64,000 nt of DNA, from assembly GCF_018143015.1 (NCBI RefSeq), contig NC_054746.1, forward strand, positions 38,814,687 through 38,878,686, read 5' to 3'. A model generated the notes under the pieces. It ran no database searches and had not been told where the DNA came from. It saw only the letters and a program-made list of their open reading frames with translations. Positions 1 through 64,000 of the stretch are shown one piece after another (position 1 is the stretch's first letter; the number at the start of each line of letters is the position of its first letter). The translations under genes and the position numbers were made by a program. Source of the DNA: Lytechinus variegatus. Its lineage: Eukaryota > Echinodermata > Echinoidea > Temnopleuroida > Toxopneustidae.

Positions 1-2118
1 TCCAGCACGATCAGCACTAAATAAAAGAGGAACATTATTACCATACAGAGGTCCCAATTTTCTTGTTTGTCTATTCTTACATCATTGTTAATATCTCAAC
101 AAAGTTGCCAAGAAAACTATTAAAAAGCAACAACTTTCAGTTCCTGGGTTGGTTGACATACTGAATCTTATACCTTTTTCATAAACCCATCCTCCAATTA
201 GCCGCCTAAGAGTAATGCGGATAATTCAATAAAAATTGCGTTCACAAACTCCGAAAATAATCCGCACTATTTTTACGAGCGCCCGTCCTGAAAAAGACGG
301 ATAATCGTCATGACAACTGGACACGCCCCCTCCGATGCGGTGGTGTTGGAAAAGGGTGACCTTGTGACCGCACCATGGCAATTATCCGCATTATTTGGAA
401 ATGTGTTCATAAAGTCAAAATCTTGTCCCGATGCTGCTATTATGCGGATAATAACAGCATCAAAATAATGCGGATAACTCTGGTCCTCCTCCGATTTTAC
501 GACCAAATTATGCTGCTATTAGCCGCATAATTGGGTTTATGAAAGGGGTATACACTTTGTGGGTAAATCATTTTTTTATTTTTTATTGACTAGATGATCT
601 ATCAAGTCTTGTACACTCAGAATCTCAACTCTTTCTCTTACGAAATGATGTCATTACATCAAAGTATAAAGCTGTCACAGCAGATTCATTTAGGGTAGCA
701 ATGATTTCCCTTTCTTGAAAATTGAAATTACTTAGAAACATGACCCCTGTCAACATCCCAGCAGCAAGTTACAACTGAACATCAATTCATTGTCAATGAA
801 TATATCCACATCATGTTCTTTTTTTCTTCCTTTAATTGTTTTTTCCTCTGGTAAAAAGTCATAACATCAATGCAGGCAAAAGAGTCCATAGTTTAATATA
901 TTGTACATGACAAAAAAAATCTTCAATATTTGGCAGTAGTTGAATAGAATCCATGAATATATAGATATAAAGCATGAAGCTTCAATGAGGGAAATTTACA
1001 CAACACAGCATTTTACCAATCCAAAAAAAAATCCATATGTTCAAGTTCAAGATTTTCAAAATTGGCTGTTTGAGAGACGTGTTACTCATACACTCTTTTC
1101 TTCACCTCATTACTGATGTACAAATAACCTCTTCCACTAACTGACCATAAAATCCAGTGCTAAAGGCTTCTATCTAGGCAAGGGTCAATTACAAGCTTGC
1201 TAGCGTGTGCCCGGTAAGTGAAAATCAAATTAAGTGCTATCATTGAACCCACCAACCCTCTAGCTATCTCAGCGGTGGATACAAAGAAGTGATAAATAGA
1301 ATATTACCATGAGACAACTGCTTGTACAGAAAGGCCATTATGAACAGGAAGGGAATTAGAAACAGACAATCAGAGGAATGCTAATAAATATATGTGTTGT
1401 ATCGAAAAATAATGAACCAATCATATAGAAAATGTGTAATACAGATCATAATAGATATTATGAAGTTACCACAAGAGACTTAATCAAATAGATTAAAGTT
1501 TAATTTCTATTTTCTGTCAGTTGTTTCAGCAAATTACAATTATTGATACCTTGTCTGCATCATGCTTTCATTACTTTAGCCAATAGAGATAAGAGAGCAA
1601 AATAAATGTTTTGGTTCTTGCCATGGTAAAATAGTGGCATATCTAGAAGAGCAAGAGCGATGCATGTCCAAGGTGCCACTTTCAGAAGAGGAGGCATAAA
1701 AAGGCAAAAGTACATTGTAAAGAAACAAAATTTTGGAAGTGAAAATTACAAAACCAACTGGCATCAGGAGTTGAAAGGAAGTCCCGTTAACCGGTGCTTG
1801 TTTGTCTCAGATATCTAAAATGGTGCAGTTTCTGTGCTTATCCCATTTTTTTTCAAGATTAGATGCAATAAATTGCATTGAATTATGTACCTTAAAAGGA
1901 AAATCTTATGCAAAACTGACTGATGCTAAGCATAATTAACATGGCTTCAGCAGGGCAACTGTTATGTGTGTTTCAGGGAATAAATTCTAGCAAAGTACTC
2001 TTTACCTTACCTGGGTTGAGGGCAGCCCAATGTGGAGCAATTGTATGTATGTATGTAGGATCATACCTGTATATTTACAAGCTCCTGACAGAGAAAGGTT
2101 ATGATTAAGTGATCTTAC
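1..2118. other. Spastin intron, left edge of window
   Basis: I see no exon or RNA gene here. The stretch holds one MITE-like element (169-551, listed separately), A/T-rich sequence and several short open frames without recognisable content. It is most likely the intron between spastin exon 6 and the next exon. Confidence 0.6.
169..551. mobile_element. MITE-like element with about 20-bp terminal inverted repeats
   Basis: The left end reads TACCTTTTTCATAAACCCA and the right end TGGGTTTATGAAAGGGGTA, which are inverted copies with two mismatches. Homology continues inward as an imperfect palindrome built on AATTAGCCGC / GCGGCTAAT and repeated ATGCGGATAA words. It has no coding capacity. The flanks suggest a TA duplication. 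Superfamily not identified. Confidence 0.7.
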
Positions 2119-2258
2119 CAGCATTGTCTTGCCATTCCCTGGTGGTCCAAAGAGCAGTAGACCTCTTGCAGGTTCCCTGAGGCCTGTGAAGAGTTCTGGT
2201 CTTAAAGCTGGTAGGATCACTATCTCTTGAAGGGCTTGTTTTGCTGCCTCCTGTCCAG
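2119..2258 (-). CDS. SPAST: Spastin coding exon 6: AAA ATPase N-terminal part with Walker A
   Basis: The 140-nt exon reads [20 protein letters not shown], continues through [17 protein letters not shown], and ends in the Walker A P-loop [10 protein letters not shown], which binds ATP phosphates. The acceptor is CCAAAG and the donor ATGCTG followed by GTAAGA. The next exon should begin AKAVA but is not visible to the left, so the gene leaves the window here. Confidence 0.95.
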
Positions 2259-5200
2259 CTTTGGAAAGACAGACAGATTTGAACAAATATATGAAACATT
2301 TTACCTTCATTTCAAAGCTAACAAGTGGAATGCCTCTGGCCGTCTCACCTGCATCACGCGGTTCAATATAGCAGCAGTGCTGACTTTGAATACTACTCTA
2401 ACTCGCACAAGATGTTCAGTGATACATGGTTACTCTTATGTCCACTTTTTATGAACTAGACCAATAAACTTACAGAGATATGATGGTTATTCAACAAAAA
2501 ACCCCAACATGGCCAAAGTTCATTGACCTTACATGACCTTTGACCTTGATCATGTGACCTGAAACTCGCACAGGATGTTCAGTGATACTTGATTACTCTT
2601 ATGTACAAGTTTCATGAATCAGATCCATAAACTTTCAAAGTTTTGATGGTAATTCAACTGATACACCCAATTCGGCCAAAGTTCATTGACCTTTGACCTT
2701 GGTCATGTGACCTGAAACGCGCACAGGATGTTCAGTGATATTTGATTACTCATATGTCCAAGTTTAATGAACTAGACTAATAAACTTTCAAAGTTATGAT
2801 GGTAATTCAACAGATACCCCCGATTTGGCCAAAGTTCATTGACCCTAAATGACCTTTGACCTTAATCATGAGACCTGAAACTTGCACAAAATATTCAGTG
2901 ATGCTTGATTACTATTATGTCCAAGTTTCATGAATCAGATCCATAAACTTTTAAAGTTATGATGGGAATTCAACAGATATCCCCAATTCGGCCAAAGTTC
3001 ATTGACCCTAAATGACCTTTGACCTTGGTCATGTGATGTGAAACTTATGCAGGATGTTCAGTGATACTTGATTAACCTTATGTCCAAGTTTCATGAACTA
3101 GGTCCATATATTTTCTAAGTTATGATGACATTTCAAAAACTTAACCTCAGGTTAAGATTTCAATGTTGATTCCTCCAACATGGTCTAAGTTCATTGACCC
3201 TAAATGACCTTTGACCTTGGTCATGTGACATGAAACTTTAATAGGATGTTTAGTAATACTTGATTAACCTTATGGCCAAGTTTCATGAACTAGGTCCATA
3301 TACTTTCTAAGTTATGATGTCATTTCAAAAACTTAACCTCAGGTTAAGATTTGATGTTGACGCCGCCGCCGCCGCCGTCGGAAAAGCGGCGCCTATAGTC
3401 TCACTCTGCTTCGCAGGTGAGACAATAAAAATTCAGCAATTGTATTGTTTATTTTAAACTTGTGATATATTAAAAACAGTGTCTTGACCCATTTCTGTAC
3501 TCTTAAACTGGTCTTACTGATGAATTTACTATTTGTTTGCACATTATAACTGTTCTTTAAGGCTTGTTATATACATACATGTAGATAGAGAGGCCGAAAG
3601 CTCGGATTAAATTGTGGTCTATCAGCAACGTCAATTCGTCTTGACATTTTTTTGCCTAAGTATTTGGTACAAGACACAGAGTCATGTTAAGGAGTAGATG
3701 CCTGTTTACATTTGTACCTCATATATATATATATATGCTTTATAAGCTGAAGTGATCATATTGAACATGGGAAAGAAAAGGAAACTGAATACAAAACTTT
3801 TCCGAAAGATATTCACATTTTTTATCTTTCATGTTACCATTAACATAGATGACTGAATAAAAAAAATTTTACTTTCAAAGAAAAAAAAAATGCAATGTAT
3901 GTTAGCACATACAAGTTTGAAGTATAAAAGTACAAATAAAAAAGCCCCATATCCCAATTATCTTTTGACGTCGTTATTTTAGGAATTGTAATTATTTCAA
4001 GAATCCTTAGTAAATTACTAACTTCAGAAGAAGTTACCTTACAGTATCAGTCTCTCCTTGTACCTCATTTCAAGGCTAAGTAGCTGGAGTGTTTCTGCAA
4101 GTCAGGTATCATTTCATGCGCATTTACATATCAGAGCGAGAAATCAATACTTACAGCACACAGCTGATGGTTCAATGTAATCTACGCCATGACTGGTAGA
4201 AACAAACCAATACATAATGAGTAATAGTAGAAACCAATACTACAGGGTTATCTTTGTAGGAGATTCGAGAGATGCCAGAGAGGATGGATAAAAAAGAATA
4301 AAAATAGTCATTTAACTTGGTCACTACTGAATCCTGTAATTTTCATTGGGCTATCTTGAGGATCATCGTATTCCAGTAGGCAATTGGTTAACGGTCAATA
4401 TGATTGTAAGGGATTAGTTTAAAGGGGAGATAATAAGGGAGAGAGGAATGAGGGAAGACAGGTAGGGAGAAGCGAAAGACAGGAAAACAAATAGATAATT
4501 CAGAAAAGAGACATAGAATCCGTGGCATATGTGTAATAGGGGGAAGCAAGAGTGCACATCCTGGAACACCAGTTTCAGAAGGGTGGGGGTGCACAAAAGG
4601 TGCAATATTATGCTTACCAATATCATTAAATGTAACCTTAGGTCCACTGTCTAAGATCTCATCTAATATTCTATTAGCAAGCTTAGAATCCACATTCTTC
4701 AATCTTGATATAGTCTGTTTCATATCTTTGACAGGAGGAATTGATCTGGTTGGTGATCGGAGATCCTTCTTTCCTGTTGAGGTGTGACCTTTGACCTGCA
4801 GTGGATATGGTGCAAATTATATCAATTTGTTAATGTAAAAGATCATTATCTACAATTATTTCCCAGTTATTATCTGATTAGTTTTTCACTTTTACTGAAA
4901 GCTGACCACCAAAAATTGAGCCGGTTTTAAAATGCCTTCCAAATGCTAACATAAACATTGCAATGTTACACTATCAGGTAAGCTAGCCTTGATACAAAGA
5001 TGACTCATATTTTTCTTTGTGTCACTTTTTACAAGATTAATTGCTTCAAAGTACAATCACTTTGTCATAGCATGAATGATGTTTGTACTCATGTGATGAC
5101 CTATCTGTTTCAATGTCATCTTAATCATGACATGATGACGGATGAATGTGACTATTAATCACATGATCTTGGAGTCACCTGATTGTCACAATTCAAGTAA

Positions 5201-8200
5201 ATTGATTGGTGTACAATATTTCACATTCACTCATCAACTGAGAGATAAAAATGAAGATATCTAAAATCCTAATTCATGAATTTCTTTATCAAACGTTTGC
5301 TACTATTCTTTTAGCCAAAAAAAAAAAACTTCCAAGTTTCCATCAATGAAATAACATTATTTCAGCCTTGAAATAAAAGCTTGTAAAATTGTATTTTTTG
5401 TTATTGATCAGACCAGAGCTCATTCAGTCAGATTAATCTACATATAAAAAAATACAGTTTCATTTTCTTGTAAACAAATTCACTATCAAAAGCAATCTTA
5501 TTATCCTATTCAACAATAACCCCAGCACAAGAGACATACCATTTATATAATGAATAGTTTTTGTTTTGTTGGCAACTTTTCCTTATGTTATGCCAATATC
5601 AATTACTTAGAAGTGAATGCAGTTCATTTTACATATGATCCTTGTAAATAAAACATATCAATCAATGACTAAACTTGAGTGACTTGGCGATGTTGTTTCC
5701 TCACAAATTAAGTTACCATGGCAACAAGTTTATCTCTTCTAAACTTGGCATTATTCAAGAATATATTATAAAGAAGCACACAGAAGGGTACCCTATATGA
5801 GTTCAAGGTGATAGATAGTTTTATTCAGAATCAATGCATTTCAGACTTTCAGTGAATACTGTGGCATATCATAAAAAGGAAACCTAACACCTTGTAATAT
5901 ATCATGAAAAAAGGCTTAAAAATACCTACAGAGAAAAAGATAAAAAGAAAGAAAAATTCACCTACTGCTATTCTGGTCATTGGTTAATATTTGTTGACGT
6001 TTCAAACAACCATAACACTACTTGCAATGACATTTCTCAAGGCATGTGTGCTTTCTGCCACTTCCTTTCTTCCTTCCTTCAAATCATAATCCTACCAAAC
6101 TCTAACAGGAACCTTAATCTCTTCCTTAGCATCAAACTGATTCCCAAAGCTCAAGCTAAGAATTGAGAGAGAAGATCCCATCTCTGTGACTCATCCTACC
6201 CTGGATCTTTAGCCTTTCAAATCTACCAAGATCAACCATTATCATCATCCATCTTGATAATTAATACTCATCAAAACCCACTACTAAGGTTGGGATCTTT
6301 ATGAATGTCATCATGTCTGTTTGTCTTTGGGTCTCCTACACTGTCTCTTGTTGACGGAAATTGAGCCATTTGGCCAGATTTCTCTGTGAAATTCAATTTC
6401 CTGCATGAGTGTTGCCTGGAATGAAATGTTTTATTGCTTTCTACATAAAGCATGCTTGAATGTAAGTGTAATACTGTCAAGGAATGACAATTTGATCGCT
6501 AAATAACTTGTTTGTTTCAAACATTACAAACATATTTCAATATGTTATTTGAAAATATTATGATTTTTTTGGCTTCTTGTAAAGGGTCTCTAATAACATA
6601 AAAACAGCACAAACAGTAGTCAAATAAATGAAAAACTATCCAACACATTAATATATATAGTCACTTCCATTTGTAATGTCCTTTTCATTTATCACTATTT
6701 TTTTTCATAGACAAGCTACAAGGTCCCCAACGATTCACTAACAGATATGTTTCTTGACTGTGTGAAACTCATTAAAAAGATACATTTTCCTTGTAAACAT
6801 TAATCATCCCATAACTATTTCTCAAGGTAGATGGAAATCTGATAAGAACCTAGTACTGTGCTTAAGAAGGTAAAAACAGTTTTATTACTACTAAGCATTA
6901 CATGTTTTATCCTAAACTAAACTAGAAATCTATGTAACAAATATATCAAATTTTGTTAACTACCTTGGGTTGTGATGGAACAGAAGACTCTGGAAGTGAA
7001 TCTGATCTTGGTAAATGAGGTAGAGTTCTAGCAGGACTCCTAGTTCTATTGCTATTCTTGGATGATATACCTGTGGTTGCTTTGTGAAGTAGCTTTGGAG
7101 ATGATCGGTGTGATGCTTCTCCTATGAAAGAAATTAGAATTCAAGAAATAAAAGGTTATTTTATTTCTCAAATAAAACCATTTAAAAGTATAATGTGGAA
7201 AACATGAATTCTTCTTTTTATTAAGAATCAGTCAAGTTAAATTCCTAGGAATTCAAGTTAATAGAGAGAAAATTGAAATCCGTACATAAACATACAATGT
7301 AACAAAGGACCTTTCACATGGAAAATTTGTACTGTAATTTGAATGAAACTTAACTGGAATTCACCTCCGGAGTAGAATTTGAATTCCAGTTTTTTCCATT
7401 TCTAATCTGAAGCTACAGTTAAAAAAAGAACATCCATTTATGAAACGTACTTTCAGTACAGAAAGCAAAAATCTTTTCATTCAGAAAATGAGTAATGTAT
7501 CTTGGAGTGTTAAAAGCTCTGATCCCAATGAAGAATACAATATGTTTTTACAAAAATTTCAAACCATTTACGAATTATGTTTTCCATTGAAACGTTTTGT
7601 GAAAAAGAAATTTAAAAATAAACCATTTTTTACTAAATCATTTCGAAAGCTATGTAATAAAAAATGTTGTTTATATAAAAAATATCTAAAAGAAAAAACT
7701 CAAGAAAATTTTGTTAAAAATGAGAAATACTGTAAATTATGAGATCAAAAAGGCTAAAAGGGTATATTTTAAAAGCAAATTTGAAAATGCTGCAGGTGAT
7801 ATGAAAAATACATGGAAGGTCATCAACAATGTATTAGGGCGGAGTGTGAAAAAGACTGTTATACCAAGTGCAATTCAGTATAATGATGAAACAATAAATG
7901 GGACAGGTGCAATATGCAATGCTTTTAATAAATATTTTGTAAACATAAGTCACTATCTTCTTCTTTTACTGATTCTGGGGACTTTTTGCAATATGTAAAT
8001 AGAAATGAATCATCAATGTTTTTTACTCCATGCACACCCAAAGAAATCATTGATATTGTTTTGAAGTTTAAGAGTGGAAAGAGCCCCTGGCTTTGATGGA
8101 GTACGTGGTGAATTGGTTAAAAGTGTTATTCATATTTTATGTCATCCTTTATGTGAGATAATCAATTTATCTCTGAATACTGGTATTGTACCTGACAAAT

Positions 8201-11200
8201 TAAAAATCGCCAAAGTCATTCCAGTTCATAAAAGTGGATTAAAAGATAGTATATCTAATTACAGACCTATATCTATTTTCCCTTTGTTTTCTAAAATCTT
8301 AGAGAAATGTGTGTATATACGTGTATATAAATATTTATTCTTGGACAAGTGCAATATCATTACTCCAAAGCAGTTTGGTTTTCGTGCAGGTCACTCTACA
8401 TCTTCTGCCATTATCGAGTTAATACACAAAGTATCAATTGCCTTTGAAAAAAAAGAAGCAATGATTGGGTTGTTTTTAGACCTTAGTAAGGCCTTTGATT
8501 CTCTGGATCATAATATTTTATTAAAAAAGTTAGAGAGATATGGATTTAGAGGTGTTGTATTTGAATGGTTTAAAAATTATTTAAGTAATCGTAAACAGTA
8601 TGTATTATTAGATGAATGTGAATCTCAGATGATGACAGTAAGGTGTGGAGTGCCCCAAGGCTCAATATTAGGCCCATTATTATTTCTTTTATTTGTAAAT
8701 GACTTGTGCAATATTTCTGAACAATTTGAGCCAATATTATTTGCGGATGATACTAGTGTGTTTATGTCCCACCATGATATCATTACTCTACAAAATAACT
8801 TGAATACTGAATTTGACAAACTGGTAGTCTGGCTTAATAATAATAAACTTGTACTTAACATAAAAAAACAAATTTCATGACTTTCACAAAAAAAACATAT
8901 TGATGCAACCCAAATAAAATTAAAAATCAAAGACTCTTTCATATGTCAAGTCAAACAGACAACTTTTTTAGGGGTAACTATTGACAATAAACTAACATGG
9001 AATGAACACACTAGTGTCATCTGCAATAAAATATCCAAACGTATTGGTTTATTTTATAAACTGAAATCTTTTCCCAAAGAAACTCTAATGATCTTATACA
9101 ACACATTGATATTGCCACATATGTATTACTGTATTCTTACATGGGCATGCTCTAGTATGCAAAATACTAATAGACTTTTTGTGCTGCAAAAGAAAATTAT
9201 AAGACTTGTTTATCACAGCCAATACCTTGCCCATACCAGCCCTATATTCTTTAATCTAAAGACTCTGAAAATGCCTGATATATATGTTTACCAATGTGCA
9301 ATATTCATGTATTTATGTATCCACAAATTATTACCAACATCTATCATATCATATTTCCAACTGAACAGAAATATCAAACTAGGCATTCAAACAATTTTCA
9401 TTTTCCCTTAACAAAAACTTCAACTTACCAAAATACAATTTTTTATAAGGGTCCATTAATTTGGAATGAATTACCATTTACAATAAGACAGAGTCCAACG
9501 CTGAATACTTTTAAAAGAAAAATGAAATTTTTACTATTACATAGGTACCTTTAAATTGTAACAGTTTGATATTTTAAATAAGAATGTATGTGTGTGTGTG
9601 TTTGCTGGTGTTTGATTATGAATGGTGTATGTGTGCTGATGTGAATGTATGGGTGTTAGATTTAAATGTACTGTTTTCAATTCATTTAAATTTGCTATTC
9701 TTAATCAACAATTCAATTTTTAATCTTCTTATCTGTATGGAGATTGGCTTTTTATATAAGGCTCTGCCTTTCTGCCTCTCCTAATACTTTCATTTGTATT
9801 GTTTGTTTTTATATGTTTTCTTTATACTCCTTTATATGTGTGTATATATCTACATTGTTTATATGTTTTTTAATGAAAGTATTGAATAAATGAAATGAAA
9901 TGAATTTGTGATTAGCATTCGTGATTTTAGTTTGGTTTCACACGAGCTAAAAATTTGTCATTAATCTTATTTTTTACCGGAATCATCATTCCAATTACAT
10001 TTTATTTTATTTCTCTAAATAATAGAAAGAAATAGTGTTACGAAACCCATGCAATTATGTTTTACAAAAAAATTGTCTGATACTTATGGTGGTATACAAC
10101 TTAAAGAATATAGACAACCAAGTTGATGTGACTATCAGCTTGAGTTTTACACCTTTACAGCAGGTTTTCACATTGTGTGAACATCACACCATATCACCTG
10201 TACTCTCTCTATCCATGATTGATATACGATCTGTAATATTCCAAGAGGAGAAGTAACTCAGTTCTCAATCAGTCTCTCATCCCAAAACTCTCTTTTTATT
10301 CATCTCTGTGTCTGTTCATCTGTTTCTCTCTGTGATCCTACCTCTTTATTCAATGCTCTCTTTTTCCACCACAGAGAAGGATTCCAATTTTCTACATAAA
10401 AAAACTAAAATTTATTTCGCCCCAAACCGAATGATTTTAATGAAATGTGCTAGGGGGTAGATATTCAAATAATCCAATATCCAAGCACTCCACCCCTTTT
10501 CATACTTTCTTCTTCCCGAGTCTGGCTTATTACAGATGTCTTCAGTCATTCTGTTTCTCTCCATACTTTTATTCACACATTCTTGAGCTCTCAGCTCTCA
10601 CTTCTGAAATCCATACTGTCCAAGTTCATCACCGATAGAATTCACAAACCCCAATCTGAGGTTTGCCTGAGGATAGGATGACCAGTCATCAATCACAACT
10701 CCATTAACACCACATCACACATTATCACCTGCTTACTATCAATGGACACCACCCCATTATTATTACAGATACCCTCAATATTTTAGTCAAATGAGTTAGT
10801 AGTTGTATCATGCTTGGTGTAATCTTGTCAGCAAATTTTTGCCACAAAATATAAATCACTTAATCTGAAGATATGTATATATATATATTTACAATTATTC
10901 GTTATTTTGAGAAGGGAATATAGAAGAATTAATTAAACTAAAATGGGTTTTGAGGAAAACAGGGTTTAAGGAATACAGGTATTAACCTGATGTGCTGAAC
11001 CAAGGTCACCTATGTCCAAAACACTAGAATTACATAGATCAATTGACAACACATTAATTATGTACTCCTCTGTAAAAAAATAATAACTGCCACCCCTAAC
11101 CTCAGATAAAAAAAATCAAATTATACCATTTAAAAGCCTGGTATATTATTATCACAATTGCTCTTATACCTAAATATGAAATCTATATAAATGGTATACT

Positions 11201-14200
11201 TTTCATGATTTGAATGAATATATTTGTATGAATAATCCTAAAACATTCAATCAAAATATGTAGAATACACCCTTATAATTAGCTTTTTCTCTTCACTCTC
11301 TCAGTTTCACATACTTTTGAACATTGAACATTCTATCCCACTGATAGGAAATAAAATCCTGAACGCTTAAGGTGCACAAGCACCGGCTACCTTGGACATG
11401 ATGGTGGTGTGCACTCCAGTTCCTACCACCAGAGCATGGGTTTGTTAGCATCAAATCTCTTTCAATAGGAATTGATTCACAGCTCGTTGCAATTTTGACT
11501 TCCCTTGAGAGATGGACCAATAACTGGTGACATCATCAACGCCCAACCCTCTTCCAATGCACAATTAAGCGCAAACATTTATTAAATAGAATAACTGGTT
11601 CTGATATGGTGTGGGAGAAAGAATGGATGGGAGGGTGGGGGGCTCAGATCCAATGCACAACTAAGTGTAAACATTTATCAAGATGGAATAACTGGTTCTC
11701 ATATTGTGTGGGAAAGAATGGATAGGACGCTCTACAGGACGGGATCTAAGATCCAATGCACAACCAAGCGCAAACATTCATCAAGATGGAATGACTGGTT
11801 CTGATATGGTGTGGGAAAGAATGGATAGGAGGGTGGGGGGCTAAGATCCAATGCACAACCAAGCACAAACATTCATCAAGATGGAATGACTGGTTCTGAT
11901 CTGGGGTAATGGATGGGGAAGAATGGATGACATGGGGGGGGGGTCTCACTTCCAACGCACAACCAAGTTCAAACATTCATCAAGATGGAATGACTGGTTC
12001 TGATCAGATGGAAAGAATGTGATGTTGTGATGAATGTGATGAATGGATGTTGGATGAGGTAGATGATGAGGATGCAGCATCAATGCCCAACCCACTTCCA
12101 AATTCTAGTGCACAATCAAGTGTACACAATAATATGGAATGAGGTCCTGATCTAGTGAATTGGAGGAATGGGAAGGGTACAAGAATCTCCTTCACTGATT
12201 ACCAATATGCTGTCACATCAGGTGTGAAGATTACCAAGATGATTGGTCAAGCAATAATAAATGGGGAAGATGTTGAAGGAGAGGGAAGGGTGTGGGTGCC
12301 ACCATGGTATCATCACACCTCAATGCACAGTGTAAACACACCTGCACTCATTTGAATTGATGTCATCCCTTTACATCGTTCTCTTGCATCTCAGTACATT
12401 CACCTCGATCTTACTCTCTTGTGTTGCCATGGTTACCGATATGGTTGAATCCTTACTCCACTCTGTTTGACAACCTAAGTATATTTACATTCAATCTCCA
12501 TATTGTAGGAATAATGCACCTTTCATGGATGGGTGAAGGAATTATTCTTTGAGTCAATTTTAGATTCCTCTCTCTCTGCAAATTTGATGCATATTATGCC
12601 TTATTCTGATAAGAAGCAGCATTTTTGTGACAATTCTTTTTTTTTTACTCCACAGCCACTTAAAGCTGGTATCAAATTTGGTACAGCTTAAGAATATTGA
12701 ATTTTAAAACTTAAATTCCCTGTCGGATAGAATGAAAGAGTATATAACAAATCATGTGCTATTAGAAAGATGTGACTTTAAATCCAACATTCAAGCACAA
12801 AATTTACAATCAAAACATCTTAATAAAAAAGGTAAATCCTGCCTTAAATAATTTTAATATTTTTATCATAAAGTATAATCTCAAGCATGAATTGATAATC
12901 TTACAGCTTTCATAAATGCGATTACTAAATTTGTAAAATTAATGTTTGAAAGGCCTTTACTTGAAAAAAAAGATGGCATGTCAAAATAAAAATACAAATG
13001 TATATAAAGAACCAGTCAATATAATAGTCACTACATCTTTGCAAGATTAATTCATTATAAAGTGACATTTATGGATGTTGGTTTACTACCAAACTTCTAG
13101 ATAAGCATTTCTACAATTGTGTAGTATTTCATGTTACATCTTATACCTGTCAAAGATCAATAACTGACACATTATCATTTATGTAGTTGAATGGAAAATA
13201 TGTTGTGTGTATTAATTTAATGTTTCTATGATTGTCAAGCTAATTCTCCATGAAGTACCACACCCGCCCCCTAATCCCATTTATATCTTTCCTGCCTCCG
13301 AAATTCTTTAATAATGATAGATTTTGAGCATGATGAAGGAGGATACTGTCTTTCAGCTGGTAGTTTCTAATCTTCATTAGATCACACATGAATGTACCTC
13401 TACTACAGGTCAAGGCCATGTTCAGTGAGCAGAGGCATTTTATTCTCCCTTCCTTTTTTCATTACATCTCTTCCTCTGTGTGACATCCCTATATGCCATT
13501 GAACATTCAAGAAAGAGAGATTGTTCTGAAAATAAAATGCTATAAATATCCTGAGATGATCCCTTGCACTGTTGATGGTCCCATGGTAAGGATTAATCAA
13601 TTAGGATGGCAAGCCTCTTCCTCACTCACACAACACTTCAAGGGATTAGGAGTTCAACAGAGCCCTAGCAACAACTTTAATCACCCAACCCTGAACCTAG
13701 ACATATCATCATATGTGAGATGATATACATGTATACTGGCAAAGTTAGTCACAAAAGGACTGTAAAAATAAAAGGCAACAATAATACTACAATTACCTTA
13801 ATGAAGAGCGAGTTAAGTTTTCTATAATCCACAATATGACAATGACATATTTATCATATTGTTTTTAAAGGCCATGGAAATAGGTTATGAATGCATATAT
13901 ATTCAGCAAAATCTAAAGGAAAAAAAGTGATTAGTTTTTCATGAAGCTAACATAATTTTGGTTGCATTAGATGCCATTTAAAGACACCATAAATATTTGG
14001 AATAAATTCAATCATGCTATGAATGTTACATCAGTTACGAGATGGGACTAGAAACAATCAACTCTTAAAATTTAAATAACATGGGGAGAAAAACTTCTCC
14101 ACACAGTCCACACATCAGAGATTTATAATCAAATCAATGTTTCTTACTTCAAACCCTGGCTACTATCAAGTACCCTCTTGGTAGCTTCACTCCTGAGGTC

Positions 14201-17200
14201 AACTTATAAATAAGAGCGTAATCTCGTAAACACGATTTCACTTGATAAGTATCTCTTCTCCCACCAAGAAACGCTTGAGTGAGATCAAAGTTTGAGATTG
14301 CATAATTCAGTTTGCCATCTTGAATGTAGATCTCCTTTCAAGGTCCCTTAGGAATCTCCTGGAACAGATTTACACTGAATTGTCTGATATATTGGGAATC
14401 CCTCGAGCAAGGCATGTTTATACTGAGATGTTTATCAGAGAGGCAATTCATTTGGCAGGAAGATGTCTCTATTTCCCTGAATATAGGGGAGACATTGTGA
14501 TTCATGAAAGAATGATTGCATGAGGAAACACCCTGATAGATTGCTTTGTTCAAAACAGGAAATTTCAGATGCACTGTGCATACCAAGAAGTAGGAGCCTA
14601 TTATGGGAAAACAATATTGTACATATTTCTGCTTCATTTACTATATTGTTAATAAGTTCCCCTTGGATCTAGGAAAAGTAGATCACCTAAAAATTCTTGA
14701 GTTCTTAAACTTGGGTTTCATTTTGAAGAGCTCGCCAATTTGTAACATCTCAACCCAACACTATGCAAATCCCTATTGTCTTGAGGCCAACAAGTTGTGC
14801 AAAAATCAAGTGTAACTTATGTCTCTTAACCCTACATCCTTTGGAATATACATCAGCGTTCAAACATTGAAGCATGAAGAAAGCAATGTTGATTGAGATT
14901 GATACAAAGATATTTTCTGATATTGCCAGCCCATCAGAATAATAACCATCCATGTCTGTGTCATCACTACATCTTGACATTGTTAGAAACACAGAAAGGA
15001 GATGGGGGAAGGGGGGGGGGGTGGAAAGGAGAGTACTTCGAGGCAGATCCCTTTGCAGAGTGTTTTTTCATACCATTTCCTGATAATATGAAACCTCCTT
15101 GGTATGATTAATGAATTTCGAGCCACCAGTAAGCAAGCTTTTCCTTTGCCTATGAACCTGACTAGTGAGCCGACAGTCGTCCTTCAGGCATCCCTCAGGC
15201 AATGGCAATGATTCATAACCTGTACTCCTTGTGTTTCGTTTAGAACAATAGTTGCTGGGTGAAGGGGAAGTGATGGGGTCGTAGAGCGCAAGGCACCGGT
15301 GAGAGGATGCCCTCAATGCTTCAGACAGAAACTGAGGAAGCCAAGATTGAATTCAGGCTAGTAGAATTACCAGCAGACATCTTATCAAACCAACACCCAT
15401 CTCTTAGCACTGAAACTCTTACATAAAGAGTTATTTTCATGTATTATTCATCTTCTTTGAATAACAACAAATCATAACCATTACCAATTAAAAAAGAGAG
15501 AAACATTTTGGATTCTTAGGAAAATTGGATAAAAACAAACTTTATAACATTCAAACTCAAACAATCCTAACCCACTCTCATAAAAAAAATTAAACAAGGC
15601 AAAATGCTGCAACTACAAAATAATTGTTTTTATATCATCATTAAATTTATTGTCATCCTCTGAAAAAAAACAAATGTTATCCCATAAATGCCATAATGAA
15701 AAAGAATGTGACCATTTTAAATCATTATTAATTCTGTTCATTCTAAGGAAATATATGAAATAGAAGCTGAGAAACATCGATTCCTGCTCGAAGCCTGATA
15801 TCTTATTTCTGTTTCTCCAACATCTATTTATTGAAGTACCCTCAGAAGGGATCAATGGAATAACATGTTTAGCAACCTGAGTACATGGTTTGAGAATAAA
15901 TCAAGTAATGCTAGATAAAATCAATCATTCATGCTATTTCATGTTTAGAATGAGGTCCACAAATATACTCAGAAATATGATACATGTAAGACTGTAGGCC
16001 ATACAAGGGGTACAAAAATATAATGTGCTTCATGAAATTTTGATTGTGTTTACAAATAATACACTAGACTTGTTAAGTGAAAACCAATAAATTCATTTTG
16101 CTACATGTATTTTCATCTAAAATTATGATATGTTTGAAAATCAGAACTGAATCAAAGGAATTTCTCAAAAGCAGCACAATGTATGCCTGCATCTGCTTGT
16201 CACAAGACCCCATCATATATGCATTCTACAGGAAGAAATGGGCAAGCAAGCACATATCTGGTAATGATTTTGTAATGTAATGCGACAGATTAGATACAAA
16301 CACGACCTCCTATATTCTATGAAATCTTGCCTGATGAAATTCTCAAATTTGCCCAAGCTCATCTTACTTCCCCTCCATTTCCTTTGATTGATCTCACGTT
16401 GACTCATACGCTGGACTACGCTTCATAGGATCTTGGTCAGAGAGTCAAACTCATCTTAAATGTGACGTTTAGAAAGAAAGTGACGTCAGCTCTAGGGACG
16501 AGACATTGCAAGATGGCTAAAAAGATTTAGAGGGAAAATAATTTGATCACGCACAACGCTACTGGAAAGATTAGGAGCAGAAAATCACAATTCAAGGATG
16601 CAATGTGATTTGGCGAAAAATAAGGAAAAGTTAAATGAAAACATACAGCATACATATGTATATATTCAATAACATGGAATTCTTGTCATTTATATTTTCT
16701 AAGCAATTAATTTCTATCAATTGCTTTGAAATGAATATAAAAGGTGAGAGATAAAAGGGCTGCAGAAAGGAAACTCTTTCATGGTATTTCACATAGGTTC
16801 TCCATGTTCTCCTTTCTCATACTTATGACTATATCAATTAATTCTATTAAACCTAATTCAAGTGTATTTTCATTCATTCTCTGTATATCCCATGCACACT
16901 GTAATCACTTAATGACCAAATTCAATAATCATAAAATGCATTTAATGACATTTTAAAATTATAACCAACACTGATTTTTGCTTTCAAAAAGTTCCAACTC
17001 CCTTGAATTTCAAATCTGTATTACAGCCTATGAGAGTAAGTTATCTAGTTCCCCCTAAAAAAATTATTGCAGACAATACAATACTTTCTTTTTTTTACAA
17101 AAACTGAGTTTTCATGAACAAAGTTTCTAAATGAACATGTATCTTAATATTATTAATAAATTGCAGCTAACAGATAATTAAGGCTTTCACTTTGAAAGTA

Positions 17201-20200
17201 ATACATTATGGAACAATAAAGCTCTTAGAGGAAAGAAGAGCATGAGTGTGTTGAACTTGGAAGTGAGCGTATGGAGACAGAGCACCTGCTATTCATTCAT
17301 GAGAGGTCTTTAGGGATATCAAGAGAAACAGCAATCCTTTTAAGAGGTATCCACACCACCCTGATCAGGAAAAATATCTGTAGGTCACAAAAACTTGCTT
17401 CAAAATAGCTAATAACTATTTAATGCATTCATCCCATTCCGAATCAGGTAAAGTTCATCAGAGTTCAACAAGAAGTTGCAATTCTGTAGGGGGAATTTTT
17501 ATTCTTTGATTGTTAACTCCCTGATGAAATAAAAGTCTTTGAGACTTGCTTTACACTAAAAGTAACACTGCAATTTTGGAGAAATTTCACAGGAATTTCT
17601 TGTTATGTCAAAAAGTATATTATACAGGTATTATTTCCCAGTGATATTACAAATACTTTGCTTCCAAGCTGGCAAAGCCACTGGTATCTTCTCAGAAGAC
17701 AGGTGTGTGTGTGCCTTGTCTATTCTTTAAGAATTCAGCAGTTTCTTAGTGCTATCCCTTCTCAGAGGCCTCATTGATTGAGAAAGACCGAAAGCTCTAC
17801 ATCATTGTCAATCGTATGGCTAATATTGTCAGTCTTCAGGTACACATCCTTTTTACAGAGAATCTTTGGCTGCTGGTGACTATGCAAATTGTCCTTTTAC
17901 TCTCCCTCTTAGTGATTCTGTGTGAGTATTTTCATACCTCATCTGAATCACTGAATCTTTGATGAAGAAAATACCAATGTTGGCACACCTTACTATCTTA
18001 TATGAAGAATGACTTTCATAAACTTGCTTGTTACATTGACATAAAAAAAATCATTCTTATTTTCACTGAAACTGTTTATCCTTTATAAAATGCATTAACA
18101 ATCATGGTAAAAATTGTAGAATATCACGTGTGATATAGGCCCTGTATTTCGGCAGAAAGGGCAATGTTTCATTTTCAAAATCATAGACATTTAAGACAAA
18201 ACTTAAGACAAAATCAATTCATGAGAAAGAAAATATTTAAAGATGATTTTAATATAAAATACAATTTACACAAAATAGCTTTCTACTCTTGTGGTCTTCT
18301 ATTACCGAAATATCTCCAAGTGCACTAGAAATACCAGATTCTGACTTGCTTACACATGTCTCAATGCCCTAGACAACATTATTCAAGCAAGTGCTAAGCA
18401 CACTAAATATTTTATTATAAGCCATTTTCTTTGTATAACATGTATAAAACCATCCATTCCAGTATGATGAAATGCTGATAGGAATCTAAGAAAAAAATCT
18501 GGGCAAGTTACCAACCCTGGGCTGCTCATCACAATGCACAAACCTAAGGCTAACTTCACTCAAGTCTCTCTTGAATGTCTTTGAAAGGTTGGCACTTCTT
18601 ACCAAGTGACTTCATGAGAGTCAATGCATTTCTTCCGTTTGTATGCTAGGTTCAAGTGGGCAATGATGTAAATTGCCCTGTAGAGATTTATACACAGATA
18701 TTGATTGACATGATTGACATTAAACAGTCAATGGCAATGAATTTTCTCATCTTAATAAAATACAATGATGATTTTTTGTAAAAGAGCACTAAATGAATAT
18801 AATAATGTCTTGGGCAAAAAATAAATTGGGACTAAATATATTTTTATTTTCAAGTGTTGTATGATCCTTAAAGGAGAAATATATTGATTATGAATGTGGT
18901 CTTATTATATATCAATGGAAAGGTAATGATGTGGGGATCATCAGTGGGTCATTCAAAAATACCGATAATAATACAAAAAGGTGAAAATCGCCGATTAAAA
19001 AACGCTAAAATGCCCCTCCGAAATATGCCTCGCATCGGTCTCTGAATTGACTGGAATTTGATGACGTCACTGTCTGTACGAGAGGCGTGATTGGCTCTCC
19101 CACGTGAAGCTCCACTTGCATGCAAAACCTGTTGCGTGGGTACGTTTTCTCCACACTGTCACTGAATACTTCTATCACGAAATGAAAGAAAACCCAGAAT
19201 TTTATCTAGATTTGGATTTTCAAATTGATGATTTTAAAGATGAAGAGAATGATGATGAAGTGAACAACACAGTGAGGTAGTTGGAGGTAAATAATGGGGG
19301 AACAATGCCGATGATTATGATGAAAATTCAACTTGCCTGACGATCACAAGTAAAGTCATGTACATGCCGATTCGCTACCAACTCATGCAGCTGCTGCTAC
19401 AAGTGGTAGCTATACGTACACCGCGCGGGCCAAATTAAATCCATGAAAATGAATAACCACATCAGAGAGAGTCTATCATAAGAAGGAAAATAATGATATA
19501 ACTGTACTTACAAACAAGTGAATAATCCGAATTAACCTGAAAGCAAATCAACTCAACGAATAGCAGCAGACGATATGCACCGACCATAAACTTCATGTGG
19601 CTGGGATAGATTGTCACTCGTTCTGTTAGATGTAATTTGTAACTCATTAATTTGACAAAATTACGAAACTCGGGGAATGATTTATATATATAAAAATATA
19701 GTAACATCTCTTATTATTTTTTGTATTACGATAAAACCTCTTTTGAAGGAAAACGTTGAGATAAACTAAAATTACTTTTAAATCCCCCCCCCCCAACATG
19801 CGTAGCTTGTATGTCATTGCAAACAAACCATCGCAAACATGCACGTATTCCTTCCTTGCTGATTGAGAGCTGTGCAACACGTGCATAGATCTATTCTCTC
19901 AGTCTCAGCCAAGGCGAGCAAACAATACGGCATGTGTTGTTGTGATGGTTTGTTTACGATCACATAATGCTACGCATGATGGGATGATCTTTTACATCTA
20001 ATTTTAATTTACCCCAACGTTTTCCTTCCAAACAGGTTTTATCATAATTCAAAAAATGATAAGAGATGTTACTATATTTTTATATAGAATAATAATTCCC
20101 CGAGTTTCGTAATTTTGTCAAATTAATGAGATAAAAGTTACATCTAACAGAACGAGTGACAATCTATCCAGTCACATGAAGTTTATCGTCAGTGTATATG

Positions 20201-23200
20201 CCATATCGTCTGGTACTATTCGTTGAGTTGATTTGCCTTCAGGTTCGGATTATTCACATGTTTGTAAGTACAGTTACATCATTTTCCTTCTTATGATAGA
20301 CTGTCTGGATGTGGTTATTCATGTTCAGCATGAATTCAGTTTGGCCCGCGCGGTGTAGCTAGCACTTCCAGCAGCATTAATTGGTAGCGAATCGGTATGT
20401 ACATGACTTTACTTGTGATTGTGTTGCAAGTTGAATTTTCATCATCATCATCATCGGCGTAATTCCCCCAATTTACCTCCAACTACGTCACTGTGTTGTT
20501 TCACTTCATCATCATTCTCTTCATCTCAAAATCATCAATTTGAAAATTCAAATCTAGATAAAATTCTGGGTTTTCTTTCGATCATTTCGGGATCGAAGTA
20601 GTGACAATGTGGAGAAAATGTACCCTTGCAACAGGTTTTGCATGCAAGTGGAGCTTCACGTGGGAGAGCCAATCACGCCTCTCGTACAGACAGTGACGTC
20701 ATAAAAAAATCCCCAATTTCGCGGACGTAATTCTGGGTGTTTGAAGCATTCAGAGAGAGAACTTTAAACTATCAATTAACTGAGTTTCATCCGTCTCCAT
20801 GATAAATGATGTACACCATCGTGTTCTCCTTATTTTCTCCTTTATTGTGATATATGATTCTCCAGTTTTACGATTTTCAATATATTTCTACTTTAATTAC
20901 ACATACAGTATTAAAACCTATGACATTAATTGAGCAAACTAAGCAAACTACAAAATGCATAAAAATAAAACTGGAAAAAATCAATAAACTGAATAGGAGG
21001 ACAATTGAGAAAATCATACAATTTTAATAGCAAAGATTAAAAAACCTACAAATAAAAACTGAAACATCAAACACACGCACAAATGAAATTATCCATAAAA
21101 AAAATTATCCATTTCGTATTTTGAATCAAATTGCTAAGATTATAAGGAATCCAACAAACAAAAACAATAAAGCTAAATAAAACACACAAAATAACATGCT
21201 TATATAAAGCCCCCCCCCAAAAAAAAAAAAAATCGAGAAAAGTGAGTTATCTCTTACAAAATTAAAAACATATAACATGATACAGTTCTAACAAGATTTG
21301 TATTTATTTAGAAGTATTGAGGTTCTGGAATCCTGAAGTCCTGGCCTGAAGTAAGAGTAGCTTCCACTGACAACATGGTATAGTACTGTACACATTCAGT
21401 GATTCAGTACGCAGTGAAAAAAACTTTAATTGCATCAATTAACATTGATGGCAAACATATCAATGTAGGCCAAAATTGCCATCTAGCCCATCAACTTGAT
21501 GAATGAAGGTTGAATGGCCCATCCCACATGCAATCCACCTGTCGCATAATTCAAGAAGCCCAATTTATAAAATCAATTCTCCCTGTTAGCTACAGTGCAA
21601 GGTGAAGTAGTTCACCTGGGTTACTTAAATGAGTCAGAGGCAGTCTAGTGAGAACCAAGCCAATGATAGGTGTGTTCACACTTCTTAATCCTAAATGATT
21701 CAAAGGAAACATGGTGAGTTATATCAAATTGCTCTGATCAAACTTATTTAGCTTGTGACTGCTTTCCAGTGACAAGACCAAAAAATATCAGAAACTATTT
21801 TGATTGAAAAGCTTTTTTACAAGCTTTAATGAATCTTATATAAATTAAGGGGAAAGAAGTGTAGTTTTTCAGTTTTAATCACATTAAATTCAAGCTCATT
21901 TTATCAGATAAAGAAGAAATCATCCTCCCATATTGTGAATAAATCACAAAATAAATCTCAATTCAAATCATATAAATAAGAGTAATCATAATATTCCTAT
22001 TTTATACAGCACTGCATTTTAATACTGAAAGTGCCCCTCACACTTCACAGATAAACTCACATAATGTTCACACATCCTCCACTCCATAGGGAGTAATACC
22101 ATTACAAAATAGAGCTCATGTTGCTCAGCAAAGTACATGTACTCTTGCATTATAGCTGATCTATAGGTACCCAATTCACATTTTAGTGGGGAGAAGCAAT
22201 AATACCTTTCCATAGGACACTAATACTGTGGGATTGGACTTGAACCCCAGACTTAAGATACACAGTGCACTGATCCACTACACCTCTTGATTGAAAAGAA
22301 AGGGGGAGTGTCATCTGATTACAATGTGCACTGAAGGCTCCAAAAGTATCTTGGACCTGGTATCACATATCACTTGAAGTCCTTCTGAGCACTCTAAGAG
22401 GTGAGGGGGACACTCTTCACTGACCACTCTCATTAATAATGGAATTGATCTTGAAACAAGTACATATGGATCTTACCCTACATGTAACTGACCTTACAAC
22501 TAACTCATAGGGTTGACCTACAACTGTGCCTTTACAAAATGCATATAATCTAACGGGTAATTTAGATACTTGAAAACTCTCTCTGTACACTGTAAAAACT
22601 GCGGTGTTAAAACTGACACCAATTGGTGTTAATAGAGGACCACACCCTGAGGTGTTAAAATTACACCCTAGAGATTAAACATAACACTAAAGAGTGTAAA
22701 TGTAACAACAAAAGGTGTTGTAATAACACCTATATGTGTAAAACTAACACCACCAATTTAACACCAGTGTAAAATAACTGGTGTGGTCCTCTATGTACAC
22801 CAGTTAACACCAGTTTTTGCTGTGTATGATTTTGTAATGGCTGCATAGTAGGGACTTGGAACTTAACATAACATTCCAACATGCAGGTTTATAAATATGA
22901 GTATAAGATAAACACTACACCTACCATCAATAATGTATGTATTCATTATTCAAAGCATGTAAAGAAAGGATGCATGAAAATTTACTAATGAATGTTATTT
23001 CATATGATTGGGAACACTCCTAGATATGATCTCTTTCCTGGTCATTGATCTACTGCAGATATGAACTAATGAATTACTTAATGCATCTAGGCCTTGTATC
23101 CGAAAGCAAATCTTTACAGAAATGAAAACAGGGTATCTCTATCAAACTAAGATATCAGCTATATGTACTTGCAATAAAAGAAATAGTGACGTCTGTTTGA

Positions 23201-26200
23201 CCAATATAAATTTGTCAGAAAATCAATAATTGTTACTTGAAATACTGAAATACTAGGGCTTTGGGCCTTACATATAACCTGTCCTCAGTAACAAACAGGT
23301 AATGCTTGATTACAAGTACCATGAAAATGGTCCCTTTTCATAAAACAGGGTAGGCTTATCTCTGACAAATTAAGACATCTGTTACATGCTACAGAAATAG
23401 TGATTTGATTGGCCGATAATAATAATAACAAACCAAGCATTTGTTATTCATAACAGCTTATTTGATACATGGATCTGATGCATTCCAGTGTCCCCCTTTG
23501 GGCATCTCATCACATGTATCCAGGTTATATTTTCACTTCATATTCTTTTACAAACAGAACTATCAATATATAAATCAATAAGATATTCCTAAGCCGAGGC
23601 CAACAGAAATTGTATTTTGACTAGATTTTATTCTAAAGCAAACTTGCAAATGAGGGGTACTAAGGCTTTATAGTAATAGTGATAGCAGACCAGACTTTAC
23701 AAAAATTGTCCATGGAAAAGAAATGTGTGAGTGATCTTGAGAAAGAAATCCAGTATACAAGGAAATACAAGAGAATTAAGGGCCAGTAATAATACTTATG
23801 AATTATGAAATACATATTATGTGTGGTTTTCTGAAGCTTTAATAAACAAAAAGTAGATGGTTTGCAAATAATATTATCAAGAAGGTACAGAAAGGGTACT
23901 GTCTGAAATATATGAATGGAGAATAATAAAAACAAAATTGAACGATAGCAATATAGATAGAAAAAGCATAGATAGAAAAAACAAAAAAGAATATACCTTA
24001 CTTCATTCTCTTAAAACTCAAAGTACTGCATAATAATGCTCTTAAAATAATGTAGCGCTTGATAGTAATGTGATATGTGAAAGGGGTCTATTCTAACGAA
24101 TGGAGATGAAAAGGTGAGGAGTGACCATCCATTATCAATGGGATGGCCACTGACATGGTCAAGCAGAGGCTAACAAGGAAAAGGTGATTTAGTGGTGCAT
24201 TGCAAATGAGCTATAGCTATAGGCCTTAGGGATATAGGTGTAGTGATACGTGCAGTGTACAGCTAAACGTTCCTAGGGTAGAGCATTTTAGATACGCAGT
24301 TGTATCGGTGGATACATGTATGTATAAAAGCCCTGTTAGCTTCGACTTAATATAGTTCCATATTAATTTTAAGAAAGTTGTAATATGATATTTTTTATGT
24401 GACATGTGTTTTACTGTTTATTGTCATTTTAATGGTTTTAGGCATGTTGGAAGAAATCAAATTAACATTAAGATAACCTGCAAAACACACACACAACAGT
24501 GGTTTTTTATCATTTCTGTGTTTACACATAATTATTTTCTACAGATTTCTAGGAACATATCTATTTTAAAATGAATGTTTGAGGGAAAAGAAATATGTCA
24601 TGCTTTAGTTTACCATGTGTAAATAGGACTAATTTCTGGCATCACAACTAGGAGCATTTCATGAAAGTTTTGTCTGTGATTATCAACGAATGATATGCTC
24701 AGCCCATGCATGAGATGCAGGGATTTGCTGTAGCTTATAACATCTGCAAGTAAAAATCAGTGACAAAACCTTTCATGAAACTCTACCCAGATTTGAGATG
24801 AACTGGTGTAGAAACAAAGCAACCACTGTCAAAATGCTAATAACGCGGTGTATCCTGAGAGTATTCAAGGTATAGCGAGGAATCTGGACAATCTTGAGTG
24901 GATGCAAATAACAATTCAAATAGTGAACTTTGCACGAGAGTAGGCAGTGATTGTGGAATGAATACTAATGTGTGAAATGCTGGTTAGATGAAGGGATGAA
25001 AAATAGCCAGTGAAATAATTGGGCAGTATTTATCATCATTTTGAAAGTGAAAGATGGACATCTGCTTATTAAAAAAATTTGTAATGATAAATAGATGATA
25101 GAAAAAATGAGACCAAACAATGTGTTAATGTGTCAACATTATATAAATAAACTATCTGGATGACATCCTTAATATTCTGTTTCTCCCAAGAGGCGCTTCA
25201 AGTGCGGTATCAATAGCGCATTTCAACGGTCAAGATGAATCATAAATCTGATCTTCCCTCAAGTAGAAAGCACCCTAAATGGTGTATCCTAGCAACTAAT
25301 AGCAATCTCATCAATAAACAAGTTATATTTTGCTCTTTACCAAATAAAAGTGCTAGCAAATACACTTTAACTCATATGGGACAATTCCTTTGACTAAGCC
25401 AATCTTTAAAGAATGCATTCTATTTAATTTTCAGATAAGTTTAATGTTACTTGAGACATGTGGTAATTTTTTCAAAGAAAAAAGAAGATATTTTAATATC
25501 GCAAATGTGTCTAGCTTATAAATTTAAATAAAGCACAGTCAGTTCAGGACAGCAGTATGACATCTTTCTTCCTTTCGTCTCTTTATCCAAACTTTCATGA
25601 TGCTTCCAGATTTGTCACTAAATCTCATCACTTCTTTATTCTAGAAAGGTAATTCCCAGGTAAATTTAAGTATCCATACAACTTGCAAATTTATATGATA
25701 ATGAGGCTCAAAGGAGTTTCAAGTCTCTTCTAAAATGACCAGTTACCATGGCAACTCAATAGATTATGCATGAGATAATGTGGATTGATCTAGGTAGTTT
25801 GTGCATGGGTATGCAGCGTTTAAAGACAACTTCTTTCGTCAATATTTCTCTGCCTTCACTGAGAGACATGAGGGAATATCAAGTTTCTCACCGCAACCGT
25901 CCCGTCCGTTGGATAAAAAACATCATTTAGATGAGCCTTCATTCTGCCTCATCAAATAAGTTTGTTTGAAATTCAAACTGATGAATGAACTTTGAATGCA
26001 TAATAGGGGCTGTGTCACGAAGCTGAGCATAAAGTTATAGTTTATAAATGAATAGCGTATGGTAAGCAAAACTTCTTTCAAAATTATTTTTACTGAATGA
26101 TTTTTCATCAATTAATTAAAATCAAAATTGAAGTATGAACCAAATATTGATAACTGTTCTTACTATTTGCATACACCTAAATGCATAAGAGTATCATCAG

Positions 26201-29200
26201 TATTGGAATATAGCCATACTATATGAGAAAAAACAAACATCATGAATTGAAACATTATTTTTTAATGCAGTTATATGAAACAGCACCCAGGCCATAGAAA
26301 TCATGGGATTTTTTTATGCCACTTTAGAAGGAGAAATATAAATGACAGATCATTAAAAAATGTGAAGTATTTTCTTCAATGACTCAGCTATAATACACAG
26401 TGTGACTATGAGTTTTAAAATAAAAAGTCAATGAAAAAAAAGTAATCTCATGAAATTCATTCAAATGCATTTCCTCAACAGACAGATCAGTGATCAAGAT
26501 GGATACAGTTCTTATCAGCAGTGCTATCATCTGAAGATCTGAACTGATTATATTGCAGAGGCTTCATGATTAGAGAATTATTGTAGATTATAAGCAGCTT
26601 AAACCTACAACATGGTAAAATAGTTAAATTTGAATAAATTCAAGTCCTCTTAGAAATTGAAATGATACTGATTTCATAGACAGATGAATAATGCTCCATA
26701 AAACATGATGGTCATACAATTTGCATCATCATCCTTATGTCTGCACATTTTATATTGATAGCAAAGTTCTATTTAAAAAATGTTCAAAATTGATAACTTT
26801 CTGGAGAATACTTGAGAACTGTGAGTCAAACTAATTTTTAAGTCATAAATGGTACCTCAAGATAAATCTAATAAAAAAATCCAAGTCATGAGATGTTTTC
26901 CTTTTTTACCTGGCGAGCAACTATTCCCATTTTAATACCAAATTTGTTGTTGGGCTTCATGTGGAGTACAGCCTGGCTCCCACCAGGCAATAAAATCACT
27001 TCAACCATCAAGCCAGCCATGTCCATATGAAAGTCAAAATAGTTCTTACATGAATTTCAATATCTCTGGTCATTCCTGAATGCCATAGCTCTCTTTGCCC
27101 ACCTGCACTCATGGTTATGAGATTCACAAGAAATTGCCATTTTGAGTAGGACAGCAACTTCAGTTCCACTGGATGGTGACCCAGTTCTCTTCTTTGCTTT
27201 TATTTCTCCCATCACCGGTATCTCAAGAGGGTACCTCAAAATGCTTCTCTGTGTCAATACCCATCTATTTCTATTGAAAGTAGTGTATTACATGTGGCCT
27301 ATTCTGGAAATATGATTTTTTACATTTACAAGGGGAAAATGTTTCAACAGAGTAATATTAAATGAGAAGAACCTATCTCAATGATCATCATTTTGCGATT
27401 CATCATGATTAAATTTGATTTCATTCTGGTTATTTTAATTTGTATCAATCTTCCGGGTCATCTAATTCTCTCAGTATTTTACATAGTTATTCTGAGGATC
27501 CACCCATCTCTAATCTGACTATTTAGGCTTCATTTGAACATACATGTGAATAGGATATATTCTTTGTAATTTGTTAAAAAAACATTAAGCAATCTCATTT
27601 GATATTTCATTTTAAACAAATTGTATTCAATAAGAATCAACAAATCAGGAATAATAATGTAATTTATAAAAGGGCATTCTATGCATTCTTGGAATAGACT
27701 ATACGGTAGTTATAACAAAAATTCATCAAATGTAGAACACACACTCATTATGTTCAATGAATACATGTAGGTGTAAATCAAACTGCTAATGACCGTAATT
27801 CAAGTGTATGAATCATTGGTTGTAACACTTCATTAGTGGGTATTCAAATTATGCGTCTTCCCACACAGTAAACCTGCTATGGGTGTATACCGTATGTTAG
27901 AGTATCTAGGCATATAAGCTGACCTCTGCAGATGAGACTACTAAAATTACTATTGTTTGTCACTGTTTGTCTCTGGCATGACCAAAATGCTTTTGGCCAC
28001 ACATGACAAAATCGCTCATGTTTTAAACTGACTAAGTAAAATATTGAATAATAAATCGCAAAAAAATGCAGGAAATATTGAACTTTTTTTTCTTTTTGGT
28101 ACTACAAGCATAGATTTTATATTCTATTCTGTCTTGTAAATTATTAAGGTTCATATCTGAATTTTAAAAGTAAATGCAAAGGAATAATAGATTCAAGATG
28201 TCATTTAATGCATACCATTTCAAAGGAAGAACAAGCCTTATCAAGATATGCAAAAATAAAGTTCCAATCAATAATGTCAATCATGCGTGATAGTCAATCA
28301 CTAAAATGGTAACATGAATAAATGCGAAGGATTGAGAAGAGATCACACTCCCAGTATTACTGCATTGATTTGTCAGTACACATGATTTGAAATGAATTGG
28401 ATATTTAGGTTTTCAAATTTAAAATGGTATTCAAATTCTTACTTCAATTTCATTCATTTTAACTTGCCAATACCATCTCTAATCAGTATTACCAAAATAT
28501 GTTTGGTAATAAATTGGAAAGTATTCTGTTCTGTGAATTTATGTAATTAATTTTCTTAGAGAATTATTGGATTCACCTTTTTATAACTTCACAATTGTAA
28601 GTCAAGAACAACAGTAATGTTCTAATTAACATGCAATTCAATATAAGTAAATGTAAATTTGAACTAAAATATGGAAATAAATTTGATGAATATATCAAAG
28701 AACTGGACGATGCATAAAGTTCAAACAACCCAATATATAGGTACGGATAATAAAATAAATAAATAAATACCAGCAACTTATCATATTGTACACCTTCAAG
28801 ATTGATCTAAAAGGGACTACATAAATAAGTATTTCATTGTTACGTTCTATTGATCAAATAATAAACCGTTCCATCCTCATTTCCCACACAGTAGAAGTAT
28901 GCATCATATTTGAGGATATGAATTCCACCACACTGATTTTTGGTCGAGATATTTATCGCTTGGAGGATTCTCTTCAACCCTGACGACATCAAGTAGGTTT
29001 TCATAGATTCCTACGGCAATCATTGACCCAAGATTGAGTTGTCTCTATTTTAATTGACAGTTGCGCCTGACCTAATTAAATAATTCATATGATAATAATG
29101 AAATATCATTCCCTTGTGTCTATAGCTGAGATATATTGGTCAACAAGTGAAGGCTTGAGTGACTCACTCAAAAGATGGAGATGGCAAACTGGGGTGGGGG

Positions 29201-32200
29201 AAGACTGGGGTATGGAAAACCCAGGGGGTGGGCGAGGGTGAGCAAGTAGGGTGATAGATGGAGAGGGAGAGAAGGAAATGGAAAATGTGATGAGGAGAGG
29301 GGGGTACAAAGGGTGCGAGGGAGGGGGAGAGAAAATGAAGGATTGTCGGGAGAGGGTAGGTGGTTGTGGATTTGTTTTTAGGGGGGAGGATCACAAAGGG
29401 AGAGAGAAAGATCAAAGTGGATGAGATGGGTAGAGGGGGTGATAGGGAGTGAAAGTGGAGGGGGGGGATTCAGCTGAAGGACCGTTGAGTGAGAGTTGAA
29501 GAGGGTATAGGGTGAGAATCATGTGGGAAAGTGGAACACATATGGAGATGGAAGCAGAAGAGGACAGTAAAGGAATATTGAAAAACAGTAAGAAAGAATG
29601 ATAGCAAAAGGAATATGCATCATGTTAGGAGCGCATACATTAGTAATTACGAAGCTCCGTTATCCAAAGGTTCGGATATTCCGAAGGTTCATTATTCCAA
29701 AGGTTCGTATTTCTGAAGATTTGTAAGTCCGAAAACTAAATTAAGTTTGTAATTCCGAAGGTTCGTTAGTCCGAAATTGTAATGATAAACGAACCTTGTT
29801 TCGTTTTCGGGCTAACGAACCTTCGGAACAACAAACATTATTTTGTTTTCCGATTAACGAACCTTCGGAACAAACCTTATTTCGTTTACGGACTAACGAA
29901 CCTTCGGAACATCGAACCTTATTTCGTTTTTGGATTATCAAACCTTCGGAATAACGCCACAAACGTTCGGATTAACAAACCCTTTTACGTATTCGGATTA
30001 ACGAACATCAAGGTATAGGCAATTTACGTGTCTCGGAATTACGAACCTTCAGAATAAAGAACCTTCAGAATTACAAAGTGTAACCGTTAGGAGACGGTCA
30101 AATTCCAAACTTGGAACTAACTAATTGAAGGACACCAAGTCAAAGAGTTGAATGCAGTATTGATTGGCCTTATAATTACCCTCACATTGGCCTTTGATAT
30201 TTTTGTGGCCTTTTACATTTTCCTAAATTGTGAACCCCCCAAAACAAAATTGAAAAGAAAGAATAAAATACAGCATAAAAGAATAGGGGAAATGGAAGGG
30301 GAGTGTGTGGGTGTGGGGGGGGTGAGAGAGCGAGAGTGAGAGAAAGAGAGAGAGAGATGGACAAGAATACAGAGGTGGGTGAGGGTAGACAAATGAAATC
30401 TAATGCATGGTACATGATACAAACAGCTCACCCTGGAATACAAAAAGCAAACAAAAGATACTTGTTAATTTAGCAATATGCCTACCCCTATTCATCAGTT
30501 AGGCTACTCCAGGTACTCATTTAAAATTCATTATCCCTGTACATGTATACAGTACCTTGAGCTATCCAACAGTAGTAGATATAACATGTAATATGTATGC
30601 ATCCAGTTTCCACTTATTCTGAAAAATTGAATAAACAACTAATCCCTTGATCCTACAATATATTTGCTTATCAACAAAGCACTTTCAGAGGACAATGACT
30701 TTTGATTAATAACTAAATATAATTGAAATATTGAAAAGCTTAATTTCATTCGATCTACTGCAAGAAAATTAAAATTTGATTAAAAAAGTGAAAAGCTTGA
30801 TTGGTTTACTAAGTTGCGTCTTACTCCTTTCATTATGTATTTTAATGTTGGTTTGTTTCATTAATTTAATTTTACTGTAAAGGTTTGCATCCCCCCAAAT
30901 ATAATAATGTGCAGTCATTTAACCAAGTCTATTTCACTGGATATATCTTACATAACCCTTTTTTTTCGTCTATTTCTTATTCATAATGGAATAACTAACT
31001 AGACAAACTACAAAGCTTTCTGATTGACATTCAGGTACAAGTAGCAAGATAGAAATAGATTCACATTTCATCATGAAAATATATAAGGCTCTGATGATTG
31101 CCATGATGAACAGTAACAGTGTAGTTCTTCCACATCATCTCTTAAAGGGGAAGTTCACCCTGCCAAAAAGTTTATTGTAAAAATAGCAAAAAAATAATAA
31201 AAATATTGCAGGTTTGAGAAAAATTCATCAAATAATTAAAAAGTTATTAGAATTTCAATTATTTGATTTGTGACGTCATATGTGAGAAGCATTCCTACAT
31301 AGCGAACGGTAAAAAATCAATGAAATGTCATTTTCTCAGAAAATTGAAAATGGTTTTCACTGTACCTTTTGTATATCAATAGACAAATCATTTCACACCT
31401 GATCATGAATAGAAAACAAAATTAAGTCATCAGGAACCATACAAAATTTGAAATTCATGCATTTTATATTACATAACACATGGGGCAGCTGCTCGTTTAT
31501 GATGTCACAAATCCAAAACTTTGAACTCTAAAAACTTTCTTACTCTTTAACAGATTTTCCTCAAACCTTCACCAATATTTTTTACTATTTTTTCTGCTAT
31601 TTTTACAACAAACTTTTCTTCAGGGTGAACTTCCCCTTTAAATGAAGGTTTTGTAACATAAAATTGGATTCATCAATGTAAGTCAGGTACATGCAGCTCT
31701 TTTTCACCTGCATCGATCGGGACACACATCCTCACGATGTCATGTTCCATCAAACAGCATTTTGATAAAAGTTTCTTTCATGTGTATGACACCTAGAGGG
31801 ATGGGGGTACACTAAAAGCATTGTAAATAGACACAGCCATAGTATGACTTGTATTAATGTAGACTCTAACCAAACTCCCATGGACGTATCCTTACTGTCT
31901 TCAAACAGAGAAACAGCATTGATATTGACATTATCCAGGATGAATCATGAATAAAATCATATTCTCATTCTTGTAACATGACATTACATAGTGGCATTAC
32001 AAGAACAGGTATATACCCAAAGGATGTGGCTTTAACTTCATCACATCATCTGTTATAATACAAGAGTATCAGATTTCAACCTCTTGGGTTTTCATCAGGT
32101 ATGAACTAATATACAATCTATTTTTCTGATAAATGGAAAGATATGCTCTCATATCATTCTAATAATATCATTAAATTAGTTTCTTGGTTTTTTTCTTAGG

Positions 32201-35200
32201 CTGTAGGTCTGAAATATAATCCCCATATTTTTTATTTCATAATTCATATTCTTGGTAAAAAGGAAAATCCAAGCCATCTGATAAATCATGGACTTGTACT
32301 TGATACTTTTTCACTCAATATTTATATTTTTTACAGATAATTTTGCTTCATTTTTGTAATGACTCATTCCATATTTTGGGGTGGACTGTCAATTCACTTT
32401 TAAATTACTCAATCATTGTATTCCAATGTTAACAATATTCCAGTAACAGCTCTACACCCCCAAAAATAATATATAACCATCATTGCACTGAGCAGTATTT
32501 CATCAAATGTGACATTTTATATATGTACTATTTCAGTCAGTTATTTTCCTGGTGTGGCTTTCAACAAGGAACTTCTTGATTTCATGAATAAATTTGAGGG
32601 AAATCCTCACATTTTCATGAGTGCATCATTGAAATACAACAGACACAACTAATATCATCAATGTCATTTGAAAGATATCTGCTAAATTTACATGAAAGAT
32701 ACACCATTGGTGAGAGACAGAAGGTTTTTGTAGTCTATGTTGTGAAGTGACTTACCTCCTTTTTCCTTCCAAACTATTGATATGATGACATGCTGACTCA
32801 GCTCTTCTCATACCTTTTATTCATCTACTCAAGCCCCCATTCTATCATTCTATCGTGTAAATGTATCGTGTAAATGTACACACTTTCTTTTATGCAAGGA
32901 CAAATTAATGAAATATGTAAATTTAATGTTTCACAAACTCAGAATCGAGTACATACCTGCTTGATGAAAAAATAGAAATAATGGTATAGGTACTGGTTTA
33001 AGGGCACTTCTGCTTGCTTGTTTCCTTTCTCTCCATCCCCCTCCTTCTCTCCCCTCCTGCTCCCCCACCTCTCTTTCTCACCTTCTTCTCTCTTCCCTAC
33101 CCTCCCTATATTCTTTCTGTAGAACTAAGATATTGTATAATATAATTCCAGTTTTTCAAACTTGATTGTAAAATGACATCACCCTGCTTCCATCAAACCA
33201 AGTTGATATCTACATGTACCTTGGATACAATAAAGACCAATCAACCATCCATATTCATACAAAACTACAATTCACCAGGTCTATTGTGATGTAATGACTC
33301 TTCTGCGATGAATCATACCCTTTCTCCTAACCATCCGGCAATCCAGAACCAGATCTATTGTCTTTCAATCTATATCTCACTGCAAACACTCTTTAAGTTC
33401 ATCCCGCACTTCGTCTGCAACCATGAACAATGAATACAGCGTGGTAATAACTTGTTGCCATAGCAACCATGTTTGGATCCATATTCAGCCAGGGTAGTGT
33501 AATACAAGAAAGCTTGGAGGATAATGTTGCAATTTCAGAAGGCATATAATGATAGAATAGGTCTGGTAAACAGTGGGTGAATCAAAGGGAATATAAATGA
33601 AAATGCAATTAGCTTGCAGCGATTTTTCTTGAGATCTTTTCCCTTTCTCACACACTTTCTCATGTTTTGCTGCTCAACATGCACACTACGTAATGGTCAC
33701 CGCATGCTTTGTATCCTTATGCATTATAAATTCAGAAATTGCAATTATAGTAAGACTGGTATATATTCCCTATCATGTTCAGACTAATGCATCCAGACAT
33801 TTTGCTTTTATGTATTTTATGTAGATTTCATGTAAATTATGCACAGTATTGTTTCCTAAAGATGCAGAAAGCCAATAACACATATAATGTGCACCTTTGC
33901 ACTGAGTTACCATAACTTGGCCAATATGTTTTAAGTATTTTTCATGTGTTTTATTCACAATTGTTTTGTTTTCATTAGTCACGTGAAGCAATCATCATAC
34001 ATGTCAATTTAAACAATGATTATTCACCACTTGTAAACATAAAGCCACCAACAGCCCATGCCTACTATTATCATCATAAGATGTAGAATTAGAGTTAATA
34101 AAACCATGATAATTTTGCCCTGATAATGTAGTAATGTATGTCACAACATCAGTACTTTAACAACCTTGAGCTTCCTTTTTCAGCATAACGATAGCACATC
34201 AAAATCTTGTTAATCCTTGGCATTCAATACATGTTATCTTCATAAGATGTAGACATGGGGAGAAGAACTTAAAATCTATAAAGAGCAAAATACCTTCTTA
34301 AAGTGTAATTCAACATAGTGGCCTGAGTTCACAAAGGAGATTTCCGCCTGAATGTGGTCCAATATATTTGTGTTTAATTTTTAAGGCTGATTAAAAAATG
34401 TCTCTACCGAACTTCAAACTACTTGTCAAAGTATCACTCACACGCATGCACAAAATACCACTGGCCCAAAATAGTTAGAAGACATTGAAGAAATTGAAAG
34501 GTATAGGATATGAACATCTGATATTACATTTGAACTAAAACTTTTTTCCAAAAAAACATTGTCTCTATGAAGCAAATCAAGACCTTAAATTGAAAGTCAG
34601 AAAGTATCACCACCAAGACCGTGTGGTCTTTATTGGAATTGACCTGTGGGACCTTGAACTGATTGGTTATGAAGATAATACAATCTCCCCATCATGAATC
34701 ACTACACATGGGACTAAAGGGTAAAAAAAGATGATTTATCACCCCTATACATGTAAATCATCTATCTAATTGAGTCATACAGAGCAGACAATTGACCGAA
34801 TGTGCAACTTTTTGGCCTCATTATTTGCTACCTGATAAAATAGATAAATCACTCTTGTTGATGATGATTCATTACATTAACTTAAAAGTATTGAACATGT
34901 TTAAAAACATTAAAAGATTAGATGAAGGACTTTTTGAAAATAATCATAAGGAAAAAGATCTCTAATCCAAAAGATAGTTCAAGCCTTTCCTACAGCAATC
35001 CACATTTTTACAGAAACATAATGCCAACACAGACAGCATACTCATACACACTTCAGTCTATCCATTAAAATCTACTGGAAATCTCACTCAACTGTTAGTT
35101 TTGTTTTTATTTATTGTTATTCCTTGGTAGTCTAATGACATCATATTCCACTTGCTGGTGAAAGTGAGCATACCCCTCAAGGCTAATGAAATCATATAAT

Positions 35201-38200
35201 CCTGTCACATAATACATAGGGTATTAGTAACGTTAACAAGACTTTTAAAGAGCCATCTCATTGATTTGGTTTCTGATCTGATGCAAATTTGATCTTCTTA
35301 ACTTGAATGGTAGGTTGTTTACTGCACTGTGCAAATATACAACTATACAAGAGTTGAAAATGTTGAATTTTCATCTCTTTACTTTTTTTCATAACAGGTT
35401 AACACTAATACATTAATCATGAGTTCTACTTACTTATTAAGATGTTCAATCTTTCCTTTGCCATCGTAAGGTTTTTCTTCATCTTTTCTTGTATTTTACG
35501 GGCTTTCTCCCATTCTATTCCTGGATAAAAGATATGAAAATAGATGTAAGAATAAAATTTAACAAAACTCAATACAGGTTGTACCAAAAAACTCCAAAGA
35601 GTGAAGTGACTTCAGGTAAAATTTATGTTAAGTGGTAACACCCAATCAAAGAATATAGAACATTGTGCTCAACTTCATTCATTGGAAAAACTAAGAGAAC
35701 ACAACTCTGCAATAACACAATCTAATCTATCTGTTATCGACTCCAGAAAATCAATATGTAAATGTATTTTAATGGATCATAAAGTCTAATGCAATAAAAT
35801 TAAATGATTAAAAAGTGATTTATCTCACTTTCATTAAAATCTTAAGCAGACAAATGAAATTTCTACCTTTAGTCCCTTAACAAAGAAAAGATTTTATTAT
35901 TTACAAATATAATAAATGTAAAAACTTTCATCATAATACACATATTCAACAACGAAGAAAAATCCATTGGTGAAAATGTAAAGAAATGGGAATGGGAAGG
36001 ATCCTGACATATATTACAAATGACACAAAGATGGAGGTATCTCATTTAAAGGATTTAGGTTATTCATCAATAGATAATGGGAACTTGGGAAGGCATTACT
36101 AACGGGTTCAATCTATACCTAGCCCAAGGCTAGAATTCATTGATCCTGTAACAATCCTCATCATGGTTTGATCAGGGATGTATTCCACCAGTTACAGAAG
36201 ATGAAGAGTAGAAGAGATGATGACATGATGGTGGGAGAAATGAAGCGAACATGGGAGGGGAGGATGAAGAAAATATGGATACAACTCACAATGTGAAAAT
36301 AATACCAGCTAACAAAGGAATAGACGGTAAAATGAATATGAATATAAAATTCGTATCTGAGTTAAGCAACCACAAAACACAATTAAGGAGGTTGGTTCTT
36401 TCAAATTGTTTACTAATACTTCTTGTTTTAGGGTGTATTTTTGTTCTTTGTCATCAGCATAAGCAAACAAGATTATTTCAAGCTACAATATACACATGAA
36501 TTTGCTCACAGGATCACAGATGTTCCTTCTACTATGCCCATTTGCCACCTTCTCATTAAAAGCTGAATCTGGACTGGAGTAAATATTCAATGAACTACAG
36601 CTCCTTCTAGCAGAAATTACATAATTTAATTGTTCAATCATAAATGCATGGTCTATGATGAATAAAAAGACTAACCTCTTGATTGGCATCCGTACAAAGC
36701 TTTCAAACTGGTCAAAAATAGGCTTCATCATGAATATTCATAATAACCTGAGCTTACGTGAGTCATACTGGCGACACTATAGCTCTTACATGGGAAAACA
36801 ATGCTAGAGGGGCCATCGAAGGCGACGAGACTTGGGTAAGATCATGTGACCAGTGTGCTGATACTACCACCTGTAGGTTTACCCTTCCTCTCTTTACCAT
36901 CTATTCCCCCTCCTCCTCCTCAACCTTTCATTTTCCATTCTCGTCACGAAAGAAGCAGTCCTCAAGCTCAAAGACCAGTATTCCCCAAGGAACAACATCC
37001 TCTCCCGAAAACCTATGGGCACCTCTTCAATTACTTAATCACACCCTTTCTCTTGGACCATTCTTTTCCATCTTCTTCTTAGAAGTATATGAAGAGCATG
37101 ACAATTACATGGCAACCTGCAATATGATAGGACACCATGCCCAAAGACTAATCCATTTTACAGAGATCAACCATGTTTGAAAGTTCCATACTGGTCTCTC
37201 TCTCATCTCTATTCTGTCCTGTTTGTTTTCTATGAACCTCTCTTCAACAGCTCTTTCTCTATCTCTTGTGGTGTTGTTTATAACCCTGTCTATTTTTCCC
37301 CATTTTATTACTTATTATCTTTTGCAGCATGATGGAAGTAAAAATATTATTGACTATGGGGAAAATAGTAAATAGAACTACAAGAAAAGATGAAATGGAG
37401 TAGGATAAAAAAGGGAAAAGAAAAAGGGAAAATGAGGATTTGAACTAGTCGGTGACTTTAGTGAATTCAAAATTTAATCAGAATTCAAGACCACCTCACC
37501 AAAAGTCGAATCCTGTTTGAGATTTCATTCATTCACACAGTTTCATCGATCCCCCAGAGTTTCGTCAGTGGTGCAAGGAGAAATCAATATTTGGGTCGGC
37601 TTTTCAGCAACGATGCGTTCATTACGCCATCGTGTCAACCATGAAGGTTACGATAAATCCACGAAAGGCAGAATGAAAGGTGTAAAACTGAATCATTCAT
37701 GAGTGAATATATGAATCTCAATCACACTTCTCACCCAGTGGGTTATACCATATAGAGCCCATCTCCTGCAATTCTTCAACAATAATCTCACATTGCAAGA
37801 AATGTATCCACATTATGCTGCACTCAACCCAGGTGAGGTGATACACAGGCATTGTCATTAAGGGTGTGTTCAATGTCTATTTCCAAATTTTAATGGCAAC
37901 ATGAATCATGATCGAAAACTTGATTACAAAAAGCGGATATAATGAGAAACAAAGGGTGTGTTCAATTTCCTCCATTCTCAGTCGAAAAAGTAATCATCTT
38001 TCAAATCATAATTTAGAGAAAAATTTTAACGTAAAAAAAGATGAGTTTGTAAACGTGATAAGCTTAGATTTTACGACTGTCAGCATCACAAATGCAACAT
38101 TGAACACAGTTAAGTTTTGAAACATCTTTAAATTCGCTCTCACAGTGGGAGTCTGCATTAACAGGTGCCAATATTGCCTTTATTGTGATGGGTCAAACTG

Positions 38201-41200
38201 TGCACTACAGCTGCGCTCACCACGAAAGTAGGCAATTTAAAGACGGTCAATTACAAATAATCAGCTATATATTTTTGACAATTAACAGTGCACCACTGAT
38301 TGTGTTTGTGTTCTGTGTTTTGTAATCTGAGTTTTCAAACATGATTCATGCTGCTGTTTAAGTTTGAAAATCAACATTGAACACACCCTGATACTTCAGT
38401 CACAATTGCTCTACGGTGGCCATACAGCGAGTCGGAAACAGCCTTTTATTCATTTTAATTCAAATCATCTATATGTAGCTTTTACAAAAAATGTTAAAAC
38501 TGCTGTTTTCAACTCACCGTACAGCTGCCGTAGAGTAAATATGACTGAGGTATAATTTTATCTTAAGACATCTAAGCCACAGTAAAATTTGGGACATTTA
38601 TTTGCTAGTTTTCTGTGATGCTGGTTTTTTACAGTTTTAAAACATATTGCACAAGAAATGGATTCTATTTCAATAAAAATATAAACCTTGATGATATTTT
38701 CTTTGCATGTCTGTCATGGACTATATATCTTTTTACTATATTAGTTACAGAATTTTAAACAAGAAGTAAGAAATTACCACATTGATTGAAACACCAGGAA
38801 ATAGGTGCACATGGCCTCGCATACAAACACAGCATTTATTGATTTTACAAGCGAGAAGTTTCACTTAACCATCTCATTAACATTCACAGTCATGCAGCCA
38901 TAATGTTGTGATGAATGGATGGGTTAATGGCAATCATGTGAAGCTAATGTACTGCTAATGTGTAGCTATCAGACAGGCACAATACCATCTCCCCTTACCC
39001 TCATCAATGTTCCCTGGAGATAAGATCTACTCTCATAAAAAAGCTGTCACTCAATTTTTGAGGCACAATTTCTTGATTGAAGAGATAATGTAGCAGCAAA
39101 GTAATGTTTAATTCAAACCCCACTCATATCCTGCACAGCATGATTTTTGTTAAATTGTATACTCAGTATAGATATACATGTATTTAAAAAGACAACTATT
39201 CTGAGGGTGGACCATAGGACTTTAAAGGGGAATGAAACCTTTGGAACAAATAGGCTTGTGTAGAAACAGAAAAATAAAAAAATAAGAACAAAGAAAGTTT
39301 GAGAAAAATCGGACAAATAATGAGAAAGTTATGAGCATTTGAATATTGCGATCACTAATGCTATGGAGATAGCAAATTGGCAATGCGACAAAGATGTGTG
39401 ATGTCACTTGTGAACAACTCTCCCCATTACTTTAGTATATATTTCACTTGAATTGCCTCTTTTATCACATCTATCCATAGATCATGTGTTCTTTCTACAT
39501 GAGGGCATGTAATACATATTTTTTAAGAATACATCATGGATAGAGAGTTTGTATCATAAAAAAAAGCAAAAAGAGACATTTTTAGGGTATTTTATAGTCC
39601 ACCGAAGGGAAAGTTGTTCATCAGTGACCTCACATCCTTGTCGCATTGCCAATGGGAGGATCTCCATAGCATTAGTGATTGCAATATTCAAATGCTCATA
39701 ACTTTCTCATTATTTGTCCGATTTTTCTCAAACTTTTGTTGATCTGTTTCTTTGATTTTTCTGTTTTCACACAAGCTATCTTGTTCCAATGGTTTCATTC
39801 TCCTTTAATGTTCAGGAATCAATGATCTTTTTTTCCATATTTTTTCTCGTGGTCATAAGTACCTGACATGATTGGAATAGAATGCACCCCCCCATATTTT
39901 TCATCACCAGTGTACTGTAATTGAGTAAATTTGTTTTGAAGTATTTTTCAGAAGTGTCTCATGGAGAAATCCATGCAGTGACTTGCAAAACTCTACTGCA
40001 AATGAAAAGTCATGTTGGAATATCATACTGATCACACTATCTAAACAGTGGCAAATTTTCCTTCAGAATAATTTTGAGGGATAAATATTGAGTTCTTTGG
40101 CCAATTCTTAACATTTTTCTCAACTTGGTTGATGCTGTCATCAATTAACAACTGATTTTGATTGATAACGTTTTGGTATTACATTTGTTTGATTGTTCTC
40201 TCTTTAACTAAATCAGCTTGCTGTCGAGGTATACTTTAGCTATCACAAAGAAATGAGGGGTATGTTCGTTTCCGACACCGTCTAAAAAATTTTCACAGGA
40301 TATTGATATCTGAATTAAAACCATTTCCTTCGGGACTGTACCTTCAGGAAATAAGTACTAATACAATCACCTCAACTCCTCACAGTCAAGTAGAAGCTCA
40401 TGGTCAAAACAGGGTGTGTCCAACATATTTAACTAAAGCTTGTTTATGATCTTTTCTTAAATAAGTCTTAGTTTGTACAGACCAAGATTGTTATACTGTG
40501 TTAGCCGATAGCTAATATTACTTCTATTTCAAATTGCATATCGGTGAAAATTTGATAATGATTCACAAGAGAATAATGGACATACATGTCTTAAACAATT
40601 TTGACTTAATCCATTCCACTCATAACTGTAGTAGAAAGTTGTTGAAATCTGAACAAATCAAAGCCATTCTTTGAATCTTTAAAGTGGCCATAACTGCCAA
40701 AGTGGATTCTGAACTGGTCAATTGACCGGTACGCCTTGATGACAGAGTTGGTCACTGGTCACTGCGTAGGGATGCTTGGGGTGGAAATGGAGCAGAAATG
40801 ATGGGTGAGTTGATCAATTATTCATAAGGACAGTGCTACAACCATGATAAGAGCTATAAATATCATTCATATCACGCCTGGGGCCTTTCTTCAGAATATA
40901 AGATGAGCAAGGCATGTATACCTTAATGGATGGAGCTACTAAGATGACTTAATAGATGCAGGGAGAGAAATACAGATAATATGGAAAGAACATGTTCGAA
41001 CAAGGGGGGGGGTAGAGAGGGATGGAGTGAGGGAGAGAATCATGTATCATCATATATTTCATCGGCGTTCATCCAAACCGTTTTATCAGCCAATTTTGGA
41101 TTGAGAAAATGATTTTGAGATTTTTACAGAAAATGAAATTACAAGTCCTATTCTATACCTAATAAATATCTAGGCAGCAATTTATTAAACATTTTCGAAG

Positions 41201-44200
41201 ATATCTGGAGATTTTCACGGTGATGCCATAGAATTTTGTTATAAAAATCGTAAATCCTATTGGAAACCTGTACCGTAGTAAAGCAAACAACAAATGCAGA
41301 CATTGAATATGCAAATGCGTGGTCAGAAAAACGTTCGTATCTGCACTTTGTTGCAAGCATGTAGCTCTTTTGCGACATATTTTCTTTGATTCTTGGTTTT
41401 AAATAAAGATACCATTGTCAAACAATCGTCTTGGTCTTTCCAACCATGTATTTTTCTAGCAATGAAAATGTTGTAAGGCTGGGGAACTAAGTGTGAAAAT
41501 TATAGCAAACTTTGAATCATATTTCCTCTGAAATGGCTTAGACCACCAATGATTTGTCCTCCATCATATAGAATTGAAGGTTTAAAGAGTGATAAAAATC
41601 AAAATGAGCAAAACAATTCTTAAGGCAAAATGCAGGGAGGGGGGGGGGTAACTGATAGAATCATACAATATGAAGTGTCATAGAGAACACATTTTCTTTT
41701 AATCAAACTAGATCAAGAGACGGAATCAATGGTGACCTCATTCCTTGAAAGCATCAAACTAACAGCTTCACTGGTAACATCAGGGAACATAGAATGTGCC
41801 TATTGTTTTGAGATATTTATTTAGTTAAAAAAATAACTTAAAAATCATCAGAAATGTATTAGGATTTGACAATCAAAATAGTACCCCCCAAAAAAAAGTA
41901 CTCATTTTAAAGTGTTACTAGTCTTATAGTCAAATATATTAGCATCTCTAGCCTGATTAAATTTGTTATTTCCTTTCATTCATAAAACAACAACTGACTG
42001 CTATGCTTACCTACAAGGATTACTCATAGCTTGATTGAATTGTAGGTTTCTTATTTGATATTGATTGATGACTAGTATTTAAGTATACACCTTCACAGCT
42101 GGGGACCACTTCATCATTTCTTGCCAATCAACATCACTTTCCTTGAAAGACATATACTCATTTTTCTTTTTTTAACTTGGCAGCATTTTGATTGATTGAT
42201 TGACTAAATTTGTAAGGAAGCTAATTTGTTTACAATTATCTTGTCTTACACATTTCAGTACATCAATAATCATATAGAAAGGAATAATATAATTTGGAAG
42301 ACCTTGATGACTGACCCTCTTTCTCAAAGTTAAGCAGTAACTTTCATTAGACAACATCAAAATCAAATATTTCCTTCTCATTAAGATGTCAGAGATACAT
42401 CATGTTGTTTATTTGCTCCCCCCAAAAAAATCAATCGTACATGTCAAGGTTTTAAATGTCAGATATTGACAAATTTTACAGTGTATTTGCAATTTCCTGT
42501 TTCTTCTTGAATCTATCCCTTCCGCACCAAACAAGTCAACATCTATTTCTCCATCAATCCCACTTCCCTTCCTCTACCATTCTAAAAAACACTCATTCCT
42601 ATCTCAAATGTTACCTGAGAGTCAGATTCAATGTACTCTCTGGATTGGGTAATTGGAAAGAGAAGTAGCAGGGAGCATGCGGCTTTCTTTTCCACTGATG
42701 ATAGTTAATGTGAAGCCAGTTTTGGAAAAGGTCAACATTTATCTTCTGTCCTCAAAGTTTATTTTTGCATGGAACAGATCCACAGTTGTGCATATCATTG
42801 TAGATAGGTAAAAATGATTACAGAACTGTGTGTCACATTCAACACAGCAAATAAAAAAGATACTGAAACCTCAAGCAAGAATCTTTGCAATATATTATCC
42901 AGGAGAAAACTAATTTTGTTCTTATTTACTGCTAAATTCACACTTTACCTGGTTTACTGCAGTCCACAGCAATACCCTTCTCGAGCTCATCAACTCCCTT
43001 CCTATAGTACTCAATTGCTTGACGTTTATTACCACCTGTATTTAAAGATAAAGGAGATAAGGTGTAGGAAACTGTAAACCATCTACATGTACTTGTATGA
43101 GCAAAAGTATTTGGTGATACACATTACTATTATATAGACAGACATATTCGTGAGATTAGGCCTATCGGATATCCCTCTTGCAGCTCAAAAAATAATATGG
43201 AAATTACAAAATATATATACATTAATACATTTGCATTTTTTATGAGAGTGAGGAAAATATTATAATAATTTTCTCCTCATTGTCATGTGAAACAAAGTTT
43301 TATTCCTTCCTGAACATGTGGAATAACCATTGCTTTAACATTTTATGGTTCAATCAGGAGTGCCCTTAATGTCAAATCTGTAAAGTTTGAAATAAATTGT
43401 ATCATTCAAATGATAAAAAAACAAAGAAAAAGTCAGTGAGTGACATAATCGACTCTCACATTTGCATATCATTGAGTTGTGCATGCGAATGTTTAGGGAA
43501 AAATATGCAAAAAGTGTCGAAACTTTCTGGATTTACATCTAATTTTGATGAATTCATTTCTATGCTTGTTTTATACTGTATTGATTCAAATCAAATTATT
43601 TCTGGGGTGGACTTGACCTTTTAAATTTAACCTGCACTAAAACTAGGCAGTAATCAAATCTGGGGTAAATAAAGTACATGTATTATAAAAAAAAATTAGG
43701 TACACGGATGCATTGATACATGAAAAAAATATCAAAATATGCATTAAGACCTTAATATCCTCTTACTGCCCCCCCCTTCAAAATAGAAAAAAAGACACAA
43801 GCGTACTTTTGGTACTAGTATTTACCACTACAGAATACATCAATCAATTAAATGGAAGCTATGGTTCAACGGAGCAAATTTGATTTATTATCAATTTGCA
43901 AAGCTTATGTACTGCAGCATATAGAAAAAACATACAGCTGCTTCAATGCATCTCCAATCTCCTCTGTCCTGAATGCTAATAGTATGTTGGTTTTAATAAC
44001 ACAGGGTATATCATGATGGACAAAAATATTGTATGTCATTTACCAACCATTCAAGGCACATGTGCAAGATGATTGAAAGGAAGTAGAAAAAAAAAATTAA
44101 TTTATCGCCTAGAAGTAACTAGTCCTATATATACAGACATATATGATACAAATTCATTCCCCTTCCCCCCCACCAAAAACAAAAAGGATTAAATATATAT

Positions 44201-47150
44201 ATACCCTGGTCATGGGCACACGCTGTATGAACCTCATCCACGGGGGGGGGGAGGAGGGTGGGGGGTTGGTAGTCAAATACATTGCTGTACACACAGGTGA
44301 CCAAATAATTTCCAAGCACCCCCAAACAAGTTTATCTCTGTGTGCATTAGTACCCCCTAAACAAGTTTTTCGCGGGTTTTATTTACACATTTTTTCCCCT
44401 TAACAACTTTCCGCCAAAATAAGACCTCAGGGAAAAAGCTTAGGGAAAAACATACCCTAGCCACGTTTGGCTAGTCTTAACAAAAAAGCTTTTATATGTT
44501 TGACCTCGCAATTGACTATTGACCAGTCTTTCAAGACCACCCTTTTTCTTGAAAATCTTTTTTTTTATACCCTTAATGAGTCCACGACTCCACACGCAGA
44601 CTGCATCCAAAACTGAAAAAAAAACACCCCTCTAAATACGTTTTTTTTACGCTTGTATACAGAAATATATTTGACTGCCCCCCCCCGGGCTCATCCACTC
44701 CATGTGGAGCATTCACACTTGTAATAATTCTCAAACTAGGCATGCTCCATGTACACTGGCTTTTGCATCCTTTCAGAAAAACATTAGTCAGTGTCTGGAG
44801 AGGACCATACACTAAGCAACAAACTGAATGTGTTTTACTAATGCCAATTCATATTGTAATAACACCAATGCATGTTTAACAACATAGATTTAACACGAGT
44901 GTTAAATGCTTGGTGTGGTTCTCTGAGAAAACTGGTGGTGTAGTAGAAAATACCACTATTTTTTTTAGTATACAGGCGTAAGGTGGTACTGTACTTTGTG
45001 AAAAGTCTGTGTGAAGAACACCTGTGTGTTTTCCTTTATCATCAAAACACCACACTAATATTGGTAGTTTGGTTGTATTTTTCTTCAGAAAATTTGCAGA
45101 AATTCTTAAAGGCTACTCTCATTTCTGTGGGATGTAAATTGTTGGTGGCACATCGATTTATACACCTCATGTAGACAGTACATGTATCAACTTAATACAT
45201 GCCATAAAAAAAATGTTACCCGCTATACAATAGCTTACCAAGCATCAATCACAATGCTATATTAGGCAACATTCTTCTTCTGGATCAGCTTTCATGTGGG
45301 GGGGGGTGCTCAAATCATATTTTGACCTGGGAGTGCCTCACAAATCCCTGAAATGAGGGTCTAAAAAACTCACTACACAATGTATACAAGGTCATGAGGC
45401 ATGAATTATCACAGATGATACATGTACATCATACATCTCTACTCTACAGGTCCCCTTTTCCTCACTATTTCATTCAGAAAGAAATACCTCCTCACTGAGC
45501 AACTTCCAAGGAAGCTCTGAGATTTGTGATTTCAAACTATGTGTTTTTTAACATCTTTAAAGTGAATTGAATTCAATCTGATTATTAATTATCAAAAAAT
45601 ATGCAAAATTAAAAAAATTACAAACATTACAAAGTATAGAGATGAAACATTATACAAATGACCCATCATACTTAAAGATAAATGCAAAATACTTGGTTTA
45701 TATATACATATTAGGAAAATTGGATGCCCATGGAAGCAGTATGCTTGTAAGCCTGTAAGGTTGTGTCACCAAGAAGTCACTGCATAATCAAGCATGATGA
45801 AATAGAATTCTGGTAAATGTATCACTTCTTACCTTGTAATGAATTAAACTCTACATTCTAATAAATATTCAGTCATGTGAATATTTTACACTTGCTCAAG
45901 ATTTAACGATCAAATTTTACAAAATATTGTTCTTTCATTTTTCATTGATTCGACCAAAAAAGTGGTAGGGGTGTCCCGCTGGTGAGGCAAAAAACGGGGG
46001 CCTTGGAGCGGGCTCTCTAAAAATAAGGGTCCTCGGAACGGGCTTCGGAACTACAAATCTTTGTGAAAACGGGGGTCCTTGGAACGGATCTCCGGCGTGT
46101 GAGTGCGTATATATGCATCCCTATGGAACGGGCAATCGTGCACTATGCAGCTAGCGCGGCCTCCGCCATGTGCGCTCGCGCTGAGGCGATGGTCGAAAAG
46201 CGCTCTACGGCCGCTTTTCACCAAAATTGCAGCTCCTTGTAGCAGATCAATGCGATCTGAACGGCGTAACGAAAAATATGCGACGCTTTGGAGCGGATTT
46301 CTTTCTTCTTTTTTCTCGATAAGAAGAAAATGCTATGCCTTGGAGCGGCTTTGTTCTTTTTCTCAAGACCAAAAATGCTATGCATTGGAACAGAAATTTG
46401 AGTGTAAAAATGGGGGTCCCCTCCGCGGCACATATCCACTATGCGTTATATACTGAGTGCCCCCCCCTGGGACCTAAGCAATCATTGAATACAAAATTGT
46501 GTTTCAACATTATCCTAACCAATGAATAATGCCCTCAGTAAACAGGTATCGGTACCGAAATCTCACAGCTGCAATGCGGGCGAGACAAAAAAAAACTTTT
46601 TTACTATTATACATCTTTCATACATGCAGATTACAGCAACATACATGCACTTGCTGGAAAACACCCTTCTACCCACTGTTAAAAAAAAATCTTGCACTTT
46701 TACTTTCATTGATTGATTCACACACACACCTTTATCTTCCTCGTCTATTTTTAGAGCTTTAGTTAAATACTCAAATGCTCTTTTATGATGTTGTTTCTGC
46801 TTTGATAACTGTGGATCAAGCTTAGTTCCATTAGATGTTGGATTGGAAGACGATGAAGGATTAATTGTTACTCCAGTCATAGCATTCCCATTATCCTCCA
46901 TGTCGTTTTTCAGAGGACCATAACCCGTCTTGCTGCTGTCGACCATGCCGAAACTCTCCCGTCCACTGACTCGAGAAACAGCCTCAGTTATGAGAATCCA
47001 CAGCTGGAACACAATAAAACGAAGTAAGCTGAACAGTAAAAGCACTGGATAGCTGGCCCACTGGAAATTCCTTCTGTGAATGGACTGTGGACCTTCTGTT
47101 TTGGGCTCCTTTTTATCGCCGGGAGTTTTTGGGCGAATTTTCCGGGGCAT
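2119..47150 (-). CDS. SPAST: Spastin (microtubule-severing AAA ATPase), 5' six coding exons; 3' part outside window
   Basis: Spastin is a hexameric AAA ATPase that cuts microtubules at endosomes, ER, lipid droplets and the midbody. Six exons on the minus strand join in frame: 46730-47150, 42949-43035, 35434-35520, 6964-7121, 4618-4795, 2119-2258. In order they encode a basic N-terminus, a hydrophobic hairpin, an MIT domain (first three exons), a Ser/Pro/Arg-rich linker, the segment matching the start of the microtubule-binding and AAA regions ([14 protein letters not shown]), and the AAA N-terminal part ending just after Walker A (GPPGNGKT). All introns have GT-AG ends and phases agree. The remaining AAA exons (Walker B, sensor motifs) were not found between 1 and 2118 and should lie to the left of the window. 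The spastin identity is firm because hairpin, MIT and the [20 protein letters not shown] stretch all agree with the family. Confidence 0.93.
2395..3420. repeat. Tandem repeat, units of about 153-192 bp, each with a DR1 motif, ending in a GCC/hairpin tail
   Basis: About six degenerate units share the words AAGTTTCATGAACTAG, AAGTTATGATGG, GGCCAAAGTTCATTGACC and CATGTGACCTGAAAC. TGACCTTTGACCT occurs at 2534, 2687, 2850, 3013 and 3205. The array ends with a GCC run at 3362-3377 and a hairpin GTCTCAC...GTGAGAC near 3398-3423, which looks like a defined element end. It lies in the intron between spastin exons 5 and 6. Confidence 0.85.
4618..4795 (-). CDS. SPAST: Spastin coding exon 5: microtubule-binding region and start of AAA domain
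   Basis: The 178-nt exon starts [18 protein letters not shown] and continues through [20 protein letters not shown] to VTFNDI. The [17 protein letters not shown] segment is the characteristic spastin sequence that leads into the AAA domain. The acceptor is CTGCAG and the donor ATTG followed by GTAAGC. A perfect AGGTCA-A-AGGTCA direct repeat (DR1) happens to overlap the acceptor junction at 4785-4797. Confidence 0.92.
4796..6963. other. Spastin intron 4 (between exons 4 and 5)
   Basis: No further exon was found. The only notable site is an X-box-like palindrome at 5712-5725. The rest is AT-rich intron sequence. Confidence 0.6.
5712..5725. promoter_or_regulatory. X-box-like RFX motif GTTACCATGGCAAC
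   Basis: The 14 bases fit the RFX consensus GTHNYYATRRNAAC at every position. It is one of four such sites in this gene's introns (see also 12423, 25742, 33454). Function is inferred from the motif only. Confidence 0.4.
6964..7121 (-). CDS. SPAST: Spastin coding exon 4: Ser/Pro-rich linker
   Basis: The 158-nt exon encodes a basic, serine- and proline-rich stretch starting [14 protein letters not shown] and ending SVPSQPK. It is low in hydrophobic residues, as expected for the disordered linker between MIT and the microtubule-binding domain. The acceptor is CATAG and the donor CCCAAG followed by GTAGTT. It enters in phase 1 and leaves in phase 0, joining the next exon without a gap. Sequence here is poorly conserved between spastins, so the call rests on splice signals and phase. 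Confidence 0.78.
7425..9903 (+). mobile_element. 5'-truncated, frameshifted non-LTR retrotransposon (CR1/L2/Jockey-like LINE)
   Basis: A degraded LINE lies sense on the plus strand inside the large spastin intron. Pieces read in order are the linker after the endonuclease (7440-7742: [16 protein letters not shown]), the RT (7711-8880), and the C-terminal domain (about 9088-9554, ending [12 protein letters not shown] ... [12 protein letters not shown], typical of the group). RT motifs are visible: [42 protein letters not shown] and the catalytic FADD. The reading frame shifts at least near 7720, 7940, 8073, 8875 and 9400, so it is inactive. ORF1 and the endonuclease are missing. The 3' end carries a TGAAA-type short tandem tail at 9883-9903. 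Clade assignment by eye only. Confidence 0.88.
8074..8880 (+). pseudogene. Reverse transcriptase domain of the LINE (longest intact piece)
   Basis: This 268-codon open stretch holds most of the RT palm and fingers. It starts just after a one-base insertion in what should be GK-APGFDG. The first catalytic Asp lies in [10 protein letters not shown] (residue 136 of the stretch), followed by [12 protein letters not shown] (192-203) and [10 protein letters not shown] with the Asp pair at 225-226. It ends at a frameshift in an A7 run, after which the reading continues in another frame. It is a fragment of a dead element, not a host gene. Confidence 0.88.
11554..12120. repeat. Minisatellite, about 5-6 copies of a roughly 100-bp unit
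   Basis: The phrase CCAATGCACAACCAAG followed by AAACATTCATCAAGATGGAA and ACTGGTTCTGAT recurs. Unit starts are near 11554, 11650, 11753, 11848, 11953 and 12107. The unit length is about 95-105 bp, with one longer interval caused by inserted ATGGATG-type sequence. GGGTGGGG runs recur between copies. Confidence 0.85.
12423..12436. promoter_or_regulatory. X-box-like RFX motif GTTGCCATGGTTAC
   Basis: Its reverse complement GTAACCATGGCAAC fits GTHNYYATRRNAAC. It is the second of four such motifs in spastin introns. Function is inferred only from the motif. Confidence 0.4.
18868..20896. mobile_element. Foldback element: 2-kb near-continuous palindrome with TTAA at both ends
   Basis: The two halves are inverted copies of each other around AGATCT at 19887-19892. 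Strong arm homology covers about 19061-19850 and 19924-20702, for example TGACGTCACTGTCTGTACGA at left against TCGTACAGACAGTGACGTCA at right. Homology weakens in the outer 150-190 bp on each side, but the extreme ends match again: TTAA-AGGAGAAATATATTG at left and CAATATATTTCTACT-TTAA at right. A TTAA target duplication suggests a piggyBac-like mobiliser, by inference. No transposase is visible. The left arm has a short acidic open frame from 19182 ([14 protein letters not shown]); its counterpart in the right arm is disrupted. Confidence 0.85.
22586..22826. mobile_element. MITE-like palindromic element with TACAC...GTGTA ends
   Basis: The left end reads TACACTGTAAAAACTGCGGTG and the right end, reverse-complemented, TACACAGCAAAAACTGGTG. 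Both arms continue with GTGTTAA ... ATAGAGGACCACACC. The interior is built of GGTGTTA/TAACACC words. There is no coding capacity. Fragments of related sequence occur at 44850-44970 and 48190-48240. Confidence 0.8.
24656..24781. mobile_element. Small palindromic MITE-like element (about 126 bp)
   Basis: The left end TTTCATGAAAGTTTTGTCTG and the right end, reverse-complemented, TTTCATGAAAGGTTTTGTCA form inverted repeats that extend about 28 bp. No coding capacity and no clear target duplication. Confidence 0.65.
25742..25755. promoter_or_regulatory. X-box-like RFX motif GTTACCATGGCAAC
   Basis: This is identical to the 14-mer at 5712-5725 and fits the RFX consensus. It is the third such site in spastin introns. 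Confidence 0.4.
29170..29500. repeat. Purine-rich tract (G/A on the plus strand)
   Basis: About 330 bases are dominated by GGGGG, GAGAGG and GGGAGG words on the plus strand, with few pyrimidines. Open frames on the minus strand here are Pro/Ser-rich by-products of composition. Confidence 0.7.
29640..30075. repeat. Short-unit repeat arranged as two inverted halves (GAACCTTCGGAA words)
   Basis: From 29650 to about 29785 the plus strand carries CCGAAGGTTCGT-type words. From about 29785 to 30050 it carries the complement, AACGAACCTTCGGAA, in units of about 40-45 bp. The right half keeps one frame open over several units ([10 protein letters not shown] repeated), but similar open frames on both strands argue for a repeat rather than a gene. 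Confidence 0.75.
31142..31641. mobile_element. Non-autonomous foldback element with TTAA duplication (family TTAA-A)
   Basis: Ends are TTAA-AGGGGAAGTTCACCCTG at left and CAGGGTGAACTTCCCCT-TTAA at right, a perfect inverted repeat. Imperfect inverted homology continues inward over 100 bp or more (GATTTGTGACGTCAT at left, GATGTCACAAATC at right). No coding capacity. The TTAA duplication is piggyBac-like, by inference. Confidence 0.8.
33016..33118. repeat. Polypyrimidine tract
   Basis: About 100 bases are nearly all C and T on the plus strand, built from CTCTC, CCCTCC and TTCTC words. It is simple sequence in the intron. Confidence 0.7.
33454..33467. promoter_or_regulatory. X-box-like RFX motif GTTGCCATAGCAAC
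   Basis: All positions fit GTHNYYATRRNAAC. It is the fourth such motif in spastin introns and the nearest one to exon 3. Confidence 0.4.
35434..35520 (-). CDS. SPAST: Spastin coding exon 3: MIT domain last helix
   Basis: The 87-nt exon reads [20 protein letters not shown] and then KERLNI. This matches the third MIT helix (ARRLQAKMMTNLVMAKDRL-like). The acceptor is ATCCAG and the donor ATAA followed by GTAAGT. Phase 1 on both sides. It is separated from exon 4 by a 28.3-kb intron. Confidence 0.9.
37860..38390. mobile_element. MITE-like element with AGGGTGTGTTCAATG inverted ends
   Basis: The left end AGGGTGTGTTCAATGT and the right end ACATTGAACACACCCT are perfect inverted copies. Homology continues about 50 bp inward (CATGAATCATG ... 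CGAAAACTTG at left against the complement of CAAACATGATTCATG at right). An internal copy of GGGTGTGTTCAAT sits near 37954. No clear target duplication and no coding capacity. Confidence 0.7.
39222..39808. mobile_element. Non-autonomous TTAA-flanked foldback element, family TTAA-B copy 1
   Basis: Ends are TTAA-AGGGGAATGAAACC at left and GGTTTCATTCTCCT-TTAA at right. The arms, about 200 bp each, are inverted copies sharing AAGTTTGAGAAAAATCGGAC, AATGCTATGGAGAT and GGCAATGCGACAA. A second copy of the same family, closely similar along its length, lies at 51621-52205. Confidence 0.85.
42949..43035 (-). CDS. SPAST: Spastin coding exon 2: MIT domain middle
   Basis: The 87-nt exon reads [20 protein letters not shown] and then IAVDCSKPG. 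This matches the second MIT helix of spastin, which binds ESCRT-III tails such as CHMP1B. The acceptor is TACAG and the donor is CCAG followed by GTAAAG. Phase 1 on both sides fits its neighbours. Confidence 0.92.
43200..43624. repeat. Dispersed repeat, family TTAA-C copy 1
   Basis: It shares TCCTCATTGTCAT, CAGTGAGTGACAT, CATCTAATTTTGATGAATT and the right end GGTGGACTTGACCT-TTTAA with the repeats at 49190-49423 and 49430-49919. The left end is not clear. A stretch of open frame (43397-43624) lies wholly inside it and is not a gene. Confidence 0.7.
45955..46460. repeat. CpG-rich degenerate repeat of CCTTGGAACGG words
   Basis: Words such as GGCCTTGGAGCGGG, GGTCCTCGGAACGGG, GGTCCTTGGAACGG, CGCTTTGGAGCGG and GCCTTGGAGCGG recur at about 50-bp spacing. 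Base composition is far richer in G+C and CpG than the surroundings. The open frame at 46103-46456 follows the repeat and has no recognisable domain. Confidence 0.6.
46730..47150 (-). CDS. SPAST: Spastin coding exon 1: N-terminus, membrane hairpin, start of MIT domain
   Basis: This exon encodes a Lys/Pro-rich N-terminus ([11 protein letters not shown]), a hydrophobic segment of about 25 residues ([20 protein letters not shown]) matching the spastin ER/lipid-droplet hairpin, a Ser/Asn-rich spacer, and the first MIT helix ([18 protein letters not shown]). It ends GATAAAG before the donor GTGTGTGTG, leaving phase 1. I chose the ATG at 47148-47150 because the basic PRKIRPK run resembles the start of other spastins. 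An in-frame ATG 13 codons upstream (47187-47189) is an alternative. A further in-frame ATG at 46944-46946 lies just after the hairpin and has G at -3 and G at +4; human spastin uses a second start at the same place. Confidence 0.9.
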
Positions 47151-47189
47151 GGGCGGCCGAAACCGATGCCCCTGTGCAGTACAAATCAT

Positions 47190-50140
47190 TCAAAAACACG
47201 TAGGGTCACGAGATTTACTATGACGTTATATCCAAGTTTAGAAGATACCGTAGACATAATACAGCCATCCGGTTTGTTTACATCCTCACACAATACAGCG
47301 TTCACATGCACAGCACAGTATACATATCCACAGAGTCGAGGTGCTTCTTTGATCACGGCAAATTACGAAATAACTCGACTGCAGAATTTCGGTCTCGCCA
47401 GTACCAGCATCGTTTAGTGATCCCTATCCTGGTTGGATGCTACACATGTACGGGATGCACTCATCGCAATTCATGAGACATCCGTTGGCCAGTTAACTTT
47501 CTTCCTGTAATATACCTCCTTGCTTTCAGTAACTTCCTGATTTGTAAGATTTATTTTGTTTTTCCAAACAGTCTACAGACACTAGACAGATATTATTACC
47601 AGAATAACACTTGACTTATACTTATAGACAGAGTACCTAGGGAGGGTGGGGGCGGGCAGCGACAGGGGAGTAGACTGCCCCCCCTGACGAGTAACAACCC
47701 ATGCAAGGGACATATCCCTGACGAGCAAACAAAGATGTTCAACAGTAAATAAGCCAGGCTCAGGAAAGAGATCCTCCTGTCCGTAACTCATGTCTCCTTT
47801 TCTTCATATTTTTTGAAGGCCCATCTTTTTAGGACATTGCGACACTTTCGATCCTTTATTCTTTTTATTTATTTAAACAAAATATATATCATTGCTAATA
47901 TAAAATTATTCATTTTTGAAAGGGTTTCCTGTGCATGGTGATTCAATTTGAAAGTGGAAGCATGCACTGCCCATTTCAAATGAAATAAAAGTTTTGTCTC
48001 AACATTATAATCGATGTCTGTTAAAAATCTTCAATCGTACAACTATTTGATTGGAAATCTCAATATTATGCCTGATCGATGTTTCAATATTTGATTTCTA
48101 TTGGTCTCCAGAACCACAGTGTTTATTTTCCATTTTAAGGAATGTCAGAGAAAATACTCATTTAGATAGATCCTTACCCCTTTTACTACACTGTAAAAAA
48201 AAATCAGTTGAAATTACACAATAAAATTGTTACGACAGATTGCCTATATTTTTTCAAGTATTTATGAGTTTGGCAGTTTTAAGTAAACTTTACTTATTTT
48301 CTGTGCATCCATTTTACTCAAAAAAATAAATTACAATAACTTGATTCAATTAAGTAAAACAATCACTAAAATATTTGAAAAATCAAGTGGGCTGGACTTT
48401 CGTTATTCGAAAGTCCGCTCCCCATCGTCACACTTTCACTTCGGTAGCATCATATTCATCTTAGACATCTTTTATCCAAATACTAGACTTTGTGCATTTT
48501 CACTTACCTGTTACATGTAGATGTTGTTTTGTTGTTTGTTGAAAATTAATGGCGACCAGTCATATTTGACTATTACCGCCAACTCGTTAGGCCAACTATT
48601 ATTTTCTTTTTTTTTTCTTCGACGTGTCTTTAAAAATCGTTCCTCTCCTTTTTTTTCTTTTTATTATTATTATTATTATTATAAAGTCAAGACTATCGTA
48701 TCTTACAGGTTACCGCATGATCCCGTCCTTTGACACCGTCCAGACATCATCCTGTCTCTCCGGTGTAGACAGGGGGCTCCCTTTGGGATACTCAATATAG
48801 ACTTGAAACTCGAAAAATATACTTATATTTTTCAATTAACGCCTTATTTAAATAATGCATGAATATTAGACATGTTAGAGCAAGTAAATATTTGTTTTTT
48901 TTATAACTGTCTTATCTATTTGTGTTTGATTTTTTTCGGATAAGGGTGTGCTAACTATTTAATTCTTTTGTTGAATCAAAGAAAGAGTCATTTAGCAGAA
49001 AATTTTAGATGTCTTTTTAGGTTTTCGGAAAATGATTATATTGTTCTCACTGTTTTATTTGTAAGAATGAAACGATCGCGTATAAATATCAGACCTCTTT
49101 GCCTGAACCACAAAATGGCATTCCACGTGTTCAGGGAGCAATGAAACTTCATTTTACATGACAATGACGAGAAAAAATCAAAATATTCCATATTTCATTT
49201 AATAAAATACAAAAGAAATAGTGAGTGAGTGATGCCATCAGTTCCCTCATTTGCATACTGACCGAGATGTGCATATAAATGTTTTGTGAAATGAAGTGAA
49301 ACTTTAAAATGTCATAACTTTCTTATGTTACATCCGATTTTGATGAATTTTTCAGTGTTATGCTTGTTGAATTTTCTCTTTTTATTCAAATCAAGTTTTT
49401 GTTGGGGTGGAATTGTCCTTTAAGTTTTGCTTAATTTCACAAAACAATATATGCGCAATCCTGATCTGTATGCGAATAAGGGGACCGATGACATCACCCA
49501 CTCACTATTTCTTTTGTATTTTGTTGTATGAAATATAAAATGTTTTAATTTTATCCTCATTGTCATAAATTATGAAACAGAGTTTTATTTCTTCCCGAAC
49601 ACGTGAAATTACTATTGTGTAACATTCAGTGTTTCAATCAAGAGGGTCCATTGTCAAATCTGGAAATACGAATGTATGCGGGAAAGACTGTATAATTCAA
49701 ACAATATAAAAAAAGTGAGTGAGGGACATCATCGACTCTCTCATTTTTATATCACTGCATATGAGTTGTGAATTTAACTGTTTTGTGAAAAATAAGCAAA
49801 GTATTTAATGTCAAAACTTTCTTACTTTTATTCTAATTTTTAAGAAATTGTCAGTGTTATACTTGTTTGATTTTTCTGTATTGATTCAAATCAACATCTT
49901 GGATGGACTTGACCTTTAACAGTTTTTGAAGGGTATGAGCGACCCCTTTTGTTGACCTATCCTGACAACTGATAATTATGCAGATTATTTTAATCTACGA
50001 TTCAAAGGATACAATATCCAAAGTTCAGAGATATTAAGTTAAGTTGTAGCTAATGAAAGATAACATAATGATATCAAAATATGAACAAGGCGTTTTCATG
50101 TTCATACTATAACAGATTGAAAACAAAAAAATATTCCAAA
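47190..50140. other. Intergenic region between divergent spastin and sphingomyelinase-like gene 1
   Basis: This stretch should contain the promoters of both genes. I see no confident promoter motif. It holds an ATT microsatellite (48661-48683), an ACTGTAAAAAAAA half element (48186-48240) and two copies of the TTAA-C repeat (49190-49919). Confidence 0.55.
49190..49919. repeat. Dispersed repeat, family TTAA-C, two adjacent copies
   Basis: Copy 2 ends at 49423 with GGGGTGGAATTGTCCT-TTAA and copy 3 ends at 49919 with TGGACTTGACCT-TTAA. Segments 49206-49290 and about 49430-49510 are inverted copies of each other (AGTGAGTGATGCCATCAGTT against GATGACATCACCCACTCACT), so part of the block can fold back. 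It matches the repeat at 43200-43624. Confidence 0.75.
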
Positions 50141-50213
50141 ATGACGGTGTTCAGAAAGACTTTACTTATTACCTTCAGCTTGATCATTTCTACAATAATT
50201 CAGAGTGCAGCGG
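50141..50213 (+). CDS. Sphingomyelinase-like gene 1, exon 1 (signal peptide)
   Basis: The ATG at 50141 starts a 24-residue signal peptide (MTVFRKTLLITFSLIISTII and QSAA). An in-frame ATG 20 codons upstream exists, but the downstream start gives a standard signal peptide and matches the paralogues in length. The donor is GCGG followed by GTAAGT, phase 1. Confidence 0.85.
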
Positions 50214-53200
50214 GTAAGTTTTATCTTTTTCATAATAACGTAACTATTATATATCCTGTTATCAGTTCCTTTTGCACTCCAGTGTTTTTTTTATATGTAT
50301 ATCGGGTTATATTTTCATACACATGCGAAAATTAATTCAAGAGTGTAGGCCTAATTTGTATATTTTTCCATTTATTTTTTTGACTCACTGATATTAGACG
50401 TTGTTTTACTCCAAATTAAGTCCAAATATCGATTGCTTCTAAGTTTAGAACCAATGATAAGCAAATCTATTCCACGAGTATTCAAACGCGTTTTATAATC
50501 ACAAAAGCTCTCGTTCATTTCGCTATAGCTTTCTGCTTGAAATGATTCATCCGATTTACTTATATATACTATGTAATGACACTCTCTTTTCGATATAAAC
50601 CTATTTTAATACTCATGCATGAAATTAAATTGGTTTGCATCTCCTCTATTTGCCAAAATATGTAAAACACCAAAAAATTTATTCAATCCTTGAGCGTGGA
50701 TGTTTAGATTATTAAACGACTATGTAATATCCGTATACCATGCAAGTATACTGTATTTAAGAACTCTGCTTTGCCTTTTCTTTCACTCTTTTATTTTCCT
50801 TTTATCGACTGTTCTTCTCTTCGCTGGACCCCATGACAGAACAACAGTGCCATGATTGGCACAGCTGATAAGCAAGATCCAGCCAATTTAATCTGAATAG
50901 GCCTATATTTCTTTGTATTATGTAAGCCATTTGAACCATTATGTTTATGTTCAATGTTTAAATCGGAAAATAAATACTCCAACTGCTACTCTTTTTTTCT
51001 CCCTTTTTTTATGGGGGGTTGCTTTTATTGAAACCAACTTATCGCCATGATGAACTTCCTCATTCAAGCAAGCACAATTTAAAGAAGCAATCCTACATAA
51101 CGTTTGTTTAACTACAGTATTTCAAACGAATATCATTATAAAAATAATTATTAAGCGATTCCTCTTTAATGATTTTCCACGCCTGTATTATTACCAACCT
51201 CAAAAAAAAAAAAAAACACTACAGTGAATAGATAGTTGTAATTTTTCTTTCTAAAAACGGAGAGGGAAGACGATTTTTTAGTTGAACATTATATTTTTGA
51301 GATGGTCCCTAGATGGTCCCTTGATATAAGCCACTTTTAAAATGTATTAATCAAATCAATTATTTATTGCAAATGAAAATACCTCAACACCAGTTGGCTT
51401 GTGTCTTTTTAGCAGGCCGATGTTGTCAATTTGCTTCGAAGGAAGTATCGTTGGGGGCGCGAGTTCACATTTCATATATTTGGGATTAGATCGTGAGAGA
51501 ATTTCCTGAAGGCCTGGGGGGTCGTTTCATAAAACTGTTCGTATAAGTTAAGAGCGACTTTACGAACGACCCATTGTGCGTGTTTTTTGCACATTATCGA
51601 AATGCTTTGCAGCGGAGACATTAAGGGGGAACGAAACCTTTGGAACAAGTAGGCTTGTGTCGAAACAGAAAAATCAAAGCAAACGAACAAAGAAAGTTTG
51701 AGAAAAATTGGACAAAAAATGAGAAAGTTATTAGCATTTGAATATTGCAATCACTAATGCTATGGAGATCCTCCCATTGGCAATGCGACAAGGTTGTGTG
51801 ATGTCACATGTGAACAACTTTCCCTTTATTGATTGACTATAAAATACTCCCAAAATGTCTCTCTTTGCTTCTTCTTACGGTGATACAAACTCTTTATCCA
51901 AGATGTATTCTTTAAAAATCTCTATTACATGCCCTAGAATATGCTCTACTGATAGATGTGAAAAAAGAGGCAGTTTAAGTGAAATATATACTAAAGTAAT
52001 GGGGAGAGTTGTTCACAAGTGACATCACACATCTTTGTCGCATTGCCAATGTGAGGATCTCCATAGCTTTAGTGATCTCAATATTCAAATGCTCATAACT
52101 TTTTCATGATTTGTCCGATTTTTCTCAAACTTTCGTTGATCTGTTTCTTTAATTTTTCTGTTTTCACACAAGCTATCTTGTTCCAAACATGTCATTCTCC
52201 TTTAAAGAAGATTAAAAGACGCCTATCTGAAACTCCTCTTACTTACTTACTTGAAAGAAATAATATAACACAACGATAATGTACATGATATTTTTTAACC
52301 CTAACAAGACCGGGGTTTTTTTCCGGAGGAGGGGGAGAATTTTGGCGGTATAGGGCCTACACAATTTTTTGTCTGCGCTTGCAATCCACCAACCCCCCCC
52401 ACACACACACACTTGAAAAATTCATGGTGCCATCACTGCCCTTTCGTGCATGAGGACTTCTTGGGGATATTTTTTAACAAAATTTAATGCGTGGCTGAAA
52501 TGCCATATAAAATGCCTTACCCCTATATGTCGACACCCGTAGGTTCAGACATCACTGATCACACACGTGATCTTCTAAATTCTAACAGTGAGTAACGCCC
52601 CTGTTAAACTATGTTCTCATTTAACTCATCAATTTCAAATCTTTTATCTTTCATTCTATCAGATCAAGACTGTCAAATCCAACTGGAAGACACTCCATCG
52701 GTATGGCTTGGTAAATATCAAATATCATCTCAGTTGCTTTTCTTCACTTTTTTTAAATTCATTTCCACAACCTAATCACTTAGCTCGTCAGAAAAAAAAG
52801 AAAATAAGATAAAAACTTTCAGTAAAAAATACCTCTCCCTCTATATTCAAATATCTAAGTTTTAATTTCCTTTAGCCATATTTTCATGGATAGTTATCAA
52901 GCCAGAGATTTATAATGTACTGTAACTATGTTCTTCTCAGAAGCCGTAGTCTAGGTCCAAGGACCATTTATGCACCTCTCTCGACAGAGTGCATCACTTG
53001 CAATCTAATCTACCTTCTCTCCTGAATAATTATATAATAATATAATAGGTAGCTCACAAACTATAAGTATGTGAATCGTAACATACGCAGAATCGGGTGA
53101 TCTATATTCTCTTGTTTTGTATTTATTTTTTTTTCATGTTGATTCATTTCAGGCGATGAAGATGACGTAACATACTGTGAGGCGGAACCATCTCAATGCT

Positions 53201-54453
53201 CTGATTTTGGTCTCGTTTTTGTCTGTGAAGACCCGTCCGGTGGTTCTCTTGAACCATGCGCTAATGGCACCAAAGTCCTGTGCTCTGTTCCAGATCCCAT
53301 CCCTCTTGATGACCCAACACCGTCATCTGAAATCCGTGTGGTCATTTACAACATCTGGGAACTTCGATACCTCTATTATCAGAACGGGCAGCGAGAACGA
53401 ACGTGTCGTATTCTTCATGAGCTCTTCCGTCTTCGTCAAGACATCGACGTGATTGTATTCAATGAGGCCTTTATGGGTGGGTGCTTCTCCAAGTTCAATT
53501 CTACAGTTGAGATGAGCACTCTAACTATTCGAGATATTCTGGTACAGCATGGATTCATCTACCATACCCAGACAGTTGGAGAAGTAAGGGAACTACCCAA
53601 GTTTGAGAACGGTGGTGTCTTTATTGCTTCTAGGTGGCCAATAATTTCCGAAGATGAGACAATTTACACGGAAGCGATTAAGACGACTGCAGATGCGTTG
53701 TCAGCAAAAGGCGCTAAATATGCTCGGGTTCTTAAGTCGGTAAACGGATCGAGTCGATATTACAACATCTTTGGGACCCATCTACAGGCATCAAAAGGAG
53801 TAAATGCTGACAGGGTTCGTGTAAGTCAGGCAACGGAGATGCACGATCTGGTCGTGAAATTGGCACTCTCACCAGAAGAGCCAGTAATCTATGCAGGGGA
53901 TCTTAACACAAACTATTATGACAGGGAACCTAGGTCCAACACTGCCAACATCCTCAAGGCCCTTCATGCTTTGGTCCCACCGATCATTGGTGAACTCAAT
54001 TACACCACGGACGGCTTACTCAATGATGCTAGAGACGGCGACAGTGCATCCTACAAGGATTATGTAATCTACCATGAAGACTACCTTCATCCATTAACAG
54101 CTTCTCAGGAAATCCTGCGTCCCAGGGCATCAGAGTTCTTTGAAGTCTGCATAGAGGCCATCACACCATTCCCTACCTATGCGGACTCTGATAGATGTCG
54201 AAAGACTCAAAATATTAGTGATCTTGCGGATCACTTTGCAGTAATTGGTGTCTACAAGTTTGATAACAAAGCGGTAACAACCGAATCAAGTGAACCCAGC
54301 ACCACGAACGTCGTCACCCATGAACCTACAGAATCTGGTCAAACCACAAAATCAGATACAACCTCTTCCATAATGACTACAGATTCAGGTGTCACCAGCA
54401 GACTTTGCGTGGCTACTTTCATTTTATCGATACTCTCGGGCCTACTTTTCTAG
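50141..54453 (+). CDS. Sphingomyelinase-C-like phosphodiesterase 1 (secreted, probably GPI-anchored), 3 exons, 473 aa
   Basis: The predicted enzyme hydrolyses sphingomyelin to ceramide and phosphocholine, by homology to Bacillus-type sphingomyelinases of the exonuclease-endonuclease-phosphatase fold. Exons 50141-50213, 52663-52710 and 53153-54453 join in phase 1. Residues 1-24 are a signal peptide. Residues 25-90 form a Cys-rich module (CEDPSGGSLEPC). The catalytic domain follows with N107, metal-binding E145 (VFNEAFMGGC), FIASRWPI, H250 (GTHLQA), D290 and N292 (GDLNTN) and D400-H401 (DLADHFAV); all expected residues are present. A Thr/Ser-rich stalk and a hydrophobic tail (VATFILSILSGLLF) with no cytoplasmic end suggest a GPI signal. 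Several N-glycosylation sequons are present. A paralogue follows 1.2 kb downstream in the same orientation. Substrate is inferred; another phosphodiester is possible. Confidence 0.88.
51621..52205. mobile_element. Non-autonomous TTAA-flanked foldback element, family TTAA-B copy 2
   Basis: Ends are TTAA-GGGGGAACGAAACC and GTCATTCTCCT-TTAA. Internal words AAGTTTGAGAAAAATTGGAC, CTATGGAGATCCTCCCATTG and GGCAATGCGACAA match copy 1 at 39222-39808. It lies in intron 1 of sphingomyelinase-like gene 1. Confidence 0.85.
52663..52710 (+). CDS. Sphingomyelinase-like gene 1, exon 2 (48 nt)
   Basis: This micro-exon encodes DQDCQIQLEDTPSVWL plus one base. It aligns with the 45-nt exon 2 of gene 2, with a shared C and a PxVWLG ending. 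The acceptor is CTATCAG and the donor GGCTTG followed by GTAAAT. Phase 1 on both sides. Confidence 0.82.
53153..54453 (+). CDS. Sphingomyelinase-like gene 1, exon 3 (catalytic domain and C-terminus)
   Basis: The acceptor is CATTTCAG at 53145-53152. The exon carries the remaining Cys-rich module, the whole catalytic domain, the Thr/Ser-rich stalk (about residues 410-455) and the hydrophobic tail, and stops with TAG at 54451-54453. It has no internal frameshift or stop. Confidence 0.92.
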
Positions 54454-54782
54454 GGATCAGTCTAGATTGGTGATTCCATTATACATCATCTACAATTATT
54501 CGATAATAGTAGTGATCAGTTAAGTCACTAGTGAATCTATCATAATTATGTAACTTCACGTGTAACTTATCGATTTCATATCTTGCTATTTTTTTCATAC
54601 ATACTTAAAAAAAAACAAAATTGCTTTGGGTGAGTTTTATTCAAGGTATATGTTTTTAGACGGAAAATCTAGTGGGATACTTCAATTCCTAGCTGACACT
54701 CATTAATTTACCGATATCAGTATTCCAATTCAGATGGAGGCTCCAAAAACAAATACAAAACATTTGATAATTGTATTTAAAA

Positions 54783-54796
54783 AATAAATTAATAAA
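54783..54796 (+). terminator. Candidate poly(A) signals of sphingomyelinase-like gene 1
   Basis: Two AATAAA hexamers lie at 54783-54788 and 54791-54796, about 330 bp after the stop codon. Other AT-rich hexamers are nearby, so the site used is uncertain. Confidence 0.35.
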
Positions 54797-55649
54797 TTGG
54801 AAAGTATTTACAAAACGGCTCAATACAATTTGTGTATTTCCTCAAATAAAAAAATAGAAAACCAAAAACGTGAGTGGACTGCTAGCTCCCACCCCCATCC
54901 AAAATAAATTGGCGAATAAAAAGACAAAATAAGAGTATTCGTGTGATTCTTTATTTTACAGAAAATCTTTAAAGTTCAAACTCGATTTGTACAGTCAAGA
55001 GAAGATAAGCCGACAGTATCGAGGGTAAACAGAGTGGAGATTATACAGGGGTAAATCAAAGAGAGAAAGAGAGGGGACAGACAGAGAGACAAAGAGAGTC
55101 AGAAATGAAAATAAACAAACAATAAAAGAAAGAGAGAAATTGGATTGGCATGAGAGATTGGAGGATATTAAAAAAGGAAATGTGATATGATTTACAGCGT
55201 TAACTACTATTTCAAAGATAGTTTTTTTTGCATCTTTGTATTCGTCGAAGTAGTGTTTGTTGATGTACTTCTGTTGCAAAAGAAAAAATGCAAAAAATCA
55301 AAGATTGATTAAAATGTAAAGATAAAAAGTAGTACGAATATGTACTGGAGTGAAGCAATATCACACCGTAACTTAAGTATACCATCTGAGATAGAACTTG
55401 CATGGACATTCAATCAAAATGGACTGTTGGTATCATGAAGTCCCGCAAGGAGTGTACACTTTAATTTGGTTATCTCGATGAAGTCTAATCTCGTCGATTA
55501 CATTCCTTGGTGAGGTTGAACTGATGAGCTATTGCGTTCAGAAATGTTTACCAATCTTACGTATTGTTCCTATACATGACCCTCCGAAAGCAGCACTCAG
55601 TAATCAATAATAAGAAGCATTTCGGACCTGTCACTCTGTAACATTCAAG

Positions 55650-55725
55650 ATGGGAATTGTTCACCACACTTTGACATTAATTGCGTGGAGTATCCTATTT
55701 TTAACAGCATTTACCAACGTTAAGG
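55650..55725 (+). CDS. Sphingomyelinase-like gene 2, exon 1 (signal peptide)
   Basis: The ATG at 55650 starts MGIVHHTLTLIAWSILFLTA and ends FTNVK plus one base before GTAAGT. It has the length, hydrophobicity and phase of exon 1 in gene 1 and of the orphan exon at 59648. Confidence 0.85.
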
Positions 55726-58060
55726 GTAAGTATACTATGTATACCCATCTTAAATTGAATTTCAATTTCTATAAATCTTAAATTTCTATAAGTTTTCTGT
55801 CAGCTGTTACGGCTGTAAGGTCTACAAATAGAGGACACTGCGCTATGATATGCACTTGCCAAAGAAACCATGAATTGGTGAATATGTCATTTAGAGGAGG
55901 AGTCGGACAAAAGTTGCAAAATTAAGTGAAATAAATTACGGTAGAGAAGTCTTAGAGCTGTACATCTATAAAATAAGACGTGGGCATAGAGGAGATGGAC
56001 GTCTAGGATGAAATGAAATAATGCAATGACCACATTGCTCTAACTTTCCTTGTTTATTATATGTTTACAGGTAACAATTGCGATGTAGATGATGGACAAC
56101 CTACGGTTTGGCTTGGTACGTCAATTTGAATATTTTGATTAATAGGAAGAACTGATCATATTCAAGATATCGATCATGTTGTTGATATATAGTAATATCC
56201 AGATTCTAGATATATACATGTCGGCTTCCTCCCATGGTCCTGAAAGAGAGGTGCTTTGCTCGTCAAATTTCCCGGGACCAAAATTATCTTCATTTTTAAC
56301 GGAAACCTTTTTTTGTTGCTTGTTAAATTCACATCAGCACCCTTGCTAAAAAAGGTCGTTCACATAGCTTTGCCTCCTCTCCGCATAAACAATACAATAT
56401 GAGTTTTGTATCGTCAGGTAGTTGTGCTATAGCCATTTCATAAAAAAATTATCAGCAGTGACTAAATTGTCTTATCTGGCAATTAAATTAAGATCCATGG
56501 TTTTCATTAATTGTGAAGAACTGGTCTCTTTATTGTCAGAAGATGGCTATACCAGTTTATGGTGTCTCTGCCGAAGAGCTTCAAGATACGATACAGGCAT
56601 ATATGCCTACATGGAACCAACTATGATTTTAACTGTTTTATGACATCATTCAAAATTAAGCAATCTGTCAATGAAATAAGGCACACATGTATGAATAGAC
56701 AATTAAGGCATTATTTCGAAATGTCGATTGTGAAAGGAAAGCATTCAAACTTTATGCTGAAGTGATGATAATGTTATGTAAATAAGTTGTAAGCAACATT
56801 GAGTATAACGTTCACTTTTGGTTGTATTTGACAGGTGACGAGGATGACGCATATTTCTGCCAGGCAAGAGCCGAGCATTGTGACCACTTCGGTCTTGATT
56901 TCGTTTGTGAGGATCCGAGTGGAGGATCACTTAGACCTTGTATCATTGGGACCAAAGTGAAGTGTGCATCACCACCTGCTGTACCCCTGACTGATCCCAC
57001 TCCTGCCACCACTATTAGAGTTCTTGCATACAACGTCTTTGAGCTACGTTATCTCTATTATCAGAGTGGTCAAAGGGAACGTACATGTCGTATTCCAAGA
57101 AAAGTCTTCGGTATGCATCCAAATATAGATGTCATTGTGTTCAACGAAGTCTTCATGGGAGGTTGCTTTGCCCCTTTTAACGATACCATCGAAACAAGTA
57201 CCCTAACCATACGTGATATTCTGGACCAATATGGATTTATCTATCACACAGATACCGTTGGTGTTGGAGAACCTTTCCCAAAAATTGAGAATGGAGCTAC
57301 ATTCATTGCATCAAGGTGGCCTATAGTCAAGAATGATTCTCGAGTTTTTGATATAGCCGAACCATATTCGTGGATGGCTAAGGGAGTTGTGTATGCCATG
57401 ATCAATAAAACTGTTGCTGGACAGAGTGTTATGTACCATATCTTTGGGACTCATATGCAAGCTTTCCGAACCCCGAATGCAGACTATGTTCGTGTTGCGC
57501 AAGCTACAATCATCCATGAATTCATGCTGGAGCAAGACATCGGTGATGATGAACCTGTTATCTATGGAGGTGACCTGAATGCAAGACTGAACACAACCAA
57601 CGGTGATGACGTCGTTGACGCTCTTGACGCCACACTTCCAACGATCATCGGTGAACTCAATGTCACATACGATCACGAGAACAATGATGTTTTTGACGAA
57701 AATAACGATACGAACTGGTGGTTGGACTATGTCTTGTATAGTCGATCCCACATTCAACCTGACGCTGCTACAATACAGGTCGTGAGACCTAGGATGTCTA
57801 CTCCTTTAGTTGTCTGCTCGACGGCAATATCACCTTTCCCAAGCTATCCCAATTCTGACCGATGCGTTGAAATAAAGAACATTACAGACCTATCTGATCA
57901 CTATGCAGTTCTTGGAACTCTTCAATACAGAATCGATTTCCTTACTCCAACAGACTTCCAAATAACGACTGATTCAGGGACTGGACGTCTTACCTCAAAC
58001 AATTTGGTTGTATCTCTCACATTCATCATTTTAATCACAAAACTAGTAATTGACTGTTGA
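55650..58060 (+). CDS. Sphingomyelinase-C-like phosphodiesterase 2 (secreted, probably GPI-anchored), 3 exons, 448 aa
   Basis: This is a tandem paralogue of the gene at 50141-54453, with the same three-exon, phase-1 structure: 55650-55725, 56071-56115, 56835-58060. Residues 1-25 are a signal peptide, followed by a Cys-rich module (CEDPSGGSLRPC) and the catalytic domain. Active-site residues are N107, E145 (VFNEVFMGGC), H247 (GTHMQA), D287 and N289 (GDLNAR) and D395-H396 (DLSDHYAV). LDYVLY and FIASRWPI also match Bacillus-type sphingomyelinases. It lacks most of the Thr/Ser stalk of gene 1 but shares TTDSG before a hydrophobic tail (VVSLTFIILITKLVI), so a GPI anchor or a short membrane anchor is likely. 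Six or more N-glycosylation sequons. Intact. Substrate inferred from family. Confidence 0.89.
56071..56115 (+). CDS. Sphingomyelinase-like gene 2, exon 2 (45 nt)
   Basis: The exon encodes NNCDVDDGQPTVWL between TTTACAG and GTACGT, with one Cys and the PTVWLG ending shared with gene 1 exon 2. Confidence 0.83.
56835..58060 (+). CDS. Sphingomyelinase-like gene 2, exon 3 (catalytic domain and C-terminus)
   Basis: The acceptor is TTGACAG at 56828-56834 and the stop is TGA at 58058-58060. It holds the full catalytic domain and hydrophobic C-terminus without interruption. Confidence 0.93.
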
Positions 58061-58524
58061 TACTTGGATATCCTGACTTACAGTAAAATTTGGTTGGCTT
58101 TTTCAAATAATAGTAGGCCTAAACATAATGATGAATCAGCCACGTCAGCGGACATTTCACATGACTTGATATAAATCAACTACATTCCTGTGTTTAACCA
58201 TAAATACAACTGTAAGGATTTGATGAAACATGTTTCTATCAATATCATTGTACGATAAAATCTAAATCGATCATACTTAAAGAAATATTTTTTACAGATT
58301 AGTTTCCATTTTTATTTTGTAACGTCTAGCATTCATTTGAAAAGAAGTGCAACTATTTGTTTGACGAAATGTTTCTGAGCATATGTGAGCATATACATGC
58401 TTATCAATGTAGTAAAATGTTTCTGAATAGTGCTACATGTATGCTTGTGAAATTTATGCAATAATTTATTAGCACATGTACCTCTTAATTCGTGGGTTAT
58501 TGTATAAGTAATGATTTATTTGTA

Positions 58525-58585
58525 AATAAAAAACAACATGTATTAACATTCATTATTTATTGGGTGATTTCATAAGGTAAATAAA
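58525..58585 (+). terminator. Candidate poly(A) signals of sphingomyelinase-like gene 2
   Basis: AATAAA occurs at 58525-58530 and 58580-58585, 460-520 bp after the stop codon. The choice between them is uncertain. Confidence 0.35.
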
Positions 58586-58742
58586 GATATAGATTTGTCA
58601 CAATCAGCAATATACTACACGGATAAAATCACAAAAGTTTGTTAAACTCATATGTTCTGTAGGTTTGCAGATTGCAATTAGTTTTTTATCTTGACACTTT
58701 ACTTATACACACAGTGTTATCTCATGCTAAAAGTCAAACAGA

Positions 58743-58957
58743 GTCGTATTCACAAAGCTTTTTACAATTTACGCACGACCTTATACTAAATAAGATTCTT
58801 AATCATTTTAATTTTCATCTTTGTAGATTGAAATATTGTAAATGTAAGATTGTTACTTAACACAATTGGTTACGGATTGTGCGTTGAAAAAATTAATAAA
58901 GATTTTTCTATTAGCTTAGTAACAGGTCAATACACTACGAACAGCTTTGTGAAATCT
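58743..58957. mobile_element. Possible small MITE with ATTCACAAAGCT ends
   Basis: The left end ATTCACAAAGCTTTTTAC is inverted relative to GAACAGCTTTGTGAAATC at right. Inverted homology is short and imperfect. A half-copy of similar sequence (TCATAAAACTGTTCG) occurs near 51524-51542. Confidence 0.4.
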
Positions 58958-59647
58958 GGTAAGATATCATACCAATTTGTAATCTCTGTCTTCTGTCAAT
59001 AAAGTTTGAGGAGGAACTCAACAAATTAAAAAAGGTTCGTAAAGTTTGTGTACTTGTGTTCATTTAATCAGATATCAGCCAAATTTGCTATCTTGTCAAT
59101 ATTATTTCATGAAGATTAAGCTAATTAATGACATTTACCTCTTAATCAAAGAGGCCATAATGAAATGAGGTTGTTCTTGTTCTGGTGGTTTAAATATTAC
59201 TCCTTAATCACACAGTGAATATTATGAACTTTTTGAGGGGCGGAGGTGAGAGGGGTGATTAGAATAAAAGCCACTTTTGAGAACACCTTTATTTTTAGAG
59301 ACCTTGCCATTTCTTTTTGTCTGGTTATACAAACTGCAAAAGGTGTAAATGAACCTTCTTTTGATAAGGAAGCATTATTTGACTAACCAACCAAACAAAA
59401 TTAGAAGACTATCATGCCTATTATTTGCATCATATATAAGCCTACATTACTGAACTTTACTCCGATACCTTCTGTTTAGCAGCATGTCACAACAATCGTT
59501 ACTAGTGCGGTACATTGGCTCACATGTGTTTGTTATTAGACCAAGTTAATTTAAACTATAACAATTTTGATTCTGTTCTTAATATCTTCTCTTGAAGTCT
59601 GGCTTGGATTGTTTTTAGTTATTCGCTTATGTCATCAGATCTTTAAG

Positions 59648-59708
59648 ATGCATCTATCAGCTCTCTGTTTCACAGCAACGGCATTGATTTTTATCATTCA
59701 GGCCAAAG
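59648..59708 (+). CDS. Signal-peptide exon 1 of a third sphingomyelinase-like paralogue (partial)
   Basis: The ATG at 59648 encodes MHLSALCFTATALIFIIQAK plus one base before a donor (AAAG followed by GTGAGA). Length, hydrophobic content, ending in a small or basic residue before the split Gly codon, phase 1, orientation and spacing downstream of gene 2 all match exon 1 of genes 1 and 2. Exons 2 and 3 were not found between 59709 and 60848. The Penelope element at 60849-63994 occupies the rest of the window, so the missing exons lie beyond 64000 or the gene is broken. Confidence is moderate because a signal peptide plus donor can arise by chance. Confidence 0.55.
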
Positions 59709-59789
59709 GTGAGAACAAAAATGTAATGTTTTAATCGCATAGTTCATTTATAAAGAGATGATTCTACTATTTCCTCCACGGCTGGGGAC

Positions 59790-59925
59790 AAGGTGAAATT
59801 GTTATATGATTGTGTACCATTGATTCATAATGATTATGGTGGGTGTTGTAGTAAATTGTTATAGGATTGTGTACCATAAATTCATAATGATGTACTCATG
59901 GGTACTCACATCAGCATTGGTACTA
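59790..59925. repeat. Local tandem duplication of about 62 bp
   Basis: ATTGTGTACCATTGATTCAT recurs about 62 bp later as ATTGTGTACCATAAATTCAT, each preceded by AATTGTTATA. It lies in the presumed intron of the third sphingomyelinase-like gene. Confidence 0.6.
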
Positions 59926-60578
59926 CGAAAATAAAGTAAAATTTACCACTTTTTGCTGTGGAACAGAGGATCAAAGGAGAATGATAGTGTGGGGTGTGTA
60001 AGGGTGCGTGGATGGGCGTGGCGAGATTGATGTGTCTGCGTGTGTGATTATGTGTGAGGGGTTTGGTTAAGGTAAGTGACAGGGAGGTGCGTGTGCATGG
60101 GATGTGTGTTCGTGTTTTGTAACTTTGGTTTTACAAAGGCTTGTCAGTCAGAAACTGCCTTGAACGTCACTATGGGAAAGACGTAACTTGAAGTTGGAAC
60201 ATGACAATTAATTTGTAACTTTCACATGTTAAAAAACAGTGACATGTCACCCACAATGCCTAAAGGTTAGTAGTTCAGTGAAGAATCTCAATAAATTCTA
60301 GATTATTTTTCATTCCTGTCATATGTCCTCCTTTTACAGAATTATTTCTACGCCAATTGCAACAAAATAATTAAAAATACAGGTGAATGGTAATTATGTT
60401 ACTAGTTATGCAGGATTCTTATCTCAAGCTTAGATGAGTACAATGGATCTCCCCCCTCTCCCTCTCTCTATATATATTGTGTGACAGAAATAGATGAAAA
60501 GAACAAAGGTAGGCGTAGTTTAAATCAAGGTTCCCCAGAGCTATCTACCTTTTGGAAAAATTGGTGATGCCGAAAAAA

Positions 60579-60650
60579 TGTCTCTGCCGGGAATCGAATC
60601 CGGGCCCCCAGCTTTGAACGCCGGTGCCTTAACCACTAGACCACAGAGAA
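60579..60650 (-). tRNA. tRNA-like sequence, predicted anticodon UCA; probably a tRNA pseudogene or SINE head
   Basis: Read on the minus strand it folds as a cloverleaf. The acceptor arm has six pairs (TCTCTG with CAGAGA) plus a T-C mismatch at 1-72. The D arm is GTCT/AGGC with the A-box word GGTCTAGTGGTTAAGGC. The anticodon arm is CCGGC/GCTGG with loop GTTCAAA. The T arm is CCGG(A)-TTCGATT-(C)CCGG with an A-C mismatch where G53-C61 is normal. A TTTTTT Pol III stop follows at once (plus-strand A run 60573-60578). The loop puts UCA at 34-36, which would read UGA. The D and T arms resemble tRNA-Glu. The mismatches favour a decayed or SINE-type copy over a working suppressor or selenocysteine tRNA, which would have a different, longer shape. 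Confidence 0.6.
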
Positions 60651-60848
60651 GTGTTAGTGGCTAGGGCGACCCCTATCCGATTGACCGTCAGATAGACAGA
60701 TTTTCGACACCATACCAATTATGATTTCCTTTGTCGGGTGAAGGTGGGTTTTGAACAATGACATGCCGCCATGCCTCAGCTGGATCAAAGCTATTGCTTC
60801 GATACAGTACACGTATGGGAGAAAGTATGCATATATATATATATATAT

Positions 60849-60925
60849 ATATATTGGCGAAGAAGCTCAAAAAGCATTGAAGCGGGAGACGTAGCCTGGA
60901 TTTCTTCAACTTTTTATTAATACAA
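60849..60925. repeat. Left inverted repeat of the Penelope-like element
   Basis: This is identical to the reverse complement of 63918-63994. It contains GAAGCGGGAGACGTAGCCTG and ends AATACAA, where homology stops. Confidence 0.95.
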
Positions 60926-60956
60926 AGTCCCAATAGTCAATTTATCCAACTACAAC

Positions 60957-63227
60957 TTGTCCCAAGCTGAAATTAGTCTACTATCCAAAGGACTAAAATT
61001 CTGCCCAACACCACCGCAAGAAGATACCCTCCAACTCAAAAGAGACATACACAACTTTGGCAGACAAATGAAACTGAGATTTCATTTCGCTGACAAATCA
61101 CAAACAAACAGCCAAGACACAAACACCAACAAAGACACAAGACCACAACCAATATCGACACCAGCTAATGAAGATGGGGAAGAACAAAGACCTCCCCTCA
61201 TACAACGGAAAAACATGTGGACCCCACACGTCCATAACCCTAATCTTGAAATGTTCCTTCAAAATGTTGAAAGTGATATTCAGACCAATGCAGACAACTA
61301 CAACACAAAAAAACGACGAGACAATCTCACAAAAGATGAAAGACATGCCCTCAAAAAACTAAAATCAAACACAGACATAATAATCAAACCCGCAGACAAG
61401 GGATCCTCAGTAGTAATAATGTCGAAGGAAAACTACATCCTCGAAGCTGAAAGACAGCTTTCAGACCAGAGCACATACAAAGAACTCACACAGGACCCGA
61501 CACCATCACATCTTATGAAGGTCAAGGAAACGGTTAAAGAACTCGACATTGATTTAGAAACTCAACAAGGCCTTATCCCGAAAAACCCGACATGTCCTAA
61601 TCTCTACTTCCTCCCCAAAATTCACAAACCCAACAATCCAGGCCGGCCCATTGTATCAGGTTGCTCTTGTCCAACAGTCCAAATATCAAAATACCTTGAC
61701 TTCTATCTACGCCCTCTCACAGAAAAACTACCCTCCCACATCAAAGACAGCACTCACTTCTTGAAACACATCAAACAAATCAACAGAGACCCCAACACAA
61801 TTTCCTCCAGAACAATCCTTGTAACAGCTGACGTAACATCCCTCTATACAAACATACCCCACAATGAAGGAATGGAAGCTTGTCAAAAAGCATTAAACAC
61901 AAGACAAAATCAAAACCCACCCACACACCAACTCATCAGACTGCTCGAAATAATACTAAAACTAAACAACTTCCAATTCAACGGCAAACACTACCTCCAA
62001 GTTGAAGGCACAGCAATGGGTACCCCTGTCGCCCCTTCATATGCCAACCTCTTTATGGGTCAAATTGAAGAAAAACTAATAAACCAAATGAATTCACCCA
62101 CTGTCACAAAATCATGGAAACGTTCTATTGATGACATTTTTTTCATGTGGAATGGCTCGCCACGCACACTCGAAAGGTTCCAGGGGGAAATGAACAAGCT
62201 GCATCATTCCATTAAATTCACTTTCGAATCATCCCACCTCCAGACACACTTCCTAGACATATCACTCACAATACACAATGACCAAATAGAAACAGAACTT
62301 TATACGAAACCCACCGATTCACACGCCTACCTCCTACCCTCATCATGCCACCCTAAACACTCCATCAACAGCATACCATACAGCCAAGCTCTAAGAGTAA
62401 GACGAATTTGTTCCGAAGCTGTCCGAGAAGACCACCATCTCGGCCAGCTTCGGCAACACTTTGAAGACCGGGACTACAACCCACAAATCGTAAAAAAACA
62501 AATAGAAAAGGCAAAAGAAAAACCCAAAGAACAACTCCTCACATATCAGTGCAATCCAAAACAAAACAACAACATCTACTTCCCCATGACCTTCTCACCC
62601 GTAACAGCCAAAGTACCAAAAATAATTAAAAAACATTTCCCCATCCTACAACAATCACCAACAACAGCCAACATCTTCCCGAACAAGCCCACTACCTCCT
62701 ACCGTAGAGGGCGCACCCTACGCAACCTCCTTGTCAGGGCTGGACACCCCTTTCCAACACCAAACCCCACCGCCACCAACACCGCCAATGACCCCCCGGG
62801 ATTCTTCAAATGTAAATCACACAAATGCATTCTCCATAATCACATCAAGGACACCACGAAATTCACCAGCACCGTAACAAAACAAAATTACACAATAACA
62901 TCACACATCACATGCAAATCCACCTGGATAATATACCTCATTACATGTACCAAATGCAAAAAACAATATGTTGGCAAAACTGAAACCACCCTTTACACCC
63001 GATTCAACAATACGAGATCCGAAATACGTAACTTCCATTCACCACAACACAAGACTCTTCCATACACAGTGCACTTCAACCTTCCCTCCCATTCACTAGA
63101 AAATGTCCAAATTACCGGGATCGAGTCAATCAGAAGTAGGTCACGTGAAGCAATACTACACCGAGAGTCCTTTTGGATATCAAAACTAAAAACACTACAA
63201 CCACATGGTATCAATGCCGAACAATAG
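60957..63227 (+). CDS. Penelope-like reverse transcriptase with GIY-YIG endonuclease, 756 codons, 5'-truncated
   Basis: The protein copies element RNA into DNA using a telomerase-related RT and a GIY-YIG nuclease. The open frame runs from just after a TAA at 60918. The 60957 start is a TTG, not an ATG, so the true N-terminus is missing or supplied differently. Positions, counted from 60957: conserved KFCPTP (14-19), IIKPADKGSSVVIM (142-155), PKIHKP (220-225), catalytic TADVTSLYTNIP (290-301, Asp 292), GTAMGTPVAPSYANLFMG (351-368), SIDDIFFMW (390-398, Asp 392 and 393), a Cys/His motif (CKSHKCILHNH, 619-629), GIY-YIG (WIIYLI 657-662, YVGKT 671-675, Arg 682, likely Glu 737). RSIDDI has Ser where RYIDDI is common. 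No internal stop or frameshift. Confidence 0.93.
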   Translation: MSQAEISLLSKGLKFCPTPPQEDTLQLKRDIHNFGRQMKLRFHFADKSQTNSQDTNTNKDTRPQPISTPANEDGEEQRPPLIQRKNMWTPHVHNPNLEMFLQNVESDIQTNADNYNTKKRRDNLTKDERHALKKLKSNTDIIIKPADKGSSVVIMSKENYILEAERQLSDQSTYKELTQDPTPSHLMKVKETVKELDIDLETQQGLIPKNPTCPNLYFLPKIHKPNNPGRPIVSGCSCPTVQISKYLDFYLRPLTEKLPSHIKDSTHFLKHIKQINRDPNTISSRTILVTADVTSLYTNIPHNEGMEACQKALNTRQNQNPPTHQLIRLLEIILKLNNFQFNGKHYLQVEGTAMGTPVAPSYANLFMGQIEEKLINQMNSPTVTKSWKRSIDDIFFMWNGSPRTLERFQGEMNKLHHSIKFTFESSHLQTHFLDISLTIHNDQIETELYTKPTDSHAYLLPSSCHPKHSINSIPYSQALRVRRICSEAVREDHHLGQLRQHFEDRDYNPQIVKKQIEKAKEKPKEQLLTYQCNPKQNNNIYFPMTFSPVTAKVPKIIKKHFPILQQSPTTANIFPNKPTTSYRRGRTLRNLLVRAGHPFPTPNPTATNTANDPPGFFKCKSHKCILHNHIKDTTKFTSTVTKQNYTITSHITCKSTWIIYLITCTKCKKQYVGKTETTLYTRFNNTRSEIRNFHSPQHKTLPYTVHFNLPSHSLENVQITGIESIRSRSREAILHRESFWISKLKTLQPHGINAEQ

Positions 63228-63882
63228 ATCACTGACCCCTTACTCCTGATTGACCCTAACCCCACGACCCATTTCCGTTTCCCCTTTCAAGGGTCAATGC
63301 ACTTTCACTGATATACACACACACACCCACACATCACCAACCTGGTCAAGCACTTACAGTAAAACTTGGAGGTAAGAAATCAGACATTTATAATGTATCT
63401 TTTTTGTATACATCATTTATTTATCGCAGAACCACATATATCATTGTTACCTCTACCTATTATATGATACTTTGTGTAATTACCAGCACTACCAATTAGA
63501 GTAGGGTTGGTTTGGGTGTCTGCGCCTATGTATGTATGTGACTGCGAGTGTGATTACATACATAAGTTCACGTGCTTAGACACGAATGTATATATGAATC
63601 AATACCTTATATAATTATGTATTATTTTGAGATATATATACTATTATATATTATTATACATTTTGAGATATATGTATTATACAACACACATAACCCAATA
63701 CTTTCAAAAAATGTTCGTAATAAAAATCTGCGTAAACTTAATTAATTTTAGTAGCTATTGGATAATCCTAATTAAACATTACCGATGTAAAACATATTCT
63801 TTTAAGATATACCTCTATTTAGTAAATTAATCCAAATATATGCATATTACATGTAAAGCCATTATGTCTTTTACATCTTCAG
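63228..63882. other. 3' untranslated part of the Penelope-like element
   Basis: No coding content. It includes a CACACACACC stretch near 63317 and AT-rich sequence. It leads into the hammerhead-like motif. Confidence 0.6.
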
Positions 63883-63923
63883 ATACCTGAAGAAGGCCGA
63901 ACTAAATGGCCGAAAGCTTGTAT
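63883..63923 (+). ncRNA. Minimal hammerhead-ribozyme-like motif of the Penelope-like element
   Basis: In order the strand reads stem I ATAC (63883-63886), core CTGAAGA (63887-63893, fits CUGANGA), stem II GGCC-loop-GGCC (63895-63898 with 63908-63911), core GAAA (63912-63915), a two-base GC cap, TT (63918-63919, fits UH) and stem I partner GTAT (63920-63923). Minimal hammerheads with almost no stem III are reported in Penelope-like elements and thought to act as dimers. One unpaired A after the core (63894) is a deviation. The predicted cut after 63919 lies two bases inside the edge of the inverted repeat. Activity is not shown. Confidence 0.6.
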
Positions 63924-63994
63924 TAATAAAAAGTTGAAGAAATCCAGGCTACGTCTCCCGCTTCAATGCTTTTTGAGCTTCTTCGCCAATATAT
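63918..63994. repeat. Right inverted repeat of the Penelope-like element
   Basis: This is the reverse complement of 60849-60925 without mismatch. It begins at the TT of the hammerhead-like motif and ends CGCCAATATAT. Confidence 0.95.
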
Positions 63995-64000
63995 CACTCA

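Follow-up and report, generated by a model that had tools for sequence, protein, structure and literature searches.

Five open genes, here called A to E, lie within 43 kb of contig C7 of Lytechinus variegatus, in and beyond the 64,000-nucleotide stretch analysed here (the window, C7:38814687-38878686; Table 1). Each is made up of a signal-peptide-like exon of 61–76 nt, a micro-exon of 42–51 nt and a catalytic exon of 1.2–1.3 kb, with phase-1 joins. Gene A (73 + 48 + 1301 nt) encodes 473 aa and gene B (76 + 45 + 1226 nt) encodes 448 aa, both with AG/GT sites and phase-1 introns, and the two proteins are approximately 50% identical. The initial annotation of the window had described A and B with this layout of signal exon, micro-exon and single catalytic exon and at these same lengths, which we confirm. 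The probable third gene that it proposed, C, is real, with the micro-exon and catalytic exon found immediately beyond the window end, and the tandem cluster is larger than the three copies it had named, given that D and E are additional. These two copies, the hydrophobic C-terminal tail and the cysteine pattern common to one bacterium, described below, were not part of that annotation. For all five genes we infer splicing into the predicted three-exon proteins; for D and E, exon 1 was picked by scanning for a hydrophobic start with a donor and is weaker than in A–C. A phase-compatible micro-exon ending in W-L-G/GT occurs at five places in 104 kb (both strands), one per gene, and gene A has a second possible micro-exon acceptor. 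In 50 mononucleotide shuffles such micro-exons numbered 0.36 on average (maximum 2), and none of the 50 had any once the presence of a Cys and of [VIL]WL was demanded as well.

Table 1. Positions of the five genes and of an element lying between their exons; numbers past the window end are window-equivalent.
Feature	Position	Strand	Remark
Gene A	50141-54453	+	Three exons
A exon 1, signal peptide	50141..50213	+	Gene model; phase-1 end at CGG/gtaagt
A micro-exon, 48 nt	52663..52710	+	Codes DQDC...VWL(G); alternative acceptor 52669 gives 42 nt
A exon 3: Cys module, catalytic domain, tail, stop	53153..54453	+	Gene model
A N-terminal module, five-Cys part (exon-3 residues 9-44)	53176..53283	+	Cys 49, 56, 65, 76, 84 (full-protein numbering)
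A catalytic DNase I-fold domain (exon-3 residues 57-370)	53320..54261	+	N67, E105, H210, D250, N252, H361
A C-terminal hydrophobic stretch after TTDSG, no residues beyond	54409..54450	+	GPI-signal-like; hydropathy only
Gene B	55650-58060	+	Three exons
B exon 1, signal peptide	55650..55725	+	Gene model
B micro-exon, 45 nt	56071..56115	+	Gene model
B exon 3: Cys module, catalytic domain, tail, stop	56835..58060	+	Gene model
C exon 1, signal peptide	59648..59708	+	Gene model
768-aa open frame, reverse transcriptase + GIY-YIG domains (Penelope-like layout)	60921..63227	+	In gene C intron 1; not part of the enzyme
C micro-exon, 42 nt	64126-64167	+	Gene model; past window end
C catalytic exon	64461-65722	+	Gene model; past window end
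Gene D	71713-75352 (C7:38886399-38890038)	-	Gene model
Gene E	81606-93050		Gene model

With B exon 3 as query, a search of the whole assembly (869.6 Mb, 33 contigs) returned five matches among six scored candidates, all at C7:38.867-38.908 Mb, and no sixth gene copy was found with this query in the 870-Mb assembly. The 53-residue Cys module of B led to the same five genes and to no further place. Protein queries were used for copy counting instead of Pfam PF03372, whose genome-wide count was dropped because long open frames flooded it with matches that we took for retrotransposon endonucleases (150 of 2806 candidates scored). Upstream, on the minus strand, an exon matches spastin (E 2.5e-22 over 51 residues), and downstream, at window-equivalent 99028, an exon matches GABA-B receptor subunit 1 (4.1e-9). 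With ordinary animal genes around it and a contig of 45.6 Mb, the cluster is unlikely to be contamination. The spastin-like gene (2008-2397 + 46566-47189, minus strand) points away from the cluster; the part at 46566-47189 resembles the spastin N-terminus by eye only, with no Pfam match there. Retroelements are also present: intron 1 of gene C, 4.4 kb long, holds the reverse transcriptase/GIY-YIG element (60855-63993), flanked by inverted copies of ~70 bp seen by eye, and another retroelement is marked by an RVT_1 reverse transcriptase match at 8065-8877 (2.8e-30).

The B/D pair, with a dN/dS of 0.23, shows purifying selection. Synonymous sites are saturated in the nine remaining gene pairs (pS 0.77–0.84), for which the ratio is unobtainable; because this holds for 9 of the 10 pairs, most of the duplications are taken to be old. 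B and D are inverted copies whose differences are patchy along the coding sequence, with 2–5 nt differences per 90 nt in codons 61-120 and 241-360, 10–19 per 90 nt in codons 121-210 and 18–43 per 69–90 nt at the ends (codons 1-60 and 361-443). Parts of the B/D core look like the product of gene conversion.

By sequence and predicted fold, A–E are closest to bacterial sphingomyelinase C (SMase C), with human SMPD2 and SMPD3 well behind, and the predicted DNase I fold of the gene product is closest to solved bacterial SMases. Structural alignment gives 25–28% identity to the enzymes of Bacillus cereus (2ddr/2uyr), Listeria (1zwx), Staphylococcus (beta-toxin) and Streptomyces (7cne); what animal SMPD2 and SMPD3 have in common with A–E is the DNase I-like superfold and the general chemistry. 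The motifs of bacterial SMase C listed in the initial annotation (NExF, SRWPI, GTHxQA, GDLN and DHxAV) are present, and its view that the likeness is bacterial rather than to typical animal neutral SMases agrees with the far higher sequence and structure scores to bacterial enzymes. In the alignment, N16, E53, H151, D195 and N197 of B. cereus correspond to N67, E105, H210, D250 and N252 of A exon 3, and the profile and structure ranges place H296 at H361; these six metal/catalytic residues are invariant in all five genes. His151 and His296 form the acid-base pair of the B. cereus enzyme and Glu53 is a Mg2+ ligand, according to reference titles in PMC9710629. Conservation of the B. cereus edge-metal residues is partial: all five proteins have Gly in place of N57 and Asn in place of D100, and E99 is Glu in four and Val in the other. 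Mutated edge-metal residues of bacterial SMase lower erythrocyte binding, as stated in PMC9710629, and, since these residues are altered here, our guess is that the animal enzymes may be less haemolytic. The strands of the putative membrane hairpin fall at 325-336 and 349-357 of the predicted model, and the loop has a Tyr in all five proteins and a Phe in A and B, the W-F apex being comparable only at loop level. Compared with bacterial SMase C, the animal proteins differ in having an N-terminal Cys module, extra Cys pairs, a 12-column insertion (relative to most bacterial rows), a hydrophobic tail, introns and an altered edge-metal site, and they score below the equivalog level: A and B, the two scanned, reach 78.1 and 92.1 bits against NCBIfam TIGR03395 (bacterial equivalog, cut-off 248.2 bits). 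With Pfam PF03372 Exo_endo_phos (gathering 24.5), B is above the threshold at 27.6 bits and A slightly below it at 23.5 bits.

Ten cysteines are conserved in the animal proteins. Six of them lie in the N-terminal module, one supplied by the micro-exon, and this module is modelled at low-to-middling confidence (block pLDDT 44–76) in a model built without the micro-exon. A Pfam DUF7478 match to the Cys module (E 0.11) and a USP5 match (E 0.57) fell short of significance. At the other end, all five proteins have a hydrophobic C-terminus with 0–3 trailing residues, preceded in four by TTDS; judged by hydropathy, this stretch resembles a GPI signal.

Of the relatives found, the closest is a gene without introns in a metagenome-assembled genome (MAG) of Mariprofundus sp. 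OFTM252 (Zetaproteobacteria; JAJFLH010000011.1, L022:1366-2577), the product of which is about 34–39% identical to the animal proteins. Because the gene is intronless and has bacterial neighbours, a LuxR/alpha-beta-hydrolase gene on one side and a 6-phosphogluconate dehydrogenase gene on the other, it looks truly bacterial, on the basis of this single MAG. The gene is foreign to this iron-oxidiser, for which no sphingolipid host is obvious. Like the animal proteins, its product has a signal-peptide-like start, the sequence GQRERxCRIP and 8 of the 10 cysteines, namely four in the module, the catalytic-domain pair and the pair flanking the hairpin loop. Unlike them, it is encoded by one exon, has no tail beyond the catalytic domain and is without both the micro-exon Cys (Cys28 of A) and the third module Cys (Cys65). 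Because these two are absent together, we infer a Cys28-Cys65 disulfide in the animal proteins. The four module cysteines occur together in none of the other 87 bacterial rows, with gaps there in many (0–3 of 87 have a Cys in any single column), and among 93 sequences scanned GQRERxC was found in no bacterial sequence except that of Mariprofundus. A looser regular expression for the Cys module was uninformative, matching only A and the Mariprofundus protein and missing B–E, and the column counts and GQRERxC were relied on instead.

Bacterial relatives were gathered from contigs with one peptide pattern and 80 of 93 relatives were kept, so the bacterial sampling is partial. Loci L072, L102 and L107-L112 were removed before the profile search, which matched 93 sequences (5 animal, 88 bacterial); rows sharing 65% identity or more with a retained row, and rows shorter than 200 residues, were omitted from the tree, and L114-L133 were added after it and are not in it. 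In the resulting unrooted tree of 39 rows (LG+C20, 294 columns), from which SMPD2/3, Bacillus, fungal and other animal sequences are absent, proteins A–E make up one clade (100/99) that joins the Mariprofundus protein (100/99); the other rows are bacteria of several phyla and the deep branches are weak. Forcing the animal proteins together with the Staphylococcus/Streptomyces/Chromobacterium clade was rejected (p-AU 0.009). Hence, the description of the genes as Bacillus-type in the initial annotation stands in a broad sense and fails in a narrow one, given this rejected grouping.

Within the order of Mariprofundus, 3 of 78 genomes match at E 1e-3 (its own included), and the close gene is present in one of the 78, the other two matches being distant. 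Samples of four phyla gave matches at E 1e-3 in 11/398 genomes (that of Mariprofundus included), 5/395, 69/339 and 8/343 (the last three including a seed genome). No closer relative of the Mariprofundus gene was found in these samples of four phyla and one order, the best match outside its own genome being a seed at 3.6e-40. The share of 69/339, for superfamily matches in the phylum of an Oligoflexia MAG (L063), is far above that in the other phylum samples. The viral contigs scanned held no relative, and the six matches among phage records are all from Staphylococcus phages. Because the gene is an outlier in its group (1/78) and has no closer relative in the phylum samples, it must have moved at some time.

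Taken together, we consider it probable, at roughly 60%, that the cluster encodes secreted, probably GPI-anchored SMases C of bacterial type and that this subfamily is bacterial in origin and has long been in the animal line. The most likely history is that the subfamily is ultimately bacterial, and entered the animal line long ago, where introns, a third disulfide at the N-terminus and the tail were added later. The direction of transfer is not readable from the tree, which is unrooted, with a subfamily of one animal and one bacterium drawn from collections nearly without eukaryotes, and the bacterial nature of the relatives is partly built in by those collections. An old bacterial acquisition had been raised in the initial annotation: the nearest relative found is indeed bacterial and the gene did move, and the direction goes beyond what the unrooted tree supports. 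A fuller version of this history, which we put forward tentatively, is that an animal captured a bacterial SMase C with a disulfide-rich N-terminal module and a Cys-flanked hairpin, which became a family of GPI-anchored ectoenzymes; the micro-exon would have given half of a new disulfide, the partner Cys would have arisen in the module, and the cluster would have multiplied with gene conversion. The opposite course, in which the family is old and native to eukaryotes, was inherited vertically in animals and reached Mariprofundus by animal-to-bacterium transfer, appears rather unlikely. It would fit a gene that is foreign in its bacterial order as well (1 of 78 genomes), the distance between the two lineages (best identity 39%), which makes the event old, and the absence of the four module cysteines together from every other bacterial row (0/87). 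Against it, the remaining relatives found are bacteria of several phyla, in collections nearly without eukaryotes, and the bacterial gene is without the extra Cys pair and the tail of the animal proteins; with the tree unrooted, these points are not decisive.

The most likely function is that of a secreted, GPI-anchored, metal-dependent SMase C, with catalysis, substrate, anchor and biological role all read from sequence and model. The signal peptide would route the protein into the secretory pathway, and the six-Cys module would pack ahead of the catalytic domain with its DNase I fold. In this domain, a metal bound by the Asn and Glu, together with the His pair equivalent to B. cereus H151/H296, would activate a water that splits outer-leaflet sphingomyelin into ceramide and phosphocholine. 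The beta-hairpin, with its aromatic residues and conserved flanking Cys pair, may contact the membrane as in bacterial SMases, and the hydrophobic C-terminus would probably be swapped for a GPI anchor, leaving a cell-surface enzyme. The proteins could instead be secreted effectors (digestive, immune or defensive) that target membranes of prey, microbes or other cells, with the tail a transmembrane stub or removed. The predicted fold and putative hairpin resemble those of haemolytic bacterial SMases, and tandem copies and a gene-conversion-like pattern such as that of B/D are, we presume, common in immune and effector families; this role is nevertheless unlikely, given that the hydrophobic C-terminus with 0–3 trailing residues is kept in 5/5 proteins and that the residues tied to erythrocyte binding in PMC9710629 are altered. 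A substrate other than sphingomyelin, such as lyso-PC, ceramide phosphoethanolamine or a similar phospholipid or phosphodiester, would suit the many substrates of the DNase I-like superfamily, the 12-column insertion and the changed N57 and D100, and is nonetheless unlikely with SMases as the best fold and sequence matches. That A–E are divergent paralogues of the ordinary animal neutral SMases (SMPD2/SMPD3) with a superficial bacterial likeness is barely credible, given the much higher sequence and structural scores to bacterial enzymes and the grouping with a bacterial protein at 100/99 in a tree without SMPD rows.

The open-access full text searched yielded no account of an animal SMase of bacterial type, which is weak evidence of absence given that in some of the searches most matches did not contain the word sphingomyelinase, and such genes may have been annotated automatically in public databases. 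Animals make plasma-membrane ceramide with SMPD-type and acid sphingomyelinases. If the preferred reading of a secreted, surface-anchored SMase C of bacterial origin is true, additional outward-facing enzymes of bacterial type would feed ceramide signalling by an independent route or act as a weapon, and a member of a haemolysin-like family would have been domesticated as an animal ectoenzyme. The Mariprofundus relative makes the question of transfer testable, and the micro-exon and its Cys pair provide a structural marker to seek in other phyla.

Follow-up and report, generated by a model that had tools for sequence, protein, structure and literature searches.

The 64,000-nucleotide stretch of Lytechinus variegatus DNA analysed here (the window) carries an array at 50141-59709 (+ strand), in which two genes are complete and a third is represented by its first exon. 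We consider it somewhat better than an even call that these genes encode a predicted secreted, surface-anchored sphingomyelinase C, which animals likely obtained from bacteria ahead of the divergence of the bilaterian phyla. The gene structure, the kinship in sequence and in predicted fold, the conservation of the catalytic residues, the cysteine-rich (Cys) module shared with bacteria and the single animal clade are established, and are described below.

Gene structure of the array

A tandem cluster of Bacillus-type sphingomyelinase genes in an animal genome had been proposed in a preliminary description of this DNA, and the exon models (Table 1) together with their exon-by-exon matches to L. 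pictus proteins confirm it. The layout described there for genes 1 and 2 also holds, i.e. an N-terminal exon, a micro-exon of 48 or 45 nt, and one exon with the Cys module and the catalytic domain. All four introns are of the GT-AG type and in phase 1. The products of gene 1 (473 aa) and gene 2 (448 aa) display 50% identity across 413 aa. In tblastn, each exon of gene 1 is matched by a separate piece of L. pictus P0001 (473 aa), with 92, 83 and 96% identity (95.6% as the finer figure for exon 3); P0012 (448 aa) likewise aligns to gene 2 with one piece per exon and 67, 71 and 95% identity (94.9% for exon 3). The gene 1 micro-exon encodes one cysteine and the start of the Cys module (VWL). Intron 2 apparently falls at the same codon in the single-ORF predictions P0003 and P0009 (echinoid-like) and P0015 (which groups with the brittle star), and we infer intron gain in the urchin sphingomyelinase genes.

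Table 1. Exons and encoded segments of the sphingomyelinase array (positions in the window)
Feature	Position	Strand	Observation
Gene 1 exon 1	50141..50213	+	Hydrophobic N-terminal segment read as signal peptide; 92% identity to L. pictus P0001
Gene 1 exon 2	52663..52710	+	48-nt micro-exon; AG/GT borders, phase 1; P0001 match
Gene 1 exon 3	53153..54453	+	Remaining Cys module, sphingomyelinase C catalytic domain, Thr-rich spacer, hydrophobic C-terminal end
Gene 1 Cys module, exon-3 part	53152..53286	+	Residues 1-45 of exon-3 frame; bacterial-module profile E 1.4e-8
Gene 1 Thr/Ser-rich spacer, TTDSG, hydrophobic C-terminus	54310..54450	+	Predicted GPI signal; low pLDDT, then short helix
Gene 2 exon 1	55650..55725	+	Hydrophobic N-terminal segment read as signal peptide
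Gene 2 exon 2	56071..56115	+	45-nt micro-exon
Gene 2 exon 3	56835..58060	+	Cys module (profile E 7e-10), catalytic domain, hydrophobic C-terminal end
Third paralogue exon 1	59648..59709	+	Followed by GTGAG; 90% identity to residues 1-21 of L. pictus P0006

Of the probable third gene, only exon 1 was found in the window. As tblastn of P0006 gave no match to exons 2 and 3 between 59710 and 64000, the shared three-exon layout can be seen in genes 1 and 2 only. A Penelope-like element, with a single open frame of 768 aa carrying reverse transcriptase and GIY-YIG domains, lies downstream of this exon at 60921-63224 (+) and probably sits in the first intron of the third gene. Intron 1 of gene 1 contains a 204-nt inverted repeat (51621-51824 and 52002-52205, 85% complementary, spacing 177 nt), which looks like a small inverted-repeat element. 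Elsewhere in the window, PDB sequence matches reveal pieces of spastin at 46563-47189 and 2002-2397 (-), which suggests a spastin gene extending across the left side of the window in head-to-head orientation to the array. The reverse transcriptase frame at 8065-9411 (+), with an RVT_1 match of E 2.8e-30 in 8065-8880 and, after a stop, an open stretch in the same frame (8881-9411), is a remnant of the non-LTR type.

Catalytic domain, predicted substrate and C-terminal end

The motifs listed in the preliminary description (NExF, SRWPI, GTHxQA, GDLN and DHxAV) were all found. The seven metal and acid-base positions are invariant columns in an alignment of 64 rows; N67, E105, H210, D250, N252, D360 and H361 of the exon-3 product correspond to N16, E53, H151, D195, N197, D295 and H296 of the Bacillus cereus enzyme. 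The latter comprise the central metal ligands and the acid-base histidines. H151, H296 and E53 of the B. cereus type are named in titles within the reference list of PMC9710629. The edge metal site N57/E99/D100 corresponds to G109, E152 and N153, with one of the three residues kept (N57 to G, D100 to N). In the L. ivanovii enzyme, T92 replaces an asparagine, by context probably N57, according to an excerpt of PMC9710629. The predicted hairpin is composed of strands 325-336 and 349-357, with C333 and C349 and the segment PFPTY between them, while the W284/F285 tip is not kept as such; we infer a C333-C349 disulphide in this hairpin.

Both products score far below equivalog membership of TIGR03395 (78.5 and 92.6 bits against a curated cut-off of 248.2), and the scores with PF03372 (Endonuclease/exonuclease/phosphatase) are 27.8 for gene 2 and 23.7 for gene 1, the Pfam cut-off being 24.5. 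Structure comparison of the predicted fold gives a clear match to the endonuclease/exonuclease/phosphatase superfamily. The animal neutral sphingomyelinases (SMPD2/SMPD3) gave no match at E <= 0.001 among the solved structures, and the fold match to them is weaker than that to the bacterial enzymes. The distance of both products from the TIGR03395 cut-off, an edge-metal site and a hairpin tip unlike those of the B. cereus enzyme, and the annotation of the starfish relative P0039 as phospholipase C-like would suit an enzyme that prefers another headgroup (ceramide phosphoethanolamine, phosphatidylcholine or lysolipids), with sphingomyelin not its main substrate. However, the closest solved structures are all bacterial sphingomyelinases, followed by human neutral sphingomyelinase, with the nucleases behind, and such a preference appears rather unlikely to us.

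The C-terminus was scored as hydrophobic when the best 14-residue mean was >= 1.8 with <= 12 residues beyond it; the window products reach 2.36 (0 residues beyond) and 2.46 (2 beyond). Such an end is present in 17 of 23 echinoderm rows (two of them the window genes), 6 of 10 hemichordate rows and 5 of 15 other rows, the positive P0142 looking like intron read-through, and it was found in none of the 8 annelid, 2 flatworm, 1 priapulid, 6 oomycete and 33 bacterial rows. Ten of the 33 named ambulacrarian rows also fall short of the threshold, including the early-branching P0041, P0130, P0043, P0141 and P0143 as well as P0018, P0030, P0039, P0051 and P0167, and the trait requires 6 changes on the tree. 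Just ahead of the hydrophobic end, TTDSG or TTNSG (the latter in P0008) occurs in 8 of 12 echinoid-group rows (two being those of the window); one of the remaining rows has TTDST and three have no such site. The hydrophobic end with the TTDSG/TTNSG site directly before it leads to the prediction that the C-terminus of the products is a GPI signal.

The best reading of sequence and model is a secreted, GPI-held sphingomyelinase that may act on outer-leaflet or dietary lipid. The signal peptide would direct the product into the secretory pathway, and the Thr-rich spacer with the TTDSG-bearing hydrophobic end would be exchanged for a GPI anchor, keeping the enzyme at the outer face of the cell. 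Catalysis would rely on a metal ion bound by Glu, Asn and Asp and on the two conserved histidines, acting as acid and base, and would convert sphingomyelin to ceramide and phosphocholine, while the aromatic hairpin, which is probably closed by a disulphide, would contact the membrane. The enzyme might serve to digest membrane lipid of dietary or microbial origin, or in ceramide signalling. Extracellular sphingomyelinases with this fold have been described as haemolysins of bacteria. Human neutral sphingomyelinases (8j2f, 5uvg) have the superfamily fold and the predicted reaction type in common with the urchin products. ENPP7, the alkaline sphingomyelinase of the vertebrate gut, is unrelated to sphingomyelinase C in fold and family; it would play a comparable part at the cell surface, acting on dietary sphingomyelin, which is an analogy only.

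Cys module and the extra cysteine pair

No family of Pfam or NCBIfam reaches its cut-off over the Cys module (P0168 carries the precomputed label PF27913). An earlier regular expression proved too narrow, implying 18 changes on the tree, and a profile of 73 bacterial module copies, picked by motif from 82 proteins, was used instead. This profile matches both window genes (Table 1), Macrostomum (E 2.8e-22), annelids and hemichordates; it found nothing at E below 1 in the 18 bacterial loci from the locus search and matched none of the 6 oomycete rows, the best value with reversed sequences being 7.9. The score is weak or absent in some animal rows, mainly of crinoids (P0022, P0024, P0141 and P0143). 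Several copies occur in P0125 (five), P0126 (four) and the hemichordate proteins P0041 and P0130 (three each). In P0178 (783 aa), a module copy lies inside the catalytic domain directly after GDMN, along with a DUF5648 domain, and the oomycete proteins P0146, P0148 and P0149 have a Cys-containing C-terminal extension, with no module detected in these proteins. A 55-residue model of the module (pLDDT 82, pTM 0.55) found no PDB match at E <= 0.001, the best E being 3.2.

Four module cysteines are constant across the alignment. Ambulacrarians have an extra pair, one cysteine in the micro-exon region and the other after the second module cysteine. Thirty-two ambulacrarian rows were examined, 7 of them outside the motif; among the 25 matched rows both cysteines occur in 22, only the second in 2 and neither in one (P0039). 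The upstream cysteine occurs without the second in 7 of 7 annelid rows and 4 of 5 flatworm-group rows, some of these cysteines falling in signal peptides or other segments; as all seven annelid rows have the upstream one alone, the pair is not strictly linked. These counts point to the ambulacrarian micro-exon as a likely source of a disulphide partner. The module would then form a small, disulphide-held cap before the catalytic domain, which in most ambulacrarian copies would be clamped by a likely bond between the micro-exon-region cysteine and the extra one of exon 3.

As compared to the known bacterial sphingomyelinase C enzymes (B. cereus, SmcL, S. aureus beta-haemolysin, S. griseocarneus; TIGR03395), the urchin genes add the N-terminal Cys module and introns, and their products have a hydrophobic C-terminal end, a hairpin cysteine pair and an altered edge-metal site. 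The module-bearing bacterial-type enzymes (P0049, P0075, P0125 and P0126) follow the same plan, Cys module and then catalytic domain, P0049 being 34-37% identical to the animal rows compared. Enzymes of this type have up to five module copies, a lipobox-like N-terminus in 33 of 82 (a loose motif) and no hydrophobic C-terminal end, and both extra cysteines occur in 0 of 69 matched bacterial rows.

Distribution, phylogeny and origin of the family

Relatives come from protein searches that depend on common five-residue words; one listed 53 proteins, the second the best 120 of 172, after scoring of only the 7,998 candidates with the highest word overlap, and the third 66. The matches listed include echinoids, sea cucumbers, starfish, a brittle star, crinoids, hemichordates, annelids (Owenia, Dimorphilus), Macrostomum, Priapulus, oomycetes and bacteria. 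Vertebrate, arthropod, mollusc and cnidarian relatives are not among the matches listed from these word-based searches, which does not prove absence from those groups. Among the 10 rows listed of the 15 records from the plasmid search, the relatives are all distant (22-30% identity). The annotation 'sphingomyelinase C-like' is already attached to several proteins of echinoderms and hemichordates; those of L. pictus, Diadema, Asterias, Saccoglossus and Ptychodera are orthologues or paralogues of the urchin array, under automatically given names. No dedicated study of an animal sphingomyelinase C family was found among the titles and abstract starts of the matching literature listed, and the word sphingomyelin is absent from the part of PMC6006793 covered. 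Hemichordate P0002, P0004, P0007, P0163 and P0164 (789-864 aa) seemingly have two enzyme units per chain, and P0171 has an added C-type lectin domain (PF00059 label). Apparent tandem copies also exist in Diadema, Holothuria and Dimorphilus, which, as a guess, would fit a digestive or defence role.

The tree was started from 88 of 191 proteins and 12 of 18 loci plus the 2 window genes; P0188, L014, P0052 and P0175 were dropped, and the final tree comprises 98 rows and 297 columns of the catalytic domain only, with the root not inferred by the program. Most bacterial-labelled rows are metagenome proteins with group labels assigned in this analysis. The 57 animal rows form one clade (100/99). Within it, an ambulacrarian group (99/90, with the long-branched hemichordate P0051 outside), annelids with Priapulus (98/76) and Macrostomum with further rows (99/94) are recovered. 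The tree matches animal phylogeny only broadly, since the flatworm group branches first and not with the annelids, and the rest is weakly supported (91/62). Three urchin paralogue clades each include a Diadema protein, which makes the duplications older than the Diadema/Lytechinus split; the duplication proposed earlier is thus real and old, and the tandem copies of the array would go back beyond that split.

A phylogeny had been named in the preliminary description as the check on a transfer, and in the tree the proteins nest deep within the metazoan clade. This agrees with the little-studied native family raised there as the alternative, and refutes a transfer in the urchin lineage, while an acquisition before the bilaterian split is favoured. 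Bacterial-looking motifs and an intron-free catalytic exon might have pointed to a recent transfer into urchins or to bacterial contamination of the assembly. However, the multi-exon models are matched by L. pictus proteins, spastin-like exons lie in the same window, and there are orthologues in other echinoids within a deep animal clade; a recent origin of either kind has a negligible probability and is ruled out by the tree, the multi-exon structure and the spastin-like exons.

The animal clade is joined to 12 bacterial rows at 99/96. The module motif is present in 10 of these 12, the bacterial group itself is weak (96/61), and its sole named row is P0075 (Candidatus Tectomicrobia). The old bacterial acquisition suggested in the preliminary description is favoured by this junction with module-bearing bacteria, but the AU tests against nesting vary with the rows chosen. 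With 19 module-type bacterial rows held as one clade, p is 0.008; this set was picked after the first tree and includes four rows without the motif (P0132, with a weak module profile match of 1.5e-4, and P0134, P0144 and L001, with none). With the 15 motif rows only, p is 0.056, and with the oomycetes left free it is 0.14. As p depends on the rows, the case for bacterial nesting is built on branch support and on the module common to both sides; the AU tests point in this direction but are not decisive.

The two stricter values do not clearly reject a separate bacterial clade, and animals and oomycetes as one clade are not rejected either (AU p 0.094). Both would be expected if the family had been present in early eukaryotes and lost in most lineages, the closeness of bacteria and animals coming from rate differences and sparse sampling; the animal copies look patchy, and losses are needed in any case. 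Such an ancestry is nonetheless unlikely in our view, for the oomycetes form a separate clade (100/99) outside the animals and the 12 bacterial rows, and the module that is common to animals and bacteria has no match in any of the 6 oomycete rows. Passage of an animal gene to bacteria would benefit from the unrooted tree and from a strict nesting within module-bearing bacteria that is not firmly supported. The Tectomicrobia include sponge symbionts, which is a point for this direction. It seems quite improbable all the same, as with a module-less bacterial outgroup several bacterial-type module lineages branch before the animals, and the bacterial-type proteins P0126 and P0125 are those with four and five module copies.

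An acquisition of the animal gene from bacteria, earlier than the divergence of the bilaterian phyla, is likely. In a fuller version, which we advance tentatively and at less than even confidence, a sphingomyelinase C with its bacterial Cys module would have entered the bilaterian stem and been kept in ambulacrarians, annelids, flatworms and priapulids, and the ambulacrarian form, GPI-anchored and clamped by the micro-exon disulphide, would be a surface enzyme that provided invertebrates with an outer-leaflet switch from sphingomyelin to ceramide, built out of a toxin-like fold. If true, an animal family that has a likely anchor and a module in common with bacteria would add another route to outer-leaflet ceramide, and would offer a testable example of a very old gene acquisition retained in several phyla, for which sea urchin gametes and embryos would be a convenient system in which to study the enzyme.
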